A DNA stretch of 40,261 nt from Bacillota bacterium (GTDB lineage: Bacteria; Bacillota; Desulfitobacteriia; Desulfitobacteriales; JAJXUE01): positions 1-40,261 of the forward strand of contig JAJZPO010000019.1 of the NCBI GenBank assembly GCA_021811155.1, read 5' to 3'. Position numbers and translations under genes: made by a program. Shown one piece after another: positions 1 through 40,261 of this stretch. Under the pieces are notes generated by a model that worked only from the letters and a program-made list of their open reading frames with translations, was not told where the DNA came from and made no database searches. Position 1 is the stretch's first letter; each line of letters opens with the position of its first letter.

Positions 1-2
1 AT

Positions 3-182
3 GCTGCAAGAAATATGTTGAATTTTACTGGAAGGCCCTATCACCCCATACTTTTATATGACTTGGCGGCTTGTTATGAAAGTTGGGATAAACTGTTAAA
101 CACAGGGGCAAGCACAATATATCCGTCACACGGTAAGCCTTTTGATTCTGTAAGGCTTAAGATTTTGTGCAATCACCTATAG
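3..182 (+). CDS. C-terminal end of a metallo-beta-lactamase-fold hydrolase (5' end outside window)
   Basis: An open frame runs in from the left edge and stops with TAG at 180-182, giving about 59 residues. The end of the peptide reads LLNTGASTIYPSHGKPF, matching the last conserved part of metallo-beta-lactamase-fold hydrolases, where a strand followed by P-[ST]-H-G-x-P-F carries the last metal-ligand histidine. The metal-binding HxHxDH motif would lie upstream, outside the window. The substrate cannot be told. It converges on the ABC operon that starts on the other side of a hairpin at 223-259. The assignment rests on one short motif, so it is fairly but not fully secure. Confidence 0.6.
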   Translation, partial: AARNMLNFTGRPYHPILLYDLAACYESWDKLLNTGASTIYPSHGKPFDSVRLKILCNHL

Positions 183-222
183 AACGAAAATCTTTACAGC
201 TAAAACTATTGCGGTTCACGCT

Positions 223-259
223 CTTTGGCGGCAGGGTAATCATTGCCCTGCCGCCAAAG
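223..259. terminator. Hairpin between convergent genes
   Basis: Perfect 14-bp stem CTTTGGCGGCAGGG / CCCTGCCGCCAAAG with a 9-nt loop lies between the stop of the plus-strand hydrolase and the 3' end of the minus-strand permease. Only a weak T tract follows on either side. A second small hairpin (TGCCGC-CTC-GCGGCA) follows near 295-310. It probably ends transcription from one or both sides. Confidence 0.55.
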
Positions 260-341
260 CTTTGCAATAATGGCAAAATTGTCTGGAGATTCTGTGCCGC
301 CTCGCGGCAGGGTACGGGTGCTGTCGGAAATACCCCTTACT

Positions 342-1532
342 TTACCTGGCCAGTTTGACCGAGACTACCCCGGCCACGAAAAATACAGCGGCCATACCTG
401 CCAGCACGGCTGCCGGCAGCAAAATCGAAGCCAAGTCCTTCCCCCGGTAGATGAGGTCTGTAAGGCCCGCCATCACCCACCCCTGCGGGGTGAACTTAGC
501 TGCAGCCTGCATCACAGGAGAAGCGATTTCGAGCGGCCAGTACACTCCTCCCAGCATTGACGTGCTGATGATGACAATGGTGGAGAGCGCCTGGAGCTGG
601 CGTTGGGTTCTCACCAGTCCGGCCAGAAAAGTTCCCAGGCCCATCACCGCGAGCATATAAGCAGTCATCAGGATGAGAAGTCCGGGTACGGAACTCCCCC
701 AGTTCACGCCGAACAAGAACTTGCCGGCCAGCACCAGGAGGGCCAGCTGGATGCAGCCCAGGACAAAAGAGCCCAGGAAAAAGCCGCCCAGGATCTGGGC
801 ACGCGACGTGGGCGTCAGCAGAAGCCTGTTCCAGGTCCGCTGTTCCCGTTCTTCCAAAATTCCGCCGACAGAAAGTACGAGGGTAAACATCACGAACATG
901 ACGGTAAAGCCCAGAGAAGACTGAGTGAAGCCAGGCACGCTCTCTTTCTCCTGTTCGCCGATATCTCTCTCCCCTATCGTAACCGGTGATCCCTCTGCCC
1001 ACTCCTCTCTGCTGCGCGCGAATACCTTTTGCCACCCGGCGTTTTCACCAGGCTCAAAGACGGTCTCCGCCACATTAGCAGCCGCGACGGACGCTTTCAG
1101 GCGGGTAAGAAAGTCGCTGATATCCTGTTTAATTGCCACACTCTCTAAACGCCCTTCCAGGCTGTAGAACTCCAGCGGCACGGGATCTTCGTTTTCTTTC
1201 AGCTTTGCCCCAAACCCGGCAGGAATCACCGCCACGGCAATTACCTTCCGGTCATCGAGGGCCTGAAAGGCCTTTTCCTCCCCTGCCGGAACGGGTTTGA
1301 AGCCGGTACTTTGCCTGAGATCTGCCGCCAGTAAGGCGGAGATCTCCGAGCGGTCCTTATCGACCAGGTAATAGGGAGTCCTGGCTGACCCCTGTGCCGT
1401 CCCGGACCCGCCTAAGGCCATGCCGATCAGCCAGGTAAAGAGGAGCGGGGACAAGAGCATGACAACCAGGAACAGCTTCTGGCTTACGGACTTTTTTATC
1501 TGGTTCAAGGTGAGCGCCAGCACCTTCTTCAC
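342..1532 (-). CDS. ABC-2 type exporter permease, second subunit
   Basis: A 396-residue membrane protein. One N-terminal membrane segment (about residues 18-40) is followed by a large external loop (about 45-210) and then five or six hydrophobic segments to the C-terminus, the layout of ABC-2 permeases of the YhgE/Pip and LnrM/LnrN type. The motif LEEREQRTWNRLLLTPTSR, linking the loop to the second membrane segment, is typical of this family. The GTG start overlaps the stop of the upstream permease by one base, with GGGGGGAG as ribosome-binding site, so the two are translationally coupled. With its sister permease and the ATPase it should form a heteromeric exporter. The substrate is unknown; drug, lipid or peptide antibiotics are usual for the family. 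Confidence 0.85.
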   Translation of the reverse strand: MKKVLALTLNQIKKSVSQKLFLVVMLLSPLLFTWLIGMALGGSGTAQGSARTPYYLVDKDRSEISALLAADLRQSTGFKPVPAGEEKAFQALDDRKVIAVAVIPAGFGAKLKENEDPVPLEFYSLEGRLESVAIKQDISDFLTRLKASVAAANVAETVFEPGENAGWQKVFARSREEWAEGSPVTIGERDIGEQEKESVPGFTQSSLGFTVMFVMFTLVLSVGGILEEREQRTWNRLLLTPTSRAQILGGFFLGSFVLGCIQLALLVLAGKFLFGVNWGSSVPGLLILMTAYMLAVMGLGTFLAGLVRTQRQLQALSTIVIISTSMLGGVYWPLEIASPVMQAAAKFTPQGWVMAGLTDLIYRGKDLASILLPAAVLAGMAAVFFVAGVVSVKLAR

Positions 1533-2731
1533 TATATTCTCCCCCCTTCCTGGAAGCGCAGGCCAAGCAGGCTAAAGGCCAGGAAAACAGCCGCAATCAG
1601 AGCGAGCACCGAGGCCTCCGGCAAAACGGCAGTGTAGTCGCGGCCTTCCATCAGTTTCAGATAGCCGGTCAGGGCCCAGCCGTTAATTGTGCCTTTTCCC
1701 AAGAGCTGCAGGAACTTGGGCATTACCATTAAAGGAACCATGCTCCCGCCAAGGAGCGCCATTACCTGCACGACAATGCTCCCAATGGCGTCAGCTGTTT
1801 TGGAACTTTTGGCTATGGTCGCGACAAATACAGCCATGGCTGCGCATGCCGCCACTGCCGCCAGGGACAGGAGCGCCAGACCTGGCAGGGAACTGCCCCA
1901 ATCAACCTTAAACAGCAACCTGGTAACCAGATAGATCGCCAGGACCTGAAGCAGGGAAACCAGCATGATGCCCAAAAACTTGCCGGCCAGGAAGCTCGCC
2001 TTTTGTGTTGGGGTGATCAAGAGCCTGCCGAATGTGCCTGCTTCTTTTTCTTCCAGCATGGACTTTGTGCCGGCCAGGGCGGTGAACAACAGAAACATCA
2101 CAGTCATCCCGGCTGCGTAGTATTGAAAAGCAGAAACCTGCCTGCGCCCGGCGCGGGTGGTTTCCCGCATCAGCTCCCCTGTACCGTTCTCGGCTTTCAG
2201 TTTCTCCATAACAGCAGGAATAAGGCGGGGGTCAATCCCGTTTGTCACAGCATCAATGGCTTCGAATCCCGTCTGAATGGCTGCAACCTGGGAAGTAAAG
2301 CTGTCTAGAACTGCTTTGGTAATTTCCCTGCGCCAGGGCTTGCCGGGATCAGAGTAAAGCTCCAGCTCAGCCTTCTCCCCTCGCATCACCTGGTCTGTGA
2401 ACCCCTCGGGCACCAGGACAAAAGCTGAGACCTCGCCCTTTGCGACCATGTCCTTGCCGGCTTGTTCCGTGGTGTCCACAACCTCAATCATTTTGCTGAT
2501 TTCCTTAGAGCCGAAGACATCCTGCCTCAAAGTCTTGGCCAGAAAGCCTTTGTCTTTGGCGAAGAATGCCACCTTGTACTTGCTGACGCTGCCGCTGTCC
2601 CCGAAGCGGGAATCGAAGGTCAGGCCCAGGATAAAAATCAAAATCAGAGGCATGAGGATTGTCAAAGCAATCCCTTTCTTGTCCCGCAGGCTGATTCTCA
2701 AATCCTTAAATGCGATATGGACGAATTTCAC
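1532..2731 (-). CDS. ABC-2 type exporter permease, first subunit
   Basis: A 399-residue permease homologous in layout to the next gene in the operon: one membrane segment near residues 20-40, an external domain to about 215, then five or six segments. The conserved linker MLEEKEAGTFGRLLITPTQK (about residue 226) parallels that of its partner, so the pair arose by duplication. GTG start, with GGGGGAAGG four bases upstream, 12 nt after the ATPase stop. The ATPase-permease-permease order is that of linearmycin-type (LnrLMN) and related resistance exporters. Substrate not inferable. Confidence 0.85.
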   Translation of the reverse strand: MKFVHIAFKDLRISLRDKKGIALTILMPLILIFILGLTFDSRFGDSGSVSKYKVAFFAKDKGFLAKTLRQDVFGSKEISKMIEVVDTTEQAGKDMVAKGEVSAFVLVPEGFTDQVMRGEKAELELYSDPGKPWRREITKAVLDSFTSQVAAIQTGFEAIDAVTNGIDPRLIPAVMEKLKAENGTGELMRETTRAGRRQVSAFQYYAAGMTVMFLLFTALAGTKSMLEEKEAGTFGRLLITPTQKASFLAGKFLGIMLVSLLQVLAIYLVTRLLFKVDWGSSLPGLALLSLAAVAACAAMAVFVATIAKSSKTADAIGSIVVQVMALLGGSMVPLMVMPKFLQLLGKGTINGWALTGYLKLMEGRDYTAVLPEASVLALIAAVFLAFSLLGLRFQEGGRI

Positions 2732-2743
2732 TGCGCCTTCCCC

Positions 2744-3673
2744 CTAGTCCCGAAGATTACGGCCTGTAAGCTGGAGGAAGACCGTTTCCAGGTTTGGTTC
2801 CTTGACTTTTACCCCGCCCACTTTTTGGCCCAGGCGGACGAAGCAGGCCAGGACTTCCGGCAGGACCTCCGGGCCTCCGGCAGACAAAAACTGAATCTCA
2901 TCGCTGCCGGCCGTAACCCCGCTCACACCGGCAATTCCCTTCAGGCAGTCGAGAACATCCTGGCCAACGCCTTGGGCTTCGACCGTAACCACATCCAGCC
3001 CCCCGGCAAGTTGGGCCAGTTCCTTCAGGCTCCCCTGGGCCAGCACCTTGCCATGGTCCATGATCGCCACCCGGCTGCACACCGACTCTACCTCCTCCAT
3101 GTAATGGCTGGTGTAAATCACCGCCATTCCCTGACTGTTCAAGAGCCTCACCGTCTCCAGGATATGGTTGCGCGACTGTGGATCGATGCCTACGGTCGGT
3201 TCGTCCATGATCAGCAGTTTCGGCCGGTGCAGCAAGCTGGCCGCGATGTTGATCCGCCGCTTCATCCCGCCGGAATAGGTCTCAATCCGTTCACTGGCCC
3301 TGTCAGCCAGGCCGGCAATATCCAATGCCTCATTGACGCGCTGCCGCAAAACCTTGCCCCCCAGCCCGTACATCCGCCCCCAGAAATTGAGGTTCTCCCT
3401 GGCGCTGAGGGTAGGGTACAGCGCTATGTCCTGAGGCACAAGCCCAATAAATTGTCTGACGGCCTTTGTGTTTACACCCGCCTGCCCGGCGAACCTAATC
3501 TCTCCCTGATCAGGTGACAGCAGGCCGCAGATCATGGCAATAGTAGTTGACTTTCCGGCTCCATTAGGCCCGAGCAGCCCGAAAACCTCCCCCTCCCCTA
3601 CCGAAAAGCTTACTCCGTTAACCGACTTTCTGCCGCTAAAGTCCTTGACCAGGTTAGTCACAGTCAACAACAA
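2744..3673 (-). CDS. ABC exporter ATP-binding protein (DrrA/LnrL-like)
   Basis: Nucleotide-binding subunit of the exporter encoded by the two downstream permeases. It shows Walker A GLLGPNGAGKSTT, Q-loop LVPQDIALYP, signature YSGGMKRRINIA, Walker B LLIMDEPTVGID and the H-loop histidine in YTSHYMEEVE. The signature with MKRR and the C-terminal extension of about 80 residues fit the DrrA/LnrL drug-exporter ATPases. The frame is open to a GTG at 3685, but there the GAAGAGG box touches the start codon. TTG at 3673 has GGAGG at 5 nt spacing and is preferred here. First gene of the operon; no regulator lies next to it. Confidence 0.88.
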   Translation of the reverse strand: MLLTVTNLVKDFSGRKSVNGVSFSVGEGEVFGLLGPNGAGKSTTIAMICGLLSPDQGEIRFAGQAGVNTKAVRQFIGLVPQDIALYPTLSARENLNFWGRMYGLGGKVLRQRVNEALDIAGLADRASERIETYSGGMKRRINIAASLLHRPKLLIMDEPTVGIDPQSRNHILETVRLLNSQGMAVIYTSHYMEEVESVCSRVAIMDHGKVLAQGSLKELAQLAGGLDVVTVEAQGVGQDVLDCLKGIAGVSGVTAGSDEIQFLSAGGPEVLPEVLACFVRLGQKVGGVKVKEPNLETVFLQLTGRNLRD

Positions 3674-4073
3674 AGCTTCCTCCACCTCTTCACCCCCGGG
3701 CCCTGCACCCTAAGGAAAATAACAGTACCGTTGCCAAATTCTTATAACTTCTACCAGTTTCGACTAATCTCCTGCCGGGTTGGGGCTTACTCACTCCCTT
3801 TTTGCCTTATCCCGCTCCAGTCTTGCTTTCATACCCAGCGCAGCCCCAGGCAATAAAGAGTTCCTGAGGCCAAGGCCAGCAAAGAAGATGTTAAAAAAGG
3901 AAACTACACCAAAGTGACAACTCTTTCCTATGACGAGGCAGATCCCAGTTAACAGGAGGCCGGTTTACACCGGCCATAATAAGGTGGAGATAAACTGTTT
4001 GTCTTTTTTGCCCGGCTTCGAGTAACTGGTCAAGCCCCTACTCCATATACTGGTACCGGAGAGGGGTGACCAG
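3674..4073. other. Intergenic region between divergent genes
   Basis: About 400 nt with no convincing gene, containing the leaders of the exporter operon (leftward) and the FRG gene (rightward). The only structure I see is a 7-bp hairpin GGCCGGT-TTAC-ACCGGCC at 3958-3975 without a T tract. No clear -35/-10 pair stands out. Confidence 0.5.
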
Positions 4074-4919
4074 ATGGAAACGGGTAATTCTGCTCAAGGC
4101 AAGGGAAGCATAGCATCCTCGACTCGCGTCCGCTCTGTGGAGGAATACCTTTCGAAAGTTGACCAGGCTTTTAAACTGCTCTGTCCGGAGAGTCAAACCT
4201 GTGAATTATGGTTCCGGGGCCAGCCGCAGGCCGGCTTCAGCCTGGAGCCTAGAATTGCCAGAAAGCCTTTGAACCCGGAGTTGGAGATCATTTATCTCTC
4301 CAAGTTTAAATCCATGGCAATTCCCTATGTGCAGAGCCTGCCCAGTTTTCCGATTCCGGACGGCCGGGCGGCATATTGGCATTGGCTGATCATGATGCAG
4401 CACTACGGCATACCAACCAGACTTATGGACTGGTCCCGCGATGCTCTAACAGCTCTGTTTTTTGCCGCAGACCAACTCCCCGCAGATAAGGGAAAAGATG
4501 CGGCAGTCTGGCTGCTCAATCCAGTGACTTTAAACAAGGCCTTTTCTTTCCACAGCTTTGTAAAACCGGGTTACATCCCCAACCTCGACGAAGAAGTCGT
4601 AGACCTGCTGTTTGGACCCAACGCTCAGCCCAAGACCAAGAAACCCGCTGCAGTAATCGGCCCACTGAACAATCCCCACATTGTGGCTCAAAGAGGAGTG
4701 TTCACAGTCTTCCCTAAGCTGAAGGTACTTACGCCTCTAAATCTCTTCCCGGACAGTTCAGAGTATCTCGCCAAAATTGTCATCGCTGCGGACCGAGTCG
4801 ATTTCATCAAGACCCAGCTGACCCATTACGGCATTACGCGCATTGCTCTTTTCCCCGAGATCACTGAAATTGCCAATGAAATCAAGATCCAGGTGGAACA
4901 GGAAGGCCAACTGCCGTAG
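4074..4919 (+). CDS. FRG domain-containing protein
   Basis: A 281-residue soluble protein. The FRG domain, named for its Phe-Arg-Gly motif, is seen as ELWFRGQPQAGFSLEPRIAR (about residues 45-64), followed by the conserved block QHYGIPTRLMDWSRDALTALFFAAD (about 116-140, quoted in two parts here: QHYGIPTRLMDWS and ALTALFFAAD). The C-terminal third (RGVFTVFPK... YGITRIALFPE) is also typical. The biochemical role of the domain is not established; from memory, it recurs in phage, plasmid and defence-rich neighbourhoods. ATG preceded by GAGGGG at 7-8 nt. It stands alone, closed by a hairpin at 4929-4958. Family call good, function unknown. Confidence 0.85.
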   Translation: METGNSAQGKGSIASSTRVRSVEEYLSKVDQAFKLLCPESQTCELWFRGQPQAGFSLEPRIARKPLNPELEIIYLSKFKSMAIPYVQSLPSFPIPDGRAAYWHWLIMMQHYGIPTRLMDWSRDALTALFFAADQLPADKGKDAAVWLLNPVTLNKAFSFHSFVKPGYIPNLDEEVVDLLFGPNAQPKTKKPAAVIGPLNNPHIVAQRGVFTVFPKLKVLTPLNLFPDSSEYLAKIVIAADRVDFIKTQLTHYGITRIALFPEITEIANEIKIQVEQEGQLP

Positions 4920-4928
4920 TAAACCTAC

Positions 4929-4958
4929 AAAGCCCGTCCAGCTTATTGGATGGGCTTT
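4929..4958 (+). terminator. Terminator-like hairpin after the FRG gene
   Basis: 12-bp stem AAAGCCCGTCCA / TGGATGGGCTTT (one G-U pair) with a 6-nt loop, ten bases after the FRG stop codon. The T tract is poor, so termination may be incomplete. Confidence 0.6.
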
Positions 4959-5273
4959 GATAACTTTCCTATAGTATTCGCCCGGGAGGCCTTGTTTTTT
5001 GGCAGCAACGAATTTTGTCATTGTGGTGAAGGTTATGGCGGTTCAGCACCGCTCGCCACTTGCTTTGTCGGTAATAATTCCCTATAATTTTCATGTAGCC
5101 GTTGTCTCGCCTGTGTTGTTTCAAACACTATTCAAGATGTCATGACATTTTAGCCTGGCGGTAGATTCGCCAATTAAACGAGGTAGGGCTACCTTATTTT
5201 TGTTCTCCGCAGCTTTGCCGCGGTCTGATATTGCCTAAGCAGCAAGGTTTTTGACGAGGGAGTGGTTAGCAGG
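4959..5273. other. Intergenic region upstream of the chemoreceptor
   Basis: About 315 nt without a gene. It holds a perfect 12-bp palindrome ATGTCATGACAT at 5137-5148, about 125 nt before the chemoreceptor start and possibly a regulator site. There is also a short imperfect palindrome AGGTAGGGCTACCT near 5182-5196. No riboswitch consensus could be matched. Confidence 0.35.
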
Positions 5274-7274
5274 ATGCGCATGAGATTACGGACGTTTTTA
5301 GGGGTTTTGCTCTTGCTCTTCGGGGTAGGCGGAATGAGCGCGGTGGGTGGGTTTTGGTATCTTAACCATTCGCTCCAGGCTCTGGTCGAGCAAGATTTGG
5401 ATCACCTGCAGAAGCTCAATACGGTTTATGCCAATGGATTGCAGCGTGGACAGGCTCTGCGCAATATGCTGCTGAACCCTGGTGATACGACCGCCAAAGC
5501 TAATTTTGACGATGCGGCTCAAAAAACAGAAGCAGCGCTAAACGCCCTGAATCGAGCGGATCTGAGTGCGCTCGACAATCAGGATGTTTCTCTGCAGCGC
5601 ATGCTGCTGGAAAAAATTGCGCAAGGGCAATCAATGGAAGCTATAAGCCGCGAAATCAAGCAAACAGAGACTCCCGTATGGCGTCAGGAAAGGGCGCTTG
5701 TGTTGCAGGAAATCAGCCGGGCTGAACAGGAATATGCCCAGACCACCGGTCGCCTGCAGCAACTGGGCACGGTGATGATCGTCGGGATGCTTGCGGTTAT
5801 CATCCTCACTGTTGGGCTGGTCATTTTTGCTTTCTTGGGGATTTCGCGGACGATCCGCGGATTGCGGGACAGCATGGCCTTGGCCGGAAACGGGGACCTC
5901 GGGGTGTGGAGGCCTGTGGAAATGGGAGACGAGCTGGGGGAATTGGCGGCATCGTTTAATGTGATGATCCGCAACCAGGCAGCAGTCCTCCAGCAAGCGG
6001 ACAAGGCCGCATTGGAAGTGGCGGCAACGGCTCAGGAAATGGTCGCTTCGGCCCAGGAAGTCACTGCTTCCGTGGAAACGATTAATGAACGCCTGGTAAG
6101 CGTCTCCGGCAACGCATCGGACGGCACCCAGGCGGCTTTGGAATCCTCGCGGGTCATGCAGGAGCTGCAGCGCTGGATTCAGGACGCTGACAGGCTTGCC
6201 AAATCTGCCCGGAGCAATTCCGAGAGCACCCTCCAAGCGGCAGAAAACGGGCAGCGCACGGTGGAGGAGACCGTACAGCGGATGAGTCATATCCGTTCCC
6301 AAACCTTGGAAACAGAAGAACTCATGACTTCCCTGGCGGATTATTCCCAACAGATCGAAGTGATTGCGCAGACAATTACGGGGTTGGCCAATCAGACCAA
6401 CCTGCTGGCGCTCAATGCGGCTATTGAAGCCGCCAGGGCCGGAGAAGCGGGGCGCGGGTTTGCCGTGGTAGCGGAAGAGGTGCGCAAGCTGGCGGAACAA
6501 TCCAATCATGGCGCCGGCGAAGTGGCGGAACTTGTGCAAAGAATTACCGCGGGTGTCGCGGCTGCGATGACCGCAGCGCAGCGCAGCCGCTCAGAAGTGG
6601 AAAGCGGCGTGCAGGTTGTGAAGCAGGCCGGAGGCGCCTTGAACGAGATCTACCAGGCCGTAACCCGAAGCGTTGAAGATATAAAAGGAATTGTGGACGT
6701 AACCGATTCGGAAATGGCGCATTCTGAGAAGGTGATGCACCTGATGGATTCGGTGGCGGAACGGATCAGACAGACGGCGGCTGACGCGCAGGATGTGGTG
6801 GCTGCAATGCAGGAAATATCCTCGGCTATGGGAAACGTCGCTGCAAGTACAGAGGTCTCGGCGACGATGTCCTCCGGACTGAAGACGGTGATCGAAAGGT
6901 TCAAGACAGCGGAGAAACAACTGACGACCAGAGAAATCCTGGAACAGGCCAAGACCGATCACCTGTATTTGCAGTCCCGCCTGACAAACATGCTAAACGG
7001 CAAGGAATCAATCCTGCAAGAGGAATTAACCACGCAGCACACCTGTGCGCTTGGGAAGTGGCACGCAAAGGCGGATGTCTCAGAGCGGCAGAAACCGGGG
7101 CTTATGCGTTTGACTGTTCCCCATGAATCCTTCCACACAGCGTTGCGCGAAGCAGTAGAGGCCTCGGCGCGCGGTGACCATGGCAAAGCAAAGCGTGAAG
7201 GAAAAGTCGTACGCCGCCAGGTAGAAAATGTTATTCGAATTGTCAATCGCATTTTGCGGGATGAGAAAGTATAA
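5274..7274 (+). CDS. Methyl-accepting chemotaxis protein with C-terminal CZB zinc-binding domain
   Basis: Membrane chemoreceptor of about 666 residues. Numbered from ATG 5274, it has a first membrane segment (about 5-27), a helical external sensor (about 28-165), a second membrane segment (about 166-190) and HAMP. The long cytoplasmic coiled coil has its hairpin tip at [20 protein letters not shown]. After the signalling domain comes a CZB (chemoreceptor zinc-binding) domain of about 100 residues with all four expected ligands: His563, Cys591 in CALGKW, His621 and His636. CZB domains bind zinc and in studied receptors sense oxidants such as hypochlorite. Start unsettled: GTG 5262, ATG 5274 and ATG 5280 are in frame; GAGGG lies 2 nt before the GTG, while AGGA lies 5 nt before ATG 5280. 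No che genes lie nearby. Confidence 0.9.
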
Positions 7275-7289
7275 CGTTGGCGAATCACT

Positions 7290-7691
7290 TTGCGTCATGG
7301 ACGGTCGTGTAAAGTATACATTTCACCTTTTGATGTTCGCCTGCCCCAAGGGGATGAAAAAGATGATGATATTCGCACAGTCATTCAGCCTGATTTAACT
7401 GTGGTTTGCGATAGGTCAAAGATTGACGAGCATGGTTGTAAAGGGGCTCCTGACCTAATCATTGAAATCCTTTCCCCGGCAACGCTGAAAAAAGATTTGG
7501 GTGTAAAGTTGCGGCTATATGAAACAGCGGGGGTTTTAGAATATTGGGTTGTGCATCCGATTGACCAAACTGTGCTAATTTTCAATCTCAAGCAAGGAGG
7601 GTATGGCACGCCAACAATATATAAGACTCCTGACGAGATTCCCGTGAGCACATTTGGAGACTTGGTTATTGCTTTAGCAGAAGTTTTTTAA
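7290..7691 (+). pseudogene. Uma2-family (DUF820) endonuclease, 5'-truncated
   Basis: About 133 residues of the PD-(D/E)XK-like Uma2 family, recognisable from FDVRLP, QPDLTVVCD, GAPDLIIEILSPAT and LYETAGVLEYWVVHP. Full-length members have about 180-200 residues and begin with a helical part plus Y.DG...MMSPPP-type motifs. These are missing here, and only a poor TTG at 7290 is available as start. The gene begins 15 nt after the chemoreceptor stop with no ribosome-binding site, so it is most likely the 3' two-thirds of a broken gene. The predicted catalytic core acids and lysine region are retained. Related relics lie at 16507-16527 and 19780-19890. Confidence 0.75.
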
Positions 7692-7708
7692 AATTTGTGA
7701 CCCCGATG

Positions 7709-7737
7709 AATGCGACACAACTCCATTGTGTCGCATT
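7709..7737 (+). terminator. Hairpin after the Uma2 remnant
   Basis: Perfect 12-bp stem AATGCGACACAA / TTGTGTCGCATT with a 5-nt loop, 17 nt after the Uma2 stop. No T tract follows, so it may be a weak terminator or a processing hairpin. Confidence 0.5.
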
Positions 7738-7880
7738 GCTCCAAATCCGCAAAGCCGCCTGTACCAAGGGCTGAGTGGGCTTTCCTGTAATCCTCAGAGC
7801 TATCTTGCACTTAATTTTCGACGATAAGCCGCGCCCCTTTCACCGTCAAGTTAATCGTCATGCATGGCGCACTCAAAAAA

Positions 7881-7912
7881 GTCACCCATTGAGTTTAGTC
7901 TCAATGGGTGAC
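7881..7912 (-). terminator. Rho-independent terminator of the surface protein gene
   Basis: Perfect 13-bp stem GTCACCCATTGAG / CTCAATGGGTGAC with a 6-nt loop. On the minus strand it is followed by a run of six T (the A run at 7875-7880). It lies about 43 nt after the surface-protein stop, a classical intrinsic terminator. Confidence 0.9.
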
Positions 7913-7954
7913 TCTTCTTTACTTGTTTTTTGCTTATTTTTTCAAACTTAAGTG

Positions 7955-10900
7955 TTACCCTTTGCTCCCTACCAACTGTCTAAGCTGCTGCTCGATTCCC
8001 TTGCTGACCACGGCCTCTCCGCCGAATATGGTCGCTCCGGTCAGGTTTTTGCTCTTCAGGTAGTTCATGACCTGATCCGGCAAACTTCCGTCCGCCAGGA
8101 CAATCGGGGCATTGTGAGCGGCAGCATAGACGCTTCCTGCCAAGGCATCCGGGAAGTTGTCGCCTGTGGCCACGCAGACGTCTTGTCCGGCTAAGTTGAA
8201 GTACCGGGCGACGTCCAGAGAGGTGGCATAGCGGTCGGCTCCCCCGATCCTGACAATATTCGTCTGAGCCAGACCCGTGATTTGGGCAGCCTGGTTTGCC
8301 ACAGCTGTGCCGATGGCCGCTTCCCCTCCGATGATATAGACTTTGGCGGGCTTGATGGCGGCAATTTCCTGCGCGACGGCGCTACTGATCCCATCTTTTT
8401 GGACCAACAGGATCGGCAGCTGCATTTGCGCCGCAACACTGCTGACGGACAGGCCGTCCGGGTAGTTTTCACCGGTGACCAGCACAACCGGGGTTCCGGT
8501 CTTGACCGCCAATTGATCCGCTATTTTAACAGAAGTTTCATAGCGGTCCGCTCCACCTATTCTGGTAATATGGTTGAAACCGCTTGCTGCCACTTTGTTT
8601 TCCATCGCGCTGCTGACAGCGGCCGTGCCGCCCAGGATATAAACCGTCCCCGCCGGGTCCAGGTTGGACTTCAGGTAGTTTAAGACTTTTGCTTGATCCG
8701 CTTCTGAACTCCCCACGAGGAGTATAGGCGCATTCAGCTTATAGGCCAAAACACTTCCTGCTAAGGCGTCCGGATAGTTGTCCGCCGTGGCTAAGATCAC
8801 ATTAGATATTTTGCCGGTGTATTCCGCTTGGGCGATGGCCAAGGCAGTATCGACCCGGCTCCGGCCCGCCAGTCTTATAACCCCGGAAGTCGTCGGGCTC
8901 ATTTTGAAATCCCAATGTACGATTTCCTGTTCCACGGAAATGGTCGGGCTTGTGTATGGATCATACCCGTCCTTGGTGGCAACGATATAGTAATCCGTGG
9001 TCGGGAAGACCATGAAGCCATAGGCTCCACTGCTGTCACTGGTCTGGGGATCCTGGTTATTGCTGGGTTTGAATCCGGCGATGCTTGGCAGGGCTACCAC
9101 GGTATCCGGAGTTTTTCCTGCCGCCTTATTCCTCTCGGTACCGGCGTAGTACAGGGTAACCTTAACTCCCGCCAGGGCTTTTCCCGTGGCGGCATCGGTG
9201 ATGATGCCATAGGGGTCGATTAAGGTTATGGTTAAGCTGACATTCCCGCTGCTGTCAATTTTAATCTCCAGGGTGGCAATCGTAATTTTCTGCCCATGGC
9301 CCAAATCATAAGTGATATTAAAGTTATTGTCGGTTCCTTTGGTCAAATTCGCCACTTGGATTGTCCCGTCAGCGGAAATTGGGGCAGGCGTTCCCGCGGC
9401 GCCGGTTATAGCCACATGAGAGAGATCGCTCAATGGGCTTACCGTTCCGTCCGGTTGTTTCAGCACCGCAAGATGTGCGGCACTCATGGAAACCGTATCA
9501 CTGCCGGTACTATTGGTCGTTACAGTGGCGGTTACACTGGAAACATTCACGCCTGTCGTACCGTCGATGACGTTACCTGTTACTGTGGTTGATGTGGAGG
9601 ATGAGCTATGCGAGCCGCCTCCGCCGCCATCTCCGCTATTGCCTCCGCCTCCCGAAGATCTTGGGGCCAGGACGGTAAATCCAAGCGGATTGCTCGCGAC
9701 ACCGTAGACCGTGGCCGTAACCGTGCCGGAACCGGCGGCCAGCGGAGTCAATAGACTGCCTGTCAGGCCGGCATAAGCATTCCCTGAAGCCAGATTCCAC
9801 TGTACGGTCTGACCGCTCAGACTAAAAGGAGCACCGTATTGGTCCGTTCCGTTCAGGCTGAGATTATTGAGATCATAGACTGCTTGCCCGACTGTGAGGT
9901 CAGGAATGCTGCCGCTTAAGGTAAGAACGGTGAGCGTGGGAGCGGGCGGGATGGTTTCAAACTCGGCGCTTACCATGACGTTGGCCGCAGGCATCGTGAA
10001 GCTCGTGCCGCTGATCAGGTGATCCGTTGTCCCGTCGTTATACTTCAAAGTTCCGGCTTTCAGTTGCATCCCGGCATCCGGGGTTATCGTCAGGTTGATG
10101 GCTGCCCCTGATGTTGCCGTGCTCGGGCTGGCTGTGATGCTCCCGCCCGTCAGGCTGCCGATGCTGACCGTATATGTGGCCGGCGGGATGGCACTCAGGG
10201 TAAGGTTTACGCCCGAGGTCGTCGTATTGGCTGTTACGTTTACATTCGTTTTATTGGCGCCGGTATAGCCTGTCAGACCGGCGGTTACGGTATAGCCTGT
10301 TCCGGCGGGTACGTTGAGGATGGAGTAGCTTCCGTTGCCGGCCGTTGCGGCTGAATAGACACTGCCGCTCACCGTCAGGCTCACCGTCGCTCCGGCCAGC
10401 GGATTCGTTCCGTCCGTTACCGTCCCGCTGATCGTTCCGGTGGTAATCACCGGCGGGATGGCCGTGAAATTCGCCACCAGAGTTCTGTCAGCCGTACCCA
10501 GGGTGAAGACGAATGCTGCATTGGTGCTCACCTGGCTTCCGCCCTCCGTCCAGTTGACGAAGGTATAACCGCTGTTGGGCGTGGCCATCACCGTCACCGA
10601 AGCTCCTTCGGCATACGTGCCCCCGCCGGAAACCGTTCCGCCTGCTGGCGGATTGGATGAGACGCTGACGGTGTGGGTAAGAGGCGGATTCGCCGTCCAC
10701 TGAGCGTACAGCGTGACATTGGCGGCTCCCATCGTTAATGTCTCCCCAGCTGCGTAGCTTGTGCCGCTGCCACCGGCTGCGGTGTTCCATCCCGCGAAAG
10801 TGCTGCCTGTCTTGACAAGGCTTCCGGCCGCCTTGACGGTTGCCTGTGCTCCGACCACATATCTGAGAGGATCGGACGGGACTGTGCCGGAATCGGCCCC

Positions 10901-13189
10901 GTTACCGTCGTAAGTCACCGTATAGCTTACAAGCCCCTCTCCCGCGCCGCTCACGACCCAGTTGGAGGTAGGGCCGCTTAAGGCAAAGCCGGACAGGCTG
11001 CCGTTACGGTAGCCTGTTTCATCCGCAAGCGTGGTCACACCGGCATTGTCGCCCCCCGCCACTCCCTGGTTAAAACTGTAGGCGCTCACCAGACCGGTTT
11101 GATCGGAAGGGTCAATGGGATTCAGCATATTCTGGCGGATTTCATTCTGCGTCAGCGCACGGTTCCAAATCCGAAAATCATCCAGTGAGCCCTTGAAAGG
11201 ATAGTTACCGTTGCCGCGGCTGCCCAGTACGAAGGACGACGAGGAAGATGCAAGTGGGCTGGTGACAGGCTGCGCGCCGTTATTGGTCAGGGCAACCTCG
11301 TTTCCGTTGATATACATTTTCGCCAGAGCGGCCGAGGGCTGGTAGACCACGGCCACATGGGTCCAGACGCCTGTGGGCAAAACACCTGCGGCATCAAGGT
11401 AGACGCCGGGGGTGGGAATAAACCTCAGGCTGTTGGCACTTCCGCCCGTCTGGATTTCCATTTGCTCGGTATTTTTGCCGCAGATGAACTGGATGTCGGA
11501 GGAGGAATTCGGCTCCCACTTCACCCAGGTTTCGATGGTAAAGGCGTTGGTAATACCGTCGTCGTTGTCGGGGATGGACACATAATCGTCCACACCGTCA
11601 AAGCTTAAGGCGTTGCCCCGGCCCTGGCCGGTCTGGGTGACCGTGACTGTTTTGGTGGTCGTGCCGTCGGAAACGGTCACGTTGGCGCTCCTGAATGAGG
11701 ACGAGGTGTTGGCGGACGCCGTCATAGTCAGCCAGCTGAAACCGCTGCCTGCAGCGGGACTGACGGTCAGCCAGGGCTGGTCGGAAACCGCCGTCCAGGC
11801 GCCGCCGCCCGTGACATACACCGGCGTGACGCTTCCCCCGTAAGCGCCCATAAAGTCCGTTGCGCCGGAGACATTCAGCGGGGGAAGCACCGCGGCGCCC
11901 GGGCTGGCGCTGTTTATTTTGACATAGCCGTCCTCCACCCAACCCGCGATGTTGGGCTGGGGCAGGTTGGAGAGCTGCAAGTACACGTCCCAGTCACTCT
12001 TCTCTATGGTGACGGTCTGGTGTTCATAAGGGGCCAGGGTGTAAGCATGGGTAACGCCGCCGGCGTTTTTCAGCTTCACGGCATGCGCCGCGTCGTCGTT
12101 GTTCTGCAGCTCAAAGGTGGCGGTCGTATCGCTGGTGCCTTTCGGTTCGGCCGTTACCAGCGCCGCGCCGTACCATTTCATGACTGCGGGGCTTACAACC
12201 ATAAACGGGTTATACGGGTCATCGTGCATGCTGGCCTGCACCTCATAGCCGGTCGGAGAGAGGAAATACACATTGCTGCTGGCGGGAACGCTGACGGTAT
12301 AGATATTGCTGCCTGTCTGCAGCTCCAGCGTGACCTCCTGGGCGTTCCGGTTATTGATGGAATACATTCCGGCCTGTCTGTTTGCCAGCGAACCCAAAAA
12401 ATACATTTCAATCTTGTTCCGTGGCAGAGGCGTTTCATTGTATGCAAAATCCTGATCGTTGGTCAGCACCTGCTTAAAAAGAGTGTTATTGTAGTAAAAG
12501 GAGCATATGGAACCTTTCGGAACATTAATTTCCTGGGTTTGCAACGATCCGATAACAAGAGTGCCGCGTGTTTCGCCGTCCGAATAACCCAAAGTCACAT
12601 CAAAGGGATTGTGATTCTCGATATCAAAAAAAGACACGATCTGGATGCCGGCGGGAGGAGCCACGATCTCAATGTTGCCCGCAGGGTCGGATGAGGGTAT
12701 AAACTGGGCATTCCAGCGCTTTAAAACATCATGATACGAAGGTAAGTAGTTGATTTCATACGAATCGCAGCTCGGGATAAATGCCAGATCATGTCCATAA
12801 ACGATGCCGCTGTCAGACGCCGCCACCAGCCGGCAGTGGTAGAGGGTAGCGGCGCGCAGGCCGGTCAGCGCGGCGCTGACGCTTACCGCCGACGCGCCGG
12901 AGACTGTCCCGGCGCTTGCCGTGGAGCCGTAGGCTGTAGTGGTTCCATACTCGAAATAGACCGTGCAGCTCCCGCCGCCGGGATTGACGCTGCCGTTGAG
13001 CCTGGCCCGCACGTCCTCCGTCTCCCACCGGTTGGTGATGCCGTTATATCTGCCCCCATAATTAAGGTACATCCTCGTAGGCTTCAAGGTCTGTACCGTA
13101 GGTGTCGAATCCGCAAAAGCAACAGGTATACCGATTATGAGCAGCGCCGCGATCAGTAAAAACACCCCGCCTGTTTTTATCATCCTCAT
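7955..13189 (-). CDS. Giant secreted mosaic surface protein with three CWB2 cell-wall-binding repeats
   Basis: 1744 residues. A signal peptide (positive start, hydrophobic core, cleavage after PVAFA, about residue 26) leads into a fibronectin-III-like region (to about 130) and an unassigned region (to about 430). Then come a BACON-like domain (PWLTVSPAAGSG...VTVTQTG, about 435-520) and a LamG/concanavalin-like domain beginning LSFDGVDDYVSIPD (about 525-690). Next are Listeria/InlB-type repeats (YDGNGADSG...FAGWNTAAGG and FVNWTEGG), a carboxypeptidase-regulatory-like beta sandwich (GTISGTVTDGTNPLAGATV), an Ig-like domain and a Gly/Ser linker. A second regulatory-like fold precedes the three C-terminal CWB2 repeats (about 1440-1744; NYPDALAGS, NYPDGLSVS, NFPDALAGS). 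CWB2 repeats anchor S-layer-type proteins to Firmicute cell walls. ATG 13189 follows AAAGGAGG by 11 nt. Probably an adhesin or glycan-binding wall protein. Confidence 0.9.
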   Translation of the reverse strand: MRMIKTGGVFLLIAALLIIGIPVAFADSTPTVQTLKPTRMYLNYGGRYNGITNRWETEDVRARLNGSVNPGGGSCTVYFEYGTTTAYGSTASAGTVSGASAVSVSAALTGLRAATLYHCRLVAASDSGIVYGHDLAFIPSCDSYEINYLPSYHDVLKRWNAQFIPSSDPAGNIEIVAPPAGIQIVSFFDIENHNPFDVTLGYSDGETRGTLVIGSLQTQEINVPKGSICSFYYNNTLFKQVLTNDQDFAYNETPLPRNKIEMYFLGSLANRQAGMYSINNRNAQEVTLELQTGSNIYTVSVPASSNVYFLSPTGYEVQASMHDDPYNPFMVVSPAVMKWYGAALVTAEPKGTSDTTATFELQNNDDAAHAVKLKNAGGVTHAYTLAPYEHQTVTIEKSDWDVYLQLSNLPQPNIAGWVEDGYVKINSASPGAAVLPPLNVSGATDFMGAYGGSVTPVYVTGGGAWTAVSDQPWLTVSPAAGSGFSWLTMTASANTSSSFRSANVTVSDGTTTKTVTVTQTGQGRGNALSFDGVDDYVSIPDNDDGITNAFTIETWVKWEPNSSSDIQFICGKNTEQMEIQTGGSANSLRFIPTPGVYLDAAGVLPTGVWTHVAVVYQPSAALAKMYINGNEVALTNNGAQPVTSPLASSSSSFVLGSRGNGNYPFKGSLDDFRIWNRALTQNEIRQNMLNPIDPSDQTGLVSAYSFNQGVAGGDNAGVTTLADETGYRNGSLSGFALSGPTSNWVVSGAGEGLVSYTVTYDGNGADSGTVPSDPLRYVVGAQATVKAAGSLVKTGSTFAGWNTAAGGSGTSYAAGETLTMGAANVTLYAQWTANPPLTHTVSVSSNPPAGGTVSGGGTYAEGASVTVMATPNSGYTFVNWTEGGSQVSTNAAFVFTLGTADRTLVANFTAIPPVITTGTISGTVTDGTNPLAGATVSLTVSGSVYSAATAGNGSYSILNVPAGTGYTVTAGLTGYTGANKTNVNVTANTTTSGVNLTLSAIPPATYTVSIGSLTGGSITASPSTATSGAAINLTITPDAGMQLKAGTLKYNDGTTDHLISGTSFTMPAANVMVSAEFETIPPAPTLTVLTLSGSIPDLTVGQAVYDLNNLSLNGTDQYGAPFSLSGQTVQWNLASGNAYAGLTGSLLTPLAAGSGTVTATVYGVASNPLGFTVLAPRSSGGGGNSGDGGGGGSHSSSSTSTTVTGNVIDGTTGVNVSSVTATVTTNSTGSDTVSMSAAHLAVLKQPDGTVSPLSDLSHVAITGAAGTPAPISADGTIQVANLTKGTDNNFNITYDLGHGQKITIATLEIKIDSSGNVSLTITLIDPYGIITDAATGKALAGVKVTLYYAGTERNKAAGKTPDTVVALPSIAGFKPSNNQDPQTSDSSGAYGFMVFPTTDYYIVATKDGYDPYTSPTISVEQEIVHWDFKMSPTTSGVIRLAGRSRVDTALAIAQAEYTGKISNVILATADNYPDALAGSVLAYKLNAPILLVGSSEADQAKVLNYLKSNLDPAGTVYILGGTAAVSSAMENKVAASGFNHITRIGGADRYETSVKIADQLAVKTGTPVVLVTGENYPDGLSVSSVAAQMQLPILLVQKDGISSAVAQEIAAIKPAKVYIIGGEAAIGTAVANQAAQITGLAQTNIVRIGGADRYATSLDVARYFNLAGQDVCVATGDNFPDALAGSVYAAAHNAPIVLADGSLPDQVMNYLKSKNLTGATIFGGEAVVSKGIEQQLRQLVGSKG

Positions 13190-13255
13190 TTATAAAAAAA
13201 CCTCCTTTACAAAAATTTACATACTTAAAAAGAGTACAAAAAAGCCCTCTCTATA

Positions 13256-13284
13256 ATTTTAAGTACCTCTATCCAGACCGGCAA
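13256..13284 (-). promoter_or_regulatory. Sigma-A-type promoter of the surface protein gene
   Basis: On the minus strand, TTGCCG (13284-13279), a 17-nt spacer and TAAAAT (13261-13256), about 67 nt before the start codon. The -35 box is directly preceded by the paired-repeat candidate operator. Confidence 0.5.
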
Positions 13285-13313
13285 CGTACGTCTATACCCT
13301 AAAACCGTTTGTT
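13284..13313 (-). promoter_or_regulatory. Candidate LytTR operator of the surface protein gene
   Basis: On the minus strand AACAAACGGT begins 29 nt before the -35 box, and a weaker copy (GACGTACGTT) begins 8 nt before it. The first repeat matches AACAACCGTT at the kinase promoter in 8 of 10 positions and has exactly the same distance to its -35 box. The second copy matches only about 5 of 10. Read on the plus strand, AACGTACGT and ACCGTTTGT also form two 9-mers with a 21-nt period that fit the published LytTR consensus. Prediction only. Confidence 0.4.
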
Positions 13314-13380
13314 CATACCGGAACAGAAATTATTGTAAATATTCGATGTGCAAAATACCTTTTCAGGAATGCCAATAAAA

Positions 13381-13422
13381 AAACCGCCTGCCCTTCAATC
13401 CTTGTTGAAGAACAGGCGGTTT
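13381..13422 (-). terminator. Rho-independent terminator of the LytTR regulator gene
   Basis: Outer 10-bp stem AAACCGCCTG / CAGGCGGTTT and inner CTTCAA / TTGAAG. On the minus strand the stem ends in a run of T (A run at 13377-13383). It lies 37 nt after the response-regulator stop and separates it from the surface protein gene. Confidence 0.85.
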
Positions 13423-13458
13423 GCTTTTCAGATGATTCATTTTTTCGGAAAAAATCGG

Positions 13459-14190
13459 TTACGCTTCCTCATTTCCACCGATGTAATTTAAAAAGGCGCG
13501 GCTGGTGGAGCCGGCATAGGTTTTTCCAATGGGAATCAGCGTCCCCTGCACCGTGGTAACGGACTGGGCGCTGATCTTTGCCGTCTGCCGGAAATTGACG
13601 ATAAAACCCCGGTGGCACCGGCAGAAGCTGAGCTTGGGAAGTATGTTTTCCAGATTGGATATCCGTTCATATATCTCATAGACACCCTGCTTCGTTACTA
13701 GCTTTACGGACTTCATGGTACTTTCCAGATATTCAATCTCATCATAGGGCACCTTTTGCGTCCCGCCTCCCGCTTTGAAAACAAAGTACCGGTTCTCATA
13801 CCGCCTTTTTAAATCCACCGTCAGAGCGGCGGACAAGGCTTGGCGACTTACAGGCTTCAAAAGGTATTGCAGCGCCTGAACCTCATAGCCCGAAAAAACA
13901 TGCTGCTCCGAGGAAGTGGTGAAGATGATGGCGGCGGAGTCATTCACGAGGCGTATGGCTTTGGCTGTATCCACGCCATTGATTTCCTTTATATAAATAT
14001 CCAGCAGAAACAGGTCGAAAGCGGCGGACTTTTCATTGACATGGTTTAAAAGCGCTTCTCCCGAAGGGAAGGCGGCAATATCAAATTCGACGCCTCTCAC
14101 ACTCAGAAGCTCCGACACCTGGTCTGTCAGCCGCCGGACAAAGCTTTCATCGTCATCACATATGGCGATCCTGTAGACGATATTGCACAC
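13459..14190 (-). CDS. LytTR-family response regulator (AgrA/LytR type)
   Basis: 243 residues. The N-terminal receiver domain has the acidic pocket CDDDE (about 11-15), phospho-acceptor Asp64 in FLLDIYIKEING and conserved Lys112 in YLLKPVS. The C-terminal LytTR DNA-binding domain (about 135-240) is seen in YDEIEYLESTMKSVKL and FCRCHRGFIVNF. It should be phosphorylated by the divergent GHKL kinase. GTG at 14190 abuts the GGGAGG box, leaving no spacing. The frame has no ATG/GTG/TTG just downstream; ATC at 14181 would have about 7 nt spacing and give the usual N-terminus VYRIAICDDD. The real start is therefore uncertain by a few codons. The likely target is the adjacent surface protein gene. Confidence 0.93.
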   Translation of the reverse strand: MCNIVYRIAICDDDESFVRRLTDQVSELLSVRGVEFDIAAFPSGEALLNHVNEKSAAFDLFLLDIYIKEINGVDTAKAIRLVNDSAAIIFTTSSEQHVFSGYEVQALQYLLKPVSRQALSAALTVDLKRRYENRYFVFKAGGGTQKVPYDEIEYLESTMKSVKLVTKQGVYEIYERISNLENILPKLSFCRCHRGFIVNFRQTAKISAQSVTTVQGTLIPIGKTYAGSTSRAFLNYIGGNEEA

Positions 14191-14213
14191 CTCCCTGTCC
14201 CTTTTCCGGTATC

Positions 14214-14244
14214 AACAACCGTTTTTTAGGCCCGAACAACTGTT
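14214..14244. promoter_or_regulatory. Candidate LytTR operator between regulator and kinase genes
   Basis: Direct repeat AACAACCGTT (14214-14223) and AACAACTGTT (14235-14244), 9 of 10 identical with a 21-nt period (two helical turns). This is the spacing of AgrA/LytTR sites (9-bp repeats, 12-nt spacer). On the minus strand the copies read ACAGTTGTT and ACGGTTGTT, close to the LytTR consensus. The second copy touches the -35 box of the kinase promoter, the position expected of an activator. Confidence 0.65.
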
Positions 14245-14271
14245 GTCCGCTTTAATCCCTGACATTATAAT
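14243..14271 (+). promoter_or_regulatory. Sigma-A promoter of the kinase gene
   Basis: TTGTCC (14243-14248), a 17-nt spacer and a perfect TATAAT (14266-14271), 42 nt before the ATG. Directly downstream of the paired repeat. Confidence 0.7.
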
Positions 14272-14313
14272 CATATTATATACGGGCCCATTTAGACAAG
14301 AGAGGTGAACCCT

Positions 14314-16119
14314 ATGTCCTACAAGAAGATCTGGATACTGGCTTTCATTGCTTTGCTTATTTCCGGAATTTTGATGTACACAAATCTTTTTACCGGGAGT
14401 ATGGGGTTGCCGCACAATACAACGGCACGCCTCATGAGCACCGGCTGGACAATCTCCGACGGTGAAAAGGTTTTATATGAGAATGCCGATTTTCTGAAGG
14501 CGGGCTCACTGAAAAAACAAAGCCGCGTGGTTTTGCTGAAAAAACTCCCCGCTACGGTTGGGAAAAGCCTCTGCTTTATCACCATCGGCTATGCCGTGGA
14601 GGCGTTTATTGACGGAAAAAAATTTTATACCTTCGGTTCTTTCCTGAACGGGGATGATGTGTGGGGGGTAAAAACCCACATTTTTAAAGTTCCGGACGGC
14701 ACGGCCGGCAGGGAACTCCGGCTGGAGTTTGCAACCGACCAGCCCTCGGACATCGCGGTATCCAAATACATATTGCTGGACGATACGGAGGGAATCCTTC
14801 GGGCATTGGCAAAATCCGAGGCAATAAAAATTATTTTCGCCCTGTTTTATATTTCTATCGGGATATTCATGCTGATATTTTCACTCATCACGCTTACTTT
14901 TAAATTCAAAAAATTTGACCTGGCCATGCTGATGCTCGCCTTGATCGCATTGTTTATCGGAAGCCATATTCTGTTCAATATCGGTATCATCGCTTTCCTG
15001 ACAGGTCCGGAATTTGTCTGCTGGATCGTAAGCCTGATCAATCTTGCGCTGCCAATTCCCACGCTTCTTTTCGTAGCGGCGGATAAGAGCTTTGAAAAAA
15101 GCAGGCTGCTTTTGGGGATGGCGCTGGTCCAAGGGCTGTTCATTCTCATGTGGGTCTTCTGCAATATTTTTAAAATCGATTTCTTACTGCTGTACTGGCA
15201 TCTGTACCTTTTTGCTCTGACTGCCATGCTGCTGATAGGAACCTTTGTCCGGGAATTCAAAACCGGTTCCGGACGGCCGGAAATTGCCGTATCGGTTACC
15301 ACCATCCTGCTGACCTCCGTGAGCAATGCCTGGAGTTATTTTAGCACCGGTAATCATGATGCAATGGATTTCAGTTTAATTGTACTGGCTTTTCCCGTCC
15401 TGGTGCTGATGACCGGAAAAGTGGTCTTAAGCTCCTTACAGAAAGAATACCGCCTGATGAACGAAAACACAGCCTTACGCATCGAAGGAGAGCTGCTCTA
15501 TAAAAATTACCGGCAGACGGAAAAGTATATCGAAGAAACTAAAATGATATGGCACGACATTGACAAACACTTTTCCGTGATCAGCCGGCTGGCGGAAAAT
15601 GAGGAACATGATGAATTAAAGCATTATCTGGAGCATACCGGCTATGATATGAAGAAAACCAAGCGCGCCTATCTTTGTGAAAACAAGCTGATCAACGCCA
15701 TTCTGACCGACAAGTTCTCGGAATCCGAAAGCAAAGGCCTTCAAATGAGCTTCACCGGAAATTTGCCTGAGAAGCTGCATATCCAGGGCAACGATCTGTG
15801 CAGCCTGCTGGTTAACCTGCTGGACAACGCCATAGAGGCTTGCAGCAAAGTACCTGACGGAAACGAAAAAAAGCTGGAACTTACCCTGGGGATGAAAAAC
15901 GATTTTGTTTATTTCGGTGTTTCCAATTCCTCTGTCGGGGCGCCTGTAATGGAAGACGAAGAAGTTATTACGTCCAAAGAGGACAAGGGATGGCATGGCT
16001 ACGGTATTTCCATCATCCGAAGGATTGTCCGGAAGTACGACGGCGCTTTTGATATTATTCCTTCCCAGGGCTCTTTCCTGGTCAGGGCCGCATTGAAGAA
16101 TGAGTCTGCGGAGGAATAA
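14314..16119 (+). CDS. 7TM sensor histidine kinase with GHKL ATPase domain
   Basis: 601 residues from ATG 14314, which has AGAGG 8 nt upstream; a GTG at 14305 lies inside that box. An N-terminal membrane anchor (about 7-25) and an external beta-rich sensor of about 140 residues (7TMR-DISM-like extracellular part) come first. Seven or so membrane helices follow (about 170-375), then a coiled linker. The H-box MIWHDIDKH carries the probable phospho-acceptor His414, the N-box is NLLDNAIEAC and the G-box is GWHGYGISIIRRIVRKYDG. This class (HATPase_c_5) pairs with LytTR regulators, here encoded divergently. The ligand is unknown; 7TMR-DISM sensors often respond to carbohydrates or other small external molecules. 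Confidence 0.9.
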   Translation: MSYKKIWILAFIALLISGILMYTNLFTGSMGLPHNTTARLMSTGWTISDGEKVLYENADFLKAGSLKKQSRVVLLKKLPATVGKSLCFITIGYAVEAFIDGKKFYTFGSFLNGDDVWGVKTHIFKVPDGTAGRELRLEFATDQPSDIAVSKYILLDDTEGILRALAKSEAIKIIFALFYISIGIFMLIFSLITLTFKFKKFDLAMLMLALIALFIGSHILFNIGIIAFLTGPEFVCWIVSLINLALPIPTLLFVAADKSFEKSRLLLGMALVQGLFILMWVFCNIFKIDFLLLYWHLYLFALTAMLLIGTFVREFKTGSGRPEIAVSVTTILLTSVSNAWSYFSTGNHDAMDFSLIVLAFPVLVLMTGKVVLSSLQKEYRLMNENTALRIEGELLYKNYRQTEKYIEETKMIWHDIDKHFSVISRLAENEEHDELKHYLEHTGYDMKKTKRAYLCENKLINAILTDKFSESESKGLQMSFTGNLPEKLHIQGNDLCSLLVNLLDNAIEACSKVPDGNEKKLELTLGMKNDFVYFGVSNSSVGAPVMEDEEVITSKEDKGWHGYGISIIRRIVRKYDGAFDIIPSQGSFLVRAALKNESAEE

Positions 16120-16160
16120 GCCGGGATAGACGGTATTATCGGGAAGAAACCTGATTGGTA

Positions 16161-16208
16161 GTGTCAAGGGTGTCTAGTGTCAAGGGGACAGTCCCCTTGA
16201 CACTAGAC
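16161..16208. repeat. REP-like palindrome (GTGTCAAGGGGAC family)
   Basis: Perfect 18-bp arms GTCTAGTGTCAAGGGGAC (16172-16189) and its complement (16191-16208) around a single base, preceded by a partial copy GTGTCAAGGG at 16161. The same core recurs at 39588-39653 and 39905-39969. Placed just after the kinase gene, it could also work as a terminator. No transposase lies nearby. Confidence 0.75.
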
Positions 16209-16506
16209 GAAAACGGGTCTGCTCCTCGGCCTCAGGCCCTTTTCTGACCGCCTCGCGACGCATCAGATTACCTAACTCTGGTCTGGCTGGTTCGAGGGTT
16301 CGACCATCCAGTGAGCATCCAGAGCATCCTCGAATCTTGGCCTCGTTCCAGTGTAAGGACTGAAACGGGAGGACAACACCTCCACTAAACGAATTAGGGC
16401 TGCGAATCGCCCTATAGTAGATAAATACCCAAGGCGGAAGATTCATTGTCTATGCCTTTAACCATTGGCTAATTCATCCTGAGTATCGGGATGGGTGCCG
16501 AATGTG

Positions 16507-16527
16507 GGTTTAGCGGAAGTTTTTTAA
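16507..16527 (+). pseudogene. Relic of a Uma2 gene 3' end
   Basis: The codons for GLAEVF plus stop match the end of the Uma2 gene at 7290-7691 (IALAEVF, stop), and DNA similarity continues about 15 nt past the stop (AAGTTTTTTAAA then TTTGACC). Too short to be functional; it marks a second decayed copy. Confidence 0.45.
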
Positions 16528-16544
16528 ATTTTTTGACCGACTTA

Positions 16545-16575
16545 AGGCTCAGCGACGGAAAACGTCACTGAGCCT
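16545..16575. terminator. Hairpin after the Uma2 relic
   Basis: 13-nt arms AGGCTCAGCGACG / CGTCACTGAGCCT with one mismatch and a GAAAA loop, followed by CTTTGCTTG. It resembles an intrinsic terminator and lies 17 nt after the relic stop codon. Confidence 0.5.
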
Positions 16576-16704
16576 CTTTGCTTGTGATTGATTTGTTTAT
16601 GGAATTTTAATTAAATCACCGGCGGCCGAATCTTTTCGCACTACACTTAAAGAGGACATAGAAACCCAAACGCTCTGAATGAGCAGCGGAAAAGGAGATG
16701 CATG

Positions 16705-17037
16705 GTGGCAAAAACATTATTGGAAGCAAAACAGCTCAGTAAGTCCTTTGGCGCAAGAAAAGTCATCCGCAGTCTGAGCCTCGGTGTCATGAGAGGCGAC
16801 GTTTACGGTTTCCTGGGACAAAACGGGCAAGGAAAAACAACAACGATCCGGCTCATAACCTGCCTCATCTTCCCGGATGCAGGCGAGGTAATCATTAACG
16901 GCCATTCTTTGCGGACAGACTTTAAACGGGCCGGCAGCAACTTCCCGGATGCCCTGGCCGGAAGCGCCTATGCTGCCGCTCACGGTGCCCCGATTATTCT
17001 TGCGGACGGCGGTTTGCCGGATCAGGTCATGAACTGA
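16705..17037 (+). pseudogene. Chimeric frame: ABC ATPase N-terminus fused to a CWB2 fragment
   Basis: Residues 1-75 are the start of a BcrA-type ABC ATPase with Walker A GFLGQNGQGKTTT and then AGEVIINGHSL. Immediately after FKRA the frame switches to NFPDALAGSAYAAAHGAPI followed by LPDQVMN and a stop. That is about 34 residues of a CWB2 repeat. By hand alignment this part differs from the intact third repeat of the surface protein (about 8060-8165) at some 12 of 102 bases. It lacks signature and Walker B, so it cannot be a working ATPase. GTG 16705 has AAGGAG at 7 nt (ATG 16702 has 4 nt), so the ATPase start is authentic. Either a recombination scar or an assembly chimera. Confidence 0.8.
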
Positions 17038-17331
17038 TTGCCGCTGAACGTGGCGCTGGTGCCGGCCGGGGCGGTCACGGTGATGTTCACTGTGCCGTTA
17101 CCGGCGGGTGCGGTGGCCTGAATTTGGGTGTCGCTGTCGATGGTGAAGCTTGTGGCCGCAGTCGAGCCGAACTCGACGGCGGTCGCCTCGTTGAAGCCGG
17201 CACCGGTGATGGTCACCGCGGTGGCCGGGGGGCCGCTGGCCGGGCTGATGCTGCTCACAGTCGGATGCAGTTGCAGCATGCCGATCGTGGCAAGATCACC
17301 ACGGGAGGGACAGTCACCGAGTACGCCGTAC
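17037..17331 (-). pseudogene. IPT/TIG-domain fragment of a surface protein
   Basis: On the minus strand a TIG (Ig-like) domain reads TVSSISPASGPPATAVTITG, then GFNEATAVEFG, and ends near GNQF. Upstream, the frame YSVTVPP followed by a one-base slip (GGDLATIGMLQLHP) shows a frameshift. It joins head to head, at about 17037, with the CWB2 fragment on the other strand, and has no start, signal peptide or remaining domains. It is debris from a second, otherwise absent secreted protein. Confidence 0.65.
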
Positions 17332-17534
17332 CGACAAAAAAGTCTTGCCAATACCCGGCTGGCCGGAAACAACGGTTAATCCCATACCGCCTTCCAGAAC
17401 ACGGTCAAATTGTTTTTAAACATTTCCGTTTCGCGGCTGCGGCCGACCATCGTTTTGCTGATTCTTTCTTCAATCATGTATTGAATATCCTGTGTATTGT
17501 TTTCAGCAGCTTCTTTTGCGCTCATACATTCCAT
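17332..17534 (-). pseudogene. N-terminal fragment of an AAA/NTPase protein, frameshifted
   Basis: The minus-strand frame starts MSAKEAAENNTQDIQ (ATG 17525, or 17534) and continues MVGRSRETEMFKNNL. A one-base loss then shifts it to DRVLEGGMGLTVVSG and the Walker A GQPGIGKTFLS. The pattern G-R-x-x-E ... G-x-x-G-I-G-K-T is that of AAA/STAND ATPases such as LuxR/MalT-like or adenylate-cyclase-linked regulators. Coding similarity ends right after the P-loop, where TIG-domain debris begins. Confidence 0.6.
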
Positions 17535-17563
17535 TTCGCACCCCGGACAAGCGAGTGTTAGTA

Positions 17564-17686
17564 TTATTGCATAACCTGTTCATGTCTCCCACGCATAGCG
17601 CTAGCCATAAGGCCATTATCAAAATAGGCTACTGTGTTTTTCACTTTCCCTGTGTTATCTTTCGCAAATTCATAGTATGGTTTCAT
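17564..17686 (-). CDS. Small unknown protein, 40 residues
   Basis: ATG 17686 with AAGGA 7 nt upstream. The peptide (MKPYYEFAKDNTGKVKNTV ... GLMASAMRGRHEQVM) ends with TAA 30 nt before the AAA fragment on the same strand. A candidate promoter (TATAAT at 17787-17782, weak -35 TTGCTT with 15-nt spacing) lies upstream. It may be a real small gene that led the vanished AAA gene, or a remnant. Not recognised. Confidence 0.4.
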   Translation of the reverse strand: MKPYYEFAKDNTGKVKNTVAYFDNGLMASAMRGRHEQVMQ

Positions 17687-18142
17687 GGTCATATCCTTAA
17701 GATCCCTTCCCCTAAAAAAGCACTCCTCAGATAATTCTGCGGATAGCCACGCTCGCCACCCCTTGTACCACTTGCCCCAACATTATACTATTTTTGTCTC
17801 CCAAGCAATGGAGTAAGCTCGGAATAGATGATAGCCTTACAAGGGATACGACAACGGAGAAAGCCCCATTTGTCGAAATGTCTACAGGATGCCTGCGAAC
17901 CCGATAGGCAAAATGGTGTCGCTAACAGGAAATTCGTGGGCTCTTGTCGAATAATATCAATACTTGTCTTTTGCAGTGGTTGTCTCCCATTTTCCTTCTC
18001 CTGCCCGTGATTGCCCGTTCCACCGGCTGGATGAGCTGGACCAGCCTGGTGACCCGTCGCCTCGGCTCCACGGAAAACACTTTTGAATTGCTCAGACGTG
18101 CTGGAACAGCAGGGTAAAAATGGGATAAGCGAGGTGTGATTC
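17687..18142. other. Intergenic region before the SWIM-type gene
   Basis: About 455 nt. Holds a possible minus-strand promoter near 17782-17808. A plus-strand open frame ends just before the next gene; one stretch (FLLLPVIARSTGWMSWTSLV) is hydrophobic, but I do not recognise it. No firm feature. Confidence 0.3.
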
Positions 18143-19708
18143 ATGCCCGATATGCTTGAACATATAACCACCCTGATCAACGATATGTCTTGGTCCGAAT
18201 TACAGAACACGGTGCTGCTGCTGGCAGAGAAGAATGAACACGTCCGGAAGGCGCTGTTCGAAATATGGCAAAAACAGGAACGGGAAGCCCGTCTACGCAA
18301 GGGAGTGGAGTGGACACCGGCCGATTGGCTGGACGCAAGAAGACAATTTGAGCCAAGCATTGACGATGAACTCGAACAGTGTGCCGAATGTTTCACAGAC
18401 CGCTACGATTACGGTTATTACGATTCGGACGAAGGTCGCTTTGATTTTAGCGAAGGTCTCGAACAACTTGAGGGCTGGTTTGCCGAACTCTTGGAAATGG
18501 CGACCGACGGTCAATGGATCGACGGTGCCGTCGGCTTGCTGCTTACCCTGCAGCGACTGGACGATTGGGCAGAAAGCCACGGAGACGAAGACACTGGCGG
18601 GGAGGAGCTGCTGGACGAATGTATGCGTTTTTGGCCGAAGGCGGAAGAACTCATAACGATTATTCGGAATTCGACAGCTCCCGAGAGAAACAAAAGCGCG
18701 TTCTTCCTCGCCTTGATCGACTGGGTCGCCGGACTTTGTGAAGAAAGCGAAGATTGGTCGCGATGGAGGGAGCCGCTTCGCGCGTGTCTGTTTTCCCCCG
18801 AGCATTACGACCGGCTGAAGGAGCGTGTGATGCGGCTGGAACCAAATTTGTTTGCGGACACCTCAAGGGAGCCGGTCCCGGCGGATGTGGTGCGCTGGTG
18901 GGTCCGGGCCAGCCTTGACTTGGGTCAGGAAACGGAGGCGGAACGCGCAGAAGCAAAATTACCTGCATTCGATGCCGAGACTGCCGCCTCTTTTGCCCAT
19001 TACTATGAACGCCTGGGCCGGACCGAAGAAGCTCTTGCCCGACTTCAGGCCATCATCCAACATATCAAAGAGCAACTTCAGCAGAGAGCATCCGAACCTT
19101 TGCGGGGGATTCGCTCCCCTTATGTACCTGGACAGCAACCGAAGGGTTACTTTGAGTGGCTGATCACGATATACGAACGAACGGGACGCCAAACGGAAGC
19201 GGAGGCATGGCGAGTTCAATGGTTCGAAACGCTGCCTTCCTTGGAACTGTTCCAACGCTGCCTCAGCGCAGTACCCCCAGCAGAGAGAGCGCACCAGGCA
19301 AAACTGTGGATCGATCACGTAAACAGCCTCGGACGCTACCGTTACCAAGACCTGCTGATCAACATGTATCTGCACATCGGTGATCCGAACGGCGCCTGGT
19401 CAGTCTTTCAAGAGGGGAACCATGAAGCCTCGGACTGGCTCAGCGCATCTGCCCGACAGTTGTTCGAAACGATCAAGCAGCACGATCCGGGGCGACTTGT
19501 TTCCGTCCTCCGTCAATATGCGGAAAAGAGAATCGCCGAGAAAAACCGTAAAAGCTATCAACAAGCCGTGGAATGGTTATCAGAATTGAAATCCGTTTAT
19601 CACTTACTTGATCAGACCGCAGCGTGGACCGTTTATTTGGGACAACTGAGGGAAAACCATCGCCGTTTGCCGGCTCTGCAGGATGAAATAGTCAAAGCAA
19701 AGCTTTAG
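18143..19708 (+). CDS. Helical-repeat protein resembling the C-terminal half of SWIM zinc-finger proteins
   Basis: 521 residues, soluble, acidic, rich in Trp, Glu and Leu and built of helical hairpins with TPR-like spacing (for example FAHYYERLGRTEEALARLQA, about residue 277). The start (DMLEHITTLINDMSWSELQN) resembles the segment after the zinc finger in Firmicute SWIM-domain proteins, which continue with a long helical domain of this kind. No CxC...CxH SWIM finger is present here or just upstream, so this is either an N-terminally shortened member or a free-standing version. ATG has AGGTG 6 nt upstream. It is the only intact long gene in the debris region. Function unknown; family link moderate. 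Confidence 0.55.
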   Translation: MPDMLEHITTLINDMSWSELQNTVLLLAEKNEHVRKALFEIWQKQEREARLRKGVEWTPADWLDARRQFEPSIDDELEQCAECFTDRYDYGYYDSDEGRFDFSEGLEQLEGWFAELLEMATDGQWIDGAVGLLLTLQRLDDWAESHGDEDTGGEELLDECMRFWPKAEELITIIRNSTAPERNKSAFFLALIDWVAGLCEESEDWSRWREPLRACLFSPEHYDRLKERVMRLEPNLFADTSREPVPADVVRWWVRASLDLGQETEAERAEAKLPAFDAETAASFAHYYERLGRTEEALARLQAIIQHIKEQLQQRASEPLRGIRSPYVPGQQPKGYFEWLITIYERTGRQTEAEAWRVQWFETLPSLELFQRCLSAVPPAERAHQAKLWIDHVNSLGRYRYQDLLINMYLHIGDPNGAWSVFQEGNHEASDWLSASARQLFETIKQHDPGRLVSVLRQYAEKRIAEKNRKSYQQAVEWLSELKSVYHLLDQTAAWTVYLGQLRENHRRLPALQDEIVKAKL

Positions 19709-20246
19709 AAAGGCAAAATCCTTACCCCTGCCGGCACCGCTTTGGCGATATTGGGGACGGTTTTCACAGTTAAACCTCCTTAAGTTGGAAAAACCATTCT
19801 TACCTCCGGTTCTACAATCCAATATTCTTCGACGCCCGCTTGTTCATAGAGATTGAACTTAATAAACCGGTCCATCTTGTTCCAAGACGGAGAAAATATT
19901 CTTGAACTCATTCTCAGCCTGACTCCATAAATCCTGGACGGCTCGGGAAATACAGTTTCTTGGTGTTGTATCGCTTTACTCTAGGCATAACCGCTCCTCA
20001 GTTATGGTTTCAAGCGGCGCGTTTATGGGTGGGACGCTATTGCGCCATGCCGAAGATTGGGAGATGGGCAGATTGTTGCTCCTAAATGTGATTGCATTCC
20101 GGTCTTCTTACACTTTATACCTAAAATTCAGCAAAAACCGCAGATATCCTGCCTGCGACCCTTTATAGCATAGGATTTCTTGAACTGCGTTGCAACAACG
20201 GTTTACTTCAAATTGCCTATCGCTGAGGGGCTATGCATCACTTAAG
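19709..20246. other. Gene-poor stretch with decayed minus-strand fragments
   Basis: About 540 nt with no intact gene. On the minus strand there is a 24-codon frame with a good ribosome-binding site (GAGGAG, ATG 19988, MPRVKRYNTKKLYFPSRP, stop at 19914). Then comes the Uma2 relic (19780-19890). A 20-codon frame follows, starting GTG 19767 after AAGGAGG and running into the 3' end of the opposite gene. All look like left-over gene ends. Confidence 0.45.
19780..19890 (-). pseudogene. Relic of a Uma2-family gene (C-terminal part)
   Basis: The minus-strand frame SPSWNKMDRFIKFNLYEQAG, then VEEYWIVEPE and MVFPT plus stop, matches the Uma2 core (...SPST..KD...K..LY..AGV.EYW(V/I)V.P). The upstream two-thirds is missing and frames are broken. 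It is distinct in sequence from the copy at 7290. Confidence 0.6.
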
Positions 20247-22901
20247 CTACAAAACAGATTGTCCGGATAACAAATAAACCTTGCCCGCATCACCATCTAC
20301 AATCAGATTGTCCCCGTCCGCAATAAGTTTCATGACCCCAGGAATATTTACTACAGCCGGTATGCCGTACTCCCTGGCCACAGTTGCCCCATGGGACAGG
20401 AAACCGCCGGTCTCCATGACAATTCCGGCTGCTTTCAAGAACAGCGGTGTCCAACCCGGGTCCGTGGAAGGGGCGACCAGAATTTCACCTTGTTCAATGC
20501 CTTCTTCCGGTCTGCGCAGCAGCCTGGCTTTGCCCTGTGCCCTTCCGGCGGCAACCCCAAGACCGCTTAGCACATTCCCGTTTCCGATCGGAACGGCCGG
20601 GACTGTGCTGGCCTTTCCATTGATGATCAAATCCGGCGGATCTGTCTGCTCCAATTCCCTCTTGCGTTGCTTCCGGTCGCTCACTAAAAGCGGCAAGCCC
20701 GTCCCATCCCAGTAGCCCAGGAGCACAGCAAAAATATCTGGAAAAGAACAATGAAATACATCGTTAATCTCAGGTATCAGCCCCCGTTCTTTCAGCCTTT
20801 GCCCGATGCCAAGGGTGAGACGCCGGGATGGCTCCACCAGCCTGGCTATTTCCGATTTTCCTTCTTCCCTTAGTTCCAGCGCTTTTATCGCCCGGCGCAA
20901 CAACAGGTTTATCCGCCAACGCCGGTAAAAGGGCGCTGTCCCTTTGAATAGGAGTTCGGCCTGCTCAGCTTTAGCGTGCTGCTCCGTCTTTAATTTGTTA
21001 AGATCCGCTGTTTCCATCATGCTTTTAATGTAGTCCAGCAAATAGGTTGGGTCCTCCCGCCAGCGGGGATTTTCCCAGTACGCTTCATAAACTGCCCGGT
21101 GGCCGAAATCGGCGAGATAAGCTTTGAACCTGCGTTTAAAGACAGATTCTTCCGGCAACAAAGCAGCCCATGCCAGGGGTTGGAAAGGGTCAGCCTCAAA
21201 GTAGCGCTGGGCAAAGTGATCCTCACGGGCGGTCTCAGCCAATTCCACCAGTCTATACCCCTGTTCCGCACTAGGAAGCTTAGCCTTACCAACCAGCAGA
21301 CTGTTGGCCATGGCCCAGGCCCTTGCCCCGAAATCCTTTTGCAAAGCCTTTACAACCATATCCATGAGTAGAGCGGCATTGTTGTTAAGGAGACCTATTT
21401 TAGCAAACGGTTTCACCTCTGTGTTAACAGTGATGAGGGCCTTGACCATCTCCGCGTCGCTCAAACCGGCCAGATCTGTCTCCCGCCACTCTTGGCCCAG
21501 CATCCGGACAGTCTGGAACAATTCTGGCGCATTTTTCTGAACCCGCAGCATGAGCCGAAACAGTCTTAACTTATTAACGGCGGTAGTAAGGCGCTGCTTA
21601 ACAGTCTGTTTGGGCACCTGGATTTCCTGCTGGTGTCCGCCAACCTGGACATTGATTTCCGCCGGCAAAAGGCCCAGCATGTCAAAATACTCCCACTGCA
21701 GCAAAGCGATATTCAGGTAAATCCTGCCGGCAAAAAAACGGCAGTATTGCCGGCCTGCAAGGACCCTGTAGCCGATTTCTTTGGGCGCTACAGCCAGTAA
21801 ATTGTTTACAGCCGCAAGCATCGGCCGGTATAAAAAGGCCGAAAACACCATTGGACAGGCGTCTTTGAAGTTGCCATTGGACCAGATCTCCGGCTGGTCT
21901 TTCAGGGCAGGATATGTGTACCTGGCTTGCCCGGTGACAGGACGCGCCTGCAGCACAAAGAAATTTCTTCCATCGAAGGCCCACTCAACATCCTGCTGGA
22001 CTTCTCCCTCCCCCAGGGTCTTAAACACCCTGGCTGTCAGCACGCTTAGTTCAACAATCGACCGGTCGCTGAGAACCTGTGCTTTGACATCCAAGGATTC
22101 AGGCGTACGAACCAACTCCGTTCCCCCATCATCTTTGGCTATGGTGATCCATTGTTTCCGGCCGAGCTTCTTCTCAATGATCTCGAGATTGTAATTAAGG
22201 ATATACTTGTCGGGCTCGGCATCACCGCCGACAACAGATTCACCCAGGCCAAAGTTGGCTTCGATCGCAATTTGGTCCAGCCGACCGGTCTGGGGGTTGC
22301 TGCTGAAAGCAACTCCCGAGGCCTTGGCCTCAACCATCTGCATGATTACCACCGACGGCACCACAGCCTGATCTGCAAAACCCATTTTCTGGCGGTAGAC
22401 CAGGGCACGCATACTCCAGAGCGAGGCATAGCAGTGCTTAACAGCTGTCAATACTTTGTCTAAACCCTGCACATTGAGCAAGGAGTCGTGGATGCCGGCA
22501 AAGGAGGCCTTGACCGAGTCTTCAGCTGAGGCGGAAGACCGTACGGCCAGGGGTTTATTTAGCAGGTTTAGTTCCTTAAGAAAGCCCGAAACCTGTTCAA
22601 CTACCGGGTCCGGCAGGCGAGCCATAAGAATGCTCTCCCTCAGGGCCTCCAACTGCTTCTCAAGAACCGATTCATCCCTGTCGCTGCGCCGGGAATATTC
22701 CGAAACCTCCCTAAGGTGTGGGGCCAGACCGTTTTCCTGCACGAAGGATGCATAGACTGAAGAGGTGATTACGCCACCCTCTGGCACCTTAAATCCGTAC
22801 CGGGCCAGCCTGCTCAGGTTCCAGCCCTTACCGCCGCACCCTTCCACCCCGCTTGTAAAGGCTTCGGTCCAATTCACAATATACTGTTCATCCCTTTTCA
22901 A
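20247..22901 (-). CDS. Rifampin phosphotransferase-like / PEP-synthase-family enzyme
   Basis: 884 residues with the three-part dikinase layout. An N-terminal ATP-grasp domain (about 1-320; GGKGWNLSRLARYG, LAVRSSASAEDS, QDVEWAFDG, VLQARPVTGQ) comes first. A long central domain follows (about 340-770). The swivelling phosphohistidine domain at the C-terminus has METGGFLSHGATVAREYGIP with His837. The LSHGA...AREYGIP form and the lack of a PEP/pyruvate-binding TIM barrel fit rifampin phosphotransferases, which phosphorylate the antibiotic with the beta-phosphate of ATP, better than PEP synthase. The substrate is not certain. TTG start 21 nt after the TetR gene on the same strand, so the two form an operon. 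Confidence 0.8.
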   Translation of the reverse strand: MKRDEQYIVNWTEAFTSGVEGCGGKGWNLSRLARYGFKVPEGGVITSSVYASFVQENGLAPHLREVSEYSRRSDRDESVLEKQLEALRESILMARLPDPVVEQVSGFLKELNLLNKPLAVRSSASAEDSVKASFAGIHDSLLNVQGLDKVLTAVKHCYASLWSMRALVYRQKMGFADQAVVPSVVIMQMVEAKASGVAFSSNPQTGRLDQIAIEANFGLGESVVGGDAEPDKYILNYNLEIIEKKLGRKQWITIAKDDGGTELVRTPESLDVKAQVLSDRSIVELSVLTARVFKTLGEGEVQQDVEWAFDGRNFFVLQARPVTGQARYTYPALKDQPEIWSNGNFKDACPMVFSAFLYRPMLAAVNNLLAVAPKEIGYRVLAGRQYCRFFAGRIYLNIALLQWEYFDMLGLLPAEINVQVGGHQQEIQVPKQTVKQRLTTAVNKLRLFRLMLRVQKNAPELFQTVRMLGQEWRETDLAGLSDAEMVKALITVNTEVKPFAKIGLLNNNAALLMDMVVKALQKDFGARAWAMANSLLVGKAKLPSAEQGYRLVELAETAREDHFAQRYFEADPFQPLAWAALLPEESVFKRRFKAYLADFGHRAVYEAYWENPRWREDPTYLLDYIKSMMETADLNKLKTEQHAKAEQAELLFKGTAPFYRRWRINLLLRRAIKALELREEGKSEIARLVEPSRRLTLGIGQRLKERGLIPEINDVFHCSFPDIFAVLLGYWDGTGLPLLVSDRKQRKRELEQTDPPDLIINGKASTVPAVPIGNGNVLSGLGVAAGRAQGKARLLRRPEEGIEQGEILVAPSTDPGWTPLFLKAAGIVMETGGFLSHGATVAREYGIPAVVNIPGVMKLIADGDNLIVDGDAGKVYLLSGQSVL

Positions 22902-22922
22902 CCTGTCCCCACCCCTTCCGGC

Positions 22923-23531
22923 TTATCTATTTGCCCCGTCTAAAAACAGCTCGATATCCCGCGCCAATTGCTCGTGTAAGGGATATTCGTCCGGTTTATT
23001 CAGCCAATCGCTGAGAGTTTTAAAATAGATCATGTTAAAGCTGTCGGCCAGGTATTCCGCCGCAACATCCCTCCTAATTTCGCCGTCCCTCTGGCCCTGC
23101 CGGAAAATCATGGCCAAGATCACGGTGAAACCGCTGCGTTCTTCAGGTTCGGGCAGGTTTTTGGCGAGGTTCTGCAGTCTGAACACAATATATGCGACCA
23201 ATAACTCGCGGTTTAACTCGAACCAGTCGAAAGCTTGTAATAACACGTTGAGCAAGCGCGAACGCGTGTCGGGCAAGTTGCCCAGCAAGTCCTCGATGGC
23301 CGGTCTAGCCTGTTTATTAACTGTTTGGACATAAGCGGCCACAATATCTTCTTTGCTGGGAAAATGATTGTACAATGTTCCTTTAGCCACATCAGCAACG
23401 GCGGCAATTTGTTCCATCGTGGTTGCTGCAAACCCCTGCTCTGCAAATAATTTCAGGGCCACCTCAATCAGTTTGAGTCTTGTTTGCTCTTTTTTCTTCT
23501 CCATGCGATTGGGGGCCTTTGCTTCAGCCAT
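22923..23531 (-). CDS. TetR/AcrR-family transcriptional regulator
   Basis: 202 residues from ATG 23531, which has GGAG 8 nt upstream; an in-frame TTG at 23567 lacks a ribosome-binding site. The N-terminal helix-turn-helix reads ALKLFAEQGFAATTMEQIA and GVAKGT-type VAKGTLYNHFPSKEDI. A variable helical ligand domain follows, with the TetR_C-like stretch LVAYIVFRLQNLAKNLPEPE. It likely represses itself and the downstream phosphotransferase: an inverted repeat covers the -10 box of its promoter at 23581-23608. Confidence 0.92.
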   Translation of the reverse strand: MAEAKAPNRMEKKKEQTRLKLIEVALKLFAEQGFAATTMEQIAAVADVAKGTLYNHFPSKEDIVAAYVQTVNKQARPAIEDLLGNLPDTRSRLLNVLLQAFDWFELNRELLVAYIVFRLQNLAKNLPEPEERSGFTVILAMIFRQGQRDGEIRRDVAAEYLADSFNMIYFKTLSDWLNKPDEYPLHEQLARDIELFLDGANR

Positions 23532-23580
23532 AATACCAACTCCAAATTCTAAGTTCTGCCGGACCAAATTGAATCCACGC

Positions 23581-23608
23581 AGTACTATACTCTATACATT
23601 ATTGTACT
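23581..23608 (-). promoter_or_regulatory. Candidate TetR operator
   Basis: Inverted repeat AGTACTATA - 10 nt - TATTGTACT, 8 of 9 positions complementary, covering the -10 box of the TetR promoter. Its position and size (28 bp) are typical for TetR-family autorepression. Confidence 0.6.
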
Positions 23609-23629
23609 CCGTATATTACCAGAAAACAA
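23601..23629 (-). promoter_or_regulatory. Sigma-A promoter of the TetR operon
   Basis: On the minus strand TTGTTT (23629-23624), 17-nt spacer, TACAAT (23606-23601), 70 nt before the ATG. Confidence 0.65.
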
Positions 23630-23876
23630 TTCCATTATTCCAATAATCCGGCACAAAATCCATGAGCGCCGGAGGATATATCAAACGGACCCCAGCGACC
23701 GAACGACTCGAGAGAGCAGATTTTCACGCTAATAAAAGGAGCAAACCCTTTCCCATCACAGGGTTTGCTCCTTATGCCAACATATGTTGCCCAGCCTTCC
23801 CCACATACTTGCAGCCCACAAAAGCAGACAGACGGTTTAACTCTCCTACCCGTAACGAACGTTCACAAAAAATCTG
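23630..23876. other. Intergenic region between cooS and the TetR operon
   Basis: Without a gene. Holds the cooS terminator (23736-23773). Nothing else supported. Confidence 0.4.
23736..23773 (-). terminator. Terminator of cooS
   Basis: Perfect 14-bp stem AAGGAGCAAACCCT / AGGGTTTGCTCCTT with a 10-nt loop, followed on the minus strand by TTATT. Lies 104 nt after the cooS stop and separates the array from the TetR operon. Confidence 0.8.
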
Positions 23877-25790
23877 TTACTGAAGTCCAAGCGCTATCCT
23901 TTTGCCTATAATATGGGCCTCAATGGCATTAGCCACTTCGATGGGGTCATCACCTAAGGCAACCTTGCCTCCGGTCAGATTTACCACATCCTCAGTCAGC
24001 AGTTTCACCAGCTTCGGAGCGCCTGTCACGAACGGAACCGGGGACAAGTGCGTATATGTCCCGAAAGCAACTGCAAACACACCGTCGATTGTGGCCTTCT
24101 GTTCCATCCATTCAGGCGCAGTAACAGCAATTGGCAGCTGCGGCACATCTACGTTCAAGTGGTCTGCCAGGGCGGCGACAAGCATGGAAATCCTGCCGGT
24201 ATCGGTACACGTCCCGAAACTTAAAACCGGCGGGATTTTTAACAGGTTGCACACTTCTTTCAAGCCACTTCCGGCCATGTTCACCGCATCTGTGTTGCAC
24301 AGTCCGGCTACCTCCAGGCCGTGGTTGCCGCACCCGGCGCTGACAACGAGAATATCCTTCTTAATCAGCTCCTTGGCAATGTTGACAGTATTCCAGTCTT
24401 GGGGTCCATTGCGTAGGGTTGTGCAGTTAACCAGCGCCACTACGCCCTTGATTTTACCGGCAGAAATCACTTCAACCAGAGGGTCCAGCTTGTTGCCAAG
24501 GGCCTGCAGGACTGCTTCGGTCGAGAAACCGGCAACAGCCTTCTGAATATATTGAGGTACCACAGCGGCTATGCGGCCGTTTCTTTTTTTGAAGTTTTCA
24601 ATCCCTAGGTCAATCAATCGGTCAGCCATGCCACTGGCCTGGGCCGGATCGTAGGGCATGCTATGCTGCAAGCCTGGTACGCCGATAATTGTGCTGACGC
24701 TGACCAAAGTAACCTGGTACTTTTCGGCGTACTGGTCGATGGCAGGCGGCGAACAGTTTTCCTCCATGGCCAGCACATCCACGGTGCCTGTCGCCAAGAG
24801 GGGTTCAATCGCCAGCCAGTTGCCGGTAAGCCCGGTAAACACTTCGTCAACAGGGAACCTCTGCAGCAGTTCCTGCCCGGTTTCGATGGACCCGATTACC
24901 CGCAGGCCTTTGGCCCCGGCGGTTTGGGCCTTGGCCTGTACTTCCGGCATTTTGGCCTTAAGCAGAGTAGCCACCCCCACCCACGGTTGGTGGCCGTTAA
25001 AGACGATGTTGACATAGTTGGGTTCCATAATCCCAAGGTCAACGTTGACTTCGTGCGGCGCCGGCGTACCGAACAAAATATCCTGAACCATTTCCAAACC
25101 GATTTGAGCTGAATAAATCGTTGCTAACCCCAGACGCATCGCCTTTTTGGCGAGGGAAACATAGTCGCCGTCAACATTGGTCAGGCAGCTGGCGACTGCA
25201 TTTTGCTCCTCATGAATAACACCGGCCGGATACAGATTTAGGTCTCGCCAAACTTGCTTCCGCTTTTTCGGCGCGAAAGCCTCAACCATAACATTCGGTT
25301 TTTGGTGGTCTATGCTCATTTGAGCTTCCAACAAATCGGCTAAATGCACGGCCATAGTCTTAACATCTTGACTGGTGTTGATACCTAGGCTGCCGCACAT
25401 CCAGCGCAGCTTATTTTCATCGGCGATGCCAAAGGGCGTTTTCCCATTGCCTGTTTCCCTGAGAGTGCGGAATGCTTCATAAGCATGGTGGCTGTAGGTT
25501 GCGGCTCCCATGATATTGTGGAGCAGAAAAGTCCTCATGGCCATAGCGTCAGGGCCGATACCGCAGACCCCTTTGTCCTGGCCTGATTTTTCGCTGATCC
25601 TGCATGGTCCCTGCGAACACAGTTGGCAGCTTAAGCCTTCAAGGCAGAATTTACAGCGGATCTTTTCCTGGGAGCTCCAGCGGTCCCAAACGTTGGACAT
25701 CTGGTCTTCCCTGATCTTCTTTAACATCTCCCTGACAGATGCATGATAACTGGCCAGTCCTTCCGTCCGCTCCATGATTGTTTCACTCAT
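23877..25790 (-). CDS. cooS: Divergent anaerobic carbon-monoxide-dehydrogenase catalytic subunit (CooS family)
   Basis: 637 residues, the normal CooS length. B-cluster cysteines are present: Cys55, Cys58, Cys63 (CQLCSQGPCRI) and Cys76. At the D-cluster the usual CX7C is replaced by CX2C (RCKFC, Cys46/Cys49). Of the six C-cluster ligands, His267 (NGHQP), Cys346 (ENCSPP), Cys456 (VNCTT), Cys487 (AGCGN) and Cys528 (GTCTD) are kept. The position of the usual CCTG cysteine is Glu303 (SIETGQE). The acid/base lysine is kept (Lys565), but the run of proton-relay histidines is mostly lost. No cooF, cooC or acetyl-CoA synthase genes lie nearby. ATG with GGAGG at 7 nt, 94 nt after the kinase gene. Family certain; CO oxidation doubtful. 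Confidence 0.93.
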   Translation of the reverse strand: MSETIMERTEGLASYHASVREMLKKIREDQMSNVWDRWSSQEKIRCKFCLEGLSCQLCSQGPCRISEKSGQDKGVCGIGPDAMAMRTFLLHNIMGAATYSHHAYEAFRTLRETGNGKTPFGIADENKLRWMCGSLGINTSQDVKTMAVHLADLLEAQMSIDHQKPNVMVEAFAPKKRKQVWRDLNLYPAGVIHEEQNAVASCLTNVDGDYVSLAKKAMRLGLATIYSAQIGLEMVQDILFGTPAPHEVNVDLGIMEPNYVNIVFNGHQPWVGVATLLKAKMPEVQAKAQTAGAKGLRVIGSIETGQELLQRFPVDEVFTGLTGNWLAIEPLLATGTVDVLAMEENCSPPAIDQYAEKYQVTLVSVSTIIGVPGLQHSMPYDPAQASGMADRLIDLGIENFKKRNGRIAAVVPQYIQKAVAGFSTEAVLQALGNKLDPLVEVISAGKIKGVVALVNCTTLRNGPQDWNTVNIAKELIKKDILVVSAGCGNHGLEVAGLCNTDAVNMAGSGLKEVCNLLKIPPVLSFGTCTDTGRISMLVAALADHLNVDVPQLPIAVTAPEWMEQKATIDGVFAVAFGTYTHLSPVPFVTGAPKLVKLLTEDVVNLTGGKVALGDDPIEVANAIEAHIIGKRIALGLQ

Positions 25791-25884
25791 AGAAAAACCT
25801 CCATTTAGAACATATCGAGGCTAGAATGCTCTATATTGGAGGCAACTATTCTCAGAAAAAGCCGGTAAAATTATGGCTAATAGA

Positions 25885-27453
25885 CTAGGAATCAGCCGGA
25901 TAACCACTAATCTTCTGTACAGCCCGGTAGAGCGGGCGAAGTTTGGGGTACATGTTCAGGTAAACTTGCCGGTAAAGCCGGTCATAAACGTTCATGGACC
26001 TGGGGTCAGGTTCAAACACGGCGCCGCTGTGGGTCATACGCCGGACTGCGGTCTGCACATCCGGGTACCAGCCAATCCCGGTCGCCGCCAAAATTGCCGC
26101 CCCCAGACCCGATGTCTGATCCGTGCCCGTTTTCACTGCCGGCAGTCCCAGGACATCCGCCGTAATCTGCATAACCAGAGCGCTGCGGGAACCGCCGCCG
26201 GAGACATAGATCTCCCTTACCGGCACACCGCTGCGCTTCTCGATCCGTTCCTTCCCGTCCCGGATAGCATAAGCTAAACCTTCCAGAATCGCCCGGTAGA
26301 CGTGATATTTCGTATGAATGCCGCCGAAACCGATAATCGCTCCTTTGGCCTCGGGCCCTGGATAGCGGACTCCGGGGGACCAAAAGGGCTGGAGCACCAA
26401 CCCGTGAGAACCTGCCGGGACCTTGGCCGCCTCCAGTTCCAGGAGTTCTTCCGCTGTCACTCCTCGTTCACCGGCCAGCCGCATTTCCTCCTGAGCAAAC
26501 TGCTCTTTGAACCAGGAGACCAGCCAGAAACCCCTGTAAGTCTGCATCTCCAGGTTGTAGGCGCCGGGCTCGGCGCTGGGGTAAGGCGGCACCAAGGGGA
26601 CAGACTCGATATAACGGTGCGAGTTGGTGATCAAAGTAGCAGTCGTACCATAACCGACGCAGCCCTGATGCAGTTCCAGACAGCCGGAGCCCAAAACCTC
26701 GCAGGCCTTATCCGAGGCCGCCCCAATCACCGGGAGTCCCGGTCTCAGCCCCATCTCGGCCGCCGCCTCCGCGCTCAAGGCCCCCAGTGGCGCACCGGAG
26801 GGAACCAGTTGCGGCAACAGCTTATGCTCAACGGGCAGAGCCCTGGACTTCCAGTGCCGCGAGGGGGCCCAAGTCTGCCTGCGCACATCGAACGGGATGT
26901 AGCCCACTTGGTTGCCGATGGAATCCACATACAACCCCGTCAGTTTGAAGTGGAGATAACCCGACAGCAAGAGAAAGTGCTTTGTCCTGGCCCAAAGGTC
27001 CGGTTCCTGCTCCCGCAGCCAGTTGATCTCGGCTTCGGCCTGAAGCTGGCGCAAGGTCCGCTCCAGGCCTGCCAGTTTGAACAAGGTTGCCCAGAAAGGC
27101 CCTAATGGCGGCAGTCTGCCCGCCCGGCGCTGATCCAGCCAGACGATAGCCGGACGCAATGGCTTGCCGGCTTCATCCAGGCAGACCACCGTGCCGCGTT
27201 GGGTCGTCAGGGCCATAGCCGCGACTGCTGCAGCGCTCACTTTCCCCTGACGCCATAATTGGCTGGCAGCTCCGGCCACCCACTCCCAGTAAGCCTCAGG
27301 CGCCTGCTCAGCCCAGCCCGGCTGAGGCGAAAGATACGCCTTAGGATATGCGATTTGAGCGTAATCCAGCAAATTCCCCGCTGCATCAAAGGCTAGGGCC
27401 CGTGTGCTTTGGGTTCCCACATCGATGGCCAGGAGTAGTTCACTGCAGCTCAT
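25885..27453 (-). CDS. FGGY-family carbohydrate kinase (YgcE/GlpK/EryA-like)
   Basis: 522 residues. The N-terminal FGGY domain begins LLLAIDVGTQSTRALAFDA (phosphate-binding loop) and has VWLDQRR and the GWAEQ motif with the predicted catalytic acid region. The C-terminal domain has GYGTTATL and YVSGGGSRSALVMQITADVL (adenosine site). ATP-dependent phosphorylation of a sugar or polyol is expected. The DVGTQS start is less like true glycerol kinases (QGTTSSR). ATG 27453 has GAGGAGAGG upstream; the open frame extends 132 codons further into the preceding gene but has no family similarity there. 28 nt after the GlpD-like gene, same operon. Substrate could be glycerol, an alkylglycerol, or another polyol. 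Confidence 0.88.
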   Translation of the reverse strand: MSCSELLLAIDVGTQSTRALAFDAAGNLLDYAQIAYPKAYLSPQPGWAEQAPEAYWEWVAGAASQLWRQGKVSAAAVAAMALTTQRGTVVCLDEAGKPLRPAIVWLDQRRAGRLPPLGPFWATLFKLAGLERTLRQLQAEAEINWLREQEPDLWARTKHFLLLSGYLHFKLTGLYVDSIGNQVGYIPFDVRRQTWAPSRHWKSRALPVEHKLLPQLVPSGAPLGALSAEAAAEMGLRPGLPVIGAASDKACEVLGSGCLELHQGCVGYGTTATLITNSHRYIESVPLVPPYPSAEPGAYNLEMQTYRGFWLVSWFKEQFAQEEMRLAGERGVTAEELLELEAAKVPAGSHGLVLQPFWSPGVRYPGPEAKGAIIGFGGIHTKYHVYRAILEGLAYAIRDGKERIEKRSGVPVREIYVSGGGSRSALVMQITADVLGLPAVKTGTDQTSGLGAAILAATGIGWYPDVQTAVRRMTHSGAVFEPDPRSMNVYDRLYRQVYLNMYPKLRPLYRAVQKISGYPADS

Positions 27454-27481
27454 CCAACCTCTCCTCTCACTGACGGTCCTC

Positions 27482-29062
27482 CTAGGACAGCGGCTGCGGA
27501 CTGTAAGCTTCCTGCCACAGAGCGAGATAAGCCGCTTTCTCCCGCTGCCATCTTTCTTCATCCCAGCCCAGGAACGGTAAAACCCAGGCCCTGATTTCTT
27601 CCAGGACAGACGCCCCGCCCTGCGGCAGGAGAAGCCCCAAACGCGTCCGCCTGAGCAGCAAATCGTCCAGATGCATAACCTGCTCGCACTGTGCCGACCA
27701 TGCCAGTTCCGCCCAGTATAGACCTGTCCCTGGCACCTTCTCCCAGCCTTTGCCGGCAGCATGGGGCAGGATCTCCCCGGCATCATCCCCGAAACGCCCG
27801 GCCAAAACAGCCAACGCCTCCTCCCCGCCTGCTCCCCCGGTCGCGGCATCCGCCGCCCCCTGGGAGTATCCCCCTTCTCCCCGGACGTGTTTGGAACCAG
27901 GCGGGCTTCCCAGCCATTTGGCGGCTTCCCGCAGCGCTTGCCGGGCCAGCAGGGGGAAGGTGGTCAGTTTACCGCCGGTTACCGTAATCATGCCCCGCTC
28001 CGGCCAAACCACGTGATCGCGGGCTTCACGCGAAGGGTCGGCCTTCCCGGTATTGAGCACCGGTCGCACCCCGGCAAAACTCGCCATTACATCCCCGGCC
28101 TGCAGCGCCAGGTCCGGGAAACACGCGTTGAGCCCTGCCAGCAGATACACTCCTTCATTCCTGCTCATCTTTGGTTCCTCAGTCAGCGGAAGTTCATGGT
28201 CAAGGTCCGTGGTCCCCACCAGGGTCACACCCTGCCACGGCATGGCGTACAAGGGACGCTGATCCTCCGGGTGGCTGAAGCTGACCGCATGTTCGATGGG
28301 CAGCCGGCTTCTCGCAATGATCAGGTGGCTCCCCCTCAGTTTGCGCAGGCGCGGCGCGGCTCCCAATTGCTGTCTCAAGTGGTCTGCCCACACGCCGGTG
28401 GCGTTGATAACGGCCTGAGCCCGCAGTTCCCGGAACTCACCGTGTTCCCGCTCCCGCACCGTAACGCCCAGCACCCGGCCTTGCCCGTCCCGTACCAGTT
28501 CCTCGACGCGAATGTAATTGAGCGCTGTCCCGCCCTGTCTCAGCCCTTCCCGGATCACCCGCAATACCAGACGCGCGTCATCGGTTTGGGCATCCCGGAA
28601 GGCAAACCCGCCTCTCAGTCCCTTACCATTCAGACCGGGGACCATCGCCCGTAGCTGCGCAGCATCAAGGCGCCGGTGCGTCCAATTCCAGGCCATGCCG
28701 TCATAAACGGTCAACCCAGTCCGCAGCATCAGCCCGCTCAGCGCAGAATAGACCGGAATGGCAAATATCAACTCCTCCACCAAGCCAGGGTAGCGCCGCA
28801 ACAGCCTCTCCCGCTCCCGCACCGAGTGCCAGGTCGTCTTCACTTGCCCCTGGCTCAAGTAACGCAGCCCGCCGTGCACCAGTTTGCCTGAACGGCTGGA
28901 AGTGCCCCAGGCAAAATCGCGCTGCTCCAGAAGAAGGGTCCGGTACCCCGCCTGGGTAGCTTCCCGGAAGACCCCGGCGCCGGTCATCCCGCCGCCAATG
29001 ACGATCACATCCCAGACATCAGGCAGTTCTGCCAAAATCTCTGCCCGCTTCACGCGCCTCAC
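27482..29062 (-). CDS. FAD-dependent glycerol-3-phosphate dehydrogenase family protein (GlpD/EryB-like)
   Basis: 526 residues. Dinucleotide-binding motif VIVIGGGMTGAGVFREATQAG (here GGGMTGAGVFREA) near residue 20, then LLEQRDFAWGTSSRSGKLVHGGLRYL, the GlpD signature, shown in part as GTSSRSGKLVHGGLRYL. Substrate-domain motifs follow: INATGVWAD, GTTDLDHE, GVRPVL and TVTGGKLTTF. The DAO fold is complete and a GlpD-type C-terminal helical domain (about 390-526) is present. It oxidises glycerol-3-phosphate, or a related polyol phosphate, and passes electrons to quinone or another carrier. GTG overlaps the stop of the upstream flavoenzyme by 4 nt, indicating translational coupling and joint function. 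Confidence 0.9.
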   Translation of the reverse strand: MRRVKRAEILAELPDVWDVIVIGGGMTGAGVFREATQAGYRTLLLEQRDFAWGTSSRSGKLVHGGLRYLSQGQVKTTWHSVRERERLLRRYPGLVEELIFAIPVYSALSGLMLRTGLTVYDGMAWNWTHRRLDAAQLRAMVPGLNGKGLRGGFAFRDAQTDDARLVLRVIREGLRQGGTALNYIRVEELVRDGQGRVLGVTVREREHGEFRELRAQAVINATGVWADHLRQQLGAAPRLRKLRGSHLIIARSRLPIEHAVSFSHPEDQRPLYAMPWQGVTLVGTTDLDHELPLTEEPKMSRNEGVYLLAGLNACFPDLALQAGDVMASFAGVRPVLNTGKADPSREARDHVVWPERGMITVTGGKLTTFPLLARQALREAAKWLGSPPGSKHVRGEGGYSQGAADAATGGAGGEEALAVLAGRFGDDAGEILPHAAGKGWEKVPGTGLYWAELAWSAQCEQVMHLDDLLLRRTRLGLLLPQGGASVLEEIRAWVLPFLGWDEERWQREKAAYLALWQEAYSPQPLS

Positions 29063-30651
29063 CCCTCAGCAATCAGTTTGCCCGGATTCATCATCTCTTC
29101 CGGGTCGACCGCGCGGCACACGGAACGGAGCATGGCCAGGCCCTGAACCCCTTTTTCCGCCGCCAGATAAGGCCGGTGGTCAAGCCCCACTCCATGCTGA
29201 TGGCTGATCGTGCCCCCGCAGCGCACGATTGCCGCACTTGCCGCCCGCTTCAGGCGCTGCCAGCGCTCCCTGGTTTCAGCCGCGGAAGGGGCCACCCGAA
29301 ACACATATGAAGTATAGATACTTGCGCCCTGGGGATAAAAATGCGACAGATGGGTAAAGACGTGAACCTTTTCAGACTCCAGTCCTTCGCTCAGCGCCTG
29401 CTGCACCGCCCGGACCGTCTCCGGCACCCGGCGCCAGCTCACCGCCGTCTCTAGGGTGTCAACCGCATAACCCATCTCCCACAGCTCATTGCGGATATAC
29501 GGCAGCCGGAACCTGTTCTTGTGCCAGGCCCGGCCAATCGGCGTTCCCACTGGGATACCCCGGTGCTTTTTGAGAATCGCCCAGGCCTCGCCCAAAACCC
29601 AGCGCACTGTCCCCGCCAGACCGATGCCACCGTAGAGAAGAAGGCATCTCCCTTCCCCTGCCCCGCGCAGGGCCAGCCATTTCTCCAGGATGTCGAGAGC
29701 CTTGTTGGGGCCGCTCAAGCGCAGCGTGGTCTCGGTCTCTTCCGACAGACTTAGGCGCAGCATACCCAAGGGAAGTCCGGACTGCGCCAGTTCCCGCACC
29801 GCGGCAAGGGCCGAGGCGGCGTCCGGAAAAAAGGCCGCCTTGATGACTTCCTTCTCCGGCAGGGGCTGGACCCTGACCACGGCCTGCGTGATCACCCCCA
29901 GACGCCCTTCCGACCCGAGAACCATTTCGCGCAAGTCAGGGCCTGCGGCTGTGGCCGGCAGGGCAGGCAGTTCCAGCCTTCCCACCGGAGTCTCTACCCT
30001 TCCCCCCGCAAACAGTCGCTCGATCTTGCCGTAGCGGAGGGAATATTGTCCGGCCGAACGGGCAGCCACCCACCCGCCCAGCGTCGAATACTCAAAGGAT
30101 TGAGGGTAGTGGCCCAGCGTATAGTTGCGGGCATTCAAAGCTGCCTCCAGATCCGGTCCCCGCACGCCTGCCTGGAATGTCGCTAACCGGCTTGTGTCAT
30201 CCAACTCAAGCAGCGCCTTCATTCTGGACATATCTACGGAAAGCACAGGCCGGTCCTGCAGCGGAACTGAAAGATGGCCGACTACGCTTGTCCCGCCGCC
30301 GTAAGGGATGACAATGACTCCGGCCTGGCGGGCATAGGTTAGGAGGGTACGGACATCCTCCTCGCTCTCTGGATAGGCTACCCCATCCGGGAAAGCGGGT
30401 ACAGTTCCGCCGCGGATGTCGATCCAATCACCCTGGCTCTGGCCGGCACTGTGCAGAACGCGCTGCCAGACATCCTCATGAACGAGCGGATGCCCGGGCA
30501 AACGAGAACGCGGCACCTTGGCCATGATTTCCTGCCGGGAAACATCCCGGGGCGCCGTCCCCGGACCTATTCTTTCCTCCAAAAAAGCCTTGGCCTCGCC
30601 TGTCACGCCATAACTCACCGCATCGTCTCCCCAGCCGTTCCAGCGTCGCAC
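29059..30651 (-). CDS. Alkyldihydroxyacetonephosphate-synthase-like FAD oxidase (YgcU/GlcD family)
   Basis: 530 residues. The N-terminus RRWNGWGDD is characteristic of alkyl-DHAP synthases. The FAD-binding type-4 domain (about 90-270) has the loop VIPYGGGTSVVGHL and STLGGWVAARSAGQ. The FAD-oxidase C-terminal domain ends with TISHQHGVGLDHRPYL, equivalent to the conserved His-rich active-site loop of the family. E. coli YgcU, encoded near the FGGY kinase gene ygcE, is a relative. Possible roles are ether-lipid formation from acyl-DHAP or oxidation of a hydroxy-acid or polyol phosphate. GTG 30651 has AAGGAGG 8 nt upstream, so the upstream in-frame ATG (30669), whose codons contain that box, is not the start. 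Confidence 0.85.
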   Translation of the reverse strand: MRRWNGWGDDAVSYGVTGEAKAFLEERIGPGTAPRDVSRQEIMAKVPRSRLPGHPLVHEDVWQRVLHSAGQSQGDWIDIRGGTVPAFPDGVAYPESEEDVRTLLTYARQAGVIVIPYGGGTSVVGHLSVPLQDRPVLSVDMSRMKALLELDDTSRLATFQAGVRGPDLEAALNARNYTLGHYPQSFEYSTLGGWVAARSAGQYSLRYGKIERLFAGGRVETPVGRLELPALPATAAGPDLREMVLGSEGRLGVITQAVVRVQPLPEKEVIKAAFFPDAASALAAVRELAQSGLPLGMLRLSLSEETETTLRLSGPNKALDILEKWLALRGAGEGRCLLLYGGIGLAGTVRWVLGEAWAILKKHRGIPVGTPIGRAWHKNRFRLPYIRNELWEMGYAVDTLETAVSWRRVPETVRAVQQALSEGLESEKVHVFTHLSHFYPQGASIYTSYVFRVAPSAAETRERWQRLKRAASAAIVRCGGTISHQHGVGLDHRPYLAAEKGVQGLAMLRSVCRAVDPEEMMNPGKLIAEG

Positions 30652-30706
30652 GGGATCGACCTCCTTCATCTTATTCCAGGGTTTTTCTTTAGCATCGCTA
30701 TTTCCC

Positions 30707-31420
30707 TCAGGGCCCCTGATCTTCTGCGGCGCCTTTTTCCTGCCATAGCGCGATACTTTCCGTCATCGCTTCCCGGACAATGAGCTCGGTCCGCTCTCCG
30801 TCACCGGCCATCGCCGCAGCCAGGAACGCTGCATAGAAACGCCGGGAAGCCTGACGCTGTTTTTGCCGCTGAAAATACCTGGTGGCCAGTGGGATATAGA
30901 CCGGGTCAAAGCTGTTTAAAAGCAGCACATACAAGGGATTTCCGGACAAAACAGCTGTTTTCTTGTGCATCTCCCAGTCAAAAACGGCATAAGCTTCGCC
31001 TTGATCAGGCAGAGCCTCCCAATCGGCCAAAAGCGCCACCACTTTGGCCGGATTCCTTGCAACGGCTTGGCTGATATACACTGGCGCCAACACGGCCCGC
31101 AATTCGAGCAGATGGACGATAAAATCTTCCGGCAGCCTCTCGAATGTCTGCGCCAGGTTTACCAACGTGTTCAGGTTCCCCTTCTGCCAGTAATCGTTGA
31201 CCAGGGCAGGACGGCCCTGCCGCAGGGTGAGCCAGCCGTCGCGTTCCAATCTTTGCAGGGCTTCGCGCAGAGCCGGTCGGCCGACGCCGAACTGCAGTGA
31301 TAAGCTGCGTTCCGGCGGAAGTTCCCCTCCCGCCGGAAACCCCCCACTGATAATAGAGCGGATCAGCTGCTGTTCCGCCATATCCGATGAGCGCTGTCCG
31401 CCATTTAAGCTTACAGACAA
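30707..31420 (-). CDS. FadR-like GntR-family regulator (acyl-CoA-responsive type)
   Basis: 237 residues. A winged helix (about 15-80) reads FPAGGELPPERSLSLQFGVG then RPALREALQRLERDGWLTL. The stretch to VNDYWQKGNLNTL parallels E. coli FadR (FPPGTILPAERELSELIGV, LREVLQRLARDGWLT, VNNFWETSGLNIL, from memory). The C-terminal domain also follows FadR (SGNPLYVLLLNS against SGNPIYGLILNG), so this is a FadR_C protein rather than a general FCD regulator. The expected effector is long-chain acyl-CoA. TTG 31420 has GGGAGGA at 8 nt. Lies between the DUF362 gene and the flavoenzyme gene. A perfect FadR-type half-site pair lies at the operon promoter (32866-32876). Confidence 0.85.
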   Translation of the reverse strand: MSVSLNGGQRSSDMAEQQLIRSIISGGFPAGGELPPERSLSLQFGVGRPALREALQRLERDGWLTLRQGRPALVNDYWQKGNLNTLVNLAQTFERLPEDFIVHLLELRAVLAPVYISQAVARNPAKVVALLADWEALPDQGEAYAVFDWEMHKKTAVLSGNPLYVLLLNSFDPVYIPLATRYFQRQKQRQASRRFYAAFLAAAMAGDGERTELIVREAMTESIALWQEKGAAEDQGP

Positions 31421-31479
31421 AATAAAATCCTCCCTCAACTAATTAGCTTTAGCTTGCTCTTCATTTAATCGCGAAGAAT

Positions 31480-32796
31480 TTATGGGCGGGGCGCAGTCTC
31501 ATTATCGTGATCGACTCTTCTGTTTTTACGCTTAAGCCACTTGCGCCAGGGATAAACAGCATAGGCATCCCACACCATATCCGCCCGCACAAACGGGGCC
31601 AGGACCCGGGTCCGCAGTCCCATTTTTAACATCAGATCCCGGTGGGTGGGAGGGCAGCCCGCAATCCTCAACTGCTTACCGTGGAGATGAGGACTGCGGG
31701 CGGCGCAATCGCCGATCACCAGCAGCCGCGGAGCAGTAATTTCTTCTTCCGTCCGTCCGATGATCGCCGGAATAGCTGGCAAGCGGTTTAACCTCTGCGG
31801 CGAACGGTCTCTTAACATGTAGAGCCAGTCGAGAAAAATGCCGTGGCATCCTCCCGTGCAATAAGGCGTACCGCACCGGATCGCGAGAGGCGAATCAAAG
31901 TCCTCCACTCTCATCATGCCGGTGGGCAGCGTGGCTGTCCTGGCCATGACCTCTTGCAGCGGATAGTCGCCCAGGATTTCAATATCCGCCAAAGTAGCCG
32001 GGGTATAGCCCCGCTTAATCGCCGCCTGCAGATGGCCGATCTGATTCGGCTCAAGGTGCAGGATATTAGCAGCTACCAAATCGTGCGCAAGCGGATTGTC
32101 GGCCACAATGATCAGCCCCAGCTGGTGTCCGTGCTCTGTCATTTGATTGCCGCCCATGGCGATTTCCACAGCATCTGTGACCACCAGCCGAGGATGGACA
32201 GCTTCCAAAATATCCACGATCTTTTCATCCAGCAGGTAATCGTGGTGCCACATCCTTTCCCGGTCATCCAATGACCCGATATTGAGTTTCAGGGCAGCCG
32301 TCAACCCGTGGGAAAGGACATTGCTCTTAAGTTTGGGCATAAAAATCAAGGTATCGGCCTCATGCATTTTTTTGCTGAGCAGCAAACTCTGGTGGACCTT
32401 TCCCTGCTGCAGCGGCACTTTTACCTTTTCCTCTTCCTCTAATGGGCAGAGGCTTATCCCATAGCGGTCCGCCAGCGTCCGGTAACCGGCCCGTCTGAAC
32501 ATCACATGTGTGGACACTCCCACGCCGCTTTTTTCCACAATGGAAACTTCCGTCACGGCCTCATGCCTGATATTCTCCAGCAAACCCGCCACCACTTCCG
32601 GGCGCGTGAAGGCTGAGGGCGCCTTTTGGGCGTGAGCCAAGACAAGATTGGGCTTGATGACCACCCGGCCCCGAACCGGTATGTTGAGCAGCTTCAGACC
32701 GGCGGCGATGGCTGCAGCCACGTGGTCGGGAGCATAATCCGGACAACGCATCAGGCAGACCTTCGCAGCAGTATTTGCCTCTTTCATCTTCTTCAT
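31480..32796 (-). CDS. DUF362 domain-containing protein
   Basis: 438 residues. DUF362 features: VVIKPNLVL near residue 45, EKSGVGVSTHVMFRRAGY, LIFMPKLKSNVLSHGLTAALKLNIGSLDD (here LKLNIGSLDD), LVVTDAVEIAMGGNQ and DNPLAHDLVAA. A C-terminal part has several cysteines (IRCGTPYCTGGCHG). The biochemical role of the family is not settled; members are often linked to iron-sulfur proteins in anaerobes. ATG 32796 has GGGGGAGA just upstream. A longer frame to 32907 has no ribosome-binding site and would run over the promoter. First gene of the FadR-controlled array, 59 nt before the regulator start. Confidence 0.85.
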   Translation of the reverse strand: MKKMKEANTAAKVCLMRCPDYAPDHVAAAIAAGLKLLNIPVRGRVVIKPNLVLAHAQKAPSAFTRPEVVAGLLENIRHEAVTEVSIVEKSGVGVSTHVMFRRAGYRTLADRYGISLCPLEEEEKVKVPLQQGKVHQSLLLSKKMHEADTLIFMPKLKSNVLSHGLTAALKLNIGSLDDRERMWHHDYLLDEKIVDILEAVHPRLVVTDAVEIAMGGNQMTEHGHQLGLIIVADNPLAHDLVAANILHLEPNQIGHLQAAIKRGYTPATLADIEILGDYPLQEVMARTATLPTGMMRVEDFDSPLAIRCGTPYCTGGCHGIFLDWLYMLRDRSPQRLNRLPAIPAIIGRTEEEITAPRLLVIGDCAARSPHLHGKQLRIAGCPPTHRDLMLKMGLRTRVLAPFVRADMVWDAYAVYPWRKWLKRKNRRVDHDNETAPRP

Positions 32797-32865
32797 TCTC
32801 CCCCTCTTCTTTGTCAGACCTATAGCACATCCAAGCCGAACCGCGGTAATGCCAATCATCCATTC

Positions 32866-32876
32866 TGGTATTACCA
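32866..32876. promoter_or_regulatory. Candidate FadR operator
   Basis: TGGTATTACCA is a perfect match to the FadR-type palindrome TGGT-N3-ACCA. It begins 2 nt downstream of the -10 box, over the expected transcription start, where binding would repress. Confidence 0.6.
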
Positions 32877-32878
32877 CC

Positions 32879-32907
32879 ATTTTAAGCCCTATAGATAAAT
32901 TTCTCAA
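32879..32907 (-). promoter_or_regulatory. Sigma-A promoter of the DUF362-FadR array
   Basis: On the minus strand TTGAGA (32907-32902), 17-nt spacer, TAAAAT (32884-32879), about 83 nt before the DUF362 start codon. Confidence 0.6.
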
Positions 32908-32993
32908 TACTAAATATATTGAATATTCAGGTACCCGGTCCCGCCCAGGGAAGACTATCGATGTGCCTGGAGGATGCCTTCCATAGTGAACTC

Positions 32994-33073
32994 GTTTAGC
33001 TTCCGCTAAACATCGGGTCTTCGGTGGGGGACTCTACCCCCACCGAAGCAGAATACCCACTTATAGAAGTGGG
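32994..33073. other. Structured element of three hairpins, resembling an IS200/IS605-type end
   Basis: Three stem-loops in 80 nt: GTTTAGC-TTCC-GCTAAAC (32994-33011), a perfect 12-bp stem CTTCGGTGGGGG / CCCCCACCGAAG (33019-33048), and CCCACTT-ATAG-AAGTGGG (33056-33073), followed by AGCCTTAGACGGGGATAA. Such subterminal hairpins ending in a GGGAG... tail are usual at right ends of IS200/IS605-type elements and their TnpB-linked RNAs. No tnpA or tnpB frame is present, so this would be a solo end or miniature element. A leader RNA of ecsA is the alternative. The rest of 32908-33171 shows nothing else firm. Confidence 0.45.
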
Positions 33074-33171
33074 AGCCTTAGACGGGGATAAATGTTCTAC
33101 TTTGAAGGGATTAAAAGAAACTGGGAGAAATATAATAAGTCTTGTTGATTACTGAAGAAAAGAGGCACAAG

Positions 33172-33882
33172 ATGGAGCTCTTACAGGTGGATATCAAACG
33201 AGCCGGGTACAGCAAAGACAAGCCTGTCATACAAGCTGTCAACTTTTCCATCAGTAAAGGTGACCTGGTAGGCTTGATTGGTCCCAACGGAGCGGGAAAA
33301 AGCACCACGATCAAAGCGATTTTGGGGCTTCTGCCCGATGTCGAGGGAGAAATCCTCTTCGGCGGAGAGCACAAGAACTATGCTTATATCCCGGAACAAC
33401 CGGTTTTCTATGACGAACTGACCCTATGGGAGCACCTGGAGTTGGCCGCTGCCGCCTATGAACTGCCAAAAACACAATTCGAGGCGCGAGCCGAAGAACT
33501 GCTGAAGCTTTTTCGCCTGCAGCCCGTCAAACATCAATTGCCGACAAGTTTCTCGAAGGGAATGCAGCAAAAGGTAATGCTGATCCTGGGTTTCCTGATT
33601 CAACCCGATGTGTTTATCGTGGACGAGCCCTTTGTAGGGCTTGACCCCAGGGCCACCAAAGATTTTTTGGCCCTCATAGACATGGCCAGAAAGCAGGGTT
33701 CGGGAGTCTTAATGTCAACCCACGTGCTGGACACAGCTGAAAAAATCTGTAATTCCTTTGTCTTGATTGCCAGCGGCAAATCGGTTGCCACGGGCAGCCT
33801 TGCCCAAATCAGGGCCCAATCCGGCCTCCCCCAGGCTTCTCTTTTCGATTGTTTCGATCAGCTGCTGGGGGATGAAGAATGA
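33172..33882 (+). CDS. ecsA: ABC transporter ATP-binding protein EcsA
   Basis: 236 residues from ATG 33172 (AAGAGG at 6 nt; an in-frame TTG at 33142 is not supported). Walker A GLIGPNGAGKSTT, Q-loop-like YIPEQPVFYDELT (the YIPEQP form is typical of EcsA), signature FSKGMQQKVM, Walker B VFIVDEPFVGLD, H-loop STHVLD. Next to a permease with the EcsB layout and overlapping it by 4 nt. In Bacillus, Ecs affects protein secretion, membrane proteolysis and competence; the transported substrate is unknown. Confidence 0.9.
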   Translation: MELLQVDIKRAGYSKDKPVIQAVNFSISKGDLVGLIGPNGAGKSTTIKAILGLLPDVEGEILFGGEHKNYAYIPEQPVFYDELTLWEHLELAAAAYELPKTQFEARAEELLKLFRLQPVKHQLPTSFSKGMQQKVMLILGFLIQPDVFIVDEPFVGLDPRATKDFLALIDMARKQGSGVLMSTHVLDTAEKICNSFVLIASGKSVATGSLAQIRAQSGLPQASLFDCFDQLLGDEE

Positions 33883-35105
33883 GAACTGCCAGAAATTTCT
33901 TTCTCCACCGGGTGTTCAAGGAATGGAAATTTCAAATCGGTGTCTGGCGGACCGCAATTGATTGGATTGTCGCCCTCTATATGGTGGTTCCTGCCCTGTT
34001 TGTGGTCATCAAGCTGAACATTGATTGGTGGCACGGCGGCCTGGCCTGGCCCCTGCCCTTTGCTTTTTTTTCCTCTCTCATTTATATTTTCAGCCTTAAC
34101 GGCCAGATCAGGCTGTTTGTCGAGGAAGCTGACCAGCTCTTTCTGGTGCAGCTCGGCAGCTGGCGCAAGCAGTTAACCACATTAAGTCTCGCCTATTCCC
34201 TCCTGATAAACCTGATTCTGACAGGTCTTGTGTTCGTGTACCTGGCCCCTGTCTTTGTGCTGCTTTATCACCTTTCCTGGCTTGAGTTGTCCCTGTTTGC
34301 TTTGTTTGCCTTCCTGTTCAAAAGCGCCGTTGGCCTCAGCAAACAACTTCTGTCCTTGCGTTTTCACGGTTGGGGCGAACGCCTGGCCCGTTGGCTTATT
34401 TACCTGGTGAGCGGGGTGTTTTATCAGGCAAGCATGTTCTTGCTGACGCACTTCACCGGACTCTTTGCCCTCCCTGTTGTCTTCGTTGTGGCCTTATTGG
34501 CGCTTCTGCTCTACCGCCGGATAAACGTGCGCGGCAGCTTCGGGCAGGACGTGGCCCGGGAGCAATCCATCAAGCTCCGGTACGCCTCCCTCTTTCTCCG
34601 CGCCGCCATGGTCTACACGAAAAAGAACAGGACCGTTGCTTTCAACAACCGTCCCCTCTTGTTCCGCCGTTCCACCCCTTTATTTAAAGAACGCAGCGCA
34701 CCCAACCTGCTGACCGAGGCCTGTCTGAAATCCGTCTTGCGCAGCAAAAGCCGCCTGCTGACTTATGGACAGCTTGTTGTCCTTTGTGCCGCCGTGATTC
34801 TTGCTTTTCCGCTTAACTGGAAGTGGATCGCTTGGTTTGGCTTTTCCCTGCTGCTGGCCAAATTTGTCGAATTGTTTTGGCGGGAAACCAGAAACTCTCC
34901 CGTCATCCAGTTATTCCCCTGGCAGAAGGAAGATCAGGGTAAAGCTGCCGGTAAAGCAATATTCTATTTAATGCTGATGGGCTTTTTGCCCCTAAGCCTT
35001 ATCCTCGGGTTTGAGGTCTATCCCTGGTATGAAGCCTTGGCTCTTCTGCCGGCTGGGGCAATCCTCGGGTATTATGTCTCCAAGGTCGTAGCGGCTTTCT
35101 CGTAA
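33879..35105 (+). CDS. ecsB: ABC transporter permease EcsB
   Basis: 408 residues. Starts with the EcsB-type amphipathic stretch (FFLHRVFKEWKFQIGVWRTA, residues about 7-26) and has roughly eight to ten membrane segments in two groups separated by a cytoplasmic, positively charged region (about 215-285). The ATG overlaps the ecsA stop (ATGA), so the two are coupled. A bidirectional terminator hairpin follows at 35176-35223. Confidence 0.88.
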   Translation: MRTARNFFLHRVFKEWKFQIGVWRTAIDWIVALYMVVPALFVVIKLNIDWWHGGLAWPLPFAFFSSLIYIFSLNGQIRLFVEEADQLFLVQLGSWRKQLTTLSLAYSLLINLILTGLVFVYLAPVFVLLYHLSWLELSLFALFAFLFKSAVGLSKQLLSLRFHGWGERLARWLIYLVSGVFYQASMFLLTHFTGLFALPVVFVVALLALLLYRRINVRGSFGQDVAREQSIKLRYASLFLRAAMVYTKKNRTVAFNNRPLLFRRSTPLFKERSAPNLLTEACLKSVLRSKSRLLTYGQLVVLCAAVILAFPLNWKWIAWFGFSLLLAKFVELFWRETRNSPVIQLFPWQKEDQGKAAGKAIFYLMLMGFLPLSLILGFEVYPWYEALALLPAGAILGYYVSKVVAAFS

Positions 35106-35175
35106 AGCGTCTAAGGCACAAGCATTGTTTTTCACCCTTGCCGCTAATCCGCCTTTTTTTGCGTTCCCCTTAGTC

Positions 35176-35223
35176 AAACTGCCGTCACGTTCTGGTCGGA
35201 ACCCAGACCCGTGCCGGCAGTTT
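35176..35223. terminator. Bidirectional terminator between ecsB and the next operon
   Basis: 14-nt arms AAACTGCCGTCACG / CGTGCCGGCAGTTT with one mismatch, plus an inner TCTGG...CCAGA stem, between convergent genes. T runs follow on the plus strand (TTTTGAATTT) and, more weakly, on the minus strand. Confidence 0.7.
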
Positions 35224-35257
35224 TGAATTTATTTGGCAAAAAGAAGCAGCTGGTAAA

Positions 35258-36052
35258 TCAAACGTTCAGATCCCGCTTCCGGTAAAAGAAATAAGTTGCA
35301 GCAGAAAAAACGGCTGCCAGCAGAAGCGAGAGTACAACCATGCCAATGTTGAGACGGTTACCCACCACCATGTCGTTATAGTTGAAATACTTAAAAGGGG
35401 AAAGCACATTAAGGAAGTTCACCCTATCGGTCAGGTCCGTGATTTTTGCTATCACAAAAGACGTCAAAAGTAACCCGACAGCAAGGGAACCGGAAGCTTT
35501 TGAATTCCTGATTAATGCCGCCAGCGCGGCGCCAAGGGACAGGAAGATGAGCTGAACGATGAACATGCTTAACATGAACATTGTTATTTCGCCGGAAATG
35601 TCGGCCCCCTTATTATATTTCGCCACCATAATAATAGAGGAGATAAATGTCACAATGTTCATGATTACAATGTTTGCCAAAGCGGCAAGAAGCTTGGCAG
35701 TAATTATGCTGGTGCGTGATACCGGCTTGGGTATCAGAAATTCGGTTGTCTTATCACGCTCCTCTTTGGCGATGATGTGGGAACCCAGCAAAACGGCGTG
35801 GATGGCGGCCGTGATCTCGAGGTAAAGAAACAGCATGGCGAAGAAACCGCTCATGGTAGTCACATCAAAAGAGCCCATGCCCTGCAATGCTTTCATTGCA
35901 GCCGGCAGCTCGTTAAAGATTTGGCTGTTTGCTCCGCTGGCAGTATAAGCCGTATACTTGGCCATGCTGCTGGCGACCAGCAAAAACATGCAAACGCTCC
36001 AGATAATCAGGGACTTCCTGTTCGCCTTCAGCTCCCTAAAGAAAACATTCAT
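35258..36052 (-). CDS. ABC-2 type exporter permease (second of pair)
   Basis: 264 residues, six predicted membrane segments and no large external domain, as in BcrB/NatB-type permeases. It starts MNVFFRELKANRKSLIIW, closely parallel to the next upstream permease (MYLHELKSLRKSTIIW), so the pair are paralogues. The cytoplasmic loop KEERDKTTEFLIPKPVSRT is the conserved coupling segment. ATG with AAAGGAGG at 8 nt. Last gene of a three-gene exporter operon. Confidence 0.87.
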   Translation of the reverse strand: MNVFFRELKANRKSLIIWSVCMFLLVASSMAKYTAYTASGANSQIFNELPAAMKALQGMGSFDVTTMSGFFAMLFLYLEITAAIHAVLLGSHIIAKEERDKTTEFLIPKPVSRTSIITAKLLAALANIVIMNIVTFISSIIMVAKYNKGADISGEITMFMLSMFIVQLIFLSLGAALAALIRNSKASGSLAVGLLLTSFVIAKITDLTDRVNFLNVLSPFKYFNYNDMVVGNRLNIGMVVLSLLLAAVFSAATYFFYRKRDLNV

Positions 36053-36085
36053 CCAAAAGACCTCCTTTAGTCCGATTCAGGCCGG

Positions 36086-36886
36086 TCAGCTCACGGCGTG
36101 GATATCCTTCCTGGCATAAATAACATAGCTTGCCGCAATCGCTGTAACAACAATAACCGCACCGGTAATAAGATAGGGAACCTCATAGCTGGCATGATTG
36201 ATGATGTAGGTAATATCGAAGTATTTAAAAGGCGAGATAAAACGTTCCGCGTCGTTCTTGCCGGTGGCAATGATTGCCCCGATAATGTAAAACCCAAACA
36301 CAACCCCCAGCGAGATCGGGAGCACGGCTTTCAACTTTTTAAAAAACATGGAAATAACGAACCCGAGGGCGAGGAACATGAGCTGGATAAAAAACAGGGT
36401 TGAGTTAATCATGAAGAACACAGTGGAACTGAAATCCGCTGTTTTCACCATGTCGGCAACTATGAGAGCCGCGGCATAATAGACCACGTTGGTGGCTAAG
36501 AGCACGGTGAGCGCTGCCAGGAGTTTTGCGCTCACAATGGCCGGGCGGGAGACCGGCTTGACCAGGAGGAAATCCGCCGTACGCTCCCTCGTCTCCTTGG
36601 AAAGAATAGAGACGCCGAGATTCATGGCCTGAATGGCTCCGCCCAGGGTGATAATAGAAAATACCATGGCATAAAAGCCCAAGAGAGAGGTGATATTGTC
36701 AAGGGAAATGCCCAGCGCAGCTCTCAGCGGGGCCGGATAGCCGCCCAAGAGCTTTTTAAAATCTGCAGCGTCTTTTACCAAGCCGGGATAGACGGAAAAA
36801 TAAAGCGCAGCCAGCGCTATCAAGGCGCATGTCCAGATGATGGTCGATTTGCGCAGGGACTTTAGCTCGTGCAGATACATATTCAT
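36086..36886 (-). CDS. ABC-2 type exporter permease (first of pair)
   Basis: 266 residues from ATG 36886 (AAGGAGG 9 nt upstream; the frame extends 15 codons further into the ATPase gene without a ribosome-binding site). Six membrane segments; coupling loop KETRERTADFLLVKPVSRP. Four nt after the ATPase stop. Heterodimer partner of the 35258-36052 product. Substrate unknown. Confidence 0.87.
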   Translation of the reverse strand: MNMYLHELKSLRKSTIIWTCALIALAALYFSVYPGLVKDAADFKKLLGGYPAPLRAALGISLDNITSLLGFYAMVFSIITLGGAIQAMNLGVSILSKETRERTADFLLVKPVSRPAIVSAKLLAALTVLLATNVVYYAAALIVADMVKTADFSSTVFFMINSTLFFIQLMFLALGFVISMFFKKLKAVLPISLGVVFGFYIIGAIIATGKNDAERFISPFKYFDITYIINHASYEVPYLITGAVIVVTAIAASYVIYARKDIHAVS

Positions 36887-36890
36887 GCCT

Positions 36891-37772
36891 TCAGCCCTCC
36901 TTGGCATAGTAATGCATGAAGATTTCCTCAAGCTCGGGCTCCTCGACTAACAGATTGGAGATGCTCGTTTCCGCAAGCTTTTTGACGACCTTGTTAATAT
37001 CTCCTTTGAACAAGAAGCTCACGCTGCTGCCTTTGACCTCTAGTTTGCTCGCCCCGGGCATGGCGAAAAATGACTTGTCCAGCTGCGACCCTGCCTCGAC
37101 CTTGATCAGTTTGTAGTTGTTTTCCCTCAGGTCGCTCATCTTTTCCAGCTTAATCACTCTGCCGTCTTTGATAAAGGCGACGCGGCTGCACAGGCGCTGC
37201 ACCTCGCTCAGAATGTGGGAGGAAAAGAACACTGTGGCGCCCTTTTTGCTCTCCTGCTCGATGAGGTCAAAGAATTTATGCTGCATCAAGGGATCAAGAC
37301 CGCTGGTGGGCTCGTCAAGGATGATCAGTTTGGGCTCGTGCAAGAGCCCCTGCACGATACCGACCTTCTTCTTATTGCCGAAGGAGAGGTCGTCGATTTT
37401 CTTTTTCAGGTCGAGATCCATGATCTCAGCCAGTTCGTTAATCCGCTTGCTGCAGTCCTTTTTGTAGAAGCTGGCGGAATATTTGAGCAGGTCTATAACC
37501 CTCATATTGTCATAGTAAAACACCTCGGAGGGCAGGTAGCCAACTTCTTTTCTCACCTCAGGCTGCTCAATACAGCTCTTCCCAAAGATCTTCGCGCTGC
37601 CGCTGGTGGGATAGATGAGCCCGAGCAGTGTCCTGATGGTTGTGGATTTTCCCGCGCCGTTTGGCCCGATAAACCCGAAGATTTCGCCTTCGGCCACTTC
37701 AAGGTTCACATCGATGACGCCCCTGGACTTGCCGTAATGCTTGGTCAGGTTTTTGATTTCGATGACGCTCAT
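36891..37772 (-). CDS. ABC exporter ATP-binding protein (BcrA/NatA-like)
   Basis: 293 residues: Walker A GFIGPNGAGKSTT, Q-loop YLPSEVFYYDN, signature LSFGNKKKVGIVQ (degenerate, with GNKK in place of GGMK/GQ), Walker B LIILDEPTSGLD, H-loop FSSHILSEV, and a C-terminal regulatory extension of about 80 residues. ATG with GGGGCAAGG upstream, 12 nt after the end of a truncated TetR-like frame. Powers the two downstream permeases. Confidence 0.9.
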   Translation of the reverse strand: MSVIEIKNLTKHYGKSRGVIDVNLEVAEGEIFGFIGPNGAGKSTTIRTLLGLIYPTSGSAKIFGKSCIEQPEVRKEVGYLPSEVFYYDNMRVIDLLKYSASFYKKDCSKRINELAEIMDLDLKKKIDDLSFGNKKKVGIVQGLLHEPKLIILDEPTSGLDPLMQHKFFDLIEQESKKGATVFFSSHILSEVQRLCSRVAFIKDGRVIKLEKMSDLRENNYKLIKVEAGSQLDKSFFAMPGASKLEVKGSSVSFLFKGDINKVVKKLAETSISNLLVEEPELEEIFMHYYAKEG

Positions 37773-37784
37773 AGACCTTGCCCC

Positions 37785-37923
37785 CTAAATTTCTTTATAA
37801 AAAGCCTTTTGCAGCAGCTCTAAATATTGGTCAAAATCGTCTACCAATGGATTCATATCAAGCTGTGATTTGTAGGCGGGGTATGTAATATCTTTTCCAT
37901 TGCCCAGCCTCGGCCGCTGATTT
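37785..37923 (-). pseudogene. C-terminal remnant of a regulator, probably TetR type
   Basis: A minus-strand frame of about 45 codons (DITYPAYKSQLDMNPLV, then DDFDQYLELLQKAFYKEI and stop) ends 12 nt before the ATPase start. It has no start codon or DNA-binding part. A TetR-family gene directly upstream of an ATPase-permease-permease operon is a common Firmicute arrangement, and the peptide looks like the last helix of such a regulator. It begins within about 15 nt of the stop of the next gene upstream, suggesting a deletion. The family is inferred mainly from context. Confidence 0.45.
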
Positions 37924-37935
37924 GACCGGTCCGCT

Positions 37936-38643
37936 CTAGTAATATAATTTCCGTTGAGAGAGTTTCAGATAGAGCACTAAGCACAGGAAGGAGTAAATAA
38001 TTGGCCAGACGAGCCCTGCGACCCGGTCGTAGAGAGCTGCAGACCACCAATTCCCCACCACGAACACTGTTTGGGAAACCGGTGGAAAAATAAAGGCTAC
38101 GAACCGCAGGGAGTGAGGCATCTGGTCCGCAATTGACCTTCCTGCCAGGGAAAGAACAGTTACCATAAACAGTAACAGTATCCCCCTGCTCTTCTTGGCA
38201 ATGATTCTGTTATTAAAAAAAATTCCGACTGAAACTCCCAGCATGGCAGTCTCCGCACTGGCTGCAAACCCGACCAAGAGTCCGACCGGCGCGACACCGG
38301 CTGTGAAAACGTGAAGGACAAAAGGGTAAAAATATGCATATACAGCAACCGCTATCGCCACAATCGATATAAAGCCCAGTTTTGCCAGAAAATACTCCTG
38401 TACACTTCCCATGTGCAGTATGGTAATCTGCTGCTGAGTTTCATCTTCCAGTTCGATGTATCCGTTTGCCAGCCAGACACACGCCACAAAAATAATGAAA
38501 TTACCAAAGGACAGGCTGCTCATGACCTGGTTGGTAGGATCTTTGTAGAACATGCTGACAGCCACAAAGAAGAATACAAGCGGCGCGATATAACGATATG
38601 ATCTGACGTAGTATTTAAACGCATAAGACAGATAAGCAATCAC
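37936..38643 (-). CDS. ABC-2 type transport system membrane protein, unassigned
   Basis: 235 residues with six membrane segments. No close family recognised, but it follows an ABC ATPase with 3 nt between the genes (the ribosome-binding site AAAGGAGG lies within the ATPase 3' end), so it is its permease. GTG start at 38643, 8 nt after that box. Substrate unknown. Confidence 0.75.
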   Translation of the reverse strand: MIAYLSYAFKYYVRSYRYIAPLVFFFVAVSMFYKDPTNQVMSSLSFGNFIIFVACVWLANGYIELEDETQQQITILHMGSVQEYFLAKLGFISIVAIAVAVYAYFYPFVLHVFTAGVAPVGLLVGFAASAETAMLGVSVGIFFNNRIIAKKSRGILLLFMVTVLSLAGRSIADQMPHSLRFVAFIFPPVSQTVFVVGNWWSAALYDRVAGLVWPIIYSFLCLVLYLKLSQRKLYY

Positions 38644-38646
38644 ATT

Positions 38647-39531
38647 TTAAACCTCCTTTAGCAGGCCTGGTAAAGATTTTATGGGATTCACGGATAGAAT
38701 CGATCCGTCCATATTTAGCAAAAGCCGCAATATTTCATTACTTGCACTTGAACGAACCTGCAAGGTTATGACACCGTCCTCCCTTTCGCTATGGAGAATT
38801 CCCGGGTTACTTTTAAGTAATCCAATATCCGCGCCTTCCGACTCGAAGCAGACTTCAATCATCACAACCTCAGAGTCTGGCTGATTGACAACCACATCGG
38901 AGGCAATTAAGCCGTTAGCCAAGGTAATGATTCGGTCTGTCATGCTCTCCAATGGGGAAGCCTGGTGGGTAGTGAGTACAATGGCTACCCCTTGCTGCTT
39001 CAATTCGCCAACCAACTCGACGAATTCATGCTGGGACTTCCGGTCAAGTCCGGCAAGGGGTTCGTCCAATAACAGCAAGCCTGGCCGCTGCAAAATGGCC
39101 TGCATGATATTGGCTTTTTGCAGCATGCCCTTGGAATAACCGGTCATGCGCTGATCCGCCGCGAAATCAAGACGCAGGAACTGCAAGAGTTCTTCAATCC
39201 GGGCGTGTAATTGCCGATCCGGAATTCTTTGCAATTTTCCCATGCAAAAGGCGTACTCCCGCACGGTAAAGTTGAGCTTTGGAAAGCGGTCCGGCACGTA
39301 GCCTATTCTAAGCTTTTCGTCAATTACTGTTCTGGAACCCCTACTGACCTGGCTGAGCCCCGAAATAAGCCGCAGCAGTGTACTCTTACCGGCGCCGTTT
39401 TGGCCGTTTATGGTCAGTACCTCCTGGGAAAACACGTAGAAAGTAAGTCCGCGCAAGACGCCTTTGCCAGAAAATTCCTTGGTTATCTGGGAAAAATGTA
39501 GCAGGGGTGTTTTTTCTCGTACTCGTTGCAC
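38647..39531 (-). CDS. ABC transporter ATP-binding protein (CcmA-like)
   Basis: 294 residues: Walker A INGQNGAGKSTLL, signature YSKGMLQKANIM, Walker B LLLLDEPLAGLD, H-loop LTTHQAS. After about residue 210 a C-terminal domain follows (VVMIEVCFESEGADIG...) as in exporter ATPases. GTG start preceded by AAAGGTGAT. Paired with the downstream six-helix membrane protein. REP-like repeats lie just upstream. Confidence 0.88.
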   Translation of the reverse strand: MQRVREKTPLLHFSQITKEFSGKGVLRGLTFYVFSQEVLTINGQNGAGKSTLLRLISGLSQVSRGSRTVIDEKLRIGYVPDRFPKLNFTVREYAFCMGKLQRIPDRQLHARIEELLQFLRLDFAADQRMTGYSKGMLQKANIMQAILQRPGLLLLDEPLAGLDRKSQHEFVELVGELKQQGVAIVLTTHQASPLESMTDRIITLANGLIASDVVVNQPDSEVVMIEVCFESEGADIGLLKSNPGILHSEREDGVITLQVRSSASNEILRLLLNMDGSILSVNPIKSLPGLLKEV

Positions 39532-39587
39532 GCTCTAATCACCTTTATAGTTAATCTTATCCATTATCATAACATATGTCACAGGTA

Positions 39588-39653
39588 TGTCACAGGGACA
39601 GGTCCCTTGACAGTGCAGTCTTTCTTCGTGTCATGGGGACAGGTCCCGTGACG
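39588..39653. repeat. Two REP-like palindromes
   Basis: TGTCACAGGGACA-GGTCCCTTGACA (39588-39612) and GTGTCATGGGGAC-AG-GTCCCGTGAC (about 39629-39652), imperfect palindromes sharing the GTGTCAAGGGGACAG core of the element at 16161-16208. Confidence 0.65.
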
Positions 39654-39904
39654 CTCCACGTTTTTATTCTCTGTACTTTCCTGGCAGGAAAGTCAATTGC
39701 AGATTAGCTCCCTTACAGCGAAAGGGGTTTTGGTTCTCATGCTTCAACCTGTTTCCCGAACTGCAGATATTGCAGGAAACTGGTGGTCTCTCAGCAGGCC
39801 CGCCCGGGTCTGAGGCCTAGTCTGGCCCGTTCGCTTGCGGTAAATCTTTTCTCCCTCTGTACGAGCATATGATGGCATAATGTACCTCAGTATCGAAGCT
39901 TACC

Positions 39905-39969
39905 AAGTGTCAATGCACCTGTCCCCTTGACACTCATCCCCTTGACACTCACCTGTCCCCTTGACACTC
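39905..39969. repeat. Cluster of three direct repeats with REP core
   Basis: TCCCCTTGACACTC occurs three times (about 39922, 39937 and 39956) with an inverted AGTGTCAA at 39906, giving one potential hairpin. Same core as the other REP-like elements; repeat units are too short and too close for a CRISPR array. Confidence 0.65.
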
Positions 39970-40080
39970 TCGTCAATTGGGACTTCAAACAGCTCTTGTT
40001 CTATGTAACAACCCTGACAAGCAGAGAATATTGTACCAATATAGAACATAGGAAATAACCTCCAGAAAGGAGCGATGCAA

Positions 40081-40261
40081 GTGGCCAATCCTGCTCAACC
40101 CTGTAATTGCGTTCCCTACACGAATATTTGCTGCTGCGGGGCAAAAAACGGGATTTCCGTAACCCAGCCTACCTGTCAAACCCTGCCGGACGGCAGGGTG
40201 GTAACCAACCCGGCTTTTGTCGGCCCACCCACGTCCAAGTCCTATTGGACCAGATCGGAAG
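40081..40261 (+). CDS. Cysteine-rich protein of unknown function (3' end outside window)
   Basis: GTG 40081 has AAAGGAG 8 nt upstream (ATG 40075 is in frame but only 2 nt away). About 57 genuine codons are visible: VANPAQPCNCVPYTNICCCG, then GISVTQPTCQ, LPDGRVVTNPAFVG and SKSYWT. Six cysteines occur in the first 31 residues, two of them as C-N-C and three as CCC. There is no signal peptide. Not recognised. The last codons (RSE) come from probable adapter sequence and should be ignored. Confidence 0.65.
   Translation, partial: MANPAQPCNCVPYTNICCCGAKNGISVTQPTCQTLPDGRVVTNPAFVGPPTSKSYWTRSE
40252..40261. other. Probable Illumina adapter read-through at the contig end
   Basis: The window ends exactly with AGATCGGAAG, the first ten bases of the TruSeq adapter. 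A chance match placed at the very end is about one in a million. Confidence 0.85.

Follow-up and report, generated by a model that had tools for sequence, protein, structure and literature searches.

The cooS-V-type gene and its surroundings

The window analyzed here is a 40,261-nucleotide stretch of a Bacillota bacterium genome (contig JAJZPO010000019.1), which encodes on its minus strand a 637-residue relative of carbon monoxide dehydrogenases (CODHs) (Table 1). The open reading frame begins with an ATG at 25790 and ends with a stop codon at 23877. Its product contains a Prismane/CODH Pfam domain and scores 871.6 bits against TIGR01702, the profile model of the CODH catalytic subunit (cut-off 478), versus 49.4 bits against the hybrid cluster protein (HCP) model, far under the cut-off of 360.8.

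The gene is separated by 94 nt from the end of the upstream FGGY-kinase gene, and a search of this gap's minus strand yielded no sigma-70-like promoter. On the 3′ side lies a terminator-like hairpin that a simple terminator scanner passed over, as its loop limit is 8. Because this hairpin is strong, the cooS-V gene and the TetR gene beyond it are probably not co-transcribed.

Neither cooC nor cooF occurs among the scanned window neighbors (kinase, FAD enzymes, TetR and PEP-synthase-like), as the original prediction had stated. We considered an operon role with the upstream same-strand genes (FGGY kinase, GlpD-like, alkyl-DHAP-synthase-like FAD enzyme, FadR, DUF362) and rejected it, as none of them recurs. 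A gene-neighborhood comparison across 80 named loci of CooS-V genes found no shared partner gene; the largest neighbor cluster, a YggT-like divergent gene at 13 loci, is restricted to Desulfosporosinus. The solitary position of cooS-V in these 80 loci is in keeping with a published survey that found 64% of clade D genes to lack operon partners (PMC13056359).

Three other regions of the minus strand were recorded. Positions 25885–31438 encode the FGGY kinase, a GlpD-like FAD enzyme, a FadR-type regulator, and an FAD-linked oxidase with possible resemblance to alkyl-DHAP synthase; together they may serve a glycerol or ether-lipid pathway. Positions 20247–22901 encode an 884-residue PEP-synthase-like protein with PPDK_N and PEP-utilizer mobile domains that falls under the cut-offs of the PEP synthase, rifampicin phosphotransferase, and prodigiosin ligase models. 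At 7955–13189 lies the gene of a 1744-residue surface protein with cell-wall-binding repeats and lectin-like and InlB-type repeat domains.

Table 1 Features of the cooS-V-type locus in the window.
Feature	Position	Strand	Basis or detail
cooS-V-type gene (clade D, structural group D-1), 637 aa	23877..25790	minus	ORF, translation, Pfam, TIGR01702, 7b7q identity, tree
Predicted forespore promoter GAATA-N18-CATTCTA, exact sigG consensus	25822..25851	minus	61 to 32 nt before ATG, inside 94-nt gap
Cys46-X2-Cys49, interface D-cluster motif, type III; [2Fe-2S] in CooS-V Ch	25644..25655	minus	
Cys55-X2-Cys58-X4-Cys63-X12-Cys76, B-cluster [4Fe-4S] motif	25563..25628	minus	
His267 (= His259 of CooS-V Ch), cluster ligand	24990..24992	minus	alignment
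Glu303, codon GAA, at Cys295 position of Ni-CODHs	24882..24884	minus	alignment
Asn345-Cys346 (= Asn337, Cys338 of CooS-V Ch)	24753..24758	minus	alignment
Cys456 (= Cys449), cluster ligand	24423..24425	minus	alignment
Cys487 (= Cys480), cluster ligand	24330..24332	minus	alignment
Cys528 (= Cys521, persulfide cysteine)	24207..24209	minus	alignment
Glu563 (= Glu556 of CooS-V = Glu494 of HCP), cluster ligand	24102..24104	minus	alignment
Terminator-like hairpin 3′ of gene	23730..23773	minus	14-bp stem, 10-nt loop, T-rich tail, -23.6 kcal/mol

Active site and kinship of the protein

A search of all PDB sequences returned 7b7q as the best match, covering the full length with 866 bits (the next structure scores 402 bits) and 60% identity. 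This entry is CooS-V of Carboxydothermus hydrogenoformans (CooS-V Ch; PMC9311411). CooS-V structures are also the top Foldseek matches of the predicted AlphaFold model, which was built from a shallow alignment, has a mean pLDDT of 70, falls below 50 over residues 1–79, the D- and B-cluster region among them, and served for the fold match only. A maximum-likelihood tree places the window protein together with 7b7q in a clade of Glu303-bearing proteins (branch support 100/98), beside Cys303-bearing relatives.

Alignment with 7b7q superimposes Glu303 on Glu295 of CooS-V, with no gap around the site. The C-cluster set of Ni,Fe-CODHs, consisting of five cysteines and one histidine, is incomplete here, as Glu303 takes the place of Cys295. 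The original prediction had named this exchange together with the five retained C-cluster ligands and the CX2C D-cluster motif, and the alignment bears out all three; its residue numbers are exact (His267, Glu303 in GSIETGQE, Cys346, Cys456, Cys487, Cys528, Cys46/Cys49). It had also allowed that a cysteine elsewhere might fill the Cys295 role, and none nearby does in the ungapped alignment. Its statement that the proton-relay histidines are largely gone went too far: Tyr99 occupies the acid-base His position (His93 equivalent), His102, the equivalent of His96, remains, and the catalytic Lys563 equivalent is retained as Lys565. The likening of Glu303 to the His-Glu pair of HCPs does not hold, as Glu295 of CooS-V and the conserved Glu ligand of HCPs fall at different alignment positions (PMC10502027). 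The HCP-equivalent glutamate is instead the conserved Glu563, which had been overlooked.

All readable Fe/S/O-site ligands are retained by 150 of the 151 relatives aligned (identity down to 50%; one member is truncated at the N-terminus), so that Glu303 reflects neither chance nor a sequencing error. The lone exception, a 54%-identical CooS-V relative (L239; G226:C21:59435-61324, minus), has an open frame and retains Glu303 along with the cysteines of the B- and D-clusters, but has lost Cys346, Cys456, Cys487, Cys528, Asn345, and Glu563. It is apparently a pseudo-enzyme devoid of an active-site cluster, as judged from these residues.

The characterized orthologue defines the likely chemistry. 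CooS-V Ch contains an Fe/S/O hybrid cluster seen at 1.2–1.35 Å (Jeoung 2022, PMC9311411), in line with the oxygen-containing cluster that the original prediction had named for CODH-V. The enzyme gives no Ni signal, catalyzes neither CO oxidation nor CO2 reduction, and reduces NH2OH slowly (kcat 0.13 per s), with NO reduction undetected (PMC9311411). By orthology transfer from this 60%-identical protein, with all ligands conserved, the proposal of a nickel-free Fe-S-O enzyme on a CODH scaffold that does not oxidize CO finds support. We conclude that the 637-residue protein is almost certainly a CooS-V-type Fe/S/O protein; that it is nickel-free and without CO oxidation is well supported by this analogy. 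Given the slow NH2OH turnover and undetected NO reduction, an HCP-like function on hydroxylamine or NO should not be assumed for the CooS-V type. A CODH relative with a Cys-to-Glu exchange, its Fe/S/O cluster and its clade are already known, and the window protein is no new enzyme type.

The same genome encodes further members of the superfamily. A Cys303-bearing clade D sister (L002, contig G000:C20) shares 42% identity, carries three extra N-terminal cysteines, and keeps Glu563; a cooF-like ferredoxin gene follows directly behind, and the sequence fits group D-3 of Inoue 2019. An AcsA-like protein (L003) and a true HCP (L005) are also encoded. An odd CooS-like protein of 607 residues (L004; G000:C5, ORF 1489-3312, minus) has Phe at the His267 position, Ala at the Cys295 position (EFAWGQ) followed by a shortened loop, and four remaining C-cluster cysteines. 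Its gene is flanked by an FAD oxidoreductase gene on one side and a cooF-like gene on the other, its product still passes TIGR01702 (487 vs 478 bits), and the sister genome G001 has a related match.

A predicted forespore-type promoter before cooS-V genes

The 94-nt gap upstream of the window gene contains an exact match to the sigG consensus (Table 1), which arises in 0.05% of shuffles of this gap. Exact sigG matches number 12 in the whole genome, the reversed control yielding hardly fewer (9); five of the 12 lie in promoter position, before genes for SASP, GerW/YtfJ, alanine dehydrogenase, a response regulator, and cooS-V. The sigF and sigG consensus strings used are those from B. subtilis work. 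Their transfer is justified by the promoters of C. difficile, where sigF and sigG sites are reportedly very similar to the B. subtilis ones and to each other (PMC3789822).

Reading of 79 cooS-V upstream regions revealed a recurring element ~60 to 30 nt before the start, for example ACATA-N15-GAGCAAACTT or ACATA-N15-GGGAAAACTT. Upstream of spoIIR, a known sigF gene, the same or related genomes have GTTTA or GTATA, with comparable spacing and a comparable -10. We compared 108 cooS-V upstreams with 599 other genes on the same contigs using textbook consensuses with mismatches. SigF sites with at most one mismatch precede 16/108 cooS-V genes (15%) and 3/599 controls (0.5%; p = 2e-11); with at most two, the values are 45% and 10% (p = 1e-16). 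SigG sites with at most one mismatch are enriched as well (9% vs 2%, p = 9e-4), sigA sites with at most two are depleted (2% vs 14%), and the sigK, sigB, and sigH consensuses show no enrichment in the same comparison. SigE is weakly enriched at two mismatches (19% vs 9%, p = 0.005), with 1% in both sets at one. Because the comparison ran over several consensuses and mismatch levels, the single p-values are somewhat optimistic.

The enrichment persists when related upstreams are collapsed to 86, 38, or 27 clusters. At 38 clusters, a sigF site with at most two mismatches or a sigG site with at most one occurs in 22/38, compared with 71/599 controls; the clustered upstreams are still kin by descent, and relatedness is partly removed. 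A matrix trained on spoIIR promoters alone likewise ranks cooS-V upstreams above controls (AUC 0.78, p = 1e-16). The pattern RNATA-N17-19-MANAMTW matches 47/107 cooS-V upstreams and 24/599 controls; it was formed after inspection of the data, and we therefore rely on the textbook consensuses and the spoIIR-trained matrix. In many lineages, the site has sigF/sigG spacing and lies at a constant distance from the start.

A minority of cooS-V loci have no recognizable site, chiefly the group at 50–54% identity and CooS-V Ch, and no such promoter was found before the three Cys-bearing sister genes checked. A genome-wide regulon scan of one Desulfosporosinus genome with an exact sigF-like pattern returned 9 matches, versus 11 for the reversed control, and was abandoned with no regulon found. 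The region upstream of the [Clostridium] viride cooS-V gene (L089) contains the perfect inverted repeat GGTTAACA-N10-TGTTAACC, which could be a repressor site.

CooS-V also co-occurs with spoIIR. Among 299 genomes of the phylum, spoIIR was detected in 51/52 that have a match at CooS-V level (above 590 bits) and in 200/247 that do not (p = 6e-4), an association confounded by phylogeny. A spoIIR match is missing in two CooS-V genomes, G173 and [Clostridium] viride. A literature search found no expression data for any CooS-V gene in sporulation and no paper tying the gene to sporulation. Transcription of all three CODH isogenes has been reported in C. autoethanogenum, where knockout of the clade D gene (cooS2, judging by gene context) hardly affected autotrophic growth. 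The word sporulation is missing from the text of the knockout paper. Given this mild phenotype and the paper's silence on sporulation, existing data do not contradict forespore control.

Proposed role, alternatives, and comparison with known systems

Upon reduction of CooS-V Ch, oxo bridges are removed and the Cys521 persulfide contributes its sulfur to the cluster, opening a gas channel; substrate may reach the reduced enzyme only, and a reductase role has been proposed (PMC9311411). From the 60% identity and the conserved ligands, we infer the same chemistry for the window protein. A homodimer of CooS-V type would carry, on a CODH scaffold, a redox-morphing Fe/S/O hybrid cluster in place of the Ni-Fe-S C-cluster, with Glu303 and His267 occupying the place of Cys295 and the exo Fe/Ni site. 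Electrons would enter through the interfacial [2Fe-2S] cluster and the [4Fe-4S] cluster. In the reduced state, the persulfide sulfur of Cys528 would shift into the cluster, opening the gas channel for reduction of a small oxidized substrate. During sporulation, sigF/sigG-type promoters would drive transcription chiefly in the forespore, where the enzyme would handle an oxidized small molecule or excess electrons of the spore compartment. The enzyme would act outside carbon metabolism, as a reductase or as protection against redox stress while the spore develops or germinates. This combination of Fe/S/O enzyme, forespore expression from sigF/sigG-type promoters, and spore redox role is, on balance, the account we find probable. 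Forespore control of cooS-V, as read from upstream DNA, is by itself somewhat probable, and our confidence in any particular substrate is low. More broadly, we lean towards viewing CooS-V-type Fe/S/O enzymes as forespore-specific proteins of Clostridia, a nickel-free CODH relative recruited to the endospore program.

The main competing reading keeps the enzyme and changes its setting: CooS-V would be a general vegetative redox-stress or redox-sensing protein, and the upstream motif would belong to another regulator or a stress sigma factor. Stress or redox sensing has already been proposed for clade D, cooS2 is transcribed in C. autoethanogenum, and the CD0174 CooS of C. difficile, of a different operon type, is induced by sigB with nitrosative and oxidative stress genes. 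We regard this reading as rather unlikely, as before cooS-V the sigB consensus is unenriched and sigA is depleted, sites of sigF/sigG spacing lie at equal distance from the start in many lineages, and the same consensus marks the SASP and GerW genes of the host genome.

The alternatives that change the enzyme itself fare worse. An enzyme dedicated to reducing hydroxylamine or NO, as a counterpart of HCP, would draw on the same cluster chemistry and on the match of Glu563 to Glu494 of HCP, yet CooS-V Ch turns over NH2OH at only 0.13 per s with NO reduction undetected, its potentials lie about 300 mV below those of HCP, and the genome also has a true HCP, which makes this equivalence improbable. 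That the protein is an ordinary nickel CODH, with Glu303 tolerated or a cysteine from elsewhere standing in, is very hard to credit, although annotation models place it far above the CODH catalytic subunit cut-off. The alignment offers no substitute cysteine, cooC is not nearby, the orthologue CooS-V Ch has neither Ni nor CO activity, and CODH-II with the exchange C295E or C295A is Ni-deficient and does not oxidize CO.

The CooS-V-type Fe/S/O enzyme under predicted forespore control has two consequences. One concerns annotation: models confidently call such proteins CO dehydrogenases, and as the characterized orthologue is unable to oxidize CO, carboxydotrophy should not be inferred from a CooS-V-type gene. 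The other concerns physiology. We give the forespore promoter signature more weight than the enzyme type. CooS-V already has a crystal structure and spectroscopy, but no operon partners. Were the enzyme made only in the forespore, this would explain together the gap in its role, the missing operon partners, and the mild clade D knockout. It would also direct the substrate search to sporulation, spore redox protection or germination, and provide a physiological context for an enzyme family with no role assigned since its structure was solved. The new part that our analysis suggests is this predicted forespore control of the CooS-V family, which we did not find in the literature searched.

The promoter architecture of cooS-V resembles that of sigF/sigG forespore genes (spoIIR, gpr, SASP, gerW/ytfJ), with a -35 of RNATA, a spacer of 17–19 nt, and a -10 like CATACTA or GGNAAACTT, and cooS-V co-occurs with sporulation genes, with phylogeny as a confounder. 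Unlike them, cooS-V appears in no sporulation regulon found in the literature searched, and its likeness to them is known here from promoter sequence. HCPs of classes I–III share the Fe/S/O cluster type with the CooS-V orthologue, their Glu494 corresponding to Glu563; they differ from the window protein in its CODH fold and interfacial cluster, and in that Glu295 does not align with the HCP glutamate (PMC10502027). The closest known system is CooS-V Ch (PDB 7B7Q/7B7T/7B95/7B97/7B9A), which has in common the Fe/S/O cluster ligands, the B-cluster, the cysteines of the [2Fe-2S] D-cluster, and the lack of adjoining CooC/CooF genes. The two differ in the active-site motif, SIETGQE in the window protein and SIESGQE in CooS-V Ch, and in the forespore-type promoter, which is predicted before the window gene and unrecognized before that of CooS-V Ch. 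Within the CODH classification, the defining marks of clade D group D-1 are Glu replacing the first C-cluster Cys, a D-cluster of type III, and a Tyr where the acid-base His would be (Inoue 2019, PMC6344411). The window protein has all three, with Glu303, the Cys-X2-Cys-X5-Cys arrangement of Cys46, Cys49, and Cys55, and Tyr99, and it agrees with this group in every feature tested.
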